Positions 1 to 64,000 of a stretch of 64,000 nucleotides of DNA are shown here, piece by piece. A program made the translations under genes and the position numbers. Below the pieces are notes generated by a model that was given only the letters and a program-made list of their open reading frames with translations, made no database searches and was not told where the DNA came from. The DNA is taken from contig NZ_FUYC01000001.1 of NCBI RefSeq assembly GCF_900167125.1, positions 62,001-126,000 of the forward strand, in the 5' to 3' direction. The DNA comes from Paucidesulfovibrio gracilis DSM 16080 (lineage in GTDB: Bacteria; Desulfobacterota; Desulfovibrionia; Desulfovibrionales; Desulfovibrionaceae). Position 1 is the first letter of the stretch. Every line of letters starts with the position of its first letter.

Positions 1-935
1 TAATGGTCATAATGGCCGGACTTTTCCCACAGCTCCCGCTTGAGGATCAACGGTCCCTGCACGAAATCATAACCGCGCTTGAGATGTTCCTTGCGCTCGA
101 AGTCCTCAAGGATAGCACGCACCAGGGCACCTTTGGGGTGCCACAGAATCATTCCGCCGCCCACTTCCTCGTGGATGGAGAACAGGTCCAGCTGGGTTCC
201 CAATTTGCGATGGTCGCGCTTTTTGGCCTCTTCCAGATGATGGAGATGCTGCTTGAGCTGTTTGGGCGTGGCCCAGGCCGTTCCGTAGATGCGTTGCAGT
301 TGCTTGTTGTTCTCGTCACCGCGCCAGTAGGCACCGGCCACGGAAAGCAGTTTAAAGGCCTTGAGCAGACCGGTCCGGGGGACATGCGGGCCACGGCACA
401 GGTCCGTAAAATCGCCGTGTTCATATATTGAAACGACGTCCGCTCCCAAATCATCGATGATCTCGCCTTTGTAGGACTCCCCTTGGGCCTCGAAAAAGGC
501 CTTGGCCTCCGCCGCACTCATCTCGCGGCGGGAGAACGGTTTGTCCGCGCCCACAGAGCGGTTCATTTCCTCTTCGATCTTTTCCAGATCTTCGGGCGTA
601 AAGGCACGTTCGAAATCAAAGTCGTAATAAAACCCGTTTTCAACCGCAGGACCGATGGTAACCTTGGCTTCGGGAAACAGCTTTTTCACGGCTTCGGCCA
701 TGAGGTGGGCCGTGGAGTGTCGGACGACGTCCAGCCCATCCTCGCTCTCCGCGAAGACAGGCTCGATGGTAGTGCAGGTCTCGGGCAAGGGGGAAGTAAG
801 ATCAAGCAGGGTCTCGCCGCAACGGCAGACAACCGTATTCTTGAACTGTTTCTTGGACAGGCTCTGCTGAAGCGCTTCCCCGCAGGAGGCGCCGGCCTGG
901 ACTTCCACCGTCTGGCCATTCACTTCGATCTGCAC
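1..935 (-). CDS. thrS: threonine--tRNA ligase, N-terminal part
   Basis: Charges tRNA-Thr with threonine in the cytoplasm. The minus frame from a GTG at 935 is open to the window edge and gives about 311 residues. It holds an N-terminal TGS domain (residues 1-60), the editing domain with the [10 protein letters not shown] zinc/editing motif near residue 78, and the start of the class II catalytic core. GTG is chosen because a GGAG lies 8 bases before it and the TGS domain begins at once, as the family does. The C-terminal half and anticodon-binding domain lie outside the window. The family assignment is firm. Confidence 0.96.
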
Positions 936-1224
936 TGTGTTTTTCTCCGGTATTGGATTCTTTCTGGGCGACTTCACGTCCCGCCCGTGCGAAGCGTATC
1001 CGCCGCCTCTAAAGACGAAGGTAGTTAAACCCAAGAACCCCACCTGTCAAGCTCCACAGGCTTCGGGCTTTCCTCCTATTATGGTGGTTGTATTGCACGA
1101 AATACGCTTCTCACGTATCATGAAACCTCCTTAATGGCTCGACAATACCCAAGTGACGCGGCGTGTGAAACCGAGCACGCCGTTCCAACCGCTCTTTTGA
1201 AGCTCTCGGGGGGAGGTTTTCATT

Positions 1225-3546
1225 ATGAAGGTCGGCACAAAAATCACCATGTCGGGAACCGGGCTTGTCCTAATGGTCACGGCCTGCGTTCTCACCATCA
1301 TGTTGGTTCGACAATCCATTCTTTCTGAACGTATCACGGCGCTTGTGCAGGAAGAAATTCTAGGTGAAGTGGCCCTGGCGGATAAGGATATGAGCAACCT
1401 CCTGCAAACGCAGCATGAAACCCTGACCAACAACCTGGAAGGGCAGTTGAACGTAGCCCGCCGACTTCTTCTGCGCAACGGTCCTCCAAGCCTTTCCGAG
1501 GAAGGTGTGGATTGGAATGCCGTAAACCAAAACACGGGCCAAGGCACGGGCATCACCCTGCCCAAATTACTGCTAGGTGGCGAATGGATCGGCAAAACCG
1601 CCAAGGCGAGCGACTTTTCCCCGGTTGTGGATGAACTGACCGAACTCACCGGCGTCACCTGCACCATTTTTCAACGCATGAACGAACGTGGCGACATGCT
1701 TCGCGTTTCCACGAGCGTTTTAAAGAACAATGGCCAGCGTGCCGTGGGGACGTACATTCCATCCACAAGTCCTGTGGTCCGCACCCTGCTTTCCGGACGC
1801 ACCTACCGGGGACGGGCCTTTGTGGTCAACGACTGGTACCTGACCGTGTACGAACCCATCAAGGATGCAGAAGGCCACGTCATCGGCGCACTCTATGTCG
1901 GCATCCTTCAGACCGGTGTCAAATCGCTTATGACCGCGCTCACCGATCGAACCGTGGGAAAAAGCGGGCATGTTTTCATTCTCGGGGCCGATGGGCAGAA
2001 CAGAGGCAATGTTTTGATCCATCCCGACCCGTCCCTTTTGGACGAAAACGTGTCGGAACATCGCTCTGCCAACGGCCGGAGGATTTATGACGAGATGATT
2101 CAGCAGGCCGTGGACGCCGAGGGGGACGTGGTCACTTTCACGTTTGAAGAAGATACCGGCAACGGTCAGACCCGTACACGCATTGCCGCGGCCTCGCTCT
2201 TCGCCCCCTGGGGCTGGATCGTGGTTGCCTCTGCCCCGTTGTCCGACTATTCGGCCACCCTGGACCACATTTCCCAAGAACTAAAGAACATGCAATTCTG
2301 GGTTCTCCTTCTTTCCGGTGGCATCGCGCTGCTGGCGCTGGTGGGCAGCACGCTGTTCGCCCGAACCTTGAGCCGCCCGGTCCAAGCCATTGTGACACAG
2401 TTGCAGGCCATGGCCGAAGGCGACACGCGCCAGGACTTAAACGAGACATTGCGCAAGCGCAAAGATGAAATCGGCCGTTTGGCCCGCAGCGCCCAGACTT
2501 TGGCCGAGGCCTTACGAAACAAGACGGATGTGGCAAGAACCATTGCCAAAGGGCGACTCGACACGGACGTTGTTCCGGCCTCGGACCACGACGAACTGGG
2601 TCTGGCTCTTCGGGACATGCTTACGGCCCTACGGAGGCTCGTAGGGGAAATCCAGCAAACGGCTTCCGACATTGCCGCCAGTTCAGCCCAGGTTTCCTCG
2701 GCAACACAAGCACTTTCCCAGGGGGCCACGGAACAGGCCGCATCCCTGGAACAAATCACCAGCACGCTTACGCAGATCGGCGCCCAAACCCAATCCAACG
2801 CCGAACACGCGGCCACGGCCAACCGGCACACCGGGGAAGCCAGTGACAACGCGGAAATGGGCAATCAGGAGATGCAACGACTCCTGCAAGCCATGGCCCA
2901 AATAAATGAAACCAGCGGACAAATCGGCCGAATCATCAAGGTCGTGGATGAGATCGCATTTCAAACGAACCTGCTGGCGCTGAACGCGGCCGTGGAGGCT
3001 GCCCGCGCCGGTCACCATGGCAAAGGGTTTGCCGTGGTCGCGGAAGAAGTTCGCAATCTGGCCGGACGCAGCGCCGAGGCCGCCAAGGAAACCGCGCAAT
3101 TGATCGAAGGCTCTGTTTCACAAATCCAGCAGGGTTCCAAACTCTCGGACAGCACGGCGGAACAGCTGGAAGCCATTTCGGCGGCGGTTCTGCAGGCGGC
3201 TGAAATAACCAAAGACATCTCCGAGGCCAGCTCACAGCAGGCCAGCGGCATCGCCGAAGTGAATACGGGGCTGTCCCAAATCGAGAGCGTGACGCATCAA
3301 AACACATCCAGTGCAGAGCAAACCGCAGCAGCGGCTACGGAACTGGATAGTCAGGTACGCCGACTGCGCGCCGCGGTTTCGGAATTCCAATTGAACGAGA
3401 CACAGCAGAAACCGGAACAGAGGGAAAACAGGCCGAGTCTGAACGCCCTTCCCGCGGGGAAAGCCCCCCGTGCCGGTGAAGTCTTCAGCCATGACGACAC
3501 GCCTCGGATCGACCTTGGAGACGATGACGGGTACGCGGCCTGGTAA
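1225..3546 (+). CDS. methyl-accepting chemotaxis protein, Cache type
   Basis: Membrane chemoreceptor that would signal through CheW/CheA. Order: membrane helix at residues 10-30, a periplasmic Cache_3/Cache_2-like sensor to about 330, second helix near 355-377, HAMP, then a long cytoplasmic coiled coil. The conserved hairpin tip ([20 protein letters not shown]) begins near residue 576, so coupling to the kinase should be intact. The C-terminus has no CheR-binding pentapeptide. A GGGGAGG precedes the ATG. No chemotaxis gene is adjacent, so it is an orphan receptor; the ligand cannot be read from sequence, though this Cache class often binds small carboxylates. Confidence 0.95.
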
Positions 3547-3550
3547 AAAC

Positions 3551-3597
3551 ACACGCCCCGCAGAGCCAATGACAAAGGCTTTGACGGGGCGTGTTTT
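3551..3597 (+). terminator. intrinsic terminator after chemoreceptor
   Basis: Just after the chemoreceptor stop, ACACGCCCCG (3551-3560) pairs with CGGGGCGTGT (3585-3594), followed by a short T run. Confidence 0.75.
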
Positions 3598-3632
3598 CGA
3601 TAACAGCGTACCTGTTTTTGTACCTACGCAAA

Positions 3633-3668
3633 GAAAAAAGGCTCACGGTTGTAGCCGTAAGCCTTTGT
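3633..3668 (-). terminator. intrinsic terminator of tRNA-Val
   Basis: Read on the minus strand just past the tRNA-Val CCA end: AAAGGCTTACGG pairs with CCGTGAGCCTTT (one mismatch) and runs into six T residues. Confidence 0.85.
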
Positions 3669-3674
3669 TTTTTC

Positions 3675-3749
3675 TGGTAGGCGCGGAGGGATTTGAACCC
3701 CCGACCCTCTGCACGTCAAGCAGATGCTCTCCCCCTGAGCTACGCGCCT
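3675..3749 (-). tRNA. tRNA-Val (GAC anticodon)
   Basis: A 75-base cloverleaf on the minus strand. The acceptor AGGCGCG pairs with CGCGCCT, the discriminator is A, and CCA is encoded. The anticodon stem TCTGC/GCAGA closes the loop TTGACGT, giving anticodon GAC for GUC codons. The D arm (AGCTCAGGGGGAGAGC) and T arm (GGGGGTTCAAATCCC) are canonical. It has its own promoter and terminator. Confidence 0.97.
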
Positions 3750-3773
3750 GTCTTCCCCTCAACGGGGAAGCAC

Positions 3774-3802
3774 TATTTAGCCGTGCGCCCTTTGCTTGTC
3801 AA
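3774..3802 (-). promoter_or_regulatory. sigma-70 promoter of tRNA-Val
   Basis: On the minus strand a perfect -35 TTGACA, a 17-base spacer and a -10 TAAATA lie 25 bases upstream of the tRNA-Val 5' end. Confidence 0.8.
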
Positions 3803-3836
3803 CAGATTTACCACCATTTTTCCATTTTTTTTCTGC

Positions 3837-6800
3837 ATGGACATGAAAAGCCGCTGTGGTATGATGCCATGCGTGATGCATACACCCAAAGCATTTCGTC
3901 GGCTGCCCCTGCCCTATAAACTGACCATCGCCGCCCTGGTGCTTCTCGGCCCGGCCCTGGTCCTCGGCGTATTCATGGAACTGGGCGCCCGCTACGACCT
4001 GCTCATCGGGCAGACCGAACTATCCGGCATACGCTATCTGCGCCCGGCCTTTTCCCTGCTCGACGCCATAGGCGACCACCAGTCCTACCATCTGCAACAT
4101 CCGGATGCTCCTTCCAACGACCTTTCGCCGCCGTCCCAGAACGTCATCCAAAGCATACAGGCTGTGGAAACAGCGGTGCAGGCCGAAACAGCGACGCTCC
4201 GCGACTCGCCGTCCTTTCTCGCCGAAGACGCGCACCGCATGGACCCGATTCACCTCTGGAAGGCTTGGGAGGAGGTTGAAAACGCCCCGACTCCACAACA
4301 TTACGATGCCTTCATGAGCACGCTGCTTGAGGCCATTTCCGCGGTCAGCGACTGCGCCAACCTCGCCCTGGACCCCGCCCTGGACAGCCACGCCCTGGCA
4401 ACGGCCACGGCACTGACGTTGCCCCGTGTGAGCCGGGAACTTTCCCTCCTGGAACAAGCCGCTCTGGAATATCCGGGCGTCGGCCGATCCCCGGCCTTCC
4501 GGCAGTCGGCCCGAGACCGCATTATGCAGCGTCTGGGGTTGCTCCGCATGGGGCTGTTGGAAGAAGTGGGGACGCACTCCCAGCGTGCAATTATGGAAGA
4601 CTCCAACTTTTACGACCACACGCCGGGACTGCATCGCAACTATGCCCCGGCGTTAAAACGCTTTCTGGCAGCTGCGGACATAACGGATGAAACCATGCTG
4701 CTCCTTTGCCACGGTCAACAACGCCCTGAAGAAGCGGCCCGGAGCGTAACGGCCACCCGTGACGCGCTGACCGCTCTGGCACTCACGGGACTGACCGAGC
4801 TGGATACCATGGTACGCCACCGCATCCGCTCCTACCATTCCTGGCGGCTTGCCGGACTCGGCAGCGGCGCGCTCGCGCTCCTTCTTGCTCTCGTGGTCAT
4901 GGCCGCCATCTCCCATGACATGACACGCTCGGTCCGACTCGGTCTCAACTACGTCCGCCGTGTGGCTGGCGGGGACTATTCCGCCGAGGTGGATGACCGG
5001 GATCTCAGCCGCGACCTGGCCCAGTATACGCAGGGCGTCCGGCAGATGGTCACGGTCCTCAAGCAACAATTCGGATTCATGGACGGCGTGCTGCGCAACA
5101 TGACCGTCCCCTGCCTCATCGTGGACAAGGACGAACGGCTCGCCTTTGTAAACAAGCCCTATCTTGACCTTTTTGAGATGGACTCTCCAGAGTCACAATA
5201 TCTCGGACAATCATTCAACGACTTTTTTTATGACGGCAAGGCCAGCAACACCATTCTTGGGGAGGTTATGCGCCGAAAAAAGGAACGGCATAACCTGCTC
5301 ATGTCCCTGCTTTCCGTACATGGCCGCCCGCTTACGATCCGCTATGACGCCAGCCCCCTCTATGATCTTGACGGAAACATCATCGGCGGCTTTGCCCTGT
5401 TCCTGGACTTTACGGAAATTCATGAACAACAAATTGAGATCGAACGACTTGCCGCGTTCCCCCGGGAAAATCCCAACCCGCTGTTTTCCATGGACGCAGC
5501 AGGCAAGGCGCTCTATCAAAACCCCGCGGCCAAAACAGCTCTTGAAGAACTGCACATCGAACGCGAGGAGCTGCTCCCGCCGAACCACGTGGATATCGTC
5601 CACACTGTGCTGAATACTCGCTCCTCCCGCCTGGACGTGGAATCCCGCCCCGGAGACCGCATCTACAGCTGGGCCTACCATCCTGTCCCAGACCAGGAGC
5701 AGGTCTATGTCTACGGCATGGACATCACACTGCGCCGCCGCATGGAGGAGCAGCTCACCCATGACGCCCTGCACGACGGGCTTACCGGGCTGCCGAACCG
5801 CTCCCTGCTCCAGGATCGAATGGAACAAGCTCTGGGCCGGGCCGGGCGGACCGCGAGTCAATCCCTGGCCCTGCTGTTCCTTGACCTGGACCGATTCAAA
5901 AACATCAATGACTCGCTGGGCCACGCCGCGGGGGACGATCTGCTCCTGCATTTCACAGACCGGCTGCGTGGAGTGCTCCCCGGTGACGCCACCCTGGCGC
6001 GGTTGGGCGGTGACGAATTCACCATTCTGCTGGAAGGTGTTGCCGGACCCGAACAAGCCTTGGCCTTTGCCGAAAATATCCACCGGGCCATGGCGGCTCC
6101 ATTCCGCGTCAAAGGTCACGACCTTTTCGTCACGGTCAGCATCGGCATCGTTATGGAGTCCGAATCCCTTTCCGACGCCCAGGAGCTGCTACGCAACGCG
6201 GACACGGCCATGTACCGGGCAAAATCGGCAGGTCGCGCCCGCTCTGAATTATATGATGAAGCAATGCACAATGAAGCGAGGGAACGGCTAAGTCTGGAAA
6301 TGGACATGCAGCACGGCCTGGACCGCGACGAATTCGAACCATATTATCAGCCTCTTGTGGATATTGAGACAGGTCGGCTCCACGGCTTTGAAGCGTTGGC
6401 CCGCTGGAACCATCCCACTCGCGGCTTGGTCTCTCCGGGCGTGTTCATCCCCATTGCCGAGGAATCCGGACTCATTGCCGCGCTGGGGCAGCAAATGCTC
6501 TTCCGCTCCCTCCGGCAACTGGCCCAGTGGCTTGCACTTTCCGACAACACCGCACCACTTAGCATGAGCGTGAATCTTTCTCCGGAACAGATTTCCCGGC
6601 CCGGCATTCTGCAGGAATTGGAACAGGCACTGCATGAAACCGGAGTCAACCCGGAACTGATCAAAATTGAGATCACGGAAAGCGGCGTCATCAACAACCC
6701 CCAATGCGCCCTGCGAATGCTCAAGGACATCAGCAAGCTGGGGGTGCGTCTGGCCGTGGACGACTTCGGCACCGGGTATTCGTCCCTTTCACACTTGAGC

Positions 6801-7067
6801 CGTTTCCCCTTTGACTGCATCAAAATCGACCAAAGCTTTGTCCGGGGTATGCTCAACAATACCAGAGATATGGAAATTGTCCGCTCCATCGTGGCCCTGG
6901 CCCATGGACTGGACAAACGCATCATTGCCGAAGGCATCGAAGAGATAAGCCAATTGCGCGAGCTGCAGCGTCTTGGTTGTCACCTGGGACAGGGCTTTTT
7001 GTTCTCCCCTCCGGTCCCGGCAAACAAGGCGCGGGATTTCGTGCAGAATAATCCAACCTGGTATTGA
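3837..7067 (+). CDS. membrane PAS-GGDEF-EAL c-di-GMP protein
   Basis: Predicted to make and/or break cyclic di-GMP. N-terminal helix (about residues 25-50), an uncharacterised sensory segment, a second helix near 340, HAMP-like linker, two PAS-like segments, then GGDEF and EAL domains. The cyclase site reads GGDEF near residue 723 and the phosphodiesterase has EALARW plus DDFGTGYSSLSHL, so both sites look intact and net activity is unknown. Start is uncertain: the frame runs back into tRNA-Val, so the first methionine past the tRNA is used; 3843, 3864 or 3876 are possible and none has a good ribosome site. A 3876 start leaves a short basic N-terminus before the helix. Confidence 0.9.
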   Translation: MDMKSRCGMMPCVMHTPKAFRRLPLPYKLTIAALVLLGPALVLGVFMELGARYDLLIGQTELSGIRYLRPAFSLLDAIGDHQSYHLQHPDAPSNDLSPPSQNVIQSIQAVETAVQAETATLRDSPSFLAEDAHRMDPIHLWKAWEEVENAPTPQHYDAFMSTLLEAISAVSDCANLALDPALDSHALATATALTLPRVSRELSLLEQAALEYPGVGRSPAFRQSARDRIMQRLGLLRMGLLEEVGTHSQRAIMEDSNFYDHTPGLHRNYAPALKRFLAAADITDETMLLLCHGQQRPEEAARSVTATRDALTALALTGLTELDTMVRHRIRSYHSWRLAGLGSGALALLLALVVMAAISHDMTRSVRLGLNYVRRVAGGDYSAEVDDRDLSRDLAQYTQGVRQMVTVLKQQFGFMDGVLRNMTVPCLIVDKDERLAFVNKPYLDLFEMDSPESQYLGQSFNDFFYDGKASNTILGEVMRRKKERHNLLMSLLSVHGRPLTIRYDASPLYDLDGNIIGGFALFLDFTEIHEQQIEIERLAAFPRENPNPLFSMDAAGKALYQNPAAKTALEELHIEREELLPPNHVDIVHTVLNTRSSRLDVESRPGDRIYSWAYHPVPDQEQVYVYGMDITLRRRMEEQLTHDALHDGLTGLPNRSLLQDRMEQALGRAGRTASQSLALLFLDLDRFKNINDSLGHAAGDDLLLHFTDRLRGVLPGDATLARLGGDEFTILLEGVAGPEQALAFAENIHRAMAAPFRVKGHDLFVTVSIGIVMESESLSDAQELLRNADTAMYRAKSAGRARSELYDEAMHNEARERLSLEMDMQHGLDRDEFEPYYQPLVDIETGRLHGFEALARWNHPTRGLVSPGVFIPIAEESGLIAALGQQMLFRSLRQLAQWLALSDNTAPLSMSVNLSPEQISRPGILQELEQALHETGVNPELIKIEITESGVINNPQCALRMLKDISKLGVRLAVDDFGTGYSSLSHLSRFPFDCIKIDQSFVRGMLNNTRDMEIVRSIVALAHGLDKRIIAEGIEEISQLRELQRLGCHLGQGFLFSPPVPANKARDFVQNNPTWY

Positions 7068-7140
7068 CCTTGGTGGGCTTTCTTGCCACTACAGTAATGA
7101 TGGTTCTTCCCATTATGTGGGGCAAGATCTAGGATAGCCA

Positions 7141-8109
7141 ATGAAAAAAAGTTCTTTGGGCAAACGAAAAACAGAACGATTCGATCTGGAACTCCCGGCC
7201 TCGGTTTCCGTGGCCAAGTCTGGAGATGCCCAGGATCTCGTACAATTGCTTACGCGGGACATCTGCTCCCAAGGTGCGTTTCTCAATACCCGTGCGCCAC
7301 TGCCGGAGGGAACGCAGGTCAACCTGAGGCTCATGGTTCCCCTGGACCACATCCCGGAACTCAAAGGCCGCCAATCGCAAATCCAGGCATCCGGCACCGT
7401 TGTACGAAGCCATGACAACGGCATGGCCATCCAGTTCGACCTTGGATACCAACTGCTACCCATTCGGCCGCACTTTTTTATCCATGTCACCGGAAAAAAC
7501 AAACTGCTTAACGAGTTACTGACCCGGCACGTCACCGCGGAACTGGGAATGCGGGCAGATCACGGTCCCATGGAAAAGCTCGCCAAGCGGGCCGAGGAAG
7601 AAAACAGCACCACGTATCTCGCGCTGGTGGACTACCTGGACATTCGCGCCGGGTTGCCCCTTTCGGAACTGGAGGAGGCCATCGGGGTCAAGGGTGCGCA
7701 ATGCGTGGTGGCCCTGTTCAATGCCCAGCGGGATCAGGTCATCGCAGACAGCGCTCTGCGGCATGGGGCCAGAGGCATCTTTTTTGCGGATGATTCGCTG
7801 GATCACGTGGCCCGGGGGCTGGAAGCCATCTCCAAAGGCGAACTCTGGTACGCCCGGGAAGTGCTCACGCGGGGGTTACAACGGGAAATCGACCCCGAAT
7901 CCTCTCCGGCCATTCCAGACCCCCTCACACGCAAGGAAAAGGAAATCCTTGGGGCCGTGGCCGCTGGATCCACGAACAAGGAGATCGCCGAACAGCTCTT
8001 CATCAGCGTCCACACGGTCAAGACGCACCTTTACAACGTTTATCGTAAGATCAACGCCTCAAACAGACTTCAGGCCACACTCTGGGCCACCAAGAATCTG
8101 CAGCTCTAA
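7141..8109 (+). CDS. PilZ domain fused to LuxR-type regulator
   Basis: A 322-residue regulator with a rare layout. Residues 1-120 resemble PilZ (RKxxR-like KRKTER at the front, later GMAIQFD), a c-di-GMP sensor fold. A middle part (about 145-245) looks like a receiver domain without its phospho-acceptor Asp. The C-terminus (about 258-322) is a GerE/LuxR helix-turn-helix (LTRKEKEILGAVAAGSTNKE). AGGA lies 6 bases before the ATG. It follows the GGDEF-EAL gene by 73 bases on the same strand, suggesting c-di-GMP made or removed upstream is read by this DNA-binding protein. Targets are unknown. Confidence 0.88.
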   Translation: MKKSSLGKRKTERFDLELPASVSVAKSGDAQDLVQLLTRDICSQGAFLNTRAPLPEGTQVNLRLMVPLDHIPELKGRQSQIQASGTVVRSHDNGMAIQFDLGYQLLPIRPHFFIHVTGKNKLLNELLTRHVTAELGMRADHGPMEKLAKRAEEENSTTYLALVDYLDIRAGLPLSELEEAIGVKGAQCVVALFNAQRDQVIADSALRHGARGIFFADDSLDHVARGLEAISKGELWYAREVLTRGLQREIDPESSPAIPDPLTRKEKEILGAVAAGSTNKEIAEQLFISVHTVKTHLYNVYRKINASNRLQATLWATKNLQL

Positions 8110-8158
8110 TCCCCGACTCTCACCACTCGCACGCGGCCCCCATGTGCCTTGAGCCGAC

Positions 8159-8189
8159 AAAAAAGCGGCCCTTCCGAAAAAGAGCCGCT
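8159..8189 (-). terminator. intrinsic terminator after HEAT-protein operon
   Basis: Minus strand: AGCGGC...GCCGCT stem (8164-8169 with 8184-8189) followed by a T run. A second small hairpin (GGGAC/GTCCC) lies at 8193-8207. Confidence 0.75.
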
Positions 8190-8225
8190 CTCGCGGGACA
8201 TGCGTCCCCTTGATTCAAATAAATA

Positions 8226-8927
8226 TCAATCTTGTTCGGCTGTTAAATGTTCCAAGGCTTCCTGGGCCAATCGGCCCACGCTCACAGACTGTACGGCGCC
8301 ATTACGATACATCCGCAATTCCGCGTCATCGTCCAAAAGCGCTTGCAGCGGTTCGCGTGCGCTCTGCGCGCCCACCAGCCCCAAAGCCCATGCTGCCAGC
8401 CCCCTGTTCCAGGAGTCGGGTTCGTCCAACGCGGCCACAAGAAAACGTTCGGCATGGGCCACCTTGTCCGGTCGCACCTGCGCCAGACGGGCCAGCCCCC
8501 AAAACACGCCCCGCCGCAACTCCGGGTGGTCCAGAAAATTGCCGTCGCAATCCTCTTCGCAATAAATATAGGAAGCAAGGATAGTGTGGTATTCCTCCGC
8601 CAGCCGGGCGTTACCAGCCATTGCCTCGCCCATGGCCTCGGGAATACCCCAGCCCAGATTGCCGGACTCTTCATTCAGATACCACATCAACGTGCGCATG
8701 AGCACCCGGGCCGACTCCATGGCATCCTCGGCCAGACGAGCCACGACCCTGCCCAGAGCCACGGCCGCCCGCCAGCGGACCAATTCCTCCCGGTCCAACC
8801 GCAAGGCAAGAAGCGGTCCGGTGATGCGTCGTTCCGGCAAATGTGCAAAACCGTCAAGGCGTTGCTCCCAGTCCTCGGCCATCAACGCGGTGCGCATTTC
8901 CTGCTTCAGCTTTCGGAACGTTGCCAT
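8226..8927 (-). CDS. DVU0298-type HEAT-repeat protein
   Basis: A 233-residue soluble alpha-helical protein with HEAT-like helix pairs in its second half (AAWALGLVG, AREPLQALLDDD). It resembles the Desulfovibrio family named after DVU0298, whose function is not known. It is last in a four-gene minus-strand operon. GGGGAGG lies 4 bases before the ATG. HEAT repeats usually serve as protein-binding scaffolds or adapt to lyase activity on bilins; no catalytic residue is evident, so a scaffold role is only inference. Confidence 0.85.
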   Translation of the reverse strand: MATFRKLKQEMRTALMAEDWEQRLDGFAHLPERRITGPLLALRLDREELVRWRAAVALGRVVARLAEDAMESARVLMRTLMWYLNEESGNLGWGIPEAMGEAMAGNARLAEEYHTILASYIYCEEDCDGNFLDHPELRRGVFWGLARLAQVRPDKVAHAERFLVAALDEPDSWNRGLAAWALGLVGAQSAREPLQALLDDDAELRMYRNGAVQSVSVGRLAQEALEHLTAEQD

Positions 8928-9029
8928 GCCGCCTCCCCGACCGGATTTCGGCCAACGGTTTGTCGGTGACCCTTCCCATCAGAACCCCGGGACCGCACTC
9001 CGTGAATCCGGTCCCGGGAATATCGTCCG

Positions 9030-9653
9030 CTACTTCAAATTCGTTTCGATTTCCTTAAGGAAATCTTCGGGAACGTCGTAGCCGCTCTCCTGAGCCTTGC
9101 CCACACATTCCTTGGCCTTGGCCCATTCGCCCTGCTCGGCATGCACCAACGCCAGATTGTTCCAGGCCGGGCCGAACTTGGGTTCCAGCTTCACGGCTTC
9201 CTCAAGCGATTTGACCGCTTCTTCCAGGTCGCCCAGACTGAAGTAGGCGCTACCCAGCGTGGCCAAAGCCTGCACGAACTTGTTGTCGTATTTGATGGCC
9301 CGCTTTAGGGATTGAACGGCTTTTTCCGTTTCGCCCATCTGGAGCTGGCAGAATCCGATGTTGCCCCAGGGTACGGCAAAAAAGGGACGCTGCTGCGTGG
9401 CCTGCACATTATAGGTCAGACAGGTCTTCATGTCCCCGCGCTGCATGGCAATGCCGCCGAGCTGCACATAGGCTTCGGCCAGCTTGGGCGAGTTGGCCAC
9501 GGCCTCACGGAAGTAGCGCTCCGCCTCCATGAACTCACGCTTGGAAAGATAGGCCACGCCGAGATTGTACAGCGTGTTGCCGCATTCGCGGTTTTTGGCC
9601 AGTTTGGCCTTCAAGTCCGCGATATACTCGTCGGTGTTCTCGAACTGCTGCAT
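9030..9653 (-). CDS. tetratricopeptide repeat protein
   Basis: About 207 residues made of five or more TPR motifs (for example ECGNTLYNLGVAYLSKREF, AEAYVQLGGIAMQRGDMKTC, VQALATLGSAYFSLGDLEEA). TPRs bind other proteins; no enzyme domain is attached. The ATG at 9653 is preferred because GAGG sits 9 bases upstream; longer starts would run into the neighbouring gene. It lies between a short conserved protein and the HEAT protein in one operon, so these helical repeat proteins probably work together. Confidence 0.9.
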   Translation of the reverse strand: MQQFENTDEYIADLKAKLAKNRECGNTLYNLGVAYLSKREFMEAERYFREAVANSPKLAEAYVQLGGIAMQRGDMKTCLTYNVQATQQRPFFAVPWGNIGFCQLQMGETEKAVQSLKRAIKYDNKFVQALATLGSAYFSLGDLEEAVKSLEEAVKLEPKFGPAWNNLALVHAEQGEWAKAKECVGKAQESGYDVPEDFLKEIETNLK

Positions 9654-9673
9654 TGTCTGCATCCTCATTGGGG

Positions 9674-10021
9674 TTACAATTTGAGCCCCCGCTCCTCCAG
9701 GAGCTTGGCGTACCATTGGCAAAACTCGAACAGTGGCCGCACCCGATCCGGGATGGTCACCAGCGTGACGTTCAATTCGGAAATGGCGTCCACATAGTCC
9801 TGTTCGGGTTCCCGGTTCAGGGACCGAAGAAACATATTGGTCAGCTCATGCGCCGTATGTCCGGTCACATCGCGCCGGATGTCGATGGGGTCAAACGGCT
9901 TGGCAAACGGATCCCACTGCTCGTAGCCGATCCGGTCCACGAACTTGCGGCGCCGGGGCGACATTTTGTCATAAATCGCCCTTTTTTGGGCTTCAAAGTC
10001 GTCTCGGATCGCTGCACACAT
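9674..10021 (-). CDS. conserved hypothetical protein, 115 aa
   Basis: Small soluble protein rich in charged residues, with a basic N-terminal half (MSPRRRKFVDRIGYEQWDPF) and no membrane segment or known motif. It sits 5 bases after the Cys-cluster gene and 20 before the TPR gene, with GAGGAG upstream. I recognise it only as a protein seen in Desulfovibrio-type operons of this kind. Function unknown. Confidence 0.8.
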   Translation of the reverse strand: MCAAIRDDFEAQKRAIYDKMSPRRRKFVDRIGYEQWDPFAKPFDPIDIRRDVTGHTAHELTNMFLRSLNREPEQDYVDAISELNVTLVTIPDRVRPLFEFCQWYAKLLEERGLKL

Positions 10022-10026
10022 GCCGC

Positions 10027-10848
10027 TTACTCCTCGTCGTCGGAGCCGCCAAGCACCACACTGAAGGACTTGTCCTTGCAGGTCGCGCAGGCGGATTCGT
10101 CCTTGTCGCAGCCATTGCAGGCGTCAGAGACCTTGTCCATGGAGGGGATCGGCGTTTCAGCCGTCTGCTCCTGGGCTGGCTGCTTTTCAGCTTCACCAGC
10201 GGACGGCACACCCAAGTACGACTCATCGTAGTCCGTCAGCAGGGCCATGGAAGGCGGGACCAGCATGGCGCCCAATTCGCTGTAGCGGGACTTGATGGCC
10301 AGAGCCAGATCGTGGCTCAGGTTCATGAGCGAGTCCTGCAATTTTTCCACATGCACGGTGGGGTAGGCCTTTCCGGGTTCAAAACCGGAACGCCCGCAGC
10401 TGTGGGGTTCGCCGTTGATATTCAGGGGCACGCCGTAAAGACGACATGTCAGGGGACGGTTTTCGTAGAGCACGCAGAGGTCGTCCTTGCCCAGCAAGGG
10501 ACAGCGTACCCGGGCCTTGCCCATTTCCACCAGGATGTCTGCGGTGGAGCGCCCGTCCTGACTGGCACGGTAGGCGCGCCGTTTCAACCGGTGGATTTCG
10601 CGGTCCGCCTCATCCGCCCGGTCCAACACTTCGCTGCGCTCCATGCCGGTAAACCGTTCATTGAAATGATGGTTCAAATACAGCGCTTCCACGAGGCTGA
10701 GATCGAACAAGGCGTAACAACAGTCGCTGCACCCGCGGCCGCACCGGACCTGTTCGGGATACTGCTCCTGCACTTGAGCGAAGACGGCATCCACCTGGCG
10801 GATGATGTTTTCGTAGCGTTCAAAAAAAGGGCTGAGGTCCAATGCCAT
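10027..10848 (-). CDS. YkgJ-family cysteine-cluster protein
   Basis: About 273 residues. The family motif C-x3-C-x2-CC is at residues 36-44 (CGRGCSDCC) and continues with CPLLGKDDLC and RPLTCRLYG, the usual YkgJ pattern that probably binds zinc or an Fe-S cluster. A second cysteine group near the C-terminus (CNGCDKDESACATC) is an extra not common in the family. The start at 10848 is chosen for AAGGAG at ideal spacing; a start six codons earlier is weaker. First gene of the operon ending with the HEAT protein. Biochemical role unknown. Confidence 0.88.
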   Translation of the reverse strand: MALDLSPFFERYENIIRQVDAVFAQVQEQYPEQVRCGRGCSDCCYALFDLSLVEALYLNHHFNERFTGMERSEVLDRADEADREIHRLKRRAYRASQDGRSTADILVEMGKARVRCPLLGKDDLCVLYENRPLTCRLYGVPLNINGEPHSCGRSGFEPGKAYPTVHVEKLQDSLMNLSHDLALAIKSRYSELGAMLVPPSMALLTDYDESYLGVPSAGEAEKQPAQEQTAETPIPSMDKVSDACNGCDKDESACATCKDKSFSVVLGGSDDEE

Positions 10849-11032
10849 GCGATTCTCCTTCAACAATCGGGCCTTGATGATAGCTTGGGCTTTGGGGCGA
10901 ATTCCTGCCCCGGCAGGATGTATCTAATGCTTTTCGCCGCTTCGTCAACCTGCCACGCCCAATGGGGCCGCGCCCATGGCAAAACCGCCGTGTTCTGGCA
11001 TGAACGCGGAGCGTTCTGCCGTACCCGGCGGC

Positions 11033-11078
11033 AAAAAAAAGCAAAAGGCGGGAGCGATGGCGAACCACCACTCCCGCC
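11033..11078 (-). terminator. intrinsic terminator of ferredoxin gene
   Basis: Minus strand: GGCGGGAG (from 11078) pairs with CTCCCGCC (to 11047), followed by a T-rich tract with eight consecutive T residues. Confidence 0.85.
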
Positions 11079-11099
11079 TCCGTCATGACAAGGAAACGA

Positions 11100-11288
11100 C
11101 TAGTCTTCCTCGATGGTGATGGCGTCCTGCTCGCAGACTTCCACGCAGGACTCACAGCCCAGACATTCTTCCATGTTCACGGGAACAGCCTTACCGTCCT
11201 GAAGCTCGTAAACCTCAACCGGGCAGACATCCACACATTCGCCGTCGCCGACACACTTGTCGTTATCGACCGTAACAGTGTAACCCAT
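11100..11288 (-). CDS. ferredoxin with Asp-containing cluster site
   Basis: A 62-residue electron carrier. Site 1 is C12-x2-D15-x2-C18-x3-C22-P, with Asp where most have Cys. Site 2 is C42-x2-C45-x2-C48-x3-C52. This matches the D. africanus ferredoxin III type, where the Asp site holds a [3Fe-4S] cluster that can take up a metal to become [4Fe-4S]. The acidic composition fits a cytoplasmic donor for pyruvate:ferredoxin oxidoreductase and similar enzymes. GGAGG lies 7 bases before the ATG; it is a single-gene unit with its own terminator. Confidence 0.96.
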   Translation of the reverse strand: MGYTVTVDNDKCVGDGECVDVCPVEVYELQDGKAVPVNMEECLGCESCVEVCEQDAITIEED

Positions 11289-11601
11289 CTCAATTCCTCC
11301 GAGATCAGTTTTTTAGGGCGGCTATGCGCCCGTTCAACCAAATGTTTTCACCATCCGGTAACGGGCCCAATCGTCCCGGTCAAGTCCGGGGCTGACTCCG
11401 TTGCGGACTACGAATTTGCAGATATATGCCCGTCACCATCCTGTCAAGAAGAGAACCACATTCTCAACGATAAAAGCGGCAAATCGCGGTACGGATCCAG
11501 ATCATTGACTTCCCGGCCAAGGTGCCTATTCTTCGAGGGTATTCTCGCGCCTTCGGAGTCCGTCCGGCCGCGCGCAAACCGCAACCGTCACAAGGACCGT
11601 C
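11289..11601. other. divergent intergenic region
   Basis: 313 bases between the ferredoxin and aminopeptidase genes, which point apart. It must hold promoters for both. I see no clear -35/-10 pair, RNA structure or open frame with a ribosome site. Confidence 0.4.
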
Positions 11602-12801
11602 ATGTTTACCAAGCAAGAGCTGCAAAAATACGCCCGCACCCTCTGGTGGGGTCTGTCCACGGCCCGCACCGGGGAATACAAGCCCGGCGACTTCGTGCTG
11701 CTGCGTTACGACCTGGATGCCCTGCCCCTGGCCGAGGCAATGTATGACCTGCTCATCGAACAAGGCATTGTTCCCGTGCCTCGCGCCGGATTGACGCCGA
11801 ACATGGAACTCAGCTTTTACGGCAAGGGGTCCGAAGAACAAATCACGGCCATTCCCGCAGGCGACAAGGAATTTATGGCCAACGTTTCCGGAGTCATCTC
11901 CCTCATTGCTCCGGCCTCTCTGACGCACCTCAAGGAAGTGGACCCTTCCTATATCGGAAAAGCGGCCGTGGCCCGCAAGTTCATGCGTGACATCATGGAA
12001 CAGCGCGAGATCAGCGGTGAACTGGGCTGGACCCTCTGCGCCTGGCCCACCAAGGCCATGGCCGACGCCGCAGGTTTGACACTGGACGAATACGCCCAAC
12101 AGATTAAGAACGCCTGCTTTCTCGAGGACGACGACCCCGCCGCCACCTGGAGGAACGTCTTTGACGAAGCCCAGCAGGTCAAAGCCTGGCTCAACAGCCT
12201 GGATGTGGAAACCCTGCACGTGGAATCCGAGCACACGGATCTCATTGTGAATCCTGGCCACGACCGCCAATGGCTCGGCGTATCCGGCCACAACATCCCC
12301 AGCTTTGAGATTTTCCTCTCCCCGGATTGGCGGGACACGCGCGGCGTTTATTTCGCGGACCAGCCCTCGTTCCGCTCCGGTAACCTGGTGCGCGGCGTAC
12401 GCCTGGAATTTGAAAAGGGCCGGGTCGTTCGCTCCGATGCCGAAGAAGGCGCGGACTTCGTGACCAAACAATTGAACATGGACAAGGGCGCCTCCCAACT
12501 CGGTGAATTTTCCCTCACGGACCGCCGTTTCTCCCGCATCAGTGCGTTCATGGCCAACACCCTGTTTGATGAAAACTTCGGCGGCGAACACGGTAACTGC
12601 CACGTGGCCGTGGGAGCTTCCTACGCGGACACCTACGCCGGGGACCAGCGTCAATTGGATGCGACCCGGAAGAAAGAATTGGGTTTCAACGAATCCGCCC
12701 TGCATTGGGATCTCGTAAACACGGAAAACAAGACCGTCACGGCCAAGCTCAAAGACGGTTCCTCCGTGGTGATCTACGAAAACGGCGAATTCCAATACTA
12801 A
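11602..12801 (+). CDS. M29-family aminopeptidase
   Basis: A 399-residue cytoplasmic metallo-aminopeptidase that trims N-terminal residues from peptides. Family marks are in the C-terminal half: QLGEFSLTD (a metal-binding Glu, near residue 300), FDENFGGEHG followed by CHVAVG with a metal His (near 325-333), and HWDLV (His-x-Asp near 370), the last motif of the two-metal site. The length is normal for AmpS/aminopeptidase T. No signal peptide. It is followed by a secreted-protein gene on the same strand; a functional link is not evident. Confidence 0.92.
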   Translation: MFTKQELQKYARTLWWGLSTARTGEYKPGDFVLLRYDLDALPLAEAMYDLLIEQGIVPVPRAGLTPNMELSFYGKGSEEQITAIPAGDKEFMANVSGVISLIAPASLTHLKEVDPSYIGKAAVARKFMRDIMEQREISGELGWTLCAWPTKAMADAAGLTLDEYAQQIKNACFLEDDDPAATWRNVFDEAQQVKAWLNSLDVETLHVESEHTDLIVNPGHDRQWLGVSGHNIPSFEIFLSPDWRDTRGVYFADQPSFRSGNLVRGVRLEFEKGRVVRSDAEEGADFVTKQLNMDKGASQLGEFSLTDRRFSRISAFMANTLFDENFGGEHGNCHVAVGASYADTYAGDQRQLDATRKKELGFNESALHWDLVNTENKTVTAKLKDGSSVVIYENGEFQY

Positions 12802-12827
12802 TCGCCACAATGCCCTGGAATTGCGTC

Positions 12828-13481
12828 ATGCGGCAGCCCACCTTCAGAAGCTCATCCCCCCGCATCAGCAGCCGCGTCTTTGCGGCGCTGTTTCTGGTTG
12901 GGATGTTTTTCCTTGCCTGGCCGCTTCCCGGTTCAGCCCAGGACGATCCATCGGTGGAACAGTTGGCCGAGTTCCTGAACACCACGATCTATCAGGAGCT
13001 TATTCTCTCCCAGTGGCAGCGGCAGAGCATGGTCCTATGCGGGGAACCATCCCAGCCAGGCCCGCTCCGCCATGCCGGACTTTCCGTGTACGAACGGGTG
13101 GACTTTGACAACGGCCGTCCCCACAACGGAATCTGGGCCGACCGGTATCGCGGCAGGGCATGCGGCCGAGAACGGCAATTCAACTTTCTGTTCACGGCTC
13201 AAAATGGCCAGATGGTGGTTCGGCACATGCTCCCGGGTCGCACCGAGGCACCGCCGCGCCTGCAACTCGACACCATGAAGGCGGCGCTGCCCCGGCTCAT
13301 GGACCGGCATCCCGAATGCCAGAGCTTTATTCCCGTCAACAGCGAATTGGAACGGGCGCCCCGGCACGTCAATGACGCTTGGTCCGAGCTTTGGACCTTT
13401 GACGCGTGCGGCCAGCTCAGCGTGGTACGTGTTGAATTCACTCCGGACCGTCAGGGCGGCACGTATTACAAGGTTCATTAA
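12828..13481 (+). CDS. exported protein of unknown function
   Basis: About 217 residues with a signal peptide: a basic start, a hydrophobic core (VFAALFLVGMFFLAWPL) and a likely cut after GSA near residue 33. The mature part has four or five cysteines, possibly disulfides, and no motif I know. The ATG at 12828 has GGA about 9 bases upstream; 12810 is also possible and only lengthens the basic N-region. A bidirectional terminator follows. Confidence 0.75.
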   Translation: MRQPTFRSSSPRISSRVFAALFLVGMFFLAWPLPGSAQDDPSVEQLAEFLNTTIYQELILSQWQRQSMVLCGEPSQPGPLRHAGLSVYERVDFDNGRPHNGIWADRYRGRACGRERQFNFLFTAQNGQMVVRHMLPGRTEAPPRLQLDTMKAALPRLMDRHPECQSFIPVNSELERAPRHVNDAWSELWTFDACGQLSVVRVEFTPDRQGGTYYKVH

Positions 13482-13514
13482 CCGTTTTTCACACGACCTC
13501 GCCTCCCTGACACG

Positions 13515-13556
13515 AAAAAAGGCCGGAATTCCCTGCGGAATCCCGGCCTTTGTTTT
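13515..13556. terminator. bidirectional intrinsic terminator
   Basis: AAAGGCCGGAATTCC pairs with GGAATCCCGGCCTTT around a CTGC loop. T runs on both strands suit the convergent genes on each side; the minus-strand run (six T) is stronger. Confidence 0.85.
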
Positions 13557-13584
13557 CCTGTCTTGTACAGGCGATCAACGGCCA

Positions 13585-14238
13585 TCAGGAGGTGGTCACG
13601 TTATCCACCTTGTCGGCACGCTCCCAGTCCTCCACCTGCGACTCGTCCTCCACTTCCTCCCAGCCCGTAAACATGGCCTGGATATGCGCCGTGACCGAAT
13701 GTCCGGTGGTGGTCATATACACATGCACCACATAGAACATCAGGATCAGGAAGGCTCCGACAACATGGAGGTTGGCCACCAGCCCCAGGTCGTTCAGCGC
13801 CAATTCGTTGTAGTAGTAGTAGACAAGGCCGGTAGCCAGCATGATGGGAATAAGCACGGACGCCAACCCCAGATACGTAAGACGCTGGAGCGGATTGTGC
13901 TTGGCCTCTCGCTTCTTCTGCACGGGATGCGGCTCGCCCCGGAAAATCCCGAAGGCGTAATAGCGCATCACCACCAGCAGCCGCTTTGTGGTGGGAATAT
14001 ACTGCTTCCACTCACCGGTGGTCAGCAGCCAGAAGGCGATGAAGACATAAAGAATCACCCAGGAGATCCCGGCAGTGGCATGGATGTCCACGGCCTGTTC
14101 AAACCCGAACAGGGTGTACACACCATGCACCTCAAAACCGGTTACAAGCAGCAGGGTGATGAGCACGGCCTGGACCCAATGCCAGAAGCGCTCAAACTTG
14201 GAATACAGATAAATCCGCTTCATATTCAATTGTGACAT
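13585..14238 (-). CDS. cytochrome b561-type membrane subunit
   Basis: About 217 residues with four membrane helices and histidines placed as in Ni/Fe-hydrogenase-type cytochrome b: FERFWHWVQ in helix 1, VDIHATAG in helix 2, ANLHVVGA and YVVHVYM in the last part. Expected to carry two b hemes and pass electrons between the menaquinone pool and periplasmic c hemes. Last gene of the four-gene redox operon, 2 bases after the octaheme gene, with GGGAGG upstream of the chosen ATG. A bidirectional terminator follows. Confidence 0.9.
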   Translation of the reverse strand: MSQLNMKRIYLYSKFERFWHWVQAVLITLLLVTGFEVHGVYTLFGFEQAVDIHATAGISWVILYVFIAFWLLTTGEWKQYIPTTKRLLVVMRYYAFGIFRGEPHPVQKKREAKHNPLQRLTYLGLASVLIPIMLATGLVYYYYNELALNDLGLVANLHVVGAFLILMFYVVHVYMTTTGHSVTAHIQAMFTGWEEVEDESQVEDWERADKVDNVTTS

Positions 14239-14240
14239 GG

Positions 14241-15920
14241 TTATCCCTCCCTGCGATTTCGTGCAAAGAGCCGCAGCAGCCCGTGGATGAGCACGGCCAG
14301 AAGCGACCCGACCACACCGGCCCACCCGAGGTAATCAATGGCCTTCACGCTGTCGCGGCCGGGCATGTAAAAGCCGGAAAGATCCGCGAGGCGTCCCTGC
14401 TTGGCGTGGCATTCCACGCAGGGAACCACGTTGTCCTTGGGTGCCACCATGTGGGTGGTCGGATAGGCAAACGCGGTTTCCACGAAACCGAACTCACCGG
14501 AAAACGGCACGTCCGCGTATTCCATGCCCTGGGCCAAGGCCTTATGCCAGTCAAAGTTTTTCCAATACGCGGTCTTGTCGTCCTTGCCCGAAGGGAACAG
14601 ATGCGGAATGGCCATGGTGTTGTTCACGGAGTCATACGGGGTCTTGCCGCGATGCACCTTGAAAGGCATGATCCGGGCGTTGGGATCGCTCCGGTCGCCC
14701 ATGGGCCATTGCAGCCGGACCTCTTCCGAAGGATCGATGCGGTCTTCGGCCGTGGTGGTGGTCATGGCGCCGTTGAACCAATGGTACTCTGGAACCACGT
14801 CCTTGGCCCACACGAACTCACCCTTCTTCTTCACGTAGTCGGGCTTGCCGTATTCATCCATAACGGCCTTGCGTTCCTTGTCCCCGGCCTTGGACCAATC
14901 CCACCACATCTTGGTGGGCTTGACCCGCGCGAAGGTGGGAATGTGACAACTCTGGCAGGCCACACGGTCGGTGTGGTCGTTCATTTTCTGATCCCCATGC
15001 GGATCCGCGGTGTGGCAGGACTCGCACATGATCTTGGGTTGCAGGTCATGTTCCACCAGACTCTTGCGTTCCATGACCGCGGGGTTGGAATAAATGCGTC
15101 CCGCAATGTCGTGGGCCTTGGTGGTATGGCACCGGATACAGGCGAACTCCTGCCCGCCGGAATCCTTGGTGCCCATATGCACATCCAGGTGCTTATCGGG
15201 ATGGGAAAGACTTGAATCCAGGTCACCATGCTTCACAGCATCCCCGCCACCACCGTAAAAGTGGCAGGTTCCGCAGTTGGTCCGATCCGGGCGGCCCACG
15301 CTCTGCGCCACTTCGGCCCAATTGGGTGCGTAAAACACCTTTCCACTGCTGAACGTTTTGCCCTTTTGTTCGCCGGGGTTCTCAGGATCCGCGATCCAGG
15401 GCGCGGGATACCCCGCCATGGTCGGAAACTTCTGATACTCCCCGGTCTGATCGTGGCAGACCAGACAGTCCACGGTCTCGGGGTTTGCAAAATCAAAATC
15501 CTTGCTTTCCCATCCATAGCCCGCATGGCAGGACGTACAACGCGGCTCATTGGACGGTACGGCCACACAAAAATTGTTCACCGTCAATCCGCCCTTACCG
15601 ATTTTACGTTCCGGATCGGAAATAGGATCCCTCCAGGTCCAGTGAATGGTCTGGTGGAACTGAATGGCCGCCTTGTTGTGACAGCCCAGACAAGCCCGCG
15701 TCACCTCCGGTCCCTTGAATGACCGCTGTTTCACGGGATCGAACTGCAATTCCTGAAACTTGGAATGATCCGCGGTAATAGGTGCATGAGAAGTCATGGT
15801 CGCCTGACGCGCCATGAGCCTCCCCGGGGCATTTTCATCGGCCCGGACCGTTCCGGCCGACACGATGAGAAAAAGCATCGCGCCAACGGTCAAGCCCACA
15901 ATACTCCACTGCTGCCTCAT
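14241..15920 (-). CDS. octaheme c-type cytochrome, membrane anchored
   Basis: About 559 residues with a signal peptide and eight CxxCH heme sites (CLGCH, CTSCH, CLVCH, CGTCH, CIRCH, CESCH, CQSCH, CVECH). One transmembrane helix lies at the C-terminus. The layout resembles the octaheme tetrathionate reductase family, but its special CxxCK active-site heme is not seen: all eight are CxxCH, so electron transfer is as likely as catalysis. It corresponds to what I know as the Ohc-type complex of Desulfovibrio. The start at 15920 follows GGGAGG; an upstream ATG lacks one. Confidence 0.92.
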   Translation of the reverse strand: MRQQWSIVGLTVGAMLFLIVSAGTVRADENAPGRLMARQATMTSHAPITADHSKFQELQFDPVKQRSFKGPEVTRACLGCHNKAAIQFHQTIHWTWRDPISDPERKIGKGGLTVNNFCVAVPSNEPRCTSCHAGYGWESKDFDFANPETVDCLVCHDQTGEYQKFPTMAGYPAPWIADPENPGEQKGKTFSSGKVFYAPNWAEVAQSVGRPDRTNCGTCHFYGGGGDAVKHGDLDSSLSHPDKHLDVHMGTKDSGGQEFACIRCHTTKAHDIAGRIYSNPAVMERKSLVEHDLQPKIMCESCHTADPHGDQKMNDHTDRVACQSCHIPTFARVKPTKMWWDWSKAGDKERKAVMDEYGKPDYVKKKGEFVWAKDVVPEYHWFNGAMTTTTAEDRIDPSEEVRLQWPMGDRSDPNARIMPFKVHRGKTPYDSVNNTMAIPHLFPSGKDDKTAYWKNFDWHKALAQGMEYADVPFSGEFGFVETAFAYPTTHMVAPKDNVVPCVECHAKQGRLADLSGFYMPGRDSVKAIDYLGWAGVVGSLLAVLIHGLLRLFARNRREG

Positions 15921-16004
15921 GATCCGTTTACCTCCCTCTACACATTCGGACTTCGGTTCTCCCTCTTGCATATGTTCCTTCGGCCCTACGGCCTGTGTTC
16001 CGAT

Positions 16005-16472
16005 TCAATGCCTCCCGGCAACGGCATACGCCCGTCGCCCCATCAGCCGCGCCCATACCGCGGCCAATCCCAAAAGCAGCACCAGGCCCAGATGGGTCCA
16101 ATCCACGAGCATGACCGTAAATGGCTCCAAAGACACGCCCGGCTGATTTTTATACATGCGCAGCGCCCCGGTCCCGACAATGCCGAGCAACAGGACCACA
16201 CGCACCAGCCCTGTCCGCGTGAGGCGCATGGAACCGGACCACTCCCGCAACCAACGGGCGGACACGTAGCCCAGCAACGCCAGGAGCAAAGCCGCGCCCA
16301 CGTAATGCACCATGTGCGTGAAGTAGTAGTCGCTGAGCCATCCCAATCCTGGGATATCCGCGATATAATATCTTTTGAAGATGGGCATCTGCGCCAGGCC
16401 CGTGACCGTAAGCGCAGCCACCAGCAGGACAAACAACCGGCTCAGAGAGCGCGGCAACGGCGATCTAGTCAT
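16005..16472 (-). CDS. small membrane subunit of the octaheme complex
   Basis: About 155 residues with four predicted helices. Histidines in FTHMVHYVG and VDWTHLGL could bind heme b, but the fold match is weaker than for the other b-type subunit. The ATG overlaps the end of the Fe-S gene by 8 bases and has GGAGG 6 bases upstream, which shows translational coupling. It probably anchors the exported Fe-S protein and reaches the quinone pool. Confidence 0.8.
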   Translation of the reverse strand: MTRSPLPRSLSRLFVLLVAALTVTGLAQMPIFKRYYIADIPGLGWLSDYYFTHMVHYVGAALLLALLGYVSARWLREWSGSMRLTRTGLVRVVLLLGIVGTGALRMYKNQPGVSLEPFTVMLVDWTHLGLVLLLGLAAVWARLMGRRAYAVAGRH

Positions 16473-17553
16473 GACGGCCCTCCTGATCCCCGGTCCGGTT
16501 CTCCACACCGTTGGTTCCGGCCGTAGCATCCGGCCGATGGGACGACGACGGTTTGCCGAACATGGCCCTGCCCGCGGCCAGCACCCCGGCAGCAACGCCC
16601 GCAAACGGCGCGATCAACGCGGCCTCGGCCAGATTTTCTTCATACCCCATCATGTCGGGGAACGGCTCCAGTCCTGGCCGCCCTTTGGCGGAATCCACCT
16701 GCCCGCCCCGCTCCAGGGCGGCATGCAGTTTGTCAAAGGGAACCGGCGAAACATACAAAGTATTGGTTCCGCCATTTTCATGCTCCCCATACACAAACCC
16801 GCCGATCTCCTCGGCCAAGGCGTGAGCCTGCTCCACGATCCGCTCCCGCGGACCAATGGTCTGCACGTCATACGGACAGGCGCTCACGCAAGCCGGAGTC
16901 TCCCCTTGCGCTACCAACTGAAAACAGCGATCGCACTTATACATGACCCCATTGCCCGCCAGGGACGGCATAAGATCAAGATACAGCCCTACTCCTGTCT
17001 GACGCTGGGGAATATGCCAGGGACACACGGAGCGGCACTTGGAACCGCCCAGGCAAACTTTGTCGTTGATGCGCACGATGCCGTTGGTCTCCCGGCCCGC
17101 AGCGCCCCAGGGGCAAAGATTCGCGCAGGGCGGATTTTGGCAATGCATGCAACGCCGGGGGATATTCACTTCATGGATCTGCCCTTGGTGCTCCACCTCG
17201 GCATATTGCAAAAACAACCAGTTGTACGGGGTCAAACGGTCGTCCACATCACGCTTTTCCGACCAATCCGCCACCTTGACCCGATCGGGATACATGCGTG
17301 GAAACGGCTTTTCCGGCTCCGGGAATTTGCCGGCATTGGACTCCCGACAGGCATCCACGCAAGCGCCGCAGCCCACGCATTTGGTCAGATCATGCAACGT
17401 GGCCAGCTCCTGGCCCGGAGAGCTTTGCACCCGTTCCTGCGCGGCGCGGCCACCCGCCGGAACCAGCGCGCCCCCGGCCACGGCAACGCCCCCGACTCCC
17501 AAGGCACGCAAAAAACCCCGGCGGGTCATTCCCCCTGACGTATTGTTTGACAT
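16465..17553 (-). CDS. Tat-exported four-cluster Fe-S protein (HybA-like)
   Basis: About 362 residues. The twin-arginine motif TRRGFLRALG and a hydrophobic stretch mark Tat export. Four ferredoxin-type sites follow: CVGCGACVDAC, CMHCQNPPCANLC, CLGGSKCRSVC and CDRCFQLVAQGETPACVSAC, enough for four clusters as in HybA/NrfC/DmsB. A C-terminal hydrophobic helix fits a HybA-like anchor. First gene of the redox operon; the ATG at 17553 has GAGG 8 bases upstream. It would link the octaheme cytochrome electrically to the membrane subunits on the periplasmic side. Confidence 0.92.
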   Translation of the reverse strand: MSNNTSGGMTRRGFLRALGVGGVAVAGGALVPAGGRAAQERVQSSPGQELATLHDLTKCVGCGACVDACRESNAGKFPEPEKPFPRMYPDRVKVADWSEKRDVDDRLTPYNWLFLQYAEVEHQGQIHEVNIPRRCMHCQNPPCANLCPWGAAGRETNGIVRINDKVCLGGSKCRSVCPWHIPQRQTGVGLYLDLMPSLAGNGVMYKCDRCFQLVAQGETPACVSACPYDVQTIGPRERIVEQAHALAEEIGGFVYGEHENGGTNTLYVSPVPFDKLHAALERGGQVDSAKGRPGLEPFPDMMGYEENLAEAALIAPFAGVAAGVLAAGRAMFGKPSSSHRPDATAGTNGVENRTGDQEGRHD

Positions 17554-17603
17554 GTCGTTTTCCTCAACTTCCATTATTTTCATACGTTTTTCGTTCCAAT
17601 CAT

Positions 17604-17619
17604 AGCAGGAAACATGCCG
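17604..17619 (-). promoter_or_regulatory. candidate sigma-54 promoter of redox operon
   Basis: On the minus strand CGGCATGTTTCCTGCT has the -24 GG and -12 GC separated by exactly ten bases, as sigma-54 RNA polymerase needs. It lies about 50 bases before the Fe-S gene start, and a sigma-54 activator gene is divergent next to it. The flanking bases are only a partial match to TGGCAC-N5-TTGC. Confidence 0.55.
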
Positions 17620-17640
17620 TTTGTGCAAAAAAAACCATAA

Positions 17641-17655
17641 CAGCGTTCAACGCTG
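17641..17655. promoter_or_regulatory. inverted repeat, possible activator site
   Basis: CAGCGTTCAACGCTG is a perfect 7+7 inverted repeat around one base, about 25 bases upstream of the candidate -24 element. A looser repeat GGGATC...GATCCC lies at 17662-17688. Either could bind the divergent sigma-54 activator. Confidence 0.45.
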
Positions 17656-17763
17656 ACCGCATGGGGATCCGCCGCTTTTTGCGATCCCGGACTTGTGTTC
17701 GGTGCCGCACCTGCGTATACGCTTGCATATACACCTGTTCAAAATTTAACAGCTGGAGCCGTT

Positions 17764-19194
17764 ATGACGGAACAGGAGATCAATCTCTATCTACGGGAAA
17801 TTTTGAACACCATGCAGGACGGGCTGTTTCTGACACGGCCCGACGGAACCATCATGATGGTCAACGACGCGCTGGTGCGAATGACGGGCTATAGTCGCGA
17901 AGAACTGCTCAACGCTCCCTGCTGCGTGTTGGACTGCGACGTTTGCCACCGCTCCCGAGCCGAAGGGCAAAAGCACTGGTGTCGGCTTTTCAAGGTCCGC
18001 CGGGAAAATATGAAAAGCTGCCACATCCGGCGCAAGGACGGGGAATACATTCATGTGGTCAAAAACGCCTCCCTGCTCGAAGACGGCGACGGGATCGTGC
18101 TCGGTGCCGTGGAAACCCTCACGGACATCACGGAACTGGATGCGCGGGACCGCAAAATCAAGGAGCTTTCCCGGCTGCTGGACGGGGAACACCGCTTTTA
18201 CGGCATGGTGGGACACAGCACGGTCATGCGCAACGTCTTTGCGCTGCTGGAGCGCGCCGCGCAGTCCGACGCCCCTGTGATCATTCACGGCGAATCCGGA
18301 ACGGGCAAGGAACTGGCCGCCGCCGCTATTCACGCCCTGGGTCCGCGACGCGACGGACCGTTCGTGCAAATCAATTGCGCCGCGTTGAACGAATCCCTGC
18401 TGGAAAGTGAAATATTCGGGCACGTCAAGGGGGCGTTCACCGGCGCATACCGCCACCGCAAGGGAAGATTTGAGGAGGCCCGGGGCGGAGACGTCTTTTT
18501 GGATGAAATCGGAGACATTCCGCCTGCCGTGCAGGTCAAGCTGTTGCGGGTCTTGGAAACCCGCAGCTTTGAACGGGTCGGGGACAATCGCCCCCTGCGG
18601 CTCGATGCCCGGCTGATTTCCGCCACCAACCAGGATCTGCGGTCGCTCGTGGACCAGGGCCGCTTTCGCAAAGACTTTTTTTACCGCATCAACGTTATCC
18701 CCATCCATCTGCCGCCATTGCGCGAACGGCGGGAGGACATCCCGCTCCTGGCCGAACACTTTTTAAAACAACACGGCCGGGCTGTTGACCAGGACTCCAC
18801 AAACTCCCCGGAAACGCATCGGATTCCTTCTGCCAATTCCATCGGCACCCAGGCCATGGAACGGCTCATGGAGTATTCCTGGCCCGGCAACGTGCGGGAA
18901 CTGAAAAGCGCCTTGGAATACGCCGGAGTGGTCTGTCGAGAGGAGGTTATCGGCCCGGAACATTTGCCGCCACAACTCACGGCGCCCCGGACCAGCGTTG
19001 GACGAACGAATCTTTCACCCGCCTCTGTTGCGGGAACGCGGGATGAGCGCCAAAAACAGGAATTGGTTCACGCGCTGCGCGAGACCAACGGCAACAAGTC
19101 CGCAACGGCACGCCTTCTGGGAATCAGCCGGGTAACGGTGTTGAACAGGATGCGAAAATACGGAATCGACCTGCAAAAAAAGCTCATCTCATGA
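17764..19194 (+). CDS. sigma-54-dependent activator with PAS sensor
   Basis: 476-residue regulator. An N-terminal PAS domain (about 10-125) carries a cysteine group (PCCVLDCDVCHR, then HWC and SC) that may sense redox state or bind a metal or Fe-S centre. The AAA+ domain has Walker A GESGTGKE, the sigma-54 contact loop GAFTGA and an arginine-finger region; a Fis-type helix-turn-helix ends the protein. There is no receiver domain, so it is not a classic response regulator. It is divergent from the octaheme operon, its probable target. The ATG is preceded by GGAG. Confidence 0.93.
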   Translation: MTEQEINLYLREILNTMQDGLFLTRPDGTIMMVNDALVRMTGYSREELLNAPCCVLDCDVCHRSRAEGQKHWCRLFKVRRENMKSCHIRRKDGEYIHVVKNASLLEDGDGIVLGAVETLTDITELDARDRKIKELSRLLDGEHRFYGMVGHSTVMRNVFALLERAAQSDAPVIIHGESGTGKELAAAAIHALGPRRDGPFVQINCAALNESLLESEIFGHVKGAFTGAYRHRKGRFEEARGGDVFLDEIGDIPPAVQVKLLRVLETRSFERVGDNRPLRLDARLISATNQDLRSLVDQGRFRKDFFYRINVIPIHLPPLRERREDIPLLAEHFLKQHGRAVDQDSTNSPETHRIPSANSIGTQAMERLMEYSWPGNVRELKSALEYAGVVCREEVIGPEHLPPQLTAPRTSVGRTNLSPASVAGTRDERQKQELVHALRETNGNKSATARLLGISRVTVLNRMRKYGIDLQKKLIS

Positions 19195-19236
19195 CCAGCG
19201 ATAACGTTTTTGTCAAATAGCAAAAAAGATTTTCGC

Positions 19237-19265
19237 TGGACACAATGAATAGTTAACATTATAGA
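19237..19265 (+). promoter_or_regulatory. candidate sigma-70 promoter of citrate synthase
   Basis: TGGACA, 17 bases, TATAGA, ending about 110 bases before the citrate synthase start. One -35 mismatch and two in the -10. Confidence 0.45.
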
Positions 19266-19376
19266 TAGCACAGCCGAACGGAGCGTCCGCTCCCCATCAA
19301 TCGGCTCCCGTCCTCAAACAGCCTCCATGGCTTTCCAGCGGCATATTCTGCTGTGCAAATACGGAAAAGGAGCCTC

Positions 19377-20690
19377 ATGAGCAGTACGAAAAACTCAGCC
19401 ACACTCACCTTTGACGGCAAAACCATCGAACTGCCCGTTGTTCGCGGCAGCGAAGACGAATACGGAATCGACATCACCCGACTGCGGCAGGACACCGGAC
19501 TGATCACCTACGATCCCGGCTTCGGCAATACCGGATCCTGCTCTTCGTCCGTCACTTTCGTGAACGGTGAGGAAGGCGCCCTGCACTATCGCGGCTATCC
19601 CATCGAGGAAATCGCGGAGCATTGTTCCTTTATCGAAACAGCCTATCTTTTGATCTTCGGCTATCTGCCCACCAGGGATCAACTGCAACATTTTTCCACC
19701 CTGCTCACGGAGCAGGAGCTACTGCATGAAGGCCTGCGGCATCACTTCGACGGGTTCCCCTCCCAGGGGCATCCCATGGCCATTCTCTCCGCCGTGATCA
19801 ACTCCCTTGGATGCTACCATCCCGACCTGCTGGAACTGGAAAGCAAGGACCAGTTCCTGCTGGCGGTATCGAAAATCATTTCCAAAGTACGCACCATTGC
19901 GGCCTGGGCCTACCGCAAATCCATCGGGCGGCCATTCATGTACCCGAATCCAAGTCTGTCCTATTGCCGCAACTTCCTGCACATGATGTTCTCCATTCCG
20001 AACAAAATATACGACGCACCGCAGGAGGCCGTCCGCGCCTTGTCCCTGTTCTTCATCCTGCACGCGGATCATGAACAGAACTGCTCCTGCTCCACCGTGC
20101 GCATGGTCGGTTCCACGCAGGCCAACCTGTTCGCTTCGGTTTCGGCGGGCATATGCGCGTTGTGGGGCAAACTGCACGGCGGCGCCAACGCCGCGGTCAT
20201 CGACATGCTCACCACCATCCGGGAGCAGGACATCCCGGTGAAGGAGTACATTGAGCGGGTCAAAAACAAGGAATTCCGGCTCATGGGCTTTGGCCACCGG
20301 ATCTACAAAAACTTTGATCCCCGGTCCCAAATCCTGCGCAAGGCCGCCTACGACCTGCTGGAAAAAACCGGCAACCACGACCCGCTCCTGGATACAGCCA
20401 TGGAGTTGGGCGAGGCCGCGCTTTCCGACGACTACTTCCTGGAACGCAAGCTTTATCCCAACGTGGACTTTTACTCGGGCATCATCCTCCGGACCCTGGG
20501 CATCCCAGTGAACATGTTCCCGGTGATGTTCGCCATCGGGCGCATGCCCGGCTGGGTTGCCCATTGGTATGAAGACTTCCAGAATCCGGCCATGCGCATC
20601 CATCGGCCCCGGCAAATCTACACCGGCGCTCGTCGCCGCCCGGTCGTCCCCATGAACAAACGTAAAAAACCGGGTGAACCTGCCGAGTAA
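19377..20690 (+). CDS. gltA: type II (Si) citrate synthase
   Basis: Condenses oxaloacetate and acetyl-CoA to citrate. 437 residues with the hexameric type II pattern: an N-terminal beta domain, HADHEQN with a substrate-binding His, GFGHRIYKNFDPR with the catalytic His, and VDFYSG with the catalytic Asp. The ATG at 19377 follows GGAG at good spacing; an in-frame start eight codons earlier lacks this. In sulfate reducers that oxidise incompletely it likely feeds glutamate synthesis. It stands alone in front of tRNA-Leu. Many relatives are reported to use an unrelated Re-citrate synthase. Confidence 0.96.
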   Translation: MSSTKNSATLTFDGKTIELPVVRGSEDEYGIDITRLRQDTGLITYDPGFGNTGSCSSSVTFVNGEEGALHYRGYPIEEIAEHCSFIETAYLLIFGYLPTRDQLQHFSTLLTEQELLHEGLRHHFDGFPSQGHPMAILSAVINSLGCYHPDLLELESKDQFLLAVSKIISKVRTIAAWAYRKSIGRPFMYPNPSLSYCRNFLHMMFSIPNKIYDAPQEAVRALSLFFILHADHEQNCSCSTVRMVGSTQANLFASVSAGICALWGKLHGGANAAVIDMLTTIREQDIPVKEYIERVKNKEFRLMGFGHRIYKNFDPRSQILRKAAYDLLEKTGNHDPLLDTAMELGEAALSDDYFLERKLYPNVDFYSGIILRTLGIPVNMFPVMFAIGRMPGWVAHWYEDFQNPAMRIHRPRQIYTGARRRPVVPMNKRKKPGEPAE

Positions 20691-20709
20691 AAAAAACTGA
20701 AAAAAAGGG

Positions 20710-20738
20710 TTGCCAAGCGGAGACAGGGCGTATATACA
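20710..20738 (+). promoter_or_regulatory. sigma-70 promoter of tRNA-Leu
   Basis: TTGCCA, a 17-base spacer and TATACA lie about 50 bases before the tRNA-Leu 5' end, just after the citrate synthase stop. Confidence 0.7.
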
Positions 20739-20788
20739 CCATCTTCGCACGGCGCGGAAGACGCCGAAACACAGCTCTTTTTACATGT

Positions 20789-20875
20789 GCCCGGATGGCG
20801 GAACTGGTAGACGCGCATGGTTCAGGACCATGTTCCCTTACGGGAGTGGAGGTTCGATTCCTCTTCCGGGCACCA
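20789..20875 (+). tRNA. tRNA-Leu (CAG anticodon)
   Basis: 87 bases including CCA, with the long variable arm of class II tRNAs (TGTTCCCTTACGGGAGT). GCCCGGA pairs with TCCGGGC, and the anticodon stem CATGG/CCATG closes the loop TTCAGGA with anticodon CAG. Confidence 0.97.
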
Positions 20876-20887
20876 CTTGAGTATATA

Positions 20888-20913
20888 CCCCGATCTTGTA
20901 TCGGGGTTTTTTT
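20888..20913 (+). terminator. intrinsic terminator of tRNA-Leu
   Basis: CCCCGAT pairs with ATCGGGG around a CTTGT loop and is followed by seven T residues. The following 290 bases to the AsnC-type gene hold no other feature I can support. Confidence 0.9.
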
Positions 20914-21203
20914 GTGGGCTGTTCCTCTCTGGGAATCCAGATCCCAACTTGCCACGGTCCGGCTTTGTTTCCGGGCCATGGAGGTTCGCGCCTCACCCTG
21001 CTGCAACGGCACCGACAAACACGGTTGCCCGGTCTCCCCCAATCCCGATTCCCTTATCCGCTCGCGCCAATCTCCCAGGCTCTGCCCACAAAGGCTTTTC
21101 CCAGCTACTCAACCTTTTTCTTCCGTAATTTCGTTCCATCAAAACACCAAAACATGTTGATTCGTCGTTGACGAAGCGCTGCTTTCCGGAATATAGTCAA
21201 AAT

Positions 21204-21698
21204 ATGATGGATCAGATAAGCATTGATGAAACCAACAGACGGATTCTGGATATTCTGCGCAATGATGCCCGCACGTCCAATGCGGAAATCGCCCGCCAAG
21301 TGGGGCTGACCACCTCCGCCGTGCATGAGCGGGTGCGCAAACTGGAATCGCGGGGCATTATCCGTGGGTATGCCGCCATCTTGGCTCCCGAACCACTGGA
21401 CCTCCGCCTTCTGGCCTTCGTGGGGGTACGCATTTCTCCCCACCGCGAAGCCCGGGCCGTCGGCCAGGCGCTTTCCGGCATATCCAATGTGGAAGAGGTG
21501 TTTCACCTGGCAGGCGAGGAGTGCTTTCTCACCAAAGTCCGCTGCCGAGACACCGAGGAGCTGGAAGACCTGCTCCTGACCATCAACGACATTCCCTCCG
21601 TCAATTCCACCCGCACCATCATCTGCCTACGGCCGGTCAAGGAAGCTCCCGGTCCCACCGTTCCCGACACCATCACGGAGCAAGGAGTCCCCTCATGA
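21204..21698 (+). CDS. Lrp/AsnC-family transcription regulator
   Basis: 164 residues. The N-terminal winged helix-turn-helix (residues 5-60: DETNRRILDILRNDARTSNA, then VGLTTSAVHERVRKLE) and the C-terminal RAM/AsnC ligand domain are both complete. Such proteins form octamers that bind amino acids or other small molecules. Start is ATG at 21204 (or the next ATG); the ribosome site is weak. It overlaps the cupin gene by four bases (ATGA), so the two are co-translated and the cupin is its likely partner or target. Confidence 0.9.
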   Translation: MMDQISIDETNRRILDILRNDARTSNAEIARQVGLTTSAVHERVRKLESRGIIRGYAAILAPEPLDLRLLAFVGVRISPHREARAVGQALSGISNVEEVFHLAGEECFLTKVRCRDTEELEDLLLTINDIPSVNSTRTIICLRPVKEAPGPTVPDTITEQGVPS

Positions 21699-22066
21699 GT
21701 CAACTTTCCCCGGATAAAATTTCACTGAAAGAGAAATTCGCCCTCTTCAATGAACAGTGGGAGGGAAAAGTCGTGGCCGAAATGAACGGCATGTACATAA
21801 AGCTGGCACGGCTCCAGGGAGAGTTTCTCTGGCACAGCCATGCCCACGAGGACGAAATGTTCCATGTGCTGGAGGGGGAGTTGACCATGCGCTTCCGGGA
21901 CCGCGACGTGACCGTGGGACAAGGGGAATGCATCGTTGTGCCGCGTGGGGTGGAGCACATGCCGATTTGCCCCGAAGAAGTCAAAATCATGCTCATCGAG
22001 CCAAAAGGCACCGTTAATACGGGCGATGCGGACAGCGATCGCCGTGTGGAACCGGAATGGATATAA
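21695..22066 (+). CDS. single-domain cupin protein
   Basis: 123 residues with both cupin metal motifs: HSHAHEDEMFHVLEGE (His, His, Glu) and a second motif ending in GVEHMPIC (His). A small beta-barrel metal protein; enzymes and ligand-binding proteins both use this fold, so the substrate cannot be named. Start is set by AAGGAG and the ATGA overlap with the AsnC-type regulator. A strong hairpin follows. Confidence 0.88.
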   Translation: MSQLSPDKISLKEKFALFNEQWEGKVVAEMNGMYIKLARLQGEFLWHSHAHEDEMFHVLEGELTMRFRDRDVTVGQGECIVVPRGVEHMPICPEEVKIMLIEPKGTVNTGDADSDRRVEPEWI

Positions 22067-22105
22067 GTACGCACTGACCGAAGCCCGCTTGAGCGGCAGT
22101 AAAAA

Positions 22106-22138
22106 AGCTCCGGACATCATGCCCGGAGCTTTTTTTCG
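22106..22138. terminator. bidirectional intrinsic terminator
   Basis: AGCTCCGG (22106-22113) pairs with CCGGAGCT (22123-22130), with seven T residues on the plus side and six on the minus side. Serves the cupin and the convergent ABC transporter gene. Confidence 0.9.
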
Positions 22139-22171
22139 TTTCAAAACGGTTCAATGCATCAATCCACGCGC

Positions 22172-23956
22172 CTACTCGCCTTCAAACTGCATTCGATACA
22201 GCCGCTGGTACAAGGGACACTTTTCCAGCAATTGCGAATGCCGACCCTGAGACACGATTTTGCCCTGCTCCATGACCACGATCAGATGTGCGTTGAGCAC
22301 CGTGGAAAGCCGATGGGCAATGACAATACTTGTGCGCTCACGCATGAGATTGTCCAACGCTTTCTGCACGATGCGTTCGGACTCGGTATCCAGCGCACTG
22401 GTCGCTTCATCCAGGATCATAAGCGGCGGATTTTTGAGCAGAGCGCGGGCAATGGTGATGCGCTGCTTTTGCCCACCGGAAAGGGCCACTCCGCGCTCTC
22501 CAACCACGGTGTCGTAACCATCTGGAAGATCCATAATGAAATCATGCGCATACGCTGCCTTGGCCGCGCGCTCAATATCCGCCTGACTGTGTTCTCCGCT
22601 GACATACCCGATGTTGTTCCGCACCGAATCGTTGAAAAGGAACGAATCCTGGGAAACAATCCCCATGCTCAAGCGCAGGCTTTCGAGCGTATAATCCGCC
22701 ACGGGACGACCGTTGAGCAAAATCCGGCCTTCGCTCACATCGTGAAAACGGGGCAAGAGGTTCACCAGCGTGGTTTTTCCCGAACCCGACGGTCCCACAA
22801 TGGCCACGCGTTCCCCCTGTCGAACTTCCAGATTCACCCCGTCCAGCGCAGGCTTGGCGTTCCCGGGATAGAAAAACCGGACATCCTCGATATCAAGCCG
22901 CTGGAACGTTTCCTTCAGTTCCTCACTGCCGCTTTTTTCAGGGACGATCTCGGGCGAATCCAGCAGGTCAAAAGTGCGCTCCGCACTGGCCAAGGCCTTT
23001 TGCAGATCCTGATAGCTGGTGTTGATTTTCTTGACCGGTTCATAGAGCATGATGATGGCAGCCATGAAGGAAAAAAACGTTCCAGGCGTAGATACGCCCT
23101 GAATAACCTGCATGCCGCCGTACCAGATCACCAGGCCCGTGCCGAAAGCCCCCACCAGTTCCATGACCCGCGACGAAAGCTCCGACGCCAACACCCCTCG
23201 CAGGGCAATGCGGACCACGTCGGCGCTCTGGCGCACAAACCGCTTGATCTCGTTCTTTTCGTTGGCAAAGGCTTTGACCACACGGACCCCGCTGAAGGTC
23301 TCCTGGGCCACGGTGTTGATGGTGGAAGCGCGGACACGGCTTTCTCTGCCGATTTTCCGCAGTTTATTCCCGAAATAGAAAAAAGGATAAATAGCCAGGG
23401 GCATGACCAAGATGGACCACATGGCCAAATACGCATCCTGGTACAAGACGACCCCCAGCAGGCCAATCACGGTAAGCGTCTCGCGGACGATCATGATCAG
23501 CGCGGGCATGGTGCCGCCGACCCCAGCCACATCACCAATAACGCGGGACATGAGCACGCCCACGCGGTTGTCGTCAAAAAAGCGCATGGGCATGCGCATG
23601 ACCTTGTCGTAGCAATGGTCCCGCAAGACCTGTGCGACCCGCAGGTTGGTGACCCGCATGAGGTAGACCTGCAAAAAACGCGTGGCTCCCTTGGCCAGCA
23701 TCACGCCAATAAACAGCAGCGGCACCAACTTCAGGGCTTCCACATCCTTGTTGACGAAGATGTCGTCAATGGCGGGCTTCACAAGATAGGCCACGCCGCC
23801 GTTGGTGGCCGAAACAACCAGTGCGGACACGGATGCGATGATCACTTTCCAGATGTGTGGATAAAAATAATGGAATGAGCGCCACAGCAAATGACGGTTG
23901 TTGAAATGGTGCAGTTTGATATCGCTTTGAAATTCTTGCTTGGTATGCTGACTCAT
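22172..23956 (-). CDS. msbA: MsbA-like ABC lipid exporter
   Basis: 594-residue half-transporter: six membrane helices in residues 30-330, then an ATPase with Walker A GPSGSGKTTL, signature LSGGQKQRITIARAL, Walker B LMILDEATSALD and the switch His in IAHRLST. Size and order fit MsbA, which as a dimer flips lipid A-core across the inner membrane. Close relatives export drugs or peptides, so the symbol is a best fit. Start follows GGAAGGA. It is not in an lpx cluster here. Confidence 0.88.
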   Translation of the reverse strand: MSQHTKQEFQSDIKLHHFNNRHLLWRSFHYFYPHIWKVIIASVSALVVSATNGGVAYLVKPAIDDIFVNKDVEALKLVPLLFIGVMLAKGATRFLQVYLMRVTNLRVAQVLRDHCYDKVMRMPMRFFDDNRVGVLMSRVIGDVAGVGGTMPALIMIVRETLTVIGLLGVVLYQDAYLAMWSILVMPLAIYPFFYFGNKLRKIGRESRVRASTINTVAQETFSGVRVVKAFANEKNEIKRFVRQSADVVRIALRGVLASELSSRVMELVGAFGTGLVIWYGGMQVIQGVSTPGTFFSFMAAIIMLYEPVKKINTSYQDLQKALASAERTFDLLDSPEIVPEKSGSEELKETFQRLDIEDVRFFYPGNAKPALDGVNLEVRQGERVAIVGPSGSGKTTLVNLLPRFHDVSEGRILLNGRPVADYTLESLRLSMGIVSQDSFLFNDSVRNNIGYVSGEHSQADIERAAKAAYAHDFIMDLPDGYDTVVGERGVALSGGQKQRITIARALLKNPPLMILDEATSALDTESERIVQKALDNLMRERTSIVIAHRLSTVLNAHLIVVMEQGKIVSQGRHSQLLEKCPLYQRLYRMQFEGE

Positions 23957-24344
23957 AGTCCTTCCGCCCTTGCGGGCTTCCTAACGGGTATTCGGAGAGA
24001 AAATGCGAAGTTCTGCGCGCCCGGCACGGCGCTGTCGCAACCTACCAAAAACGATCAAAATGGCAAGAAGCCCATGTTCATGGGACCGTCGCCCAAGTTT
24101 CATTTTTTATTTCGTGTTAACAGATTGTTATGAGACTCGTTTCCTGTTTTTCCCCTTCACGGACACCCCCGGGTCAAACCTTTGCAATGATGTCTTCGGA
24201 TCGTTGCAATTTTTTTTTACTTGAGCGAGAATACAAATCTGGTAATTCGCCTCGGGCCAGACGCTGACACAGCCCACGGCACAACCCCATGCCTACCTTT
24301 GGAGTGCAAGAATGTTCAGCATTGACGAGGTTTCAGGAGAGGCC
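23957..24344. other. divergent intergenic region
   Basis: 388 bases between the ABC exporter and the receiver-domain gene. It contains T-rich runs but no RNA gene, terminator or small frame with a ribosome site that I can support; it should hold the two promoters. Confidence 0.35.
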
Positions 24345-24770
24345 ATGACCATACTGCTTGTGGAAGATAATGACGCCCATGCCGAGCTTGTGATCCGGGG
24401 ATTGCGGGACCAAAAGATGCGCAGCCGCATCTGCCATGTGCAGGACGGCGAAGAGGCACTGGACTATCTATTCCGGCGGAATCAATATGAAGACCCGGAA
24501 AAAAGCCCACGCCCCGGCTTGATTCTGCTGGATCTCCGGCTGCCCAAAATCGACGGCCTGGAGGTTCTCAAGACCATCAAGACCAATGAACAGATGCGGG
24601 CCATTCCCGTGGTCATTCTGACCACCAGCGAGGCGGACAGCGATGTGAAGCATGCGTATATGCAATACGCCAACAGCTATCTCGTCAAGCCGGTTGATTT
24701 TTCCAATTTCAACACGCTCCTTTCGGATCTGGGCTTTTACTGGCTCGGATGGAACCACCGCCCCAACTAA
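24345..24770 (+). CDS. single-domain response regulator (Rcp1-like)
   Basis: 141 residues, one receiver domain. The acidic pair is EDND near residue 7, the phospho-acceptor Asp lies in LILLDLRLPKIDG, and TTSEAD and VKP supply the conserved Thr and Lys. The insert after helix 2 and extended C-terminus resemble Rcp1-type receivers that serve hybrid kinases. The ATG at 24345 follows GGAGAGG. A kinase gene follows 150 bases later on the same strand; this may be its output or an intermediate. Confidence 0.92.
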   Translation: MTILLVEDNDAHAELVIRGLRDQKMRSRICHVQDGEEALDYLFRRNQYEDPEKSPRPGLILLDLRLPKIDGLEVLKTIKTNEQMRAIPVVILTTSEADSDVKHAYMQYANSYLVKPVDFSNFNTLLSDLGFYWLGWNHRPN

Positions 24771-24782
24771 ACGCTCCACAGC

Positions 24783-24825
24783 GGAACCGTCCCCCCCTTT
24801 TCCATGGGACGGTTCCTTCCTTTTG
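24783..24825 (+). terminator. intrinsic terminator after receiver gene
   Basis: GGAACCGTCCC pairs perfectly with GGGACGGTTCC and is followed by TTCCTTTT. Confidence 0.8.
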
Positions 24826-24920
24826 CCGACCATCCCGGTTTATAACACACCCCGACAGTCTGGTATGCTAAATTCCTCTCAATCTTTCAGGGGGCACCTT
24901 CCCTCGTTTGAGGAAACAGC

Positions 24921-28243
<3,323 letters not shown>

Positions 28244-28247
<4 letters not shown>

Positions 28248-29473
28248 CGGAAAAGGAAAAGGCCCGCATCCTCATCGTGGATGACCAGCCCTTCAACATA
28301 GAAATCCTGAGCGAATTGCTCATGGATGAATACAATGTCAGCGTGGCGACCAACGGTCCGGACGCATTGGAGCTGACCTTCTCCAACCCGCCGGACCTGA
28401 TTTTACTCGACGTGATGATGCCCGGATTGGACGGATACGCGGTCTGCCGCTTGCTGAAGGCCGATGACCGGTCCAAAGGCATTCCCGTGTTATTCGTCAC
28501 GGCTCTGACCCGCACAGAGGACGAGGCACGCGGCCTTGAAGCCGGAGCCGTGGACTACATCACCAAGCCGTTCAGCGCGCCTATTATTCTGGCCCGCATC
28601 AAAACCCACTTGGCCCTGGCCAACGAAAAACGGCTGCTGGAACAAACCGTGAACGAACGCACCAGGGAGCTGGTCCAGGCAAAACACTCCAGCGAACAGG
28701 CCGCCAAAGCCAAAAGCGCCTTCCTGGCCAATATGAGTCACGAACTTCGCACTCCGCTCAACGGCATCATCGGCATGACGGAATTGTTGCTGGACAGCAA
28801 CCCCATGGAAGAGCAGGCCGCTTTTCTCCATGACCAACTCCACTCCGCCCAGCATTTGCTCAACCTGGTGGAAGATTTGCTGCAATTGTCTTCACTGGAC
28901 TCCGGCAAGGTGCCAGCCTGTATGGAGGCGCACAACCTCCCTGATGCCCTGGCGCCGGTCCTGACCATGTACGACCGACAGGCCCGGGAAAAAGGGCTGG
29001 AATTTGTTTGGCAGGTCAATGCCGATCTTCCGGACACCCTGATTTTTGACGCTCCCAAGGTTCGGCAGGTGCTCATCAATCTGCTCAACAATGCTGCTCG
29101 TTTTACGCGGGAGGGAGAAATCAACGTCACCGTCTATGAATGGACCGATTCACCGCACTCCCAGCCGTCCTCAAAGGAACAGCATTCCGCCCCCGGCCGT
29201 ATGCAGGAAAGCGGAACCGTGGTGCTCTGTTTTGAGGTGCGGGACACGGGAACCGGCATCGACCAGCAGAATCTGGACGAACTGTTTGACGCGTTTGCCA
29301 TTGGCGAGCCGTTCATGACCAAACGGTTCAGCAGGGCGGGATTAGGATTGACCATCTCGCGTCAACTGATTTCACGCATGGGCGGCACCATTTGGCTGGA
29401 AAGCAAGGAAGATCAGGGGACGTCGGCCTATTTCACCGTGCCGTGCAAACTCCCGTCCCCCGAACATGCCTGA
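28244..29473 (+). CDS. receiver-histidine kinase hybrid
   Basis: 409 residues with an N-terminal receiver ([12 protein letters not shown] carries the Asp) followed by coiled coil, HisKA ([10 protein letters not shown]) and HATPase ([22 protein letters not shown]). No membrane segment: a soluble kinase controlled by phosphorylation of its own receiver. ATGA overlap with the upstream hybrid kinase makes them one unit, and that kinase's HPt domain is the obvious phosphate source. The output is not encoded nearby except possibly the single receiver gene upstream. Confidence 0.94.
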
Positions 29474-29604
29474 CAACTGTCGGAAGACGCTTACACCAAC
29501 ACTGCGCGGCACAGCGGCTGAGTCCTGAGCCGATCGATTCCGGCAGTCGGTCCGCGCAGCAGCCATGGGTGGACCATGACCGAGACCGCTCTGCCCTCCA
29601 CCGG

Positions 29605-30219
29605 CTATGAATCGCGCTGTTCTGTTTGAGACGCGTGGTAATCGTAAATCTTCTTGAGCACCGTGGAGGACTCCACGGCATAATACACTGCAAACAGCCC
29701 ACAAAACCAGGAAACAATATCCTGATTTTGGTATAGGCCGATTCCATACAGCGTGTAAAACGGATACTTGGAACGTACGAAGATGCGCACGGAAACGTCC
29801 AGCTCATTGGCATAGACCACGAGACCGATAAACACGGTGTAGGCCGCGCTGAACAACACCATGGCCGGTCCAAACGCGTCCAGGTGGTAGGTGGCTGAAG
29901 CCGTAAGCAACACCACGCCCATTTGATCCGCAACAATGTCCACCAATGACCCGCCGTCATGGGCCTTGCCGGACTGCCGGGCCAATGGACCATCGATGCC
30001 GTCGCACAGCACATACAAAATAATCAGCACCACCGCGGGCAAAGCCAGGGGCGGAGGCATGAGACAAGCCAGCGCCAAAAAGCCCACCCCAAGCAATGAA
30101 ACCTGGTTGGAGGTGATGCCCTTTTGCATCAGCCAGTTCACCACGGGACGAAACAGCTGGTCCCGCTTTTCCGCGAAGCGCCGTTGTTGCGCACGTTCGC
30201 GACTATTGAATGAATCCAT
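29605..30219 (-). CDS. CDP-alcohol phosphatidyltransferase-family protein
   Basis: About 204 residues with several membrane helices. The family motif D-G-x2-A-R-x8-G-x3-D-x3-D is present (DGPLARQSGKAHDGGSLVDI then VAD), which binds two metals and the CDP of the donor in making phospholipids. The length fits PgsA/PssA-like enzymes, but the alcohol acceptor cannot be told and inositol-like or glycerol types are possible. GAGG precedes the chosen ATG; a longer in-frame start is unlikely. It is a single gene. Confidence 0.88.
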   Translation of the reverse strand: MDSFNSRERAQQRRFAEKRDQLFRPVVNWLMQKGITSNQVSLLGVGFLALACLMPPPLALPAVVLIILYVLCDGIDGPLARQSGKAHDGGSLVDIVADQMGVVLLTASATYHLDAFGPAMVLFSAAYTVFIGLVVYANELDVSVRIFVRSKYPFYTLYGIGLYQNQDIVSWFCGLFAVYYAVESSTVLKKIYDYHASQTEQRDS

Positions 30220-30565
30220 CTGCAACCTCGTGCTACGCCGACAGAATGCCTCCCCCCCCATGGGGTTTGCCGAGTCGAATCCGCCCCCCGGCGATCCGGC
30301 ACCACTGGCCGACAGACGTTGCCTAGCACGGTCCTCGCGTACCTGCAAACGACTTTACGAAGGGGAAAAAAGATATTTTCCACGATGCGGGAGAAATGTC
30401 CACACCCTGGAAACAGCAGACGGGCCGCTTCCCGGGAAAACGAAAAAGCGGCCCGTCGCACAGAACTTCAACAGTTCCCCAAAACTGTCAGAAGCCTGGC
30501 AAGCTGCCCAAAAAGGCAATCCGCCAGTTTCCGACAATGCTGGTTTTTGCAGTCTCGTTGATCCG
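30220..30565. other. intergenic region with hairpin
   Basis: 346 bases between two minus-strand genes. It contains one strong hairpin, GACGGGCCGCTT (30419-30430) with AAGCGGCCCGTC (30446-30457), which lacks a T run but lies just past the permease gene and probably ends its transcript. Nothing else is supported. Confidence 0.5.
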
Positions 30566-31885
30566 TTAGCGCCGCACCCGCATGTAGGGCAGCCCGACCG
30601 CGACAATGATCAGCGAGATAACCAAAAAGTGCAGGAACATGTCCTTCTGCACTGCACCCCAAATGATGTATAGGGATCCGGCCGCCGCCAGCAGTGGACA
30701 AAGAAAACGGCTAAAGCTTCCCAAGTCTGTGAACGTACGCATCACCCATATATAAATGGAGATGTAGATCACATACAAAAACGCGATCGGCAGTTCGGAA
30801 ATATCCATAAACTGTCCCCACCAGCCATTGAAGTTCCCGTACCAGACGACCAGCCACATGCAGGAGAGCAGGTAGCCCAGCACTGCGGAATTGATGGTGC
30901 TGTTGGTCACGGGATTGACCTTGCGGAACACGTCCGGGGCTGGTCCCATCCTGCGGGAAGCAATGGAATACATGCCTCGGGCCGATCCCATAATCAGACC
31001 GTTCAATGTACCCAGGCAGGAAATGATCACGAACACGGTCAGAACCGTACCGCTGAGTTTATCGAAAATCAGGGCAATGACCTTGACCGGAGCGCCGTCG
31101 CCTTCGGCCAGGACTTCCGCGTTGGTCAGCACGCCGGAAATACCGAGGTAGTAGAGCATGTAGATGGCGGCCACGGCGATGGTTCCCACCACCAAGGCTC
31201 GAGGCAGGGTGCGCTTGGCGTCCCGCAATTCCGCGTTGATAACCGTGGCAATGATCCAGCCCTCATACGCAAACGCAGTGGAAAGCGTTGCCACGGCCAG
31301 ACCGCCCTCGCCGGATACCGTGTCCGCGGTTTGCATGAAGTTGGTCATGGTCTGGCCGCTGCTCAGCCCGACCACACCGCCGACAATGGCCACAAGTCCC
31401 AGTGGTATCAGCTTCACCACTGTGGAAGTGACCTGCCATTTGCCCGCCAGAATGGGCGAAAAATAGTTCAGCAGGAAAAAGGCGGTCAGATAAATGGCGG
31501 AAATCGGCCAAACGCCATTTTCCATCTGGAGCAGACCCGCCGTATAGTTGGCCGAAACCCAGGCCAGCACAGCCACCAGTGTGGGATAATAAATGAAGGT
31601 CATGAACCAGGCCACCAGATATCCGGCCTTACTCCCATATGCCTGTTCAAAATAGTCCACCACACCGTTTACCTTTTCAATGCGGGTGGCAATTTTGGAA
31701 AACACATAGGCCGTGACCACCATGATCAATCCACCGATGAGCCATGCGGTCAGGGCGGTGGTCAGGCTGCCGCCCGAGGCCTTGAGCACGTCATCAGCTT
31801 TGAAGAAAACGCCCGACCCGATCACGATTCCCACGACCATGGCGGTCGCGGTCCAGAATCCATACTTCTTCTGTAATTCAGCCAT
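30566..31885 (-). CDS. APC-family amino acid permease
   Basis: About 439 residues with twelve predicted membrane helices. The first helix has the APC signature (GIVIGSGVFFKADDVL) used for substrate and ion binding. Amino-acid uptake or exchange across the inner membrane is likely; the substrate is not readable, though it resembles the LAT/SteT branch. Start taken as the ATG at 31885; a GTG two codons earlier is possible and both have weak ribosome sites. The leader contains a terminator-like hairpin, listed separately. Confidence 0.9.
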   Translation of the reverse strand: MAELQKKYGFWTATAMVVGIVIGSGVFFKADDVLKASGGSLTTALTAWLIGGLIMVVTAYVFSKIATRIEKVNGVVDYFEQAYGSKAGYLVAWFMTFIYYPTLVAVLAWVSANYTAGLLQMENGVWPISAIYLTAFFLLNYFSPILAGKWQVTSTVVKLIPLGLVAIVGGVVGLSSGQTMTNFMQTADTVSGEGGLAVATLSTAFAYEGWIIATVINAELRDAKRTLPRALVVGTIAVAAIYMLYYLGISGVLTNAEVLAEGDGAPVKVIALIFDKLSGTVLTVFVIISCLGTLNGLIMGSARGMYSIASRRMGPAPDVFRKVNPVTNSTINSAVLGYLLSCMWLVVWYGNFNGWWGQFMDISELPIAFLYVIYISIYIWVMRTFTDLGSFSRFLCPLLAAAGSLYIIWGAVQKDMFLHFLVISLIIVAVGLPYMRVRR

Positions 31886-32035
31886 ACTCACTACACGCTT
31901 GGTTTAAAATTTACGTCCCGTACAAGGCAGGCCCGAACGCGTCACGGCCTGGCCGGAAACAACGCTCCCAGCCGAACATCACACACTGCAACCGATAGGC
32001 GCGCCTCCCAATCCAGGCGCTTCACGGGACAAGGT

Positions 32036-32081
32036 ACAAAAAACGCTGCTTCAACAAACCTCATTTTGTATCCGTAGCGTT
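32036..32081 (-). terminator. intrinsic terminator or attenuator before permease
   Basis: Minus strand: AACGCT pairs with AGCGTT and an inner ACAAA/TTTGT stem extends it; six T residues follow. It lies about 150 bases before the permease start and 230 after the upstream gene's stop, so it either ends that gene's transcript or attenuates the permease. The remaining 31886-32311 gap shows no gene. Confidence 0.55.
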
Positions 32082-32124
32082 GTGCGTTCCTCCAAGCTGA
32101 GCGCACTTTCCAGCACGGCCAAAG

Positions 32125-32155
32125 GGGGGAGAAATCGCCCAATGGCGATATCCCC
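32125..32155. other. stem-loop in permease upstream region
   Basis: GGGG-ATCGCC-CAAT-GGCGAT-CCCC with a small internal bulge, no T run. Could be part of an untranslated leader; function unknown. Confidence 0.4.
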
Positions 32156-32311
32156 TCCTCGCTGATTTTGCAATCTATAAATTATGATGCACCAGGAGAA
32201 CGATTTGGAAAGTTTATAAAATACTGGTTTTCTCTTTCGTAAGTCAGCCCGGAGACTTCCCCTCAAAAGCCAACGGCCAACGCATTGCCATCACGCATAC
32301 AGCGCATCCGT

Positions 32312-32899
32312 TCACGGCATCCAGTCAATGATCCCCTGCACGGCATGCTCGTCTTGCCAGCGCTGGAACTCGCCGGGTCCACGTATTCCATCCCGCAACA
32401 CGGCCTGATAGACCTGAATGCCCTTTACCTCGGCATCATCCCGAAACGCATGGCGTATTTCCAGAATGGCCCGCCTGGTTTCCGGAGTCAGAGCATTGCG
32501 GACGGCGTCGGCAACACGCTCAAAATATCCTGCAAAAGGAGATGTTTCCGACATATGGATCATATCCAGTTGCCAAATTGCTCCTTGCGTATCCTTGTAC
32601 CAGGCATGCCACTCCAAACAATGATCCTCGGCCTCCAGCAGATTCACATACTCCACACGCTGGATGCGCGAATCCCCCGCCAGGCTCGCCATTGCACCAA
32701 AACTCTCAGCAATACTGCAATCCGAAGTATACACATGCATATCAATATCAAGATGGTGCAGCATCAACCCTGTCCGCATGGACCCCACAAGCTCCACTCG
32801 CGCCCCAACAGCAGCCCAGCATGAGATGACGCCGGAATCCTGTACGACACGCCGGGCGCGCTCCAGAGTCTGCTCCGAACGCGCAAACAATTCCTGCAT
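32312..32899 (-). CDS. nucleotidyltransferase-like protein
   Basis: About 195 residues. The stretch with VGSMRTGLMLHHLDIDMHVY has the G-S ... D-x-D arrangement of the DNA polymerase beta nucleotidyltransferase fold (MNT/KNT type), which uses two metals to move a nucleotide onto a protein, drug or RNA. Acceptor unknown; no HEPN partner is next to it. The start at 32899 is set by AAGGAG 8 bases upstream; the frame stays open 51 codons further but without a ribosome site. Last chromosomal gene before the tRNA-Ala island. Confidence 0.65.
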   Translation of the reverse strand: MQELFARSEQTLERARRVVQDSGVISCWAAVGARVELVGSMRTGLMLHHLDIDMHVYTSDCSIAESFGAMASLAGDSRIQRVEYVNLLEAEDHCLEWHAWYKDTQGAIWQLDMIHMSETSPFAGYFERVADAVRNALTPETRRAILEIRHAFRDDAEVKGIQVYQAVLRDGIRGPGEFQRWQDEHAVQGIIDWMP

Positions 32900-33072
32900 C
32901 CTGCACTCTCCTTCCCCAAACAGGCCTTCGCAAGGTACTCCCATTATCCCATAGTCGAAAGGCTGGTCTGGATACCAATCAACTGCATGCATAGCAATGC
33001 CTGGATATCTTTTTGCGATTCGTTGTTGACATGCTTGTGGCTTTTGTGTCACACGACTCTTCCCAACGCAGT

Positions 33073-33148
<76 letters not shown>

Positions 33149-33164
33149 CCATATTTTCTTAAGT

Positions 33165-33205
33165 AAAAGGACCGTTTAGCTTGATAGGCTGGATGGTCCT
33201 TTTTC
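33165..33205 (+). terminator. intrinsic terminator of tRNA-Ala
   Basis: AAGGACC (33167-33173) pairs with GGTCCTT (33195-33201), followed by a T run. Related copies follow the att cores at 52785-52819 and 55054-55090, showing the repeated block is longer than the 45-base core. Confidence 0.8.
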
Positions 33206-33564
33206 TATGGTTGGTCAACCAGCTGGTCAACCATTATGTTGACTAAGTGTTTGAGATCACTGATTAAGTCGCTGTATGAACTGTTTATGAAGGTGTATGA
33301 AGCGGAAAACGCTCAACCCTTAATTACCCTGCGGGGTTAGACATCCTTCAGCAAAATCCCCATCTACCCTCCATCATCGACTGATACAGGAGGTACGCAA
33401 AGCAGAATTTTAGGATCGTATTTTCTGTGTGTATCTTTATGTGTCTCTGGCTGTGGCGGCGCGTAGGATTTTTCGTGCCAGAAGGGTGTATGTTTCTACC
33501 TAAATCGCTTATAGAAATGCTGTTTCAAAAAAACTGTACACTATTTCGAACAGGACGGGTGGTT
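33206..33564. other. left end of element: paired arm motifs, no gene
   Basis: 359 bases. TGGTCAACC occurs at 33212-33220 and 33224-33232. Bases to about 33270 resemble those right of the last att copy (55098-55160). An AGGAGG at about 33390 has no start codon at usable distance. The remainder shows no feature. Confidence 0.55.
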
Positions 33565-34215
33565 ATGAAAGATATTTGGAAGCCAGAATGGGATGAACTC
33601 ATTGCCACCGCCTATGGCAATGTTTCTTCTGGAGTAAAAAAGTCTGAGTCAACGCAAGAAATAGATCATGTCTTTGCCGAAATTCTTTCTCTTTGGGTTG
33701 GCAGCATGAAAGTAAAGGACACATGGAAATTCTACCTTGGTCATCAAGAGAACTCATGGTGTTACCTTGGACAAGCCCGGTCAAAAAAACTTCAAGAGTC
33801 TTTTAATTTTGGTTTTTACGAAGGGAAGCTCTTCTTGGACGTTTCTTTTGTGCATCCATACCGCCTCAAGTACATGGGGGATGATTTTTGGGAGCATTTG
33901 ATTGAACTTAACAAGTGTGGAGATTGTAAGTTTTCTGAAAATGCAGGGCTAGCCGGTGACGAGGGAAAGCTCCTAGAGAAGTATTCGTCTTCAAAGAGTA
34001 ACATCTTCAATATCGTGAAGAATTATCTTTTGCTTGAAATGCATGGCGGAGGTTCAGGCGATTTAGGAGGAGTGGAGGTTTTATGGCCCATGGATGTTGA
34101 TAGAGAGGAATTGCTCCTGAATGGTGCTACCGCCTTGTTCCATATGTATAAAATGAATTATTTGCTTTACCGAAGTTATAGTCAATACTTGAATGGCTTA
34201 AAAAAACGGTCCTGA
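33565..34215 (+). CDS. hypothetical protein, 216 aa (island)
   Basis: Soluble protein with many aromatic residues and no signal or membrane segment; I do not recognise a family. The ATG at 33565 is the first with any ribosome site (GGGTGG); the frame is open for 46 more codons with a hydrophobic, unlikely N-terminus. Base composition is much richer in A+T than the host genes. It sits between the att site and the convergent integrase, a place where integrative elements often carry cargo such as defence genes, but nothing in the sequence shows its function. Confidence 0.7.
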   Translation: MKDIWKPEWDELIATAYGNVSSGVKKSESTQEIDHVFAEILSLWVGSMKVKDTWKFYLGHQENSWCYLGQARSKKLQESFNFGFYEGKLFLDVSFVHPYRLKYMGDDFWEHLIELNKCGDCKFSENAGLAGDEGKLLEKYSSSKSNIFNIVKNYLLLEMHGGGSGDLGGVEVLWPMDVDREELLLNGATALFHMYKMNYLLYRSYSQYLNGLKKRS

Positions 34216-34346
34216 GTTTTTATTATGTGGCATTAAGCCCTGTGCTGGCGGAAAATAGACTGCGCTGGTTCGCGCCGTGAGAAGAGTTCGATCCTTGGGC
34301 CCATCATCCCACCACCGCTTGAGCTGAATTCGGCAATGGACCGTCC

Positions 34347-34383
34347 AAAAAAATGAAGGAGGACCATTTCTGGCCCTCCCTTC
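34347..34383 (-). terminator. intrinsic terminator of integrase operon
   Basis: Minus strand: GAAGGGAGGGCC pairs with GGTCCTCCTTC around AGAAAT (small mismatches), then A and seven T residues. Confidence 0.75.
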
Positions 34384-34407
34384 ATCGCTTGGTCCGTGAC
34401 GGGCCAG

Positions 34408-35448
34408 CTAGTCCAGATCGGGTAAATGTTCAATCGCTTTCTCTGTATCTCCAATTATTACATGTGCATAGCGGTCCAGGGTCATCTTGGCAGATGAGTG
34501 GTCCATCAGCACTGAGACAGTCTTCACAGGTACGCCGTTAGACAGCAGTTGAGTGCAAAACCAGTGGCGGATGTCGTATTGCTCTACCGACTTGTCGATT
34601 TTAAGCTTGTCGCAGGTGCGCCGAAAAGCTCCAGCGCAACTCATGATCTGCTTGCCACGATACTCGACGATATAGCCGCTCTTGTTCTCCTTCTTCCATG
34701 CACGGAGTTTCTTGAGAAACGAAGCCTTCAGCGGGATCGTGCGCCAGCGTTGATTCTTCGCAGACCAAACACGGATCGCAGATTTGTCCCATAATACAGT
34801 GTCGTACCGCAGGCTGAGCAGTTCGCTTGGCCCAGGTCGTACTCCCGTATTTGCAAGGATTTCGATCGCTTGAGCTGAATGCTTGGAGGCAGTTTCTCTG
34901 AGCTTGCGGATCATCTCCAGGTCCAAAAGCAAGTGCTTCTGGGGCGAGTTCTTCTTCTTGACAAAACGCAACGGATTTTCCTTCAAGTACCCACGTTCAA
35001 TTCCGAAGTTGAACATGCGCTTAATGTAGTTGAGGTACGCGCTCTGCGTCACTGGCGATGCTTCTGGAAATGCCCTCATCACCAGTGCTGTAACGTATCC
35101 TTCAGTGAGCTGGGTCATCGGCAATTGACCGAGATCTTCAAGCAAATGATCGTTTAACAATTTTTTCCAATCAGTCTTCCAACGTTTCGGTTCTTTGAGT
35201 GCATCTGCCGCGAAGTAATGCTGGCTGAGTTCATCGAAATACACGATGTCACCTGTGAGCGAATCCAGTAACGACTTCTTCTTGTGCTCGATTTTCGCAT
35301 CCATTTCTGCGACGAGCTTTTCAGCAGCTTTCTTGCCTTCTTCACCGAAACCGCAGGACTTCTGCTTCTGTATGCGTTTCTTGCCTTCCTTCCAGTACCA
35401 ACGAGCAACGTATTGCCCGGTGGTCGGGTGCGGGAAAACGGTTCCCAT
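34408..35448 (-). CDS. int: tyrosine-family integrase
   Basis: 346-residue site-specific recombinase. N-terminal arm-binding segment, SAM-like core-binding domain (about 65-170), catalytic domain with the first Arg in NTGVRPGPSEL, RHWFCTQLL (His/Arg box), DHSS (second His) and the nucleophile Tyr in DRYAHV. All catalytic residues seem present, so it is probably active. AAAGGAGG stands 4 bases before the ATG. It lies near the tRNA-Ala att site, 13 bases after the Xis-like gene, and should act on the 45-base repeat. Confidence 0.95.
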   Translation of the reverse strand: MGTVFPHPTTGQYVARWYWKEGKKRIQKQKSCGFGEEGKKAAEKLVAEMDAKIEHKKKSLLDSLTGDIVYFDELSQHYFAADALKEPKRWKTDWKKLLNDHLLEDLGQLPMTQLTEGYVTALVMRAFPEASPVTQSAYLNYIKRMFNFGIERGYLKENPLRFVKKKNSPQKHLLLDLEMIRKLRETASKHSAQAIEILANTGVRPGPSELLSLRYDTVLWDKSAIRVWSAKNQRWRTIPLKASFLKKLRAWKKENKSGYIVEYRGKQIMSCAGAFRRTCDKLKIDKSVEQYDIRHWFCTQLLSNGVPVKTVSVLMDHSSAKMTLDRYAHVIIGDTEKAIEHLPDLD

Positions 35449-35461
35449 ATAGCCTCCTTTG

Positions 35462-35698
35462 CTAGAGTTTCTTAACTTTGCGTCTCTTTGGTTTCACCAG
35501 CAGTGGAGCATCCAGAAATGCATCTGGATCGACCATAAACAGGTCCAAATCCGACTGTGCGAAACGGTTCTTGCCAGGGCCGCGTCTGGGGATCTGGTGC
35601 TTACGAGCCAGCAACCGAAATCGGTCGTAGCTGTAGTCCAAATATGTTGCCGCAGACTGTGCCGTGTGGTATGGTCCAGTAGGTGTAGATTTTGTCAT
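35462..35698 (-). CDS. excisionase/AlpA-like DNA-binding protein
   Basis: 78 residues with a MerR/AlpA-type winged helix (HTAQSAATYLDYSYDRFRLL then IPRRGPGKNRFAQSDLDLF) and a lysine-rich tail. Proteins of this size directly before an integrase gene commonly act as excisionase and regulator. Same operon as the integrase. Confidence 0.82.
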   Translation of the reverse strand: MTKSTPTGPYHTAQSAATYLDYSYDRFRLLARKHQIPRRGPGKNRFAQSDLDLFMVDPDAFLDAPLLVKPKRRKVKKL

Positions 35699-36032
35699 CC
35701 TGTGCCTGTAACACGCTGAAATATTTTGGTAAATTCTACACCATTTCTCCTGCTAGTCTCTTCATCATCTCAAACAGTTTTTCATACATCTAAGTAAAGA
35801 CCCTTCATCATCAGCCGGTGAACCCGGCAGGTGATGCGCAATTTTTTTTGATTTTTTTTGATCAGGGCCATGCCAGAACGACCTTGACGGTGGATGGAAT
35901 ATATATATCTATTTGAAAATACTGTAAAATTATGCTAAGGTGTTCGACGGTGCTGCCGTTCAAGCCATTCAACAAAAGACAAAAAGAAAGGAAGACACCC
36001 CGAAGAGAATCTTCCTTTCCCAAAACACTCCT
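35699..36032. other. A+T-rich noncoding stretch
   Basis: 334 bases upstream of the Xis-like gene, with T8 runs and AT repeats. On the minus strand GGAAGA...TCTTCC near 35990-36012 with T-rich sequence beyond may end the small upstream gene. It must contain the int operon promoter; no confident -35/-10 is seen. Short frames here lack ribosome sites. Confidence 0.4.
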
Positions 36033-36170
36033 TCAACGCTTATCTCGCAATCCTTCGTCGATGAGGACGATGATAACGACCTTCAGTGTCTTCTTGAGTA
36101 TTTTCTTAGTGAGTTTCAACTGTAAAATTCTGAAGATTGTCTCTTTCGAAACAATCGTTGCATGAACCAT
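36033..36170 (-). CDS. small basic protein, 45 aa
   Basis: A 45-codon frame starting at the ATG 36170-36168, preceded by AAGGAGGTGACA, an almost perfect ribosome site. The product begins MVHATIVSKETIFRIL and is rich in Lys, Ile, Val and Leu, with an amphipathic middle (LKLTKKILKKTLKVVIIVLI) and ends GLRDKR. Lies between replicase and Xis-like genes on the same strand, where satellites often encode small regulators. No family recognised; the ribosome site is the main evidence. Confidence 0.5.
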   Translation of the reverse strand: MVHATIVSKETIFRILQLKLTKKILKKTLKVVIIVLIDEGLRDKR

Positions 36171-36433
36171 TGTCACCTCCTTCAGTGAAAGAGTTTCACC
36201 ATGGTAATATATATCTTTATAAAATATCTCTAAGAATAAAAAGTATAGAACTAGATAATGCAGATGAAAGTAATAGTTCTTTCATTTCATTCATCAGAAT
36301 CGAACAATACAACAAAAAAATGCCCACCCGCTTTATTAGATAGTGGCAATTAAAGGGGGAGTATAGTCACGGTAATCACTGGTCATTTAAATTAGTTATA
36401 AATATACGATATATATAAAATATAATAAGGGTA
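36171..36433. other. very A+T-rich region beside replicase gene
   Basis: 263 bases with strings of AT repeats (ATATATATC, ATATACGATATATATAAAATATAATA) just downstream of the replicase gene and upstream of the small gene. No open frame. An A+T-rich tract next to a replicase is a possible origin unwinding element; this is inference only. Confidence 0.4.
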
Positions 36434-37483
36434 TTATTTATGGTTATTAATGATAGATTTGTATCTATTTAAGGTGGATTGTCCAAGACCAGTGACATTG
36501 CAGATTTTCTTCCGTGTTACTTTCTCTCCGTTTGCTTTCATAGTTTCGATAGCGTCCAGGATTTTCTGACGAGTTTGATTTGTCCGTTTCTGGTTAACGT
36601 AGTGAGCGCCGAGTGACAGGCGGTGCTTACGTTCCTTTTCAAGTTCGTCATCTGGCAGATCATAGCCAATTGATCCGAGATTCATCACGCCACGGTTGTA
36701 CATGTGTTGTTTGAAGTTGGGATCATCCTTCTTGTTCCAGGTCCATTTAGTGATTGAGTTGATGACACAATAAGCCTCTGAAATGGTTAGTTCGTGATCA
36801 CCTTCCATTTGTTTCGCAACATTGTGATAGTAATCGAGAACAACCTTTTCAACGGCAGTTTTCCAAGAATCAAAGTCTGAGTAGTTCTTCACTTTCGGAT
36901 ACAGAAGCTTCCGGCAGTGATGGAACATTGTCTTCTCGCGGCCCTCATAGACCTCATCGTCAACCTGTACGTATTCTTTGTGAACATACGGAATGAACTC
37001 GGAAAGCTCTTGAAGGTCGTACTGCACATCACACCAGTGGACTTTCCAGTGATCATGGAACGGGTTGTTAATCGCATTTCCTGTGTATCCATGATCACCG
37101 TCAAGAACTACATCCATGCCGCGTCTCACGTTGTTGAAAAAACGGATTGCTTTCTGGCTGATCCAATTGGCCTTCCTTCCATCTGCCAATGGAAAGTAAA
37201 CAGGTCTTTTGAGTTCAAACAGATACTTGGCGTGAGTGTTTTTAGGGTTGATGATGACAATCGTTGGTTCCAACATGACTTCATCCATCCATCTGCTACC
37301 TGCCATCTCATAGTCCAGGTCCAAGCAGATATACTTTCGTTTTTGACCTGGGAGCTGGATAAACTGGTATTGCAAGGCTTGATCTTTTGAATAAATGTAC
37401 CACCTGTTCTTTTTGTCATCAGTTGCTCTGGGGCGTGGGCTAAGGTGGTTGTAGAAACGAACTTCGGGACCATCGTGTTTCAT
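36434..37483 (-). CDS. plasmid-type replicase/primase
   Basis: 349 residues. The N-terminal part fits the Replicase family (ICLDLDYEMAGSRWMDEV, PTIVIINPKNTHAKYLFEL then KRPVYF), known from ColE2-type plasmids and some phage-like elements, in which one protein binds the origin and makes the primer. A middle segment (SEAYCVINSITKWTW...) looks like the PriCT region and the end (VTRKKICNVTGLGQSTLNRY) is a helix-turn-helix. GGAGGA precedes the start. With int and AlpA-like genes it gives the int-alpA-rep order of phage-inducible islands. Confidence 0.85.
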   Translation of the reverse strand: MKHDGPEVRFYNHLSPRPRATDDKKNRWYIYSKDQALQYQFIQLPGQKRKYICLDLDYEMAGSRWMDEVMLEPTIVIINPKNTHAKYLFELKRPVYFPLADGRKANWISQKAIRFFNNVRRGMDVVLDGDHGYTGNAINNPFHDHWKVHWCDVQYDLQELSEFIPYVHKEYVQVDDEVYEGREKTMFHHCRKLLYPKVKNYSDFDSWKTAVEKVVLDYYHNVAKQMEGDHELTISEAYCVINSITKWTWNKKDDPNFKQHMYNRGVMNLGSIGYDLPDDELEKERKHRLSLGAHYVNQKRTNQTRQKILDAIETMKANGEKVTRKKICNVTGLGQSTLNRYKSIINNHK

Positions 37484-37690
37484 GGGATTCCTCCTGTTTA
37501 GGGTTCATCCCATTTATATCTTTAGCAAAGTTGCTCTCATCCGTAGAGCAACGCAGAACGGTCATCAGAATGAGCCAATCTGAATCAGGATCGTCCGTCA
37601 GTGTTGGAGGATGAGATACTGTTGCACTTCAAGAAAGTGCCAAATCGTTAGAGATATGATTGAAAGTGAGATTTGATCGGTAGGCTGTGG

Positions 37691-37735
37691 GGTAACGGCA
37701 GATTGGCGGGGAGACCTGTTGATTCTGCCGTTACC
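37691..37735. other. perfect 12-bp inverted repeat
   Basis: GGTAACGGCAGA pairs with TCTGCCGTTACC around 21 bases. It overlaps the stop codon of the transglycosylase-like gene and has no T run. Could stabilise or end that transcript, or be a protein site upstream of the replicase. A second hairpin (GCACTT/AAGTGC) lies at 37624-37640. The rest of 37484-37690 shows nothing. Confidence 0.6.
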
Positions 37736-38705
37736 AATCTCGATCCATTTCCCACAAAGAATCGGGAAAGTCCCATATAGGTACGAACGTCTGAGCATCT
37801 TCACCATCTTGCTCAAAAACTATGGGACCATCAGGAGATTGCAAATCTAGATTAACTGAAGTCACATATTTCTCCAGCCACCAAAAATACATGGAATTTG
37901 AAAAGGTCCTGAAACTGGAATTTTTAATCAGGTCATCAAATTCGAACCCAATGAATTCTTCAACGAACCATCTGAACCTATCAATGTCCTTGTGCAGATG
38001 GTAATAATCGTCGTTTTTCTTCCCTTGCTTGTTGAACGGACGAAATGAGACAGCCTGATCTTTCTTGGTTGCATTATCAAAGAAGACACATCGTCCTCCT
38101 TTGGTCCATTGAGCATGGCTGGAGCAATCACTTGACCACGCATGCAATCCTTGGAGTACGTCTGCGCTACCGATCCGAAACGCATGGACTCGGACACCTG
38201 CATCATAGAGTTGTTTTACAGCATTCCTGAAATTCTTCATCCCGATAGCATTTGAGCCAATGGCGATCAGTGGATACTTCTCTCTCTGGTCGATAATTCT
38301 GCTTAGTTCATCGTCGCCTAAGGAGTGCAGTACAGGAACAGGGTTAAGTCCCATGTCTTCCAGTATCTTCTGGTTATCCCAATTCTTGCTGGCGAAGTTG
38401 TCCTTTTCTGCTTCATTGAAATCTTCATCGTAGTTGAAGTAGCAGTAGAACTTGTCGCCGTGTTCTTTCAGGAACGCACCATAGTCATATACGGTATGCG
38501 TCACCTTTCCAGGGTTCTGGTTTTTGGACCAGACACCACTGTCCAGAATAACCTTGTCGATGTGCTGTGGGTAATCCTTCAGAATCTTGAACGTCTGGTT
38601 ATCGTCCAGGCCAAATGAACGGAGCAGATTGACTTTTATTTCTGGTGCGAACTCATGGATAAGTTCGAACGTATAGTAGCTGAGGGAGGATTGAAAAATT
38701 TTCAT
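37731..38705 (-). CDS. TGT/DpdA-like transglycosylase-fold protein
   Basis: 324 residues. The pattern resembles phage and DpdA-type relatives of tRNA-guanine transglycosylase: an early Asp in ILDSGVWSK, NYDEDF, PVLHSLGDDE, PLIAIGSNAIGMKNF, then VRVHAFRIGSADVLQ and the Ser-rich SSDCSSHAQW that replaces SVDSxSW. Family enzymes swap guanine for 7-deazaguanine in tRNA or DNA. Whether base exchange is kept is open, since no preQ0 genes are seen here. The ATG overlaps the upstream gene's stop (ATGA), so the two are coupled. Confidence 0.65.
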   Translation of the reverse strand: MKIFQSSLSYYTFELIHEFAPEIKVNLLRSFGLDDNQTFKILKDYPQHIDKVILDSGVWSKNQNPGKVTHTVYDYGAFLKEHGDKFYCYFNYDEDFNEAEKDNFASKNWDNQKILEDMGLNPVPVLHSLGDDELSRIIDQREKYPLIAIGSNAIGMKNFRNAVKQLYDAGVRVHAFRIGSADVLQGLHAWSSDCSSHAQWTKGGRCVFFDNATKKDQAVSFRPFNKQGKKNDDYYHLHKDIDRFRWFVEEFIGFEFDDLIKNSSFRTFSNSMYFWWLEKYVTSVNLDLQSPDGPIVFEQDGEDAQTFVPIWDFPDSLWEMDRDW

Positions 38706-39730
38706 CGACCAAGACCTTCCTTGAAGCCAGCCCACTTCATTTTTGTGCTATCCGACCAAGCATGAAAAACTTCTTCCTGAAGGGAGACAAGGGTGGCGAA
38801 CATATGCGCCGTTCTCTCACCCCGATAACCATCAGGAATATAACCATCATCGAGAATCTCTTCCATCATGTCAGTAAGTTGCAAAACAGTTTCTTCCAAC
38901 TTGTTATAGGAAGGCGAAAGATCAGGGGAGGTAGATTTTTTCGTTGTCTTCTGAATTGAGCTAATAACTTCGCTATCAATCGTATTGTTTCTTTTTACTG
39001 CGGATGAAATTTTTTGAACGGCAGACTTCGGTAAGATTCCACCTTTTGTCTGTTGGGTGATCGTAGCTAATGTCTGTTCATCAACGATGACTTTTTTGTC
39101 AGCCAATAATTTTCGGTTTGCTGCTTTGGACACCAAGGATACGAATTCGGTTGTGTCATCATCGTTTTCCAGTTTGAACTCGTACCCAGATTCACTGAGC
39201 AGCTTCTGCAACGGATCAGGGTTCTCTATGCTCTCCAGAACGTTTGCAAGAGCTACCAGCCTCGTTATTCCCAGAAACGAATACGATTCAACATTGGGTA
39301 TTTTAGCAACTCGCATGAAGTCAAATCGTCTGGCCCTTTTCCCAATCGAGTCGAACAGCTTGTCAGAGATTTCCTCAAACGTTTCTCGTTTAACGGTTGC
39401 GTCAGTGATGTTTTTGTTATGGTGCTGGATATGCTCTTCGACCATGAGAAGCAACTTCCCATACTGAATCTTATATAACGCTTCTGAAGCCATTTTCAGG
39501 CCAGTAGAGACAGCTAGGTCACGACTGATCTCTGTGAGAATTTCAACAGCTTCATTGAGATTCATCTCAGCATGGGTCGTTCCATCTCTATAGTGAAAAG
39601 AGATGTGATGCAGTCGCTCGACGGTCTTCTTATTGAGCGGGCCAGCCTCAAGCTGAGTCCAGTGGTATTCCCGAATCTTATCCAGTGTCTCTTGGGTGAT
39701 GATTTCATGCTGTTCTGGCTGGTCTACCAT
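38702..39730 (-). CDS. hypothetical partner of the TGT-like protein
   Basis: 342 residues, soluble, mostly helical and charged, with no signal or membrane segment. I recognise no catalytic motif or known family. It is translated from a good site (GGAGG 7 bases before the ATG) and coupled by ATGA overlap to the TGT-like gene, so the two products probably act together. A leader hairpin lies 20-40 bases before the start. Confidence 0.75.
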   Translation of the reverse strand: MVDQPEQHEIITQETLDKIREYHWTQLEAGPLNKKTVERLHHISFHYRDGTTHAEMNLNEAVEILTEISRDLAVSTGLKMASEALYKIQYGKLLLMVEEHIQHHNKNITDATVKRETFEEISDKLFDSIGKRARRFDFMRVAKIPNVESYSFLGITRLVALANVLESIENPDPLQKLLSESGYEFKLENDDDTTEFVSLVSKAANRKLLADKKVIVDEQTLATITQQTKGGILPKSAVQKISSAVKRNNTIDSEVISSIQKTTKKSTSPDLSPSYNKLEETVLQLTDMMEEILDDGYIPDGYRGERTAHMFATLVSLQEEVFHAWSDSTKMKWAGFKEGLGR

Positions 39731-40520
39731 TTTCGTCCTCCGTCAGCTCAAAAGTCCAGCCGCCTGGACTTTCCGCCTGTGTATGAGCGTATCAGCTTGC
39801 AGAAGAAATTCGGAAAAGGTCTGCTTGTGGGTTCACTGTGGGTTGCTCATACTTCATGGGTATTCTTCATCATACATCTCAAAAATAAAAAAAGTGTCAC
39901 AACTACATAAAATACAAGAAGAATTTAAACAGCAACAGCAGCCATGTCAAGAAATAGTATCGCAAAAAGGACGCCATTTTTCAGGTGGTCCATTTTCTTC
40001 ATGGCTGAAAAAATATCGGGGTAAGAATGGGTGCAAGATCAAGGGTGGACTACCTCATGGGGTTATTGTTCATGCGATGCGTCAATGACACGCCAACGTC
40101 CGTCTTTGAACCAGTCACTGTTGTTCATTCAGGCAGTTTTGAAATAACCGTCTGGCAATTTTTTGATGGGGTCCATCTTATTTGGCTGGTTACACACTCA
40201 TGTGGATGTCTGCTTCAGGGTCGATCACGACAAAAAAGAAGGTGGAGTCACAATGGATGTTGCTGTGACTGCCATCATATTCTCATGAATCCTGGACCTT
40301 GATCGATTTGTTGAGTCCTCCCCCTTGCCAACCGGGATCGAGTGGTTATTGTCTCAGATGCAATTTAACCACGAAAACGGACATCAATTTTCGCACAAAA
40401 TGATCAAGGCAGCTTCATATATGCATGACGGACCTTCTGGGGTTCTGACTTCGTTTGCTCATATTAGGGCAGCCGAATTTCTCCTGTTCGACCAAACTGG
40501 CGAATTAGGAGGATTTTATC
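39731..40520. other. long noncoding region with leader hairpin
   Basis: 790 bases between divergent genes. A perfect stem AAAGTCCAG/CTGGACTTT (39751-39772, four-base loop) lies in the leader of the minus-strand hypothetical gene. A frame at 40325-40579 has no ribosome site and overlaps the radical SAM gene, so it is not called. The rest may hold promoters or an RNA gene; I cannot identify one. Confidence 0.5.
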
Positions 40521-41480
40521 ATGCGTTTAATGAATCCGCTTCTTGCAACTCGCAAGAAGGCTATTTATCGGACTGTTAAGTTTGATAAGAAGGAACTTTG
40601 CAGTCACTCTTTAGATATCGGTTTGATTTGCGATCATGGATGTCTATATTGTTCCACCCCCACCATCGCATCCGCTCGGACCAATCCCGTTTTTAAAGAA
40701 AACGGAACCACCGCTCAGAAGGCGCACAACGCGCAGCTTGCTTGTATAGACCTTGGAACGCCGGAACGTGTCGCTGCTGACGCAAAGCAGTTGACCGCAT
40801 CCGATGTTGTGATGATGTGTACCAAGGTTGACCCGTTTAGCCCTGCTGTGCAGCAGACTAACCTGTTCCGTGATTGCCTGTATGAGTTGCTGACCAACAA
40901 CCCTCATTGTCAGGTCAGGGTCCTTTCAAAGAACGCGGGTATTGTTGATGTACTCAAGGACTTCACCGAGTACGCTGACCGTATCCACTTCTCGCTGAGT
41001 CTAACGGCCCCGACCAGTCAGCAGGACTTCATTGACATCGTTGAACCCAACACCTCCAGTATCACAGAGCGTATTGATGCGCTTAAGGAGGCACATGGTC
41101 TGGGATTCAGGATGTATGGCATGGTCTGTCCCTGCATTCCTGGTATTCTGACTGAGTATCATCAGGTCGAGTCTGTGTTTAAGGAAGTCCTTCAGTTCAA
41201 CCCCGAAACTATCTGGGTCGAGCCTGTGAACAGTCGTGGACAGGGATTCAACAACATGGTTGCGGCACTGGATGAAGCCGGTAAGCACGAATGGGCTAGC
41301 TCCATCAAGGCGATCAAGAATAAGGACTCCCATGATGAGTATGTCGCTGGTCTCATCAACACCGTGGCTCTGGTGAGCAAGAATCTGGCTTTGGACGTTC
41401 CGATCCGTTTCCTTTCGTACAATCGTAAGGATGCTATCAGCGCAAAGCTGATTGACGATTCACACGTAATTTGGCTGTAG
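40521..41480 (+). CDS. radical SAM protein (SPL-like)
   Basis: 319 residues. The [4Fe-4S] motif is C37-x3-C41-x2-C44 (ICDHGCLYC). The rest follows the spore photoproduct lyase-like group (Rv2578c type): MMCTKVDPFSPAVQQTN, VRVLSKNAGI, HFSLSLT, a degenerate EP motif (IVEPNTSS), and CPCIPGI. Family members start radical chemistry with S-adenosylmethionine; the substrate is unknown, nucleic acid being one option. Good GGAGG at 8 bases before the ATG. It faces away from the TGT-like pair across a long noncoding region. Confidence 0.88.
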   Translation: MRLMNPLLATRKKAIYRTVKFDKKELCSHSLDIGLICDHGCLYCSTPTIASARTNPVFKENGTTAQKAHNAQLACIDLGTPERVAADAKQLTASDVVMMCTKVDPFSPAVQQTNLFRDCLYELLTNNPHCQVRVLSKNAGIVDVLKDFTEYADRIHFSLSLTAPTSQQDFIDIVEPNTSSITERIDALKEAHGLGFRMYGMVCPCIPGILTEYHQVESVFKEVLQFNPETIWVEPVNSRGQGFNNMVAALDEAGKHEWASSIKAIKNKDSHDEYVAGLINTVALVSKNLALDVPIRFLSYNRKDAISAKLIDDSHVIWL

Positions 41481-41647
41481 GAAAATGAATCAGGAGCACG
41501 AATAGGCTCCAGAACCATTAAGATTCGCTAGTTTAGGCGGGGTTGTTCGGTCCATGACCAAGCAATCCCGTCATTTTTATTTCTCTGGATTGACAATCAG
41601 CAGGCGGGGATATTGGGCAGTGAAACGTACATTCCAAATTAACTCGG

Positions 41648-41695
41648 CAAAAAATAGGACAGGAGCCACAGTAGGTCAGTACTGCGGCTCCTATT
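41648..41695 (-). terminator. intrinsic terminator
   Basis: Minus strand: AGGAGCCGCAGT pairs with ACTGTGGCTCCT (one G-T) and TATTTTTT follows. Ends the small HTH/AbrB-like gene's transcript. Confidence 0.82.
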
Positions 41696-41698
41696 TCG

Positions 41699-42103
41699 TT
41701 AAGCTTCACCGTCCGATTCAGGTGCTTCCTCTTCATCGTCCGGGCCAGCGGCAGTGACGGGCGAAAGGATGATCCTGTTGTCCTCATCCACTTCGATGGT
41801 GAACTCGCTGTTGATCTGGAAGTCTCCTTCAATGGCTTCCAGTTTCTTGAGAGTGATCTTGATGCCATGCTTGGTGACACGAACTCGACTGTTGCTTCGT
41901 TCATACAGGCCGGGAAGAGTTCTCAGTTGATTGTCCTCCACAGACAACCGCATCAAGTGCGTCCTGAGACTCTGAAGCGATGCCAGTCCCAGCTTCTTCT
42001 TCGCTGTCTGGGCATCGGCTCCTTCTTCGCACAATTGACGGAGCAAAGGAGCATCGTATTTGCTCTCGACTATTCGCCTCTTGGATTCATTCTTCTTTGC
42101 CAT
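41699..42103 (-). CDS. small HTH/AbrB-like regulator candidate
   Basis: 134 residues: a basic start, a helix-turn-helix-like part (residues 17-55, LLRQLCEEGADAQTAKKKLG), then a stretch (VTKHGIKITLKKLEAI ... IEVDEDNRIILSP) with the spacing of AbrB/SpoVT swapped-hairpin domains, and an acidic tail. Such proteins often repress their own gene. AGGAGG stands before the ATG. A palindrome (TTCGGTTGACCGAA at 42361) in its upstream region is a possible operator. Family assignment is by pattern only. Confidence 0.65.
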   Translation of the reverse strand: MAKKNESKRRIVESKYDAPLLRQLCEEGADAQTAKKKLGLASLQSLRTHLMRLSVEDNQLRTLPGLYERSNSRVRVTKHGIKITLKKLEAIEGDFQINSEFTIEVDEDNRIILSPVTAAGPDDEEEAPESDGEA

Positions 42104-42493
42104 TTTTCCTCCTATGTATTTGTTTTTATTGGATATCTATATATCAACTTTGAAACAGACATAGGTGGGGCCAGTGCTTAAAGTGACTGGTTTTGGAAGC
42201 TTCCAAATTTCGCTCCTCCTGCCCGTTTTGGGGGTTGGAGCAGGGTTGGTCAGGATTTTTGTTTGGATTTGTCCTTGAGGGTGTTTTGCGCGAATTTTGG
42301 GTGGGGGGTGGGGCTGGATGGGCAGAAAAATATGACGGGGAAGTGGAGGGGCTGTTGGATTTCGGTTGACCGAAGTTTTGATCTATCCAGATGCTTTGTG
42401 ATGCGATAACGGCGTGTTTGCTTGCGCTGGTGAAGCACATCTGCCGTTCAAAAATAGTAGAGACAGAAGGCGGGATATTTCACCCGCCTTTTA
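42104..42493. other. control region with palindromes
   Basis: 390 bases without a gene. TTTGGAAGCTTCCAAA is a perfect 16-base palindrome at 42192-42207; CCAGT...ACTGG flanks 42173-42189; TTCGGTTGACCGAA is at 42361-42374; a hairpin GGCGGG/CCCGCC (42469-42488) with T run lies just past the next gene's stop. G-rich sequence at 42225-42320 shows no open frame with a ribosome site. Confidence 0.6.
42361..42374. promoter_or_regulatory. candidate operator, copy 1
   Basis: TTCGGT-TG-ACCGAA inverted repeat. The same 14 bases with GGAT before them recur at 43415. The core GGTTGACC is the complement of GGTCAACC found in the att arms. Confidence 0.5.
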
Positions 42494-42748
42494 TTAGGCT
42501 AGAATGTCTCTGATTTTGTTCGGTTGGCAAAGACTTACTGAATTCAACAAGTCTTCAGGTTTGAGTCCGCAAAATGCAATGTCATTGCCATCAGCATCCT
42601 TGATGGAAACTGTGGCAAGATAAGCACCATCTTCTTCATTTTTTTCTAAGCCGAAATGTATTGAACCGTTTCCAGCGTTCAAATCGGTTGTATCATAAAA
42701 GTATACGATATCCTCAAACACTACCTTTGCAACAACTGATGCCTCCAT
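42494..42748 (-). CDS. hypothetical protein, 84 aa (island)
   Basis: Small acidic protein (MEASVVAKVVFEDIVYFYDT...), soluble, with no motif I recognise. It is well supported by AAAAGGAG at 8 bases before the ATG and by a hairpin right after its stop. Its downstream sequence (TTTTTGAACGGCAGATG) is shared with the next minus-strand gene. Phage or satellite accessory genes of this size are common. Confidence 0.65.
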   Translation of the reverse strand: MEASVVAKVVFEDIVYFYDTTDLNAGNGSIHFGLEKNEEDGAYLATVSIKDADGNDIAFCGLKPEDLLNSVSLCQPNKIRDILA

Positions 42749-42927
42749 AAGATACTCCTTTTATATCGATATATCTATTCGAGTAATTTCATAATGTAAT
42801 TAGTAGGAGAAAAGAATAAATACTCTTATGAAGTGCATCTGCCGTTCAAAAAATAGAAAGGACTTCTCTCGAAACAAAATTATCTCAAAAGAAGTCTGAT
42901 CAGATTTATTATGGGTTATAATGAAAA

Positions 42928-43305
42928 TTATTCGTCTTCTGGTAGACAAAACGTCAAACAGGCTTTCTCTTTGTCATCAGTACAAAGTAATCCTAGTATT
43001 TTTACTTTCTCAAGTCGTCCTGGTCCCATCAGATACAGCACATCAAACGCTACTCTGGTTCCATCCCATCGAACAGAAGCGGCTGCTTTGAACATCATTA
43101 TCGTGTCATGGAGCCTACCCGTGGTTGATTGCCCTTCCCCTACGAGCTTTTCTGGTGGCTCAATGTAATGGTGAAAGAGATTGCTTGAGACAACGGCAGG
43201 TATCTTCAGTCCGCTTTCTTCTTCAGAGATGGGAATCAAAACACCATCGGCTATTGCCTGCGTTCTGGTATACGCGTACACAAGATCAAAGTCGTCGAAA
43301 TTCAT
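42928..43305 (-). CDS. DUF6573-family protein
   Basis: 125 residues. The start (LVYAYTRTQAIADGVLIPIS) and the following SGLKIPAVVSSNLFHHYIEPP match the DUF6573 pattern found mainly on plasmids and integrative elements; function unknown. GGAGG lies before the ATG. Divergent from the large ATPase gene, with the TTCGGTTGACCGAA palindrome between them. GACTTC/GAAGTC (42848-42890) followed by T-rich sequence is a likely terminator. Confidence 0.82.
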   Translation of the reverse strand: MNFDDFDLVYAYTRTQAIADGVLIPISEEESGLKIPAVVSSNLFHHYIEPPEKLVGEGQSTTGRLHDTIMMFKAAASVRWDGTRVAFDVLYLMGPGRLEKVKILGLLCTDDKEKACLTFCLPEDE

Positions 43306-43414
43306 GGATACTTCCTCCAGATTAAAATTGGTTGAAATCTGAAGGTTATCCTCGGCTTGAAGATGTGGTCACGGGCGAATTGCCAGTCCCGGTCCAGTGC
43401 TGAGTGTGACGGAT

Positions 43415-43428
43415 TTCGGTTGACCGAA
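43415..43428. promoter_or_regulatory. candidate operator, copy 2
   Basis: TTCGGTTGACCGAA, preceded by GGAT as in copy 1 at 42361. Lies 43 bases before the large ATPase gene and 110 before the divergent DUF6573 gene, so it could control both. Confidence 0.5.
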
Positions 43429-43470
43429 TATTTGTTCAATTTGATGTAATAAAGTCGTTCCCCAATACCG

Positions 43471-46400
43471 ATGGTTCCAGACATGCTAGATCAGTCCAGT
43501 GTTGTTAAAAATGATGTTCTTTCCTCCGTATCAGATTGGTATGAATGGTTATCTGGTGAGGAGCAGAAAACAGTAAACGCATACCGTACAAAGCCGGAGC
43601 TGTTCATAGGTCATTTCCGTAGAGAAAGAGACACGACTGCTGAGTACAAAGGACGAGAAGTACTGGAGTTGCTTCAAAATGCTGCCGACGCAGCAAAAAA
43701 AATAGGACAACAAGGGCAAGTCCTTATCGAGTTAAGTCCTGCTGGATTGATCGTAGCCAATAGTGGTGCTGCATTTTCTACAGGTGGTGTTCAATCATTA
43801 CAGACTCCAGATTTTAGTCCGAAATTTAACGAAGGCGTTTATATTGGCAATAAAGGACTTGGCTTTCGCGCTGTCCTTAACTGGAGCGATTGGCCAGTGA
43901 TCTTAAGTCAGTCGTTAGCACTTACTTATTGCGAACAATATTTGACCAGAAAGACAGAGCAGTTGTGCCAAGCGAGTCCTGAGTTAAACTCCTTGGTGCA
44001 GGATGAGAGTCAAAGGCTCAACGGCAGTGTCTCTCCCGGGCTGCCTTTTCCAGCTTTTTCCGAGAACGGAGATTTGTCAGAATATATGACTGAGGCATCT
44101 CAAAAAGCTGTGTACCAAAGGTGTCAAGAACTGCATTTAGATGAGAAGTACACGACAGTAATTGGTATGCCTTTCAAGTCTGAGGACTTGTACGAAGTTG
44201 CCAAATTGCAAATCCAGACATTGCGTCCAGAGATTCTCCTATTCGTTCATCATCTAGATAAAATTGCATTTAGGTTGCACGACGAGGATGAATACAACTG
44301 GTCCCGTATTAAAGATGATGATTCCCAAATGATGGTGATGAAAAATGGTGCCCCAATCGGAATATGGAGGGTCTTTCACTATGAAGGGATCGTTCCGAAA
44401 GAAGAAGTAGATGATAGTCAGCAAGGCCAAGTACAGTTTGAACTTATTGTAGCTGTCCCTGAAGTGCAGGATTGTGGGGAACTTGTTGCATCACCTCTTT
44501 TCTCTCATTTCCCGACGAATATTTTGATGCCGATTCCGGTAGTCTGTCACGCCTCGCTAGAGCTTGACCAAAGTAGAAATCACATTCTGGACAAAAACAG
44601 TAATCGGTATGTCTTGCATGAGCTGGCTGGTTTTGTTGCCACAATTGCTGAACAAAGGGCTGTTCAATATCCTGCCGGGTGCAATGCTGGATTTCGTTTA
44701 TTAATCCCTCTTCGAAGTTCGTACCCTCACGATCTGGAACAAATGGTATTTCCAGAGGCTTTACTAAATGCTGCTCGGACAAAATGCATAGTTCCAACAT
44801 TGGGTGGTAAGGCTGTGCGCTACGACCAAGCTTACTCTGTTGATGGGGCAGATGAGTCCTGGCTCCCCGCAGAAGTTTTCGAAGATGTAACTCCTATAGC
44901 CGATGTGTCTGAGAGGGACTTTTTCAAAAAGCTCGGAGTGAAAGCTTTGAGTGATAGTGACTTTCGACAACGGTTGCTTGCTATTGAAAATCTTTCTTTA
45001 GGCGAAAGAGTACGATTGATTGTTGGGTTGATTGAGAACTGTGTTTCTTCAAGCGTCCATAGTTCAGCCCTTTTATTAAGTTCAAGTGCGGAGTCTGTGC
45101 CTGATAACGCAACCGTCCTGATTGCACCAAAAGAATCAAAGCTGCCCTCAACCCCTTCATGGGTATCATTGCGATATTTGGACTCGGATTTAGCGCGTAT
45201 GCTGAGCGATAGATTGCGCGTGTCTGACTCTCGTGATTTGCAACGAAAGATGAGGTCTTTCGGGCTACAAGAGTACTCGTTAGCGAATCTAATTCAACGT
45301 GTGATTGCAAATTCAAACCAATACGCGAAGGAAGAAGGCGACTCCTCAGAAATGGTTCAAAAGGAGCTAATTCAATACCTTTTCAAATTGTTTGAGTTGG
45401 AGGACTCCACCAAGAAACGTCCTGCATTTCCTGAAAGGGCTTCCTTGTCATTAATCAATATCAATGGAGACCGTTGCCCCGTTAATACGCTTTATATGGG
45501 GACGGGCTACGGTAGTGATGGGAACATCGTTCAAAGCTTGTATGGGGCATGTCATCCTGAACAACTTGTCGCAGCCCCTCATGCGTTGGGGCTGAAGAAC
45601 TGTGAAAAGGATGAGTTAATCTCATTTATGCAGTGGATTGGTGTCTCCAGGTGGCCCAGAGAAACCTCCACAAATTGCAGCGACACAGAGTATAAGGAGT
45701 ATCTGCTAGGAACCATAAGCTATCCAGTTAACTTCAATGAATATCATTTTAACAGTAGAGAAGAGGCTTCCCGGAATGCTCGTTTCTTTGTTCGGGACAT
45801 GAAGAACATTGATGGACTGGAAGCAATAATTGAGAGCGCACCGACAGCAGCAATTGCTGCTTGGTTAGCGCTGGATGAAAAGATGCCTCAACTTCTTAGG
45901 GCCGGGGAGTGGAATGCTCGTTTTAGCGCGAAGAAAGGGAATGATCGTAACTGGAGGAGTTACAGGGGGAGATTGCCAAGTTTTATCAAATGGAAGCTTG
46001 AAGGTTCTGAATGGTTAATTGCTAAAGATGGAAGCAAAATGCGTCCTAAGGATTGTGTTTTAGGTACGCGATTAAATGAAGCACTTTTTCTAAGACCAGT
46101 ATATCCAGAAAGTGATGTGCTAGAATTGTATGGCCTTGATATTAATGATCTGATTGAAGGTTGGCGGCGTGGGGGTGTCGCTTCCAGCATCGCGGAGCTT
46201 GAAAAAAATCGTCTGTATGAGTTGTTGCTTGAGTGGCCTGAACGCCACCCTGATGGAAAGTCTGCAAGAGCATTATACAAAGCTGTTATTGACGCGATAG
46301 ACACAGCTTTTGGAGAAGATAGAGGAGCGCGTAGCCTGTTTTTTGAGTCTGGCAAGATGTGGAGCAAGTGTGGTGAGTATTACCCTATTGGTGAGATGCG

Positions 46401-47682
46401 CCATGATGACTTGCAAGGATTCCCACAAGCTCTGTTGGATGAGTTTACATTAGTTGATCTGCCTCACCGAGTTGGCTCTGATAAAGTGAGGCGAACATTT
46501 GGTGTAAACTCGCTTGATAAAGAGGACATTGAGCAGCGTGTGAACAGCTATGATTTGGCTGGAAATTTTGATGTAGAATTTCAAAGTGTAAAGCCATTTT
46601 GGTACTGTCTCCGTGTTGCACAATCCAGCCAAGTTCAGAATTTGGAGTCTCTGAAGCGGTTGAAATTAAGAGTGTGTTCCAAGATAAGCACGACTCTGCT
46701 TTATCAGGGGAAAACCATTAACTACTCTGTTCCAGTGTGGGGCTGGCTTATTGATAATGGTGTTTTGTATGTGCGGAGCGACCCTGCAAAATCCGTCAAT
46801 TCAAAGTCTACTCTATTAGCTGAAGCTATTGGCGCAGCTATCGCTTCACTGTTTAGGATTGCGAGTGGCGCGGAGTTTGTGACGATGTTCTTAACTGATC
46901 CAGAAGACCGGGAGGCTCTTCTTGAGCAAAAGGGAATCGAAACGACTACTGAAGAGATGGAACGGATACTTAAAGATTTTGGAACTCCCGTCATTGAATC
47001 TGTACCAGTACTTCCCCAAGGGGTGCCAGTTCCCGAACTGGAAAAACGAACAGAGGGTAAAAGTGATTCTCCATCAACCTCAGAACCCGTTGACAGTACG
47101 CCTTCACCAGCTCCAGACAAGGTAGAGGAAGCTGATTTGAAAGTGGAAGGGAAGGACTGCGTTGATCCTAAAGAAAGAACCAAGCGTAATATAACGGTTA
47201 AGAGAGTTGTGAATAAGCAGGGAGGCCATACTCGGCGGGTGACAGACTATAATTTTGTTGAACGAAAAGCCCTAGAGGTTGAGGCGTTCTTTGATAGGTT
47301 CCCTGTACTCGTTGGACATATTACCGGTTATGAAGCTCCTGGCTGCGATATTCTCAGTTTTTCATCTGCGGAACATAGAGATGAATTTCTTTCAGGAGAA
47401 AATAGAGATTCTGACCGGGTTGAACGATTTATTGAAGTTAAAGGACGTCGAGACAAAGGAGCTGCGATTGAATTGCGTGGCAACGAAATGAATGCTGCAC
47501 ATGAGAGACAAGAAAAATACTACATCTATCGAATGAGTAAAAACGGTGAAGGTTCGTTTGAATTAAGCATATTAAATAATCCGATGGCGCATAAGAATGC
47601 GTTAGAGCAATCCATTTATGTAGACATGGATCGTGCAGAGTCTCTGGAGAGATTTAATGTCTCAGGTGGTTCAGCAGAATAA
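43471..47682 (+). CDS. HSP90-type ATPase with DUF3883 nuclease-like domain
   Basis: 1403 residues, probable cargo defence protein. The N-terminus is a sacsin/HSP90-type (GHKL) ATPase: ELLQNAADA at 67-75 (metal-binding Asn), IVANSG in place of the usual DNG box near 94-99, and IGNKGLGFRAVL at 125-136. A long middle has no known domain. An acidic linker (about 1195-1235) leads to a DUF3883 domain with a PD-(D/E)xK-like Asp1293, Glu1322 and Lys1324 (CDILSF; FIEVKG). ATP-controlled nucleases of this shape occur in anti-phage loci. Start is not fixed by a ribosome site; 43483 is possible. Confidence 0.82.
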   Translation: MVPDMLDQSSVVKNDVLSSVSDWYEWLSGEEQKTVNAYRTKPELFIGHFRRERDTTAEYKGREVLELLQNAADAAKKIGQQGQVLIELSPAGLIVANSGAAFSTGGVQSLQTPDFSPKFNEGVYIGNKGLGFRAVLNWSDWPVILSQSLALTYCEQYLTRKTEQLCQASPELNSLVQDESQRLNGSVSPGLPFPAFSENGDLSEYMTEASQKAVYQRCQELHLDEKYTTVIGMPFKSEDLYEVAKLQIQTLRPEILLFVHHLDKIAFRLHDEDEYNWSRIKDDDSQMMVMKNGAPIGIWRVFHYEGIVPKEEVDDSQQGQVQFELIVAVPEVQDCGELVASPLFSHFPTNILMPIPVVCHASLELDQSRNHILDKNSNRYVLHELAGFVATIAEQRAVQYPAGCNAGFRLLIPLRSSYPHDLEQMVFPEALLNAARTKCIVPTLGGKAVRYDQAYSVDGADESWLPAEVFEDVTPIADVSERDFFKKLGVKALSDSDFRQRLLAIENLSLGERVRLIVGLIENCVSSSVHSSALLLSSSAESVPDNATVLIAPKESKLPSTPSWVSLRYLDSDLARMLSDRLRVSDSRDLQRKMRSFGLQEYSLANLIQRVIANSNQYAKEEGDSSEMVQKELIQYLFKLFELEDSTKKRPAFPERASLSLININGDRCPVNTLYMGTGYGSDGNIVQSLYGACHPEQLVAAPHALGLKNCEKDELISFMQWIGVSRWPRETSTNCSDTEYKEYLLGTISYPVNFNEYHFNSREEASRNARFFVRDMKNIDGLEAIIESAPTAAIAAWLALDEKMPQLLRAGEWNARFSAKKGNDRNWRSYRGRLPSFIKWKLEGSEWLIAKDGSKMRPKDCVLGTRLNEALFLRPVYPESDVLELYGLDINDLIEGWRRGGVASSIAELEKNRLYELLLEWPERHPDGKSARALYKAVIDAIDTAFGEDRGARSLFFESGKMWSKCGEYYPIGEMRHDDLQGFPQALLDEFTLVDLPHRVGSDKVRRTFGVNSLDKEDIEQRVNSYDLAGNFDVEFQSVKPFWYCLRVAQSSQVQNLESLKRLKLRVCSKISTTLLYQGKTINYSVPVWGWLIDNGVLYVRSDPAKSVNSKSTLLAEAIGAAIASLFRIASGAEFVTMFLTDPEDREALLEQKGIETTTEEMERILKDFGTPVIESVPVLPQGVPVPELEKRTEGKSDSPSTSEPVDSTPSPAPDKVEEADLKVEGKDCVDPKERTKRNITVKRVVNKQGGHTRRVTDYNFVERKALEVEAFFDRFPVLVGHITGYEAPGCDILSFSSAEHRDEFLSGENRDSDRVERFIEVKGRRDKGAAIELRGNEMNAAHERQEKYYIYRMSKNGEGSFELSILNNPMAHKNALEQSIYVDMDRAESLERFNVSGGSAE

Positions 47683-47718
47683 TGCGCTAACGTGGTAAGT
47701 TGGGTGAGGTGTGTGCAA

Positions 47719-49128
47719 GTGGATGATGACTATAAGCGCATAGCTGGCAATTTAGATAATCGCCAAAATCTTTGCTGCGAGAATCCTGAAGTCAAAGAAG
47801 TTTTGGACCTTGGCACGGGGAAAGTTCTTCTTGCTCAGGATGCCATTGGGAGTGACGTAAATGGCGCAATGAGATTGCGTAGGAAACTGGCAGGGCAGCA
47901 TAAAATCACCGACGATGATCAGTTAGAGGTGATTTGTCCCTATTGCCACAAACCTTTGCGTTTAAACTGTCTTATGAGCGGACAGCGTTTCTACTTTGCA
48001 CATATCAAACGCGAAAATAACTGCCCACAACTAGAGAAAAAGAACTGGACCAAAGAACGCATTGAAGCAGCTAAGTATAATGGTCAAAAGGAGTCTCTGC
48101 CTCACAAACAGATGAAAGGAGACCTGTGCAGGGTGTTGGAGGCTGATTCTCGTTTTTCAGATATTGCAGTTGAAGAGGTTGTAAAAGGAGAGGACCCAAG
48201 TACGTGGCGCAAGCCCGATGTCAGGGCTTTGTACAATGGTGCTTTACGAGTTGTTTTTGAAATACAGTTATCGACCACTTTTCTGGAAGTGGTGTTGGCT
48301 AGGAGAGATTTCTATCGAGAAAAAGGCGAATTGCTTGTTTGGGTTTTTAAAAAATTCTCACTCCGCGATGCTCGTATGATGGAATTTGACACCTTTCACG
48401 CAAACAACATGAACGCGATAGTGTTAGATCAGAAAGCGCAGGAATGGTGCCAACAGCACGGAAAGCTGGGGCTGAAGTGTGTTTGGGTTGAGCCTAAACA
48501 TGAAGATGGTCAGCTTTCTCATTCGGAATATTCCGATATTATTGACTTTGAAGATTTGAGCAAAAGCGTTGAAGATCAGCAGATTTATTGGTTCGATTAC
48601 AATGGGAAAAGAGCAATTGTTGATGCCGAGTTGGAGAGGTGGAGGGAAGTAGAGCGAGTCCGAAATATACGGGAGAGCTTCTTCGATGCCTTCGATCCAA
48701 CTCTTGATGCTGATGACCAATCAAAATACGCGAACAAGTTCTTTCCTGAAATGAATTTGCGTTCAAATGATATTAAGTGGCGATTAAGTGGCTACTTGCG
48801 GATGATGAACGCGGCGAGGACTGGCGATCCGACTAAGAGAGGCGGCGGTTGGGGATTTTCAAACTTCAAGAATATATACGACAACGTGTATAAGTCCCAT
48901 ACTTCACTATACTTCTTGTTTTGCTGTGCAATGAAAGCATACTCAAGGGACGAAACTAGCACATCAATCACTGACCGGAAGGAAGAAGCCTGGAGGTCTG
49001 TTTGTGCTGATGGCGAGAATTCAAAATTTCACCATGATTCTATTTACTCTGAGCTGACAGAGGTTTTATTTCCGGAGGTACATGAAGTGTATAAGAAAAT
49101 TTTGTCAAAATCTAAGAAGGGTAGTTGA
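47719..49128 (+). CDS. CoiA-like zinc/nuclease protein
   Basis: About 469 residues. A CPYCHKPLRLNC zinc-ribbon near residue 73 followed by FYFAHIKRENNC resembles the CoiA N-terminus; next comes a restriction-endonuclease-like core with HKQMK, Asp167 in KPDVRA and Glu181-x-Gln183 in VFEIQLS. The C-terminal 250 residues are unknown. It resembles the DUF6035/CoiA group. GTG at 47719 is chosen for GAGGTG 7 bases upstream. It starts 36 bases after the HSP90-type ATPase gene on the same strand, so they form a likely two-gene system. Confidence 0.75.
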   Translation: MDDDYKRIAGNLDNRQNLCCENPEVKEVLDLGTGKVLLAQDAIGSDVNGAMRLRRKLAGQHKITDDDQLEVICPYCHKPLRLNCLMSGQRFYFAHIKRENNCPQLEKKNWTKERIEAAKYNGQKESLPHKQMKGDLCRVLEADSRFSDIAVEEVVKGEDPSTWRKPDVRALYNGALRVVFEIQLSTTFLEVVLARRDFYREKGELLVWVFKKFSLRDARMMEFDTFHANNMNAIVLDQKAQEWCQQHGKLGLKCVWVEPKHEDGQLSHSEYSDIIDFEDLSKSVEDQQIYWFDYNGKRAIVDAELERWREVERVRNIRESFFDAFDPTLDADDQSKYANKFFPEMNLRSNDIKWRLSGYLRMMNAARTGDPTKRGGGWGFSNFKNIYDNVYKSHTSLYFLFCCAMKAYSRDETSTSITDRKEEAWRSVCADGENSKFHHDSIYSELTEVLFPEVHEVYKKILSKSKKGS

Positions 49129-49135
49129 TTCTTAT

Positions 49136-50539
49136 TCACTTTCTACGTTTACGTCCTCTTTTGCGTTTCAGTATTAGGTCACTGATAAATTCTTTTTCAA
49201 TAAATGCATCAACAAGTTCTTCCACAGAGTTGTCGAGTCCTAATATTTCAACTGAGTATTGAAATCTTGTTTTGATGTCTTTGAGAACTCGTGGGGTTAA
49301 TTTAAAGTCTTTAGGGGATTTTGACTTGAGAATTGCTTTAGACAAGGCTCCAGTATCTTTGTTTGAAGGGAAGTGAGTCCAGTTATCGTATTCTTCCCAA
49401 TCCCAAGTACCCCACTGCTTCATTCCGTCGATAAGATATGAGCGGTGGTCCTTGGGGAGCCAGTAGCTTTGATCTGAGAGCATCCACACCAAGTAATCGA
49501 TTGTGTCATAAAACTTGACTTCTGGCCCCATTAGGTGCCCTTGGACAAAAAAGCACGCTATGGTTGCAGGTCCATAAAAGCCAAAGTTGTCATCGCGGAG
49601 TGCAATAAATTCATCGCAGCGAGGGCTGGTACCGTCTGTAGTTAAGGCGGAGCCGTATTTTGAATTGGTTTGCCTCCTCTCATTATTCTTCTGTTGTGAC
49701 CAACGTAAAGCAGCATCAAATTGTTCTTCAAATAGTCCACTGCATCCACGTATTGTTGTTTGAGGGGCATAGGTGGCTAGGTAATGCAGATTGTTGCCAC
49801 ACCTGTCTTCTAGCCCTATAGATGAGTTAATAAAATCATGTACAATGTCTGGGTGAGTTATTTGTGTGATTTGCTCGCGTTCAGCCCGTTCCATCCACTC
49901 GGTTTGTAGTACAGCCCAAGCAATCCTCTCACCCTTTTGAGCAGTACTTGGCCCATTTTCGGGTAGTGGAAATCCCCATCTCCCCCACCCCATGGCATCT
50001 TGAAATGTCCCTTCAAGCTCATTCGAGCCGGTATATTCGATTGCCTTGTGCCACCAGTCGTCAGTCACGACAGGGGGATTGTATCCTAAGCTTAGCAAGC
50101 GATCTCTGGCTACAACTAAAGAAGACCCTTGTGGCTTTACAACCTTCAGAATTTCTTGAACATTTGATTGCACACCGGCAGATGCTTGCAACGCATATTT
50201 GTCCGCGAGAGAAGGAGAGTAATTGATGATCTCTTTTGCTGAGACATCAAGCCAAACGGGTATGATGACGGGATCGTTTGACGAGTTCTGCCGCTGAACG
50301 AGTCCATCGAGTTCCCATTCGGGCCATTTTTTCGCGAGGAAGGATGGGCTTAATACAACGATTCCAAAGCGGGATTTGGATAATCCTAGATCGATTGATC
50401 TTCTGAGGCTGTCACCGGGTTTTAAGGAAAACTCGTCATACCAAACAGCTACATTCTCTTTTTCAAGAGCTTCTGCAAGTCCGCGGACATACTTGTCTTT
50501 GTCCTCTGATGCGTGACTAATAAAAATATCGTGTAGCAT
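49136..50539 (-). CDS. TIR-domain protein
   Basis: 467 residues. Residues 1-135 are a TIR domain (DIFISHASEDK, WYDEFSLKPGDSLRRSID, VVLSPSFLAKKWPEWEL) with Glu76 at the NADase catalytic position. The rest is a helical domain of unknown family and a lysine/arginine-rich end (KRKRGRKRRK). Bacterial TIR proteins with intact Glu deplete NAD or make signal nucleotides after phage sensing. Convergent with the CoiA-like gene with 7 bases between, so it may be an independent defence gene. The remainder may sense or be the effector target. Confidence 0.85.
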   Translation of the reverse strand: MLHDIFISHASEDKDKYVRGLAEALEKENVAVWYDEFSLKPGDSLRRSIDLGLSKSRFGIVVLSPSFLAKKWPEWELDGLVQRQNSSNDPVIIPVWLDVSAKEIINYSPSLADKYALQASAGVQSNVQEILKVVKPQGSSLVVARDRLLSLGYNPPVVTDDWWHKAIEYTGSNELEGTFQDAMGWGRWGFPLPENGPSTAQKGERIAWAVLQTEWMERAEREQITQITHPDIVHDFINSSIGLEDRCGNNLHYLATYAPQTTIRGCSGLFEEQFDAALRWSQQKNNERRQTNSKYGSALTTDGTSPRCDEFIALRDDNFGFYGPATIACFFVQGHLMGPEVKFYDTIDYLVWMLSDQSYWLPKDHRSYLIDGMKQWGTWDWEEYDNWTHFPSNKDTGALSKAILKSKSPKDFKLTPRVLKDIKTRFQYSVEILGLDNSVEELVDAFIEKEFISDLILKRKRGRKRRK

Positions 50540-50634
50540 AGACCTATTTGTTCGTAGAGTGTTGAAACAAGCTATCCATAATCAAATCACATCTAAATGT
50601 GAATAGAATGTCCGTTCTCAGTGGCACCAAAATT

Positions 50635-50656
50635 TGGTCAACCAAATTGGTCAACC
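50635..50656 (+). repeat. paired arm motif left of att copy 2
   Basis: TGGTCAACC at 50635-50643 and 50648-50656, about 100 bases before the core. A related pair follows at 50856-50864 (TGGTGAACC) and 50868-50876. Confidence 0.7.
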
Positions 50657-50750
50657 GGAGCCTTTAACACGCCTCCAACATCACTGATTTTCTGTTGACC
50701 GGGAAAAAATAAATTCAATAATCCTGGAGCTTGGAGACGAGTCTCCTTGC

Positions 50751-50795
50751 ATGGCATTCAAGAGGTCGTGGGTTCAATTCCCTCCAGCTCCACCA
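50751..50795 (+). repeat. att copy 2 (tRNA-Ala 3' end)
   Basis: 45 bases matching 33104-33148 with one change (GGTTCAATTCC for GGTTCGATTCC). No 5' tRNA half is present, so it is not a gene. Marks the right end of the main element. Confidence 0.9.
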
Positions 50796-50815
50796 AAAAT
50801 TTCCCAAAGAAGAAG

Positions 50816-50850
50816 GGCGGTTAGACGAAGAGTCTGACCGCCTTTTTTTC
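50816..50850 (+). terminator. intrinsic terminator after att copy 2
   Basis: GGCGGTTAGAC pairs with GTCTGACCGCC (one mismatch), followed by seven T residues. It differs from the tRNA-Ala terminator that follows the other copies. Confidence 0.85.
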
Positions 50851-51041
50851 GTTTGTGGTGAACCGGTTGGTCAACCAATGAGGGAGAATTTGGGAGGATG
50901 AGGTGTTGACTGGGCTGGGAAAAGGTGTGGGATAGCTGGGGGATGTGGTGTGGTAGGCGCTTGAATGTTGGTCAAGAGGCTGGTACGATATAATCGATAT
51001 TGGATAAAGAGTGTGGTACATTTTATTGTAAGGAGATATGC

Positions 51042-51881
51042 TTGTTTAATCTCATGATGTTTAACGTGGACTGGGAATCTGGCCGAGTGCAAGTCCCCTT
51101 AGGAAGAGTTTTTGAATATACAGAAGATTCTCTTGTTAATATGTATAAAGAAAATGGAGCTCTACAGCTTGATCTCTTGAAGTCTTTACCATGCTTATTC
51201 TGTGAAGAAGGAACACGACAAGAAAGTGCTTATGTCGGTAGAATTGTACAGGCAAGGCTCGCAGGGGACGCCTTGGCTCTTGAGGTTGCCTTCGATAGAG
51301 ATGTTCCTGTGCTGCAAAATGAGATGCTATACGAAAACCGTATTGACTTGGACATGCCTCATGACTTTGAATTCTCTCGGAATCATTGGGCAGTCAAGAA
51401 TGTAGACCTGTACCGTTTTCTGCTTAGAAATGTTCGCCCTCGACGCCAAAGACCAACAGTGTTTGAGCTTCCTGAGCACGAAAGGATTGATGCCTCACTT
51501 TTGTCCGCTATGATGCCCTTCGATGCTGGGTTCAGGGAAGTGCACGAGGTTATCAATCAAGCTTCGGAAGATGCAGGTCTGAGGTGTAGGCGGGTTGATG
51601 ATATATGGGAGGCTCCATCAATCATACAAGATGTCGTTTCGCTTATTGATCGTTCTAGAGTTGTTGTTTGCGACTGCACAGGAAAGAATCCAAATGTGTT
51701 TTATGAAGTAGGTATTGCTCATACCCTTGGTCGGGATGTTGTTTTGGTGACACAGAACGAATACGATATTCCTTTTGATTTGAGGCATATTCGCTATATT
51801 AAATACCTCAATAACGGAGAGGGACTTTTAAAACTCAGACATAAATTAGCTAATAGGATTCGAACCATAGTTGGACATTGA
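51042..51881 (+). CDS. TIR/deoxyribosyltransferase-like protein
   Basis: About 279 residues. The C-terminal half has the pattern AMMPFDAGFREVHEVI, RVDDIW, RVVVCDCTGKNPNVFYEVG, AHTLGRDVVLVTQ, PFDLRHIRYIKY, typical of a Rossmann-like domain related to nucleoside deoxyribosyltransferases and TIR-like proteins, common in defence gene sets. The N-terminal 140 residues are unknown. Start: GGAG lies 6 bases before a TTG at 51042; the ATG at 51054 is 18 bases away. It lies in a mini-cassette between att copies 2 and 3. Confidence 0.7.
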   Translation: MFNLMMFNVDWESGRVQVPLGRVFEYTEDSLVNMYKENGALQLDLLKSLPCLFCEEGTRQESAYVGRIVQARLAGDALALEVAFDRDVPVLQNEMLYENRIDLDMPHDFEFSRNHWAVKNVDLYRFLLRNVRPRRQRPTVFELPEHERIDASLLSAMMPFDAGFREVHEVINQASEDAGLRCRRVDDIWEAPSIIQDVVSLIDRSRVVVCDCTGKNPNVFYEVGIAHTLGRDVVLVTQNEYDIPFDLRHIRYIKYLNNGEGLLKLRHKLANRIRTIVGH

Positions 51882-51993
51882 GATGAGTGAATAATTGAAA
51901 CATTGTTACTGATTGAGAGCTGAATGAACATTATAAAGGCTTCTAGTATGGTTCTTTGAGACATATTTATAATGCATAGATAAGAGGTGGAAG

Positions 51994-52539
51994 ATGGAAT
52001 TCAAGCTTTCGGACTTGATTCGAGAAATTCGGATATCTATTGACTATTTAATACACCTTCCAAATACATTGAATCAGTTGATTTCAGATTTTCAGTGTGA
52101 AAGCCATTCACGTAAAGAAAGAGTAAGAAAGCAAAAGATAATTGTTGAATTAAGAGAAGTCGGAAAGTCTTTGATACAAGTTTATATAGCAAAAAATGAT
52201 ATATACAGTAGTTTTGAAGATTGGAGGTATAGTGCTTCGGTTGAAGACATTGAAGTAGTAAAAGAACAGATTTCTTACATTATTGTTTGTTTAGACGACA
52301 TAGAGAGCGCACTGGTTGAGACATCTTTCAATACTGTTGAGTCAGTAGTAAAGGCCTTGAATCATATAAAAGTCTGTAAGAATGCATATGGTCGTTTACT
52401 AAAGATCCCCAACTCAGAGTATTTGGATGGCTCTGTAGCAGATGTGGCCTATCAGCGCGTTAAAGAACTTAGTGACGCTGGTGTGACTTTTGTTAAAGAA
52501 CTAGATTCTCAAAGAAAATTGTTAGATTACACATATTAG
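51994..52539 (+). CDS. hypothetical helical protein, 181 aa
   Basis: Very A+T-rich gene for a soluble, mostly helical protein (many Ile, Val, Glu, Lys), no motif recognised. AGAGGTGG precedes the ATG. It follows the TIR/deoxyribosyltransferase-like gene by 112 bases in the same mini-cassette, so the two may act as a sensor-effector pair; that is inference from position. Confidence 0.65.
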   Translation: MEFKLSDLIREIRISIDYLIHLPNTLNQLISDFQCESHSRKERVRKQKIIVELREVGKSLIQVYIAKNDIYSSFEDWRYSASVEDIEVVKEQISYIIVCLDDIESALVETSFNTVESVVKALNHIKVCKNAYGRLLKIPNSEYLDGSVADVAYQRVKELSDAGVTFVKELDSQRKLLDYTY

Positions 52540-52605
52540 CTGGAATCACTACGTTCAAATGTATCTGACGATATTGGGGTTGCAGCGCAAAGCGTCACAC
52601 CTTTT

Positions 52606-52626
52606 TGGTCAACCATTTGGAGAACC
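52606..52626 (+). repeat. paired arm motif left of att copy 3
   Basis: TGGTCAACC (52606-52614) and a decayed TGGAGAACC (52618-52626). A pair on the other side is TGGTGAACC 52830-52838 and TGGTCAACC 52842-52850. Confidence 0.65.
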
Positions 52627-52721
52627 AAGTGCCTCTAACACCTATCCAACATCCCTGATTTTCTGTTGACTGCAAAACAAAAAGTCGAACAATTTCAACG
52701 AATAAAGTAAACAATCCTGGC

Positions 52722-52766
52722 ATGGCATTCAAGAGGTCGTGGGTTCAATTCCCTCCAGCTCCACCA
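52722..52766 (+). repeat. att copy 3 (tRNA-Ala 3' end)
   Basis: 45 bases with the same single change as copy 2. The homology continues through the tRNA terminator copy (52785-52819). Confidence 0.9.
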
Positions 52767-52855
52767 CATATTTTTCTTAAGTAAAAGGACCGTTTAGCTT
52801 GATAGGCTATGCGGTCCTTTTTCTATTTGTGGTGAACCAATTGGTCAACCGGCTG

Positions 52856-53209
52856 TGGGTCTACACCAAAAACGGGGGCAGTCACGAAAGCGAACTGTTC
52901 CGAGCATGTCCGGATTTGGACCCAGTTCAAGAGGAGGAGGGTGTTAAGGTCGCCAAAGATGAAAAGCCAACAATAAAACGGACAAAGACTCAGGCCGAGT
53001 CAAGCGATATTCAATTTGATTTTCGATATGATATTTTGAAAAGAGATAATTTCAAATGTGTTATCTGTGGCAGAAGTCCAGCGACAGATTTCAACTGCAA
53101 GTTGCACATTGATTATATCAAACCTTGGTCCAAGGGTGGTTTAACGGTTCCTGAGAATTTGCAGACCCTTTGTGATGCTTGCAATCTCGGCAAAGGCGCG
53201 AAGGTGTAG
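52856..53209 (+). pseudogene. HNH endonuclease remnant a
   Basis: Encodes the C-terminal part of an HNH nuclease: RYDILKRDNFKCVICG, then LHIDYIKPWSKGG, NLQTLCDACNLGKG. Both CxxC zinc pairs are kept, but the catalytic His of the usual DHI is Tyr (IDYI). The frame has no start of its own: it runs in from att-flanking sequence, so the 5' end is lost or borrowed. Related to remnant b at 53903. Confidence 0.65.
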
Positions 53210-53223
53210 TTTGGGGGAGCTGT

Positions 53224-53523
53224 TTAATCTTCTTCAATTATTCCGGCCCACAATTTCGATGTATGCATGACTCGCAGCACATCAACCACATCCTGTTGCA
53301 CCTGATAAACCAGAAAATAAGGAACGTGAGGGATGACCAACTCTCTAGTGCCTTTCAGCAGTCCTGCTCGACCTGCGTGGGAAAATGTGCGGAGCGTGCC
53401 AGTCGCCTTGTGGATTTTGGCAACCAGCATCTTGCCGATATCCGGTTCTCCCTGTTCTCGGAAGTAATCTATTAGGTCTGTCAGATCTGCATAAGCGGAC
53501 TCGGTCCAATTAATCGAGTTCAA
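53224..53523 (-). CDS. RelE/ParE-family toxin
   Basis: 99 residues with the ParE-type order: WTESAYADLTDLIDYF at the start, AGRAGLLKGTRELVIPHVPYFLVYQV in the middle and VLRVMHTS at the end. ParE toxins hit DNA gyrase; RelE ones cut mRNA on ribosomes; sequence favours ParE. Its start overlaps the upstream ribbon-helix-helix gene by 14 bases, antitoxin first, the usual parDE order. Confidence 0.9.
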   Translation of the reverse strand: MNSINWTESAYADLTDLIDYFREQGEPDIGKMLVAKIHKATGTLRTFSHAGRAGLLKGTRELVIPHVPYFLVYQVQQDVVDVLRVMHTSKLWAGIIEED

Positions 53524-53752
53524 CGCCGAGTCCTTTCAGTTTGTCGGCGACTTCCTCATGGGAAAAGACTCGACCAGCTTCAACGTCATCAAGCCCTTTT
53601 TGGACTTCGGCAGAATACCAAGTCAGGTATTCCAAGTAATGATTCACTGCATTTTTAATCAAGCCGGACCGGGTTTGGCCTAACGCATGGACTGCCTCAT
53701 CCAACCGTTCCAGAGTGGCGGTATCAAATCGTGTGCTTACCATTGAGGGCAT
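53510..53752 (-). CDS. CopG/RHH antitoxin (ParD-like)
   Basis: 80 residues. The N-terminal ribbon-helix-helix (MVSTRFDTATLERLDEAV then GQTRSGLIKNAVNHYL) binds DNA as a dimer; the C-terminal tail should wrap the toxin. AGGAGG stands 7 bases before the ATG. Translationally coupled to the toxin gene and expected to repress the pair. Confidence 0.88.
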   Translation of the reverse strand: MPSMVSTRFDTATLERLDEAVHALGQTRSGLIKNAVNHYLEYLTWYSAEVQKGLDDVEAGRVFSHEEVADKLKGLGVELD

Positions 53753-53840
53753 ATTTGTTCCTCCTGTATGACATATCGTATGTCACTGTTGCGAGAATGT
53801 CCAGCGTGAGTCAAAGAGTCTTATTTGAACAGCGGAAAGC

Positions 53841-53901
53841 ATCAAATTTTGGTCAACCATTCGGTCAACCAAATATCTTTAACACGCCTCCAACATCACC
53901 G
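53841..53901 (+). repeat. arm-block relic joined to HNH remnant
   Basis: Matches 54867-54927 (block left of att copy 4), including TGGTCAACC at 53850 and CGGTCAACC at 53862, then breaks and continues directly into the HNH remnant. An att core once here has probably been deleted. Confidence 0.7.
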
Positions 53902-53902
53902 G

Positions 53903-54259
53903 GTCTACACCCAAAACGGGGGCAGTCACGAAAGCGAACTATTCCGAGCATGTCCGGATTTGGACCCAGTTCAAGAGGAAGAGGGTGTTAAGGTCGCCAA
54001 AGACGAGAAGTCAAGAAGGAGACGCATAAGGACTCAGGCCAAGTCAAGCGATATTCAATCGGATTTTCGATATGATATCTTGAAAAGAGATAATTTCAAG
54101 TGTGCAATCTGTGGAAGAAGCCCAGCAACAGATTTAAACTGTATAGTGCACACTGATCACATCAAGCCTTGGTCCAAGGGCGGGTTGACGGGGCTGAGAA
54201 TTTGCAGACCCTTTGTCAATGCTTACAATCTTGGAAAAGGGGCAAAAGTGGAGTTTTGA
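53903..54259 (+). pseudogene. HNH endonuclease remnant b
   Basis: Second copy of the HNH fragment at 52856. Here the catalytic His is kept (TDHIKPWSKGG), but one base is lost after the GG and one gained 20-odd bases later, which scrambles the intervening residues; the second CxxC is destroyed (Cys to Tyr). The two copies are thus broken in different places. Confidence 0.7.
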
Positions 54260-54345
54260 AATAATTTTGTACTAAACTTGATGGGGACTGAACGACTTGA
54301 CCATGATAGGAATTATTTTTTATTCTCTGTAGAAGGAGGCATGTC

Positions 54346-54567
54346 ATGCCTGATATAAACGCCGTAATCAACGAAGCCTTGGAGCTTGCTCCGGTGCAGC
54401 GTGCCGAACTCATTGAGTCGCTTCTTGCCAGTTTTGATTCGCAACGTGCTGAGATCGACAAGTTATGGGCCAATGAAGCAGAACGCAGAATTGACGCACA
54501 CGATCAAGGCAAACTGAAAGCGTCTTCTGCCGACGAGGTGTTCAGCCGTATTGAGCAGCAAAAGTGA
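54346..54567 (+). CDS. addiction-module antitoxin
   Basis: 73 residues of the unstable-antitoxin type (PF09720-like): NEALELAPVQRAELIESLLASF, a central IDKLWANEAERRIDA, and SADEVFSRIE. It should neutralise the ParE-type toxin that follows with a three- to four-base overlap. AGGAGG lies 6 bases upstream of the ATG. Confidence 0.88.
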   Translation: MPDINAVINEALELAPVQRAELIESLLASFDSQRAEIDKLWANEAERRIDAHDQGKLKASSADEVFSRIEQQK

Positions 54568-54854
54568 ATGTCCAGTTTCTTGCCTGCGCCGAGCAGGAAT
54601 TCACGGAGGCTGTTGCCTGGTACAATGAACAAAGTCCGGGATTGGGCTATGACTTTGCGGCAGAAATAAAGCGCACCCTTTCCCGTATGGAGAAGCACCC
54701 CGAGGCATGGGTTCCAATTTCTCCTCGGACTCGGCGGATACGGGTTTCAAGATTTCCATACAGTGTGATTTATCAAGTGAGAAGCGAGTACTTACTGGTG
54801 GTCGCCGTCATGCACATGAGTCGCCATCCGAAACGTTGGGAAGAACGAATATAG
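54564..54854 (+). CDS. RelE/ParE-family toxin
   Basis: 96 residues starting at a GTG that overlaps the antitoxin stop. Motifs AEQEFTEAVAWYNEQSPGLG, RIRVSRFPYSVIYQV and VVAVMHMSRHPKRWEER are typical of ParE/RelE toxins paired with this antitoxin class. It probably stabilises the cassette in the chromosome. Confidence 0.9.
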   Translation: MNVQFLACAEQEFTEAVAWYNEQSPGLGYDFAAEIKRTLSRMEKHPEAWVPISPRTRRIRVSRFPYSVIYQVRSEYLLVVAVMHMSRHPKRWEERI

Positions 54855-54875
54855 CTCAAACCAGCATCAAATTTT

Positions 54876-54896
54876 GGTCAACCATCCGGTCAACCA
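54876..54896 (+). repeat. paired arm motif left of att copy 4
   Basis: TGGTCAACC (54876-54884) and CGGTCAACC (54888-54896). The pair on the right side is 55098-55106 and TGGCCAACC 55110-55118. Confidence 0.7.
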
Positions 54897-54990
54897 AATG
54901 TCTTTAACACGCCTCCAACATCCCCGATTTTCTGTTGACTTGGGAAAAATAAATTCAATAATTCTGGATCTTACAAACAAGTCCTCGTGC

Positions 54991-55035
54991 ATGGCATTCA
55001 AAAGGTCGTGGGGTCGATTCCCTCCAGCTCCACCA
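54991..55035 (+). repeat. att copy 4, right end of island
   Basis: 45 bases matching the tRNA-Ala end with two changes (TCAAAAGG; GTGGGGTCG). The terminator copy that follows also has changes. The most diverged copy, so it may be the oldest junction. Confidence 0.88.
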
Positions 55036-55121
55036 TTATATTTCTTTAGTAAAACGACCGTTTAGCTTGATAGGCTGGATGATCCTTTTACTATGATTGG
55101 TCAACCGTCTGGCCAACCACT

Positions 55122-55376
55122 TTGTTGACCATGCGTTTGAGATCACTGATTAAAGACGATATTTTAGTGAAGGCTGGGCCGATGCTCTCCATGGTCGGCA
55201 ATTGGAAAATGTATCTGGCTGAGCCAGAAGATGAAACGGATTATGATGTGTTCAAGGCTTCCGAGGAATCTGGAAAGCCACTTGGGGGCGAGACTTTTGT
55301 TGAGAAACTTGAAGTTCTATTGGGCAGGCCGCTTAAACCCAAAAAGCGCGGCAGAAAGAAGAAAGGTGACAGATAA
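55122..55376 (+). pseudogene. REP-associated tyrosine transposase, C-terminal fragment
   Basis: 84 codons matching the end of RayT-type Y1 transposases: DDILVKAGPMLSMVGNWKMYL, SGKPLGGETFVEKLE and GRPLKPKKRGRKKKG. The HUH catalytic domain is missing, so it is a remnant. Its first bases lie in sequence also present left of the island (33240-33270). Confidence 0.75.
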
Positions 55377-55435
55377 CTATGTCTATTAAAAATGGATTGA
55401 AAATTAGTAAGGTGTCCCCTTTTTCGTATGACTGA

Positions 55436-56464
55436 TCAAAAGGAATAGACGATCTCCAGGCCCAGCTTGCCGGAAAACGACGACTCGCCGACCAGGTGGG
55501 CGGGACCGGCAAGTTTTGCATCGTTAGCTTGGCCGCTGGACATGAGCCGGGGAACATAGGACAGGTATCGTAGCCCGCCGGTCAGGCCGAATTCCCAGCC
55601 GTTGCTCACGGGGATGGATACCGACGCCTGGAGCGTTCCCCGGTAGGCCCACTCGTACTTATCGAGGCTCAAGTCGCTTGATGTGCCTGGCAAGGAGGTA
55701 ATAGTATCCCAGAATCCACTATACTGCGTGTGGGCGGAAGCCACGCCGTGCGTGGTTTCCAGCTCGATGGCCCAACCATTCATTGGCAATGTCAACCCGA
55801 CTCCGACCAGCAGCCCCCTGTACATGGTTTCGATATCGTCAACAAAATATGTTGGGACATTGAAGCCTCCATCACCAAAATCCATTCTATAGGTCGTGTC
55901 CCTCTCCTGAAACCACAATCCGGCAAAAGGACGGATGTGCCAATCGTCCCCGCTAAAGGTTTTGCCTGCAACCAGGGCCGCACCGTATTGCTGGAACTCG
56001 AATTCAAGTTCCATTTGGGCGGTGCTCCACAATCCCCGGGTATTCGAGTCGACTCCATCTAATGGAAAGAATACAGTGCCGTGGGTCAAAGCGGGATCGC
56101 TGCCCCAGTTGGAATGGGAAGATCTGTTCTTGACATACGCGTATTCGAACCTGGTCTCCACAAACCACTGGTCGTCAAGTTCCTTACCCAATGTGGCCTC
56201 AAAGAGTGGGGCCGCAATGGGACCGCCCGCGAGTGTTATGCGGCTGGATTCCGAAATAGTGAGGGGGCCGAGACCTGACACCTCAACATCCCACACCGGC
56301 GCGTAGTCGGGCACGTCCACGACATACAGGGAGATCCCGGCACCGAAATACCAGTCGGTAGCGTTATCTGCACCATCATCCGCCCGGGCATGTGCCGCCA
56401 ACAAGAGAATCAGGGACAACCCCGCACAAATGAAAAAGGCCAACTTCCGTTTCCGCATGAACAT
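55436..56464 (-). CDS. outer-membrane beta-barrel protein
   Basis: 342 residues with a signal peptide (basic start, hydrophobic core LAFFICAGLSLILLLAAH, cut near ARA-DD). The mature protein alternates polar and aromatic strands and ends with Phe (IVYSF), the usual outer-membrane barrel signal. It resembles Desulfovibrio proteins of unknown role, perhaps a porin or Omptin-like barrel without visible catalytic residues. GGGG lies 8 bases before the ATG. Confidence 0.8.
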   Translation of the reverse strand: MFMRKRKLAFFICAGLSLILLLAAHARADDGADNATDWYFGAGISLYVVDVPDYAPVWDVEVSGLGPLTISESSRITLAGGPIAAPLFEATLGKELDDQWFVETRFEYAYVKNRSSHSNWGSDPALTHGTVFFPLDGVDSNTRGLWSTAQMELEFEFQQYGAALVAGKTFSGDDWHIRPFAGLWFQERDTTYRMDFGDGGFNVPTYFVDDIETMYRGLLVGVGLTLPMNGWAIELETTHGVASAHTQYSGFWDTITSLPGTSSDLSLDKYEWAYRGTLQASVSIPVSNGWEFGLTGGLRYLSYVPRLMSSGQANDAKLAGPAHLVGESSFSGKLGLEIVYSF

Positions 56465-56900
56465 GAATAATTCCCCGCCAAAAGAATCACCGCTGTAAAA
56501 TTCCCCGGCATCAAAGGGAAGAGCAGCCCTTACCCACTGACGATATTCAACAAAAAAGAGGAAAATTCAAGAAAAAAACACTGTTAAAAACCGTGAAAAA
56601 GAACAGCAAGTACTTGTAATTATATATTTTTACGTTGAAAGCAACTGTTCAAAAAGGAAAATCCCATTTGATTCCAACCTGCCCACCAGCCAAAGGCAGC
56701 CGGGCAAAGTCAGCGACACTGAGGCCATGTATTGGTCCGTTCCGACCATCATGCCATCAGGAAAGGCAACATCATTCACGGTGGGAAAACGAATCTAGGG
56801 CGCATTGCCTTGACTCAGGGGACTGCCCTGGGGTTTATTACACCTTACGGCCGGTTATCTTGGGCATTTCTTACAAAGAAAGCTTTTTAGAGAGGATTGC
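56465..56900. other. divergent intergenic region
   Basis: 436 bases between the barrel protein and the LuxR-type gene. A+T-rich to 56640, then more like the host. I see no RNA gene, strong hairpin or open frame with a ribosome site. Confidence 0.35.
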
Positions 56901-58031
56901 ATGTCTAAGGCGGTAGAAAAGGCAATCAGGGAGTTGGTGCTGGACAGGCGCGGGAACCCTTCTTTTACGTCAGCTCCCGATTATTCAAGAGCGGACGCCT
57001 TACGGCCCTTTTGGGAACAGATGGAATCAACGGGAAATTTGATTGTCATCGTCTGGGATTATGTAAAAAACGACTTTCTCTATCTTTCCGACAAATTTTT
57101 TACGTATTTCGGATTCGATCCCGAAAACGTCTACCGGGAAAAACTGGCCTATCCCCTGAACCGGCTGATTCCCGTCGATGCCATGATCATGATGAACGGG
57201 TCCGCCTTTGTCTGGGATTGCGTGTCCGGCCTCCCGGTTGATCAGCGCAAGAATTACAAGATAATCGCGGAATACCGGATGCGAAACGACCAGAATAAAA
57301 TGATCCGCGTCCACTACCAGAACATTACTCTCGAATTGACGGATACGGGCGACATCTGGCTCAGCATGATGCTCTTTGAGCTCTCCCCGGACCAGAATAT
57401 GGAAACCCTTGGCACTATCTCGTGTGTCGACGCTGTCTCCGGGGAAGCCATATTGACGGTGGAACAAGTCAAGAAAAACCTTCTCGAAAAAATATTGTCC
57501 GAGCAGGAAATCGACGTGTTGAAGCGGATAGCCAATGGGCAGGACACCGGGCAGATTGCCGCCGGGTTGGGCGTCAGTGAAAAAACGACAGACCAGTGCC
57601 GCATGGAAATTTTCAGCAAACTCAACGCTGCGGACATCAACGACGCCACTGCCTTGATCAAGGATGTCTTTGTTGATTCAGACCCTGCCCAAAGCCGGAT
57701 TGTTCAAAAAATCAATCCCGCATCGCTGCCGGAACGTATTGTTGATCTGATGAACCAGACCATTCATTGCTGGGTGGAATCCACCGGCCGGACAAAGGCG
57801 GACCTGGCAGAGGAGTCCAAAATTTGGCGGGTCTATCGCGACCACAATGGATGGCGGCGGACCCAGACGTTGGATAAATATCTGGATATTCATACTCTGC
57901 CCAAAAGCCCCCGTATCACCCAGGTTCTGCAGACCGCCTATTACGTTTTAAAGGCCTGCCGGCCCCCGTCCGCAAGGCGGGATCAGCTTGAGGCCGCCGT
58001 TAAACGTGTAAGAGAAAAACAGGGGCGGTGA
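56901..58031 (+). CDS. LuxR-type regulator with sensor and extra C-terminal domain
   Basis: 376 residues. The first 175 resemble a PAS-like sensor (VIVWDYVKNDFLYLSDKFFT, then YRMRNDQNKMIRV). A GerE helix-turn-helix is in the middle (residues 195-255: ILSEQEIDVLKRIANGQDTG, GVSEKTTDQCRMEIFSKL) rather than at the end. A further 120 residues (SLPERIVDLMNQTIHCWVES...) form an unknown domain. Target not evident. AGAGAGGA precedes the ATG. Confidence 0.8.
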   Translation: MSKAVEKAIRELVLDRRGNPSFTSAPDYSRADALRPFWEQMESTGNLIVIVWDYVKNDFLYLSDKFFTYFGFDPENVYREKLAYPLNRLIPVDAMIMMNGSAFVWDCVSGLPVDQRKNYKIIAEYRMRNDQNKMIRVHYQNITLELTDTGDIWLSMMLFELSPDQNMETLGTISCVDAVSGEAILTVEQVKKNLLEKILSEQEIDVLKRIANGQDTGQIAAGLGVSEKTTDQCRMEIFSKLNAADINDATALIKDVFVDSDPAQSRIVQKINPASLPERIVDLMNQTIHCWVESTGRTKADLAEESKIWRVYRDHNGWRRTQTLDKYLDIHTLPKSPRITQVLQTAYYVLKACRPPSARRDQLEAAVKRVREKQGR

Positions 58032-58273
58032 ATAAAAAGGTCCACTCTGTTGGGCCACTGAGCGGCATATATCAGGTAGACAATTCACCTCCCTCCCCAG
58101 GTACTGAAGTTAGGTCGCTTTCCCTACGACATCATGCAAGCATGGCTATATCCCGCGCTTTCTGCACACAATGCACTCTCAGTCTCGAAGTGGCTTGGTG
58201 GCGAACATATCTTGATTTTTTAGTGTGTTAATTGATCTTTTGTGTTTTTTGGCCTCAAGAATCCAACTATCTG

Positions 58274-59158
58274 CTAGGCTGATCGCGTTTCTCGCATGAT
58301 CTCGGCCGGACTCCTGCCAAAATAGCGTTTGAACTCACGGCTAAACTGCGAAGGGCTTTCGTAGCCAACCTGATCCGCGGCAAGATAGGCCTTCATATTT
58401 TGTTGCACCATGAGATCCTTGGCCCTGGCAAGCCGGATCTTCTTCAAATATTGCAATGGAGAATCCGCGGTAACCTCCTTGAACGCCTTATGAAAGGCTG
58501 AGACACTCATGTTGGCGGCTTCCGCCAATTGTTCCACATCCAGTTTTTTGGAATACTCACCCTCCATCATATTGATGACCCGGGCAACCTGGGCAAACGA
58601 GCCGCTGCCCTTGACCAACGAATAAAGCACCTGCGCCTGCCCGCCGCAAAGCGCACGATAGTATATCTCTCTTACAAACCCAGGAGCCAAAATTTTTGCT
58701 TCCCGCTCGGAGCGCAACGCTTTTAGCAATTTCACCGCCGCATCCTTCATATCCGCATTCATGACGGACGGCCCTACCCCGAGTGGAAAATCGTTCGCCG
58801 TCACCTTGGCCACTTCCGTTTGCAGCTCCATCTGGCTGATCAAATCGACGAGTTGCGTCATGTCGATGTCTATGAACATCCCGAGAAGCGGCTCATCCTC
58901 GCCGGGATGCGTCTCCGATTCAAATGGCATGGCAACGGAGGTCACCAAATAGTTGTCGGCATCGTAGCGAAATGACCTGCCGCCCAAATGGCCGATTTTA
59001 TACCCGGATGCGACGATGCAAATTCCAGGATTGTACAACATCGGCCTACGGCGGACGGGTTTGCTGTCTTTAAAAAAACGCACGCCCTTTAAGCATGACT
59101 CCACAGCGCCGCCGTCCAACGTGGCCATATCACTAAGCAAGTCTACAAGAGCATTCAT
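58274..59158 (-). CDS. AraC-family regulator
   Basis: 294 residues with an AraC_N-type ligand domain (PMLYNPGICIVASGYK) and two helix-turn-helices at the end (VEQLAEAANMSVSAFHKAFK; QVGYESPSQFSREFKRYFG). The set and position resemble YqhC, which senses aldehydes and turns on yqhD in E. coli. It is divergent from the alcohol dehydrogenase gene with 172 bases between, its probable target. The ATG at 59158 is chosen for GGAGGGG. Confidence 0.9.
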   Translation of the reverse strand: MNALVDLLSDMATLDGGAVESCLKGVRFFKDSKPVRRRPMLYNPGICIVASGYKIGHLGGRSFRYDADNYLVTSVAMPFESETHPGEDEPLLGMFIDIDMTQLVDLISQMELQTEVAKVTANDFPLGVGPSVMNADMKDAAVKLLKALRSEREAKILAPGFVREIYYRALCGGQAQVLYSLVKGSGSFAQVARVINMMEGEYSKKLDVEQLAEAANMSVSAFHKAFKEVTADSPLQYLKKIRLARAKDLMVQQNMKAYLAADQVGYESPSQFSREFKRYFGRSPAEIMRETRSA

Positions 59159-59330
59159 TGAAGCCCCTCCGTTTCTTTCGTAACAGTAGAAACACCATCT
59201 GTTGTTTTTATTCAATACCAAAACGGCAGACATAGAGAAATAGGCAAGACTCAAAGAGAAATGTGTGTTCACGACACGTCAAAATCGCCTTACTTATTCG
59301 TCATCGACGATCGAACACAAGGAGATCAAA

Positions 59331-60518
59331 ATGAATTTTGAATTCCAAAATCCGACGCGTATTATCTTTGGCGCAGGCAATCTATCCCGGTTGGGTGAAG
59401 CCGCCCGGGAATTCGGCACACGCGCCCTGCTCGTCACAGGAGGCGGTAGTGTCAAACGAAACGGCGTCTTCGATAGGGCTGTGTCAAGCCTGAAGGCAGC
59501 CGGCATTACCGTGGCGGAATGCGAGGGTATTGAGCCAAATCCGCGGATCACTTCGGTTGCTCGCGGTGCCGCAACCGTCCGAAAAGAAAAATGCGATATC
59601 ATCATTGCTCTGGGCGGCGGCAGCGTCATGGACGCTTCCAAAGTCATCTCTGCGGCCGCCCTGTATGACGGTGACCCCTGGGACATGATCAACCACGGCC
59701 AGGACAAAGTCTATGTTCCAAAACAGGCTTTACCGGTCATCACCGTCCCCACCCTCGCCGCTACAGGTTCCGAAACCAATTGCGGCGCCGTCATCACCAA
59801 CGAGGATGCCAAGGTCAAATCCTTCATCCAAATTCCGCTGCTCTACCCCAAAGTCGCCGTGGTGGACCCGGAACTGACCGTGACCGTGCCCAAGGACCAA
59901 ACCGCCTACGGTGTCTGCGACCTCATCACCCATGTGACCGAGGCGTATTTCAACGGCATCGACACGACGCCTGTTCAGGACCGATTTGCCGAGGGGGTCA
60001 TCCTCACGGCCATGCAGTGGGGGCCGAAGGCCATTGCGGACGGGTCGGATATCGAGGCCCGCGCCCAGGTGCAATGGTCCGCCATCGTGGCGCTCAACGG
60101 CTGGGTCCAGGCGGGTACCAACGGAGCCTACCCGGTACACATGATGGAACACACTGTTTCCGCTTACCACGACGTCACCCACGCCGCAGGACTTTCCATC
60201 ATCAACCCAGCATGGATGCGCTTTGCTGCCAAGACCAACACGGGCAAATTCGTCCAATTCGCGGAACGTGTGTTCGGCCTCCCTGCCAAATCCGCCGATG
60301 ACCTTGACTGCGCCTTGGAGGGCATTGACCGCTTCGAGGCATTTCTACGCTCCATCGGCTGCCCCACCCGGTTTTCGGAACTCGGTATTGATGGCGAACT
60401 CTTTGAAACCTATGCCAGGGACACCCTGAAAATCGTACGCGACGAGAACGGCAACCTGCCGGGACGCCCGCCCATGAGCGTTGAAGATATGCTCGGCGTG
60501 TTCCGGTCTGCTCTGTGA
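59331..60518 (+). CDS. iron-containing alcohol dehydrogenase (YqhD-like)
   Basis: 395 residues, type III alcohol dehydrogenase that likely reduces aldehydes with NAD(P)H. Nucleotide site ALGGGSVMD; metal ligands in CDLITHVTEAYF (Asp, His) and HMMEHTVSAYHDVTHAAG (two His). Closest in pattern to YqhD/butanol dehydrogenases. GGAG lies 7 bases before the ATG at 59331. First gene of a redox and stress set next to the AraC regulator. Confidence 0.93.
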   Translation: MNFEFQNPTRIIFGAGNLSRLGEAAREFGTRALLVTGGGSVKRNGVFDRAVSSLKAAGITVAECEGIEPNPRITSVARGAATVRKEKCDIIIALGGGSVMDASKVISAAALYDGDPWDMINHGQDKVYVPKQALPVITVPTLAATGSETNCGAVITNEDAKVKSFIQIPLLYPKVAVVDPELTVTVPKDQTAYGVCDLITHVTEAYFNGIDTTPVQDRFAEGVILTAMQWGPKAIADGSDIEARAQVQWSAIVALNGWVQAGTNGAYPVHMMEHTVSAYHDVTHAAGLSIINPAWMRFAAKTNTGKFVQFAERVFGLPAKSADDLDCALEGIDRFEAFLRSIGCPTRFSELGIDGELFETYARDTLKIVRDENGNLPGRPPMSVEDMLGVFRSAL

Positions 60519-60556
60519 CTCCCAAGGCCAAGGAAATCCTGCCAAGGAGGTAACCG

Positions 60557-61609
60557 ATGAAGACCAATGCTTTTATGAACAAACCTCTACAAATCATGCT
60601 GTCCATCCTGACATTAATGCTGGCAGCTAACATAGCTTACGCGGAGGACGATGTGACCTGGGACAAGACATTCAAGCGCAGTGACAAGGTGACCCACAAA
60701 AAAGTCTCCTACCCCAACCGATACGGCATCATCCTGTCCGCCGATATGTATATGCCGAAGGACATGGATGAATCCCAACACTATCCGGCGCTCGTCATTG
60801 GCACGCCGTATGGCGGCGTCAAGGAACAGGGCGCGGGAATATATGCGCAAACAATGGCGGAACGCGGCTATGTGACCATCGCGTTCGACGAATCCTTCAA
60901 TGGTGAAAGCGGCGGGCAACCCCGGCATGTGTCCTCGCCCGAAATCTTTGTCGAAGATTTCAGTGCGGGTGTCGATTTCCTTGGTACGCGCCCCTTCGTG
61001 GACAGGGACAAAATCGGTGCCATCGGTATCTGCGGCAGCGGCGGCTTCGCTCTCAAAGCGGCCCAGGTCGACCACCGCATCAAGGCCGTTGCCACCGCAA
61101 GCATGTATGACATGAGCCGCGTGATCCGAAACGGCTGGGAAGACTCCATGTCCGCCGAGGAACGAAACAAAATGCTCGACGAACTTGGGAAACAGCGTTG
61201 GGAGGACTTTGAAAACGGCAGTCCGATGTTGCCCGAAGGATTCCCGGACGAGCCGACCACATCCATTCCTGAAGGACTGGATCCCATCAGCAGTGAATTC
61301 TGGGAATACTATGCCATGGAGCGCGGCCACCATCCAAGGTCGCACGGTCCCTTCACCGCCACAAGCAACATGGCGTTCATGAACTTCCCGTTGATGAACT
61401 ATGTGGACACAATCTCTCCCCGACCGATCCTGTTCATCATGGGTGAAAAGGCCCACTCCCGGTACTTCACGGAAGACGCTTACGAGCTGGCCGCCGAACC
61501 AAAAGAGCTGTATGTCGTCCCCGGAGCCAGACACATCGACCTCTACGACCGCACGGACATGATCCCCTTTGACAAGCTGAACAGCTTCTTTGCCAAGGCA
61601 CTGCAATAA
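60557..61609 (+). CDS. exported alpha/beta hydrolase
   Basis: 350 residues with a signal peptide (LQIMLSILTLMLAANIAYA, cut near residue 29). The hydrolase core has YGGVKEQGAGIYAQTMAERG, the nucleophile elbow GICGSGGFAL (dienelactone-hydrolase-like, where Cys or Ser may act), SPRPILFIMGEKA with an acid candidate, and the catalytic His in PGARHIDLYD. It resembles the YcjY/DltE-like esterase group. AAGGAGG precedes the ATG. A terminator follows, so it shares a transcript with the dehydrogenase. Confidence 0.85.
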   Translation: MKTNAFMNKPLQIMLSILTLMLAANIAYAEDDVTWDKTFKRSDKVTHKKVSYPNRYGIILSADMYMPKDMDESQHYPALVIGTPYGGVKEQGAGIYAQTMAERGYVTIAFDESFNGESGGQPRHVSSPEIFVEDFSAGVDFLGTRPFVDRDKIGAIGICGSGGFALKAAQVDHRIKAVATASMYDMSRVIRNGWEDSMSAEERNKMLDELGKQRWEDFENGSPMLPEGFPDEPTTSIPEGLDPISSEFWEYYAMERGHHPRSHGPFTATSNMAFMNFPLMNYVDTISPRPILFIMGEKAHSRYFTEDAYELAAEPKELYVVPGARHIDLYDRTDMIPFDKLNSFFAKALQ

Positions 61610-61654
61610 TCCGCACGAGCCGAGCAGATGCCGTAAAACCGCATGAACGACGAC

Positions 61655-61690
61655 AAGGCGGATCCTCCCGACACGGAGGATTCGCCCTTT
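61655..61690 (+). terminator. intrinsic terminator
   Basis: GGCG-ATCCTCC pairs with GGAGGAT-CGCC (one-base bulges) and is followed by a short T run. Splits the cluster into two transcripts or lowers downstream expression. Confidence 0.7.
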
Positions 61691-61842
61691 AAATCGCGAC
61701 ACCCGCTACTGTACGCTTGGGAACCCATCCTTTCCAAATCAATCGGCGTATTGCGTGTCGCCGCGACACGACACACCACATTTCGGAAGCTTCGTCCGTG
61801 ATTTCGTTTCAGCCCGCCCCGCGGCATCAGGAGTATCTAACT

Positions 61843-62268
61843 ATGCAGCATGCATCCCGTACTCTCAAAAATGGAACCAGGATCAATCTGGTAGTCGGCA
61901 AAACCGAAATTCCGGCGCTGCTCAATGACAATGCCTCCTCACGAGCGCTCATAGAAAAACTGCCCTACTCGGTTCGAATGCATCGATACGAGCATGATTA
62001 CTGCGGCGTGATGGATGGTCCGTTGCCCTATGACCAGCAGGATGTGCGCAGCGGATGGCTGAACGGCGACATAGCCTTTGCAATCCACGGCAACTACTTC
62101 ACCATCCTTTTCAAAGATGAAGAACTGTCTGGAGAATTCGATGGGATCGTCAACCTTGGGATTCTGCGTTCGCCGCTGTCCGTCATGGACTCCCTTCCCG
62201 CAGACATTACCGTCGTAATCAAACTGGAAAACCCGGCGGCCATCGACGCACAGCCCACAACACGATAA
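61843..62268 (+). CDS. cyclophilin-like domain protein
   Basis: 141 residues of the cyclophilin-like fold family PF18050, with INLVVGKTEIPALLNDNASS, the YEHDYCGVMDG loop and GDIAFAIHGNYFTILF. The family is often beside aldo-keto reductases, cupins and flavodoxins; its activity is not known. AGGAG lies 9 bases upstream of the chosen ATG. Confidence 0.82.
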   Translation: MQHASRTLKNGTRINLVVGKTEIPALLNDNASSRALIEKLPYSVRMHRYEHDYCGVMDGPLPYDQQDVRSGWLNGDIAFAIHGNYFTILFKDEELSGEFDGIVNLGILRSPLSVMDSLPADITVVIKLENPAAIDAQPTTR

Positions 62269-62285
62269 AAGAGGAGATAAAACGT

Positions 62286-63017
62286 ATGCACAAACACTTT
62301 TCCCTTTTGACCGCTGTGGTGCTTGTCATCGGCCTCACAACCATAATGGAGTCACGAGCAATGGGAAACGAACCCCTCCTCGACGCCCGTCAGCAGTCCA
62401 TCGTCACCATTTCCGCCTTTACCACAATCGGCGACATTGCACGCCTCAAGTCCGCCCTGCACCAAGGGCTGGACGCGGGGCTGACCGTCAACGAAATCAA
62501 GGAAGTTCTCGTCCAGATGTATGCATATGCGGGCTTTCCCCGCAGTCTCGGAGGGATATGGGCCTTCATGGGCGTATTGGACGAACGCAAGGCGCAGGGC
62601 ATTCATGACGAGATCGGTCGGGATGCCTCCCCAATTCCCGTTGACCTGGATCGGGACGCCTATGGAGAACGGGTCCGTGCCGACTTGGCCGGGCTGAAAG
62701 AAATCCCCTCGACCAAAGCGCCTTATCAGGAATTTTCGCCAATCATCGACACATTCCTTAAGGAGCATTTGTTTGCGGACATCTTCGCCCGCGACATCTT
62801 GACGCACCAGGAACGAGAACTGGCGACCATCGCCTGCCTGGCAAGCCTTGGCCGTGCCGAAGGCCCGCTTTCGTTCCACATACACGCGGCCATGAACACC
62901 GGTCTGTCCGAGGGGCAGCTGCACGACGTTATCAAGGTGCTCAGAGATCGCGTTGGTACACAGGAAGCCCAAGCCGCCGATGACGTCTTGGCCGGGGTTC
63001 TGGCCGAACGCGACTGA
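62286..63017 (+). CDS. exported carboxymuconolactone decarboxylase-like protein
   Basis: 243 residues with a signal peptide. Two CMD/AhpD-type helical modules: VNEIKEVLVQMYAYAGFPRS and, later, ELATIACLASLGRAEGPLSF with HIHAAMNTGLSEGQLHDV. Members act as decarboxylases or, with CxxC, as AhpD-like reductases; no CxxC is seen. Follows the cyclophilin-like gene by 17 bases. Confidence 0.85.
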   Translation: MHKHFSLLTAVVLVIGLTTIMESRAMGNEPLLDARQQSIVTISAFTTIGDIARLKSALHQGLDAGLTVNEIKEVLVQMYAYAGFPRSLGGIWAFMGVLDERKAQGIHDEIGRDASPIPVDLDRDAYGERVRADLAGLKEIPSTKAPYQEFSPIIDTFLKEHLFADIFARDILTHQERELATIACLASLGRAEGPLSFHIHAAMNTGLSEGQLHDVIKVLRDRVGTQEAQAADDVLAGVLAERD

Positions 63018-63116
63018 TGCGGCCAGAAATTCTTTCGCAACACGACGTGCCCGCTCGGAACCGGTACCCATATCCGTTTTCGAGCGGCACGCAAAAAACA
63101 GCAACGGCAACAACGC

Positions 63117-63653
63117 ATGAGCAAAAACATCCTTCTCATTTCATCCAGCCCCCGACAACAGGGCAACTCCGACATCCTCTGCGATGCCTTCATGCAGGGA
63201 GCGGAAAAGGCGGGCCACGCGACTGAAAAAATTCGCTTGGCTGAAAAGCACATCAACTATTGTACGGGATGCTGTTCCTGCATCCGTGGAGGAGGATCCT
63301 GCGTACAAAAGGACGACATGGCCGAACTGCATGCCAAAATACTCGCTGCCGATGTCCTGGTTCTGGCCAGTCCCGTTTATTTTCGAACCTACAACGGACA
63401 GATGAAGACCTTCATCGACAGAATCTGTCCCATCTACAGCATGATCCGCAACAAAGACGTATATTTCATCATTTCAGCAGCCGGTGGCAGACTTCCAGTG
63501 AACAGCACCGTGGAAAGCTTCCGCGTCTTCACGGGGTGTCTGAGCGACATCCGTGAAAAAGGCGTCATAGCTGTCACCGGTGTATGGGACGAAGGCGGCG
63601 TCAGGGGATCAAAAACCGTTCAACAGGCTTACGTCGCGGGCGCAAACGCCTAA
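63117..63653 (+). CDS. Cys-rich flavodoxin-like NAD(P)H oxidoreductase
   Basis: 178 residues. FMN phosphate loop SSSPRQQGNSD at the start, then a cysteine group CTGCCSCIRGGGSC at 49-62 as in iron-sulfur flavoproteins (C-x2-C...C), and SPVYFRTYNGQMKTFIDR. It is probably an FMN protein that reduces quinones or other oxidants. The ribosome site is weak, so expression may depend on the upstream gene. Ends about 50 bases before the cupin. Confidence 0.88.
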   Translation: MSKNILLISSSPRQQGNSDILCDAFMQGAEKAGHATEKIRLAEKHINYCTGCCSCIRGGGSCVQKDDMAELHAKILAADVLVLASPVYFRTYNGQMKTFIDRICPIYSMIRNKDVYFIISAAGGRLPVNSTVESFRVFTGCLSDIREKGVIAVTGVWDEGGVRGSKTVQQAYVAGANA

Positions 63654-63706
63654 CGGCGCCCGCCGACCGGCACGGTATTCTGCAAGAATTACAAAAGGAG
63701 ATCATC

Positions 63707-64000
63707 ATGTCCGAGAACTGTACGACCGACGTCTTTGAGCGTGGGGACGAAAACACGGCATATGCGCAATACTTCGTGGGCCAAAGCTACCTGAAGATCC
63801 TCAACACCGAAGGTGTCGTGGTAGCCAACGTCACCTTTGAGCCAACATGCCGCAACAACTGGCACATTCACCAGGCGGACAAGGGCGGAGGGCAGATCCT
63901 GCTGTGTACGTCCGGTCGCGGTTGGTATCAGGAGTGGGATAAGCCGGCCCGTGCGCTTCAACCCGGCGACGTTGTTCACATCCCTGCCGGGGTGAAGCAC
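63707..64000 (+). CDS. cupin-domain protein, partial
   Basis: The first 98 residues are in the window. Cupin motif 1 (NNWHIHQADKGGGQ) and the start of motif 2 (PGDVVHIPAGVKH) are visible. AAGGAG lies 7 bases before the ATG. Such cupins accompany CMD-like and flavodoxin-like proteins in stress and redox clusters; activity cannot be told. Confidence 0.88.
   Translation, partial: MSENCTTDVFERGDENTAYAQYFVGQSYLKILNTEGVVVANVTFEPTCRNNWHIHQADKGGGQILLCTSGRGWYQEWDKPARALQPGDVVHIPAGVKH

Follow-up and report, generated by a model that had tools for sequence, protein, structure and literature searches.

The window analyzed here, a stretch of 64,000 nucleotides from Paucidesulfovibrio gracilis DSM 16080, contains a mobile element in which a gene for a DpdA-like transglycosylase and the partner gene preceding it form one co-evolving cassette, with little dependence on either the element backbone or the neighboring Rep gene. 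We propose, with slightly better than even confidence, that this cassette swaps guanine in the element DNA for a 7-deazaguanine imported by the host, with the partner targeting the enzyme, the modification masking the element from restriction, and a nearby radical SAM protein possibly elaborating the base.

The tRNA-Ala element and its backbone

The genes at positions 37731–41480 are part of a 17.6-kb tRNA-Ala element (33104–50795), so that all three genes of the preliminary description do lie in a single mobile element, as it had claimed. The element shows the hallmarks of integration, namely tRNA att repeats, an integrase, and a replication gene, and belongs to a family of integrative, Rep-bearing elements that is widespread in Desulfovibrionales. 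The integration site is a tRNA-Ala (GGC) gene detected by ARAGORN (33073–33148, + strand), whose 3′ half contributes 45 bases as the left att-like repeat (33104–33148, +). Sequence alignment revealed copies of this repeat at 50751, 52722, and ~54991, which were 44/45, 44/45, and 43/45 identical when judged by eye, and the first of these (50751–50795, +) closes the element. Beside the relatives, tRNA genes were absent from most stretches examined, indicating that a tRNA site is not the rule or that it lies outside those stretches.

The backbone includes a tyrosine recombinase (integrase; 34408–35448, −; Pfam Phage_integrase, E 1.2e-21) and a plasmid-type replication protein (36434–37483, −; Pfam Replicase PF03090, E 8.2e-22), homologs of which occupy the same slot in the relatives. 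Two recurrent genes follow on the other side of the cassette: a small gene of cluster c2 (41699–42103, −; 130 bits to the c2 profile), whose relatives showed a weak helix-turn-helix match, and a DUF6573 gene of cluster c4 (42928–43305, −; Pfam E 5e-12). The cargo consists of a TmtA-like defense protein with sacsin-type ATP-binding and C-terminal NO VEIN domains (43471–47682, +; PADLOC TmtA, E 6e-301), a DUF6035/DUF7830 protein for which the domain search gave weak CoiA-nuclease similarity (47692–49128, +), and a TIR-domain protein whose TIR resembles that of Thoeris ThsB by domain and defense-model matches (49136–50539, −). Megablast of the whole element against plasmids gave no match. A phage origin was considered and dropped, as DpdA-like scans of viral_contigs, with single proteins and with an alignment, returned 0, 0, and 1 relatives.

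The DpdA-like enzyme

The preliminary description had reported a transglycosylase gene overlapping a 342-residue gene, with a radical SAM gene 790 bases away, and open reading frames at the corresponding positions confirmed this layout. The longest frame of the transglycosylase gene (37731–38735, −) encodes 334 aa, but the better start is the ATG at 38705, giving a protein of 324 aa (37731–38705, −). This ATG overlaps the stop codon of the partner gene by four bases (ATGA). The protein matched PHROG 887, annotated as queuine tRNA-ribosyltransferase, with an E value of 3e-16 and had no match to a transglycosylase-type family in Pfam or NCBIfam. By hhalign, its profile matched phage 9g DpdA at 99.0% (E 2.3e-18), compared with 0.5% for the TGT of the host itself. 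Similarly, a profile of the element DpdA proteins scored 49–76 bits for 10/10 phage and Bacillales-plasmid DpdA-like proteins, against −0.6 for the host TGT. In the tree, the element DpdA rows formed one separate group beside phage DpdA (93/93). The TGT family PF01702 was matched by none of the 21 DpdA relatives, and the sole PF01702 protein found in the host genome was a separate, full TGT. In the alignment, a CxCxxC stretch, which in TGT provides the Zn ligands, was seen in the host TGT row and in none of the displayed element and phage rows. By these sequence comparisons, the element enzyme is of the DpdA type, as the preliminary description had suggested, and not a tRNA TGT.

Tblastn of the window DpdA found nothing in phages, and tblastn of a DpdA relative gave 163 weak records there. 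Nothing meaningful was returned when either the DpdA or the partner alignment was run as a profile against PDB sequences.

Four residues, D55, D93, H174, and D193, were invariant in 21/21 relatives. D55 and D193 align with the Asp pair of 9g DpdA and of TGT; thus, the catalytic pair on which the preliminary description had made its reading depend is present throughout. H174 aligned by hhalign with His196 of the 9g enzyme, a residue that is conserved in DpdA and, according to PMC6884629, missing in DpdA2. An AlphaFold2 model of the protein was then compared with known structures (pLDDT 70.9, pTM 0.72). TGT chains ranked first among the structural matches, with Z 15.2 (259 residues, rmsd 4.3). 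The fold matches also included Cap10 of type IV CBASS (9ntn), tied with the TGTs at Z 14.4. The modeled structure therefore places the element enzyme in the TGT fold, in agreement with the preliminary description. It shares this fold and the position of the two Asp residues with bacterial Tgt, from which it differs in the missing family match and CxCxxC stretch.

The likeness to DpdA of phage 9g and of other 7-deazaguanine phages (Queuovirinae and others) extends to size (317 versus 324 aa), to the DSG and SxDSSS Asp motifs, to VPxxH-like and AIG-like stretches, and to a VHxFG motif with the DpdA-type His. In the phages, however, dpdA is paired with preQ0 synthesis genes, often with a sliding-clamp gene nearby, whereas the element enzyme is accompanied by an unrelated, obligate partner rather than by synthesis genes and is found in an integrative element.

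TGT folds also act on tRNA. An enzyme of this fold could exchange a base in tRNA or in element RNA and so shift translation in favor of the element, and the 7-deazaguanine source kept in all carriers examined is consistent with such a role. Nevertheless, we regard an RNA target as improbable, in view of the profile kinship to the DNA-acting phage DpdA rather than to the host TGT, the unmatched PF01702 family, the absent CxCxxC stretch, and a host that already has a full TGT.

The partner gene and the two-gene cassette

The partner gene (38702–39730, −) encodes a protein of 342 aa, predicted to be all-helical, that is co-conserved with DpdA. No known family was matched by the partner in domain, PHROG, or PADLOC searches, and its N terminus was not conserved in an alignment of 24 members. 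Its model was of low confidence (pLDDT 65.8) and had no fold match in PDB or BFVD, which, given the poor model, is no sign of a new fold. Searches in plasmids with the window protein, and in phages and plasmids with a relative as the query, found no partner. An assignment to DUF3102 was not accepted, as 1/24 members matched it at E 0.053. DpdB of the Dpd system is said to be ParB-like in PMC6392294 and PMC12839542; profile comparison of the partner with two phage ParB-like proteins gave no match (0.2% and 0.7%). The partner would most likely be a subunit that binds nucleic acid or targets the enzyme, but with no family, a low-confidence model, and no fold match, the binding of nucleic acid is a guess.

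Relatives of the DpdA-like gene were found in 21/297 genomes of the order, and the partner directly preceded DpdA in 40/43 loci examined, indicating that the arrangement is not due to chance. Solidesulfovibrio culture-collection strains such as S. alcoholivorans DSM 5433 and S. aerotolerans DSM 16695 carry relatives. Distances between DpdA proteins correlated with those between partners (r = 0.83, n = 30), whereas the values against integrase, c3, c2, and c4 were only 0.22–0.38. Within the same 12 loci, DpdA gave 0.36 against the nearby Prim-Pol-type replication gene and 0.94 against the partner. Locus maps of relatives further showed that the cargo varies between elements while the partner–DpdA cassette is constant. 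No TGT-fold gene was found in 30/70 related elements; thus, the element does not require the cassette.

These observations bear on three other readings. One is that the cassette marks DNA for a Dpd-like, restriction-type defense in which nucleases of the cargo cut unmarked DNA. The TmtA-like, TIR, and DUF6035/CoiA-like proteins would fit such a role, and the Dpd system (DpdA-K) likewise combines a second protein with a TGT-fold enzyme that is expected to insert preQ0 into DNA. However, no Dpd model was among the PADLOC matches of 10 window proteins, the cargo changes while the cassette stays, and no restriction gene was conserved with the cassette in the mapped loci, so this reading is doubtful. 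We assign a similarly low probability to a recruited TGT fold that acts without base exchange, the pair governing how the excised element replicates or its copy number: the cassette usually lies between the cargo and the replication gene, but the catalytic and base-binding residues are invariant and the distances of the neighboring replication gene do not track DpdA. Also improbable is a protein–nucleobase conjugation or sensing pair, with the partner carrying or reading deazaguanine, like Cap10 (a relative of TGT whose binding partner is a base-conjugated protein) and the CD-NTase of type IV CBASS, to which the obligate, co-evolving partner and the Cap10 fold match would point, but which is opposed by the lack of a Cap9/QueC-like or CD-NTase neighbor among the 10 window proteins scanned, the unconserved partner N terminus, and the fully retained DpdA catalytic residues.

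The radical SAM gene, substrate supply, and proposed mechanism

The radical SAM gene (40521–41480, +) is separated from the partner gene by a gap of 790 bases (39731–40520) and encodes a protein of 319 aa, distantly SPL/PA0069-like. It carries the motif CDHGCLYC, a CX3CX2C arrangement that was present in 15/15 radical SAM genes of the scanned loci, window included, and its Radical_SAM match (E 1.3e-6, 29.2 bits) was just under the 29.5 cut-off. It shares this motif and weak profile matches with the PA0069, Rv2578c, and SPL proteins, but it is far below every curated cut-off (best, 43.8 versus 360 bits) and is linked to TGT-fold genes. The grouping of the two in the preliminary description holds more widely, since a radical SAM gene lay near a TGT-fold gene in 14/15 places. 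Most radical SAM relatives lie away from DpdA-like genes; their loci contain a second TGT-fold family (T435, 435 aa), a result that overturned the view of the radical SAM gene as unlinked cargo. T435 stands in for DpdA in sister elements, and the two enzymes were never found together in one element (0/40). The T435 family was not found in phages and plasmids. Profile comparison rejected the gene preceding T435 both as a sliding clamp (0.4%) and as a homolog of the partner (0.1%).

The preliminary description had noted that no preQ0 synthesis genes are present and had placed the substrate source in the host. Among the window proteins scanned there were likewise no preQ0 synthesis genes, nor downstream Dpd-pathway genes, but host synthesis did not hold. 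No credible QueC was found in the host (best, 23 bits over positions 3–68 of 210), which does have a YhhQ-type transporter (E 1.1e-55), indicating that 7-deazaguanine would be salvaged and not made by the host. A 7-deazaguanine source was present in 24/24 carriers examined, as a true QueC in 16 and a YhhQ-type transporter in 8. Because any queuosine producer is expected to have QueC or YhhQ, this is weak support.

In the mechanism that we propose, the DpdA-like enzyme, the product of the second operon gene, would use D193 as the nucleophilic Asp to cleave the glycosidic bond at a guanine and exchange this base for preQ0 or preQ1 imported by the host. The partner, encoded by the first gene and translationally coupled, would bring the enzyme to excised or replicating element DNA and give it a target or processivity. 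The modified bases would then hide the element from restriction when it enters a new host, in line with the escape from host defense that the preliminary description had put forward as a possibility, and the radical SAM protein may process the inserted base further. A point against the proposal is that phage 9g DpdA puts preQ0 into DNA with no mention of a partner of this sort in the text consulted (PMC6884629). A more elaborate version, which we consider unlikely, is a partner-guided DNA hypermodification, in which the DpdA-like or the 435-aa enzyme inserts salvaged 7-deazaguanine and a dedicated radical SAM protein remodels it, yielding an undescribed mark that would serve as an epigenetic identity of this class of integrative plasmids.

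DNA containing 7-deazaguanine is known from phages and Dpd islands, and our literature search turned up no description of DpdA in Desulfovibrionales integrative elements. The recurrent radical SAM neighbor offers a starting point for finding further modified bases, and the co-evolving partner may be an unrecognized specificity factor of DNA transglycosylases. These results suggest that such mobile elements may place a chemical mark on their own DNA; if so, base modification would be a strategy of mobile DNA in general rather than of viruses alone.

An integrative element at tRNA-Ala

The window (G000:C1:62001-126000) lies within a 3.18-Mb genome, and its GC content falls from ~0.56 to ~0.44 across 33-55 kb. 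A 45-base att repeat (33104-33148) at the tRNA-Ala gene (33073-33148) has further copies at 50751, 52722 and about 54991. The element at 33104-50795 carries an integrase, a PF03090 replication protein, the DpdA-like gene (37731-38705, minus strand), its partner (38702-39730, minus), a radical SAM gene (40521-41480, plus), two small backbone genes, and TmtA-like, DUF6035 and TIR genes; the ORF listing placed the genes of the preliminary description where it had put them. Two more short segments, each bounded by repeat copies, follow in tandem (50751-55035), the second containing an HNH gene, toxin-antitoxin genes (an RHH/ParE pair and an addiction-module/ParE pair) and a partly repeated HNH stretch at 53825-54259.

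Relatives with names are Solidesulfovibrio and Fundidesulfovibrio, on which ground the host is presumed to belong to Desulfovibrionales. The usual order in related elements, with c-numbers denoting protein clusters, was c4 (DUF6573), cargo, partner, DpdA, replication gene, c2 (window 41699-42103, minus), c3 (a short tyrosine recombinase) and integrase. In the cassette-adjacent slot, the replication gene belonged to PF03090, to the Prim-Pol type or to DUF927, or had no assigned type. DpdA was upstream of c3 in 32/70 c3 places, and c3 was downstream within 12 kb in 32/39 DpdA places, the c3 search having overlooked one real c3 (L037, locus G172:C2:91274). Backbone gene mapping found no c3 in the window's own element. 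Full flagellin genes with a foreign middle domain (clusters c15 and c20) were observed as cargo of several related elements, for instance at L034:13378-14886 and L044:4041-6107; in L034, a Laminin_G_3/concanavalin-like domain is inserted within the flagellin.

The DpdA-like protein

The window protein (324 residues) matched PHROG 887 with E 3e-16. Among 21 relatives, 19 matched PHROG 887 and none matched the Pfam TGT family. Profile comparison gave 99.0% for phage 9g DpdA versus 0.5% for host TGT; similarly, the element-protein profile scored 49-76 bits for ten phage and Bacillales-plasmid DpdA-like proteins versus -0.6 for host TGT. Residues S6, L28, D55, D93, P124, G150, H174, D193 and G204 were invariant in 21/21 rows. 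The catalytic Asp pair, on which the preliminary assignment depended, is thus present: D55 and D193 align with the DSG Asp and the nucleophile Asp of TGT, which we take to have those roles. In contrast to host TGT, the element rows showed no counterpart of CxCxxC. H174 aligns with His196 of phage 9g DpdA, a residue absent from DpdA2 according to PMC6884629, where E. coli TGT also seems dispensable for DNA modification by phage 9g DpdA. The suggested structural likeness to TGT was borne out as well: a model built from four sequences (pLDDT 70.9, pTM 0.72) matched TGTs with Z up to 15.2 (Foldseek E 1e-4). The tree, built after omission of the row of locus L040, separated 39 element rows (support 93/93) from 7 phage rows and 3 plasmid rows. 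The window gene product is almost certainly a DpdA-type enzyme.

Settings elsewhere varied. On large Paenibacillus and Cytobacillus plasmids (L095-L097), DpdA-like genes annotated as hypothetical (349-368 aa, longer N terminus) have a gene setting unlike the element's. Among phage loci (L112-L115, L117, L118), 9g and kin encode DpdA beside, or within four genes of, the sliding-clamp gene, and one mycobacterial phage and one Arthrobacter phage have a ParB-like gene ahead of DpdA.

Inheritance of the cassette and its sister genes

DpdA-like relatives occurred in 21/297 genomes of the order, in up to six places per genome, and in 2/344 other genomes of a phylum sample. The best start, ATG 38705, overlaps the TGA stop of the 342-residue partner as ATGA, an arrangement typical of translational coupling. 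The partner directly preceded the DpdA-like gene in 40/43 loci with that gene; the exceptions were two loci near contig ends (L040, L099) and L045, where the preceding gene is either unrelated to the partner or only very distantly related to it. Profile comparison united four partner groups, separate by BLAST, into a single family (94.2-99.5% between groups).

Near-identical loci were removed before distance correlations and cassette counts. Inter-locus distances of DpdA and partner correlated at Pearson 0.83 (n=30); Spearman values were below Pearson (0.46 for this pair in the full set). Integrase, c3, c2 and c4 distances correlated among themselves (0.69-0.83), but only weakly with those of the cassette (0.18-0.38). 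Where the replication gene is of the Prim-Pol type (c5; 12 loci), the DpdA-partner value was 0.94 versus 0.36 for DpdA and the replication gene. Linkage alone therefore does not explain the pair, since its members track each other but only weakly the backbone or replication gene. These distances indicate that the pair travels between backbones as one unit, and the two genes very probably form a co-inherited functional pair.

Seven sister loci without a DpdA-like gene (L103, L105, L106, L107, L128, L132, L137) encode T435, a 435-451-aa protein found in 12/297 genomes. Its invariant DSGG, GG, HxLG and DxI, together with a weak profile match to DpdA-likes (73%, E 3e-5), suggest a TGT fold. A 243-290-aa gene lies directly upstream in 5/7 loci. 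Among 70 c3 elements, 32 had DpdA, 8 had T435 and none had both; T435, an apparently unnamed family, takes the place of the DpdA cassette in sister elements.

Strong relatives of the radical SAM protein occupied 15 places including the window (E up to 2.1e-42), and the curated family scan assigned it no membership. Fourteen were within 6 kb of a TGT-fold gene (5 DpdA-like, 9 T435); the exception, in genome G188, is 95% identical to the window protein. A TGT-fold gene was present in 8/8 c3 elements with the radical SAM gene versus 32/62 without (Fisher p 0.009, uncorrected, among mutually related elements). In L105 and L068 the radical SAM gene and the replication gene share 4 bases; in L034 the radical SAM gene has DpdA on one side and the replication gene on the other.

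Substrate and proposed role

The window's host encodes one TGT, one YhhQ-type protein (E 1.1e-55) and no true QueC, the best match reaching 23 bits over 66/210 positions. Of 24 carriers, 16 had full QueC without a YhhQ match and 8 had YhhQ without full QueC, which fits 7-deazaguanine salvage or synthesis in every carrier; queuosine alone would demand the same. In the QueC comparison only, 3/6 non-carriers showed a strong match. A split QueC-like match (59.7 + 35.6 bits) was observed at G089:C4:64803-65327, on a contig bearing three DpdA-like places.

The TGT fold can also serve protein conjugation, as in Cap10 of type IV CBASS according to PMC11996544, and Cap10 structure 9ntn was among the structural matches of our model. 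Because of the DpdA kinship and the kept residues, we propose base exchange on DNA, judged from sequence the probable target. This target would be the element's own DNA, the partner would direct the enzyme, and a radical SAM step may be involved. The whole proposal, that an element-borne, partner-targeted cassette modifies element DNA with salvaged 7-deazaguanine and would thereby mask it from restriction, we hold to be marginally favoured.

Follow-up and report, generated by a model that had tools for sequence, protein, structure and literature searches.

Genes 1 and 2 of the window (the whole 64,000-nucleotide stretch analysed here) are, with high probability, two self-sufficient nuclease-type defence genes that share the cargo slot of an integrative element, where cargo stacking most likely made them neighbours by accident. 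Computation showed the family membership and folds of the two genes, their conserved motifs and the cargo slot, and no conserved pairing between them was found.

An integrative element at tRNA-Ala and its cargo slot

Genes 1 and 2 and a TIR-domain gene occupy the cargo slot of an element integrated at a tRNA-Ala gene (33149-50795). The features of the element and its integration site are listed below; frequencies refer to the 348 genomes of the window's class.

33073-33148, forward strand: tRNA-Ala (GGC), integration site
33104-33148: left attachment repeat, identical to the 3' 45 bp of tRNA-Ala
34408-35448, reverse strand: tyrosine integrase of the element
36434-37483, reverse strand: replicase-family gene of the element (PF03090)
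40521-41480, forward strand: radical-SAM backbone gene, 95% identical in the sister element L166
41699-42103, reverse strand: backbone gene B3, in 47/348 genomes
42928-43305, reverse strand: backbone gene B4 of the DUF6573 family, oriented away from the cargo, in 45/348 genomes
43331-43428, forward strand: conserved promoter-proximal block, 74-81% identity with two sister elements that have different genes downstream
43415-43428: near-palindrome TTCGGTTGACCGAA in the promoter-proximal block
43471-47682, forward strand: gene 1, predicted TmtA/Tiamat-family sacsin-type GHKL ATPase with NOV_C (from the ORF, profiles, alignment and model)
47719-49128, forward strand: gene 2, predicted DUF7830 zinc ribbon plus DUF6035/CoiA-like PD-(D/E)XK nuclease-type protein, GTG start from homology
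49136-50539, reverse strand: convergent TIR-domain gene, the third cargo gene, for a protein of 467 aa with its TIR domain at residues 3-129
50622-50801: right end, conserved among the elements, including a copy of the 45-bp attachment repeat (50751-50795)

A preliminary description of this DNA had reported a two-gene operon of defence type. Both ORFs were found intact and as described, and the TIR neighbour and the mobile element are consistent with a defence-type setting. The genome also carries dsrA, as a sulfate reducer should; together with the composition of the class, this suggests that the host belongs to the Desulfovibrionaceae. Copy numbers of B3 and B4 reached 12 per genome, which, together with their occurrence in 47 and 45 of the 348 genomes, indicates that the element family is widespread.

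Downstream, the tRNA-Ala attachment region recurs in two further partial copies (52722-52826 and 55014-55035), suggesting that 50751-55035 contains remnants of further tandem insertions. Within these remnants are a TIR/deoxyribosyltransferase-like gene (51000-51881), two related HNH-type ORFs (52799-53209 and 53825-54259) and small ORFs resembling RelE-type toxins. The motif TTCGGTTGACCGAA had seven matches with up to two mismatches, compared to 0.53 expected; it was element-specific and was also present in several sister elements. The motif TGGTTGACC clustered at the element ends, with nine exact matches compared to 0.56 expected. The sites of the two motifs (42361-42374, 43415-43428, 33213-33233, 50636, 50869, 52607, 53851-53871 and 54876-54896) are possibly recognized by a regulator or a recombination protein.

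Gene 1 strongly matches the Tiamat family

Gene 1 is a stop-free ORF of 1403 codons (43471-47682, forward strand), with the following predicted regions.

Residues about 39-484: ATPase module and transducer
Residues about 490-1170: long middle region
Residues 1292-1358: C-terminal NOV_C/DUF3883 PD-(D/E)XK domain

The proposed two-gene system had earlier been matched to no named one. Gene 1, however, scored 1000 bits against the PADLOC TmtA model PDLC03964 (E 6e-301), with its best stretch at residues 21-1172, and eight more TmtA models matched at E < 0.01; on this strong match, the protein is assigned as a further member of the named Tiamat family. Tiamat (TmtA) was reportedly presented by Millman et al. 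in 2022 as an anti-phage system of one gene. A 2026 review (PMC12926258) counts it among the Millman 2022 systems whose mechanism is unknown. Genes of the gene-1 type occurred in defence and integrative islands, similar to the Pseudomonas GI hotspots in which Tiamat has been found (PMC12629846). Gene 1 also has the sacsin/Hsp90-like ATPase of Tiamat, but the best stretch of the match reaches only profile position 1141 of 1538, and the NOV_C domain of gene 1 lies beyond it.

The C-terminal domain was recognized by the Pfam NOV_C profile (PF13020, 37.9 bits, cut-off 22.1). The Pfam sacsin domain was sub-threshold, and the NCBIfam sacsin N-terminal ATP-binding-like domain (NF047352) was above its cut-off. 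DUF3883 was described in 2013 as a novel restriction-endonuclease domain (PMC3710099). Like other NOV_C/DUF3883 proteins, gene 1 ends in NOV_C with a D...ExK site, while its fusion partner is a sacsin-type ATPase rather than the SNF2 helicase of that study.

Homologues of gene 1 in several phyla showed 34-45% identity across about 1400 residues, far above chance, and the nearest relatives were only 45% identical. The GHKL motifs and the D...ExK site reported previously in the 1403-residue protein were all located: the helix motif ELLQNAADAA (E66-x3-N70-x2-D73), ANSG at residues 96-99, the glycine motif IGNKGLGF at residues 125-132 (I125-G-x-K-G-L-G-F), and the C-terminal D1293 with E1322-V-K1324. 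In an alignment of 17 proteins, the helix and glycine motifs were invariant (N70, G126, K128 and G129-G131 in 17/17), as was N97, and D1293 and the glutamate of ExK (E1322) were likewise kept in all 17. In GHKL enzymes such as Hsp90 and GyrB, a canonical Asp contacts adenine. This position was Asn (N97) in 17/17 gene-1-type proteins, so nucleotide use by gene 1 is likely but ATP use is not certain.

The AlphaFold model of gene 1 comprised residues 1-1200 and had a mean pLDDT of 83.8. Its best PDB match was sacsin SR1 (Z 13.2, rmsd 3.3, 184 residues), followed by SMCHD1, MORC2 and Hsp90, whose transducer domains were matched as well; the ATPase module filled this match list, and the middle region (about residues 490-1170) had no separate match in it. 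The ATPase module and transducer fold were thus common to gene 1 and human sacsin SR1, MORC2, SMCHD1 and Hsp90 (Z 10-13), although sequence identity to these proteins was only 9-19% and gene 1 has Asn for the adenine-binding Asp. The model supports an Hsp90/sacsin-type GHKL ATPase module at the N-terminus, in agreement with the earlier reading of a sacsin-like ATPase combined with DUF3883, for which NOV_C scored above its cut-off. Sequence searches identified no gene-1 relatives among solved structures and no match in phage records, and one distant relative was found in viral contigs.

Gene 2 is a predicted CoiA-like nuclease

The gene 2 frame is open from a GTG at 47692 and ends at 49128 on the forward strand. 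In a related genome, a homologue with 73% identity begins at the residue matching the GTG at 47719, and DNA identity to this homologue also begins there, so a start at 47692 was rejected in favour of 47719. The 47719 start gives a protein of 469 residues and a gap of 36 bases to gene 1, as had been proposed.

In this numbering, the zinc-ribbon ligands C73, C76, H95 and C102 and the site D167...E181-I-Q183 were invariant, and seven aligned gene-2-type proteins had in common C-x2-C...H...C and D...ExQ-x-S-T-T-F. The zinc ribbon and D...ExQ site of the preliminary description were therefore recovered, and the residues that it had singled out for substitution (N70 and E1322 of gene 1, E181 of gene 2) were correctly placed. 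Gene 2 matched the Pfam profiles DUF6035 (PF19500, 59.5 bits, cut-off 22.6) and DUF7830 (PF25169, 58.4 bits, cut-off 27.5). It scored just under the cut-off for CoiA_nuc (PF06054, 19.8 bits, cut-off 20.3), a profile to which its homologue L014 scored 35.2 bits. No PADLOC model matched gene 2, indicating that it is not close to any system modelled there.

The gene 2 model was built with three sequences only and was of low confidence overall (mean pLDDT 57, about 52-87 in the core). Its core at residues 124-287 had an alpha-beta-beta-beta-alpha-beta arrangement, the order of PD-(D/E)XK enzymes, with the following elements placed together with D167 and E181-I-Q183.

Residues 127-142: helix
Residues 146-151: strand
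Residues 168-172: strand
Residues 176-183: strand
Residues 189-201: helix
Residues 205-210: strand

Can2 was at the top of the VIA list (Z 10.3, rmsd 3.5, 131 residues), and the list otherwise consisted mostly of restriction-type nucleases and also included EndoMS and Card1. A PD-(D/E)XK nuclease fold is well supported by the model, and together with the DUF6035/DUF7830 profiles it bears out the earlier CoiA-like assignment. A CoiA-domain protein was recovered in an E. coli functional phage-defence selection (PMC9519451), and gene 2 is likewise a CoiA-type PD-(D/E)XK defence candidate.

Among solved structures, no gene-2 relatives were identified by sequence search, and a literature search for DUF6035 returned a single passing mention. 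Like gene 2, other DUF6035/CoiA-like proteins occurred in islands and plasmids. Phage records held one partial gene-2 match, and two relatives were identified in viral contigs. One DUF6035 protein (L183:5030-6403) lies in a Mu-like phage contig between the early and head genes, and is a candidate phage-borne exclusion gene.

Genes 1 and 2 are not a conserved pair

The preliminary description had joined the two genes into one defence system of two nucleases and suggested a search for their co-occurrence across genomes. A scan with one genome per species yielded 80 gene-1 loci covering 1.5 Mb. None of them contained a gene-2 relative, either by tblastn with gene 2 or by a six-frame search of the 1.5 Mb with an HMM of seven gene-2 homologues, which recovered all of the distant positive controls (L098, L099, L182 and L183). 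On this result, an unnamed conserved pair was rejected. Gene-2 relatives were found in only 2 of 18 genomes that carry gene-1 relatives and were searched whole, and both were outside the flanks examined around the gene-1 locus. Plasmid records matching gene 1 (25) and gene 2 (33) did not overlap, nor did the other carriers in the window's class (two for gene 1, both distant, and five for gene 2, among 348 genomes). No second instance of the pair was identified in any collection searched.

Five related genomes, plasmids and the Mu-like phage carried gene-2 relatives without gene 1 (73%, 50% and about 30% identity). The closest of them (73%) belongs to a genome without gene 1, and the others were alone or near R-M, MazEF, HipA or AAA/UvrD genes. 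The two genes are thus not regular neighbours, which argues against the pair and has no bearing on whether either gene is a defence gene alone.

The neighbours of gene-1 relatives were clade-specific. A RecB-like RNase H/helicase gene and DUF4357 were alongside in alphaproteobacteria; in gammaproteobacteria and other groups the neighbours were either type I R-M genes or genes for HerA and a kinase. As a genomic proxy for Tiamat acting as a single gene, the 80 loci had no gene-2 relative and their neighbours varied among clades, a pattern compatible with it. Because gene-1 relatives are often beside nuclease or restriction genes, they could conceivably depend to some degree on a nuclease nearby. 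Genes 1 and 2 also lie next to each other on one strand with 36 bp between them, an operon-like arrangement that we counted against their independence, and they may be co-transcribed over this gap.

Two of these settings were seen in more detail. In six alphaproteobacterial loci (L031, L034, L035, L036, L037 and L041, about 4400-14200), the Tiamat-type gene followed a gene for a RecB-like RNase H/helicase of about 1100 aa and one for a DUF4357 protein of 109 aa as a recurrent unit, and WYL and HEPN genes were often present in divergent orientation. The unit looks like a genuine conserved multi-gene context of Tiamat. In Rheinheimera, Shewanella and Alkalimonas (L021, L022 and L023, operons around 4000-17100), the Tiamat-type gene was within a type I restriction-modification operon, accompanied by genes of the AAA and PtuB-like kinds and by one for a large ankyrin protein.

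Sister elements exchange their cargo

Three sister elements were compared to the window. L166 was 93% identical over 40216-42897 and 97% identical over 50624-50796, with a single flagellin gene (1307 aa) between the conserved blocks. L167 was 81% identical over 42924-43409 and 93% identical over 50622-50801, and carried a single acyltransferase gene in between. L100 was 74% identical in the promoter block (43331-43428) and 72% identical in gene 2 from its start codon, and had a ParB-like gene of 295 codons where the window has gene 1. In L100, DNA identity broke off at the margin of the promoter block and resumed at the start codon of gene 2, and gene 2 was again the second gene of a two-gene operon, with the same intergenic distance of 36 bp. 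These exchanges indicate that genes 1 and 2 are exchange-slot cargo and move independently. No other evidence speaks as strongly against an obligate pair, or in favour of each gene being useful alone.

Enlarged flagellin genes were found in several sister elements (L166:12452-16375, L170:9951-11459, L179:3109-4977 and 5921-8065, L181:10009-11535, and L100:12556-14037), often about 1 kb from B4. Most were 471-728 aa, one was 1307 aa and one had a laminin-G insert. In six multi-copy genomes, the median flagellin open frame was 568 aa near B4 compared to 322 aa elsewhere. Oversized flagellins on a mobile element could reshape the flagellum, for instance as a defence against phages that bind it.

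A slot that also accepts non-defence genes (flagellin, acyltransferase), in an element that is multi-copy in related genomes, would suit genes 1 and 2 being factors for element maintenance or for competition with plasmids and rival elements rather than with phages. We consider this unlikely, as the gene 1 family is filed as anti-phage and a CoiA-domain protein came from a functional phage-defence selection (PMC9519451). A genuine, recently assembled two-part system, in which infection is sensed by the Tiamat ATPase, which permits its own nuclease as well as the CoiA-like one to act, would account for two intact nuclease-type genes on one strand with a 36-bp gap and a promoter block in common, and a young association would be invisible among gene-1 relatives that are at most 45% identical. 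Nevertheless, the pair was seen nowhere else in the collections searched and the 73% gene-2 relative was found without gene 1, which makes such a system decidedly improbable. It is very improbable that gene 2 is an exchangeable effector behind differing first genes acting as sensor or regulator (the Tiamat ATPase here, the ParB-like gene in L100): the promoter block and gene 2 were constant while the first gene was swapped at the block edge and the gene-2 start, with 36 bp between the genes in both elements, but there are only two instances, the remaining gene-2 relatives are alone or beside unrelated genes, and recombination between conserved flanks swaps genes without a functional link. We likewise give little credence to a modular sensor-effector operon, with a conserved promoter, a DUF6035 nuclease and swappable first genes that control it; if true, Tiamat proteins would be able to serve as trans-acting switches for a second nuclease.

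Proposed mechanism and implications

For two self-sufficient genes, we infer nuclease activity, ATP gating, a trigger and phage protection along the following lines. The sacsin/MORC-like GHKL ATPase of gene 1 most likely dimerises or clamps upon ATP binding, as in the MORC/SMCHD1/Hsp90 class. The trigger may be a phage component or phage DNA sensed via the long middle region, and clamping would let the C-terminal NOV_C PD-(D/E)XK domain cut nucleic acid (DNA or RNA). In gene 2, the zinc ribbon would bind DNA and the D...ExQ PD-(D/E)XK core would cut it. Neither gene would rely on the other.

The tempting reading of a new two-gene system was corrected here by a natural comparison, in which sister elements gain and lose each gene separately. 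Our analysis adds a sulfate-reducer protein with a clear nuclease-type C-terminus to the Tiamat family. This C-terminus points toward nucleic-acid cleavage as the Tiamat output, and the residues for testing it are named. In the window's class, the analysis also reveals a multi-copy family of integrative elements with a swappable cargo slot.
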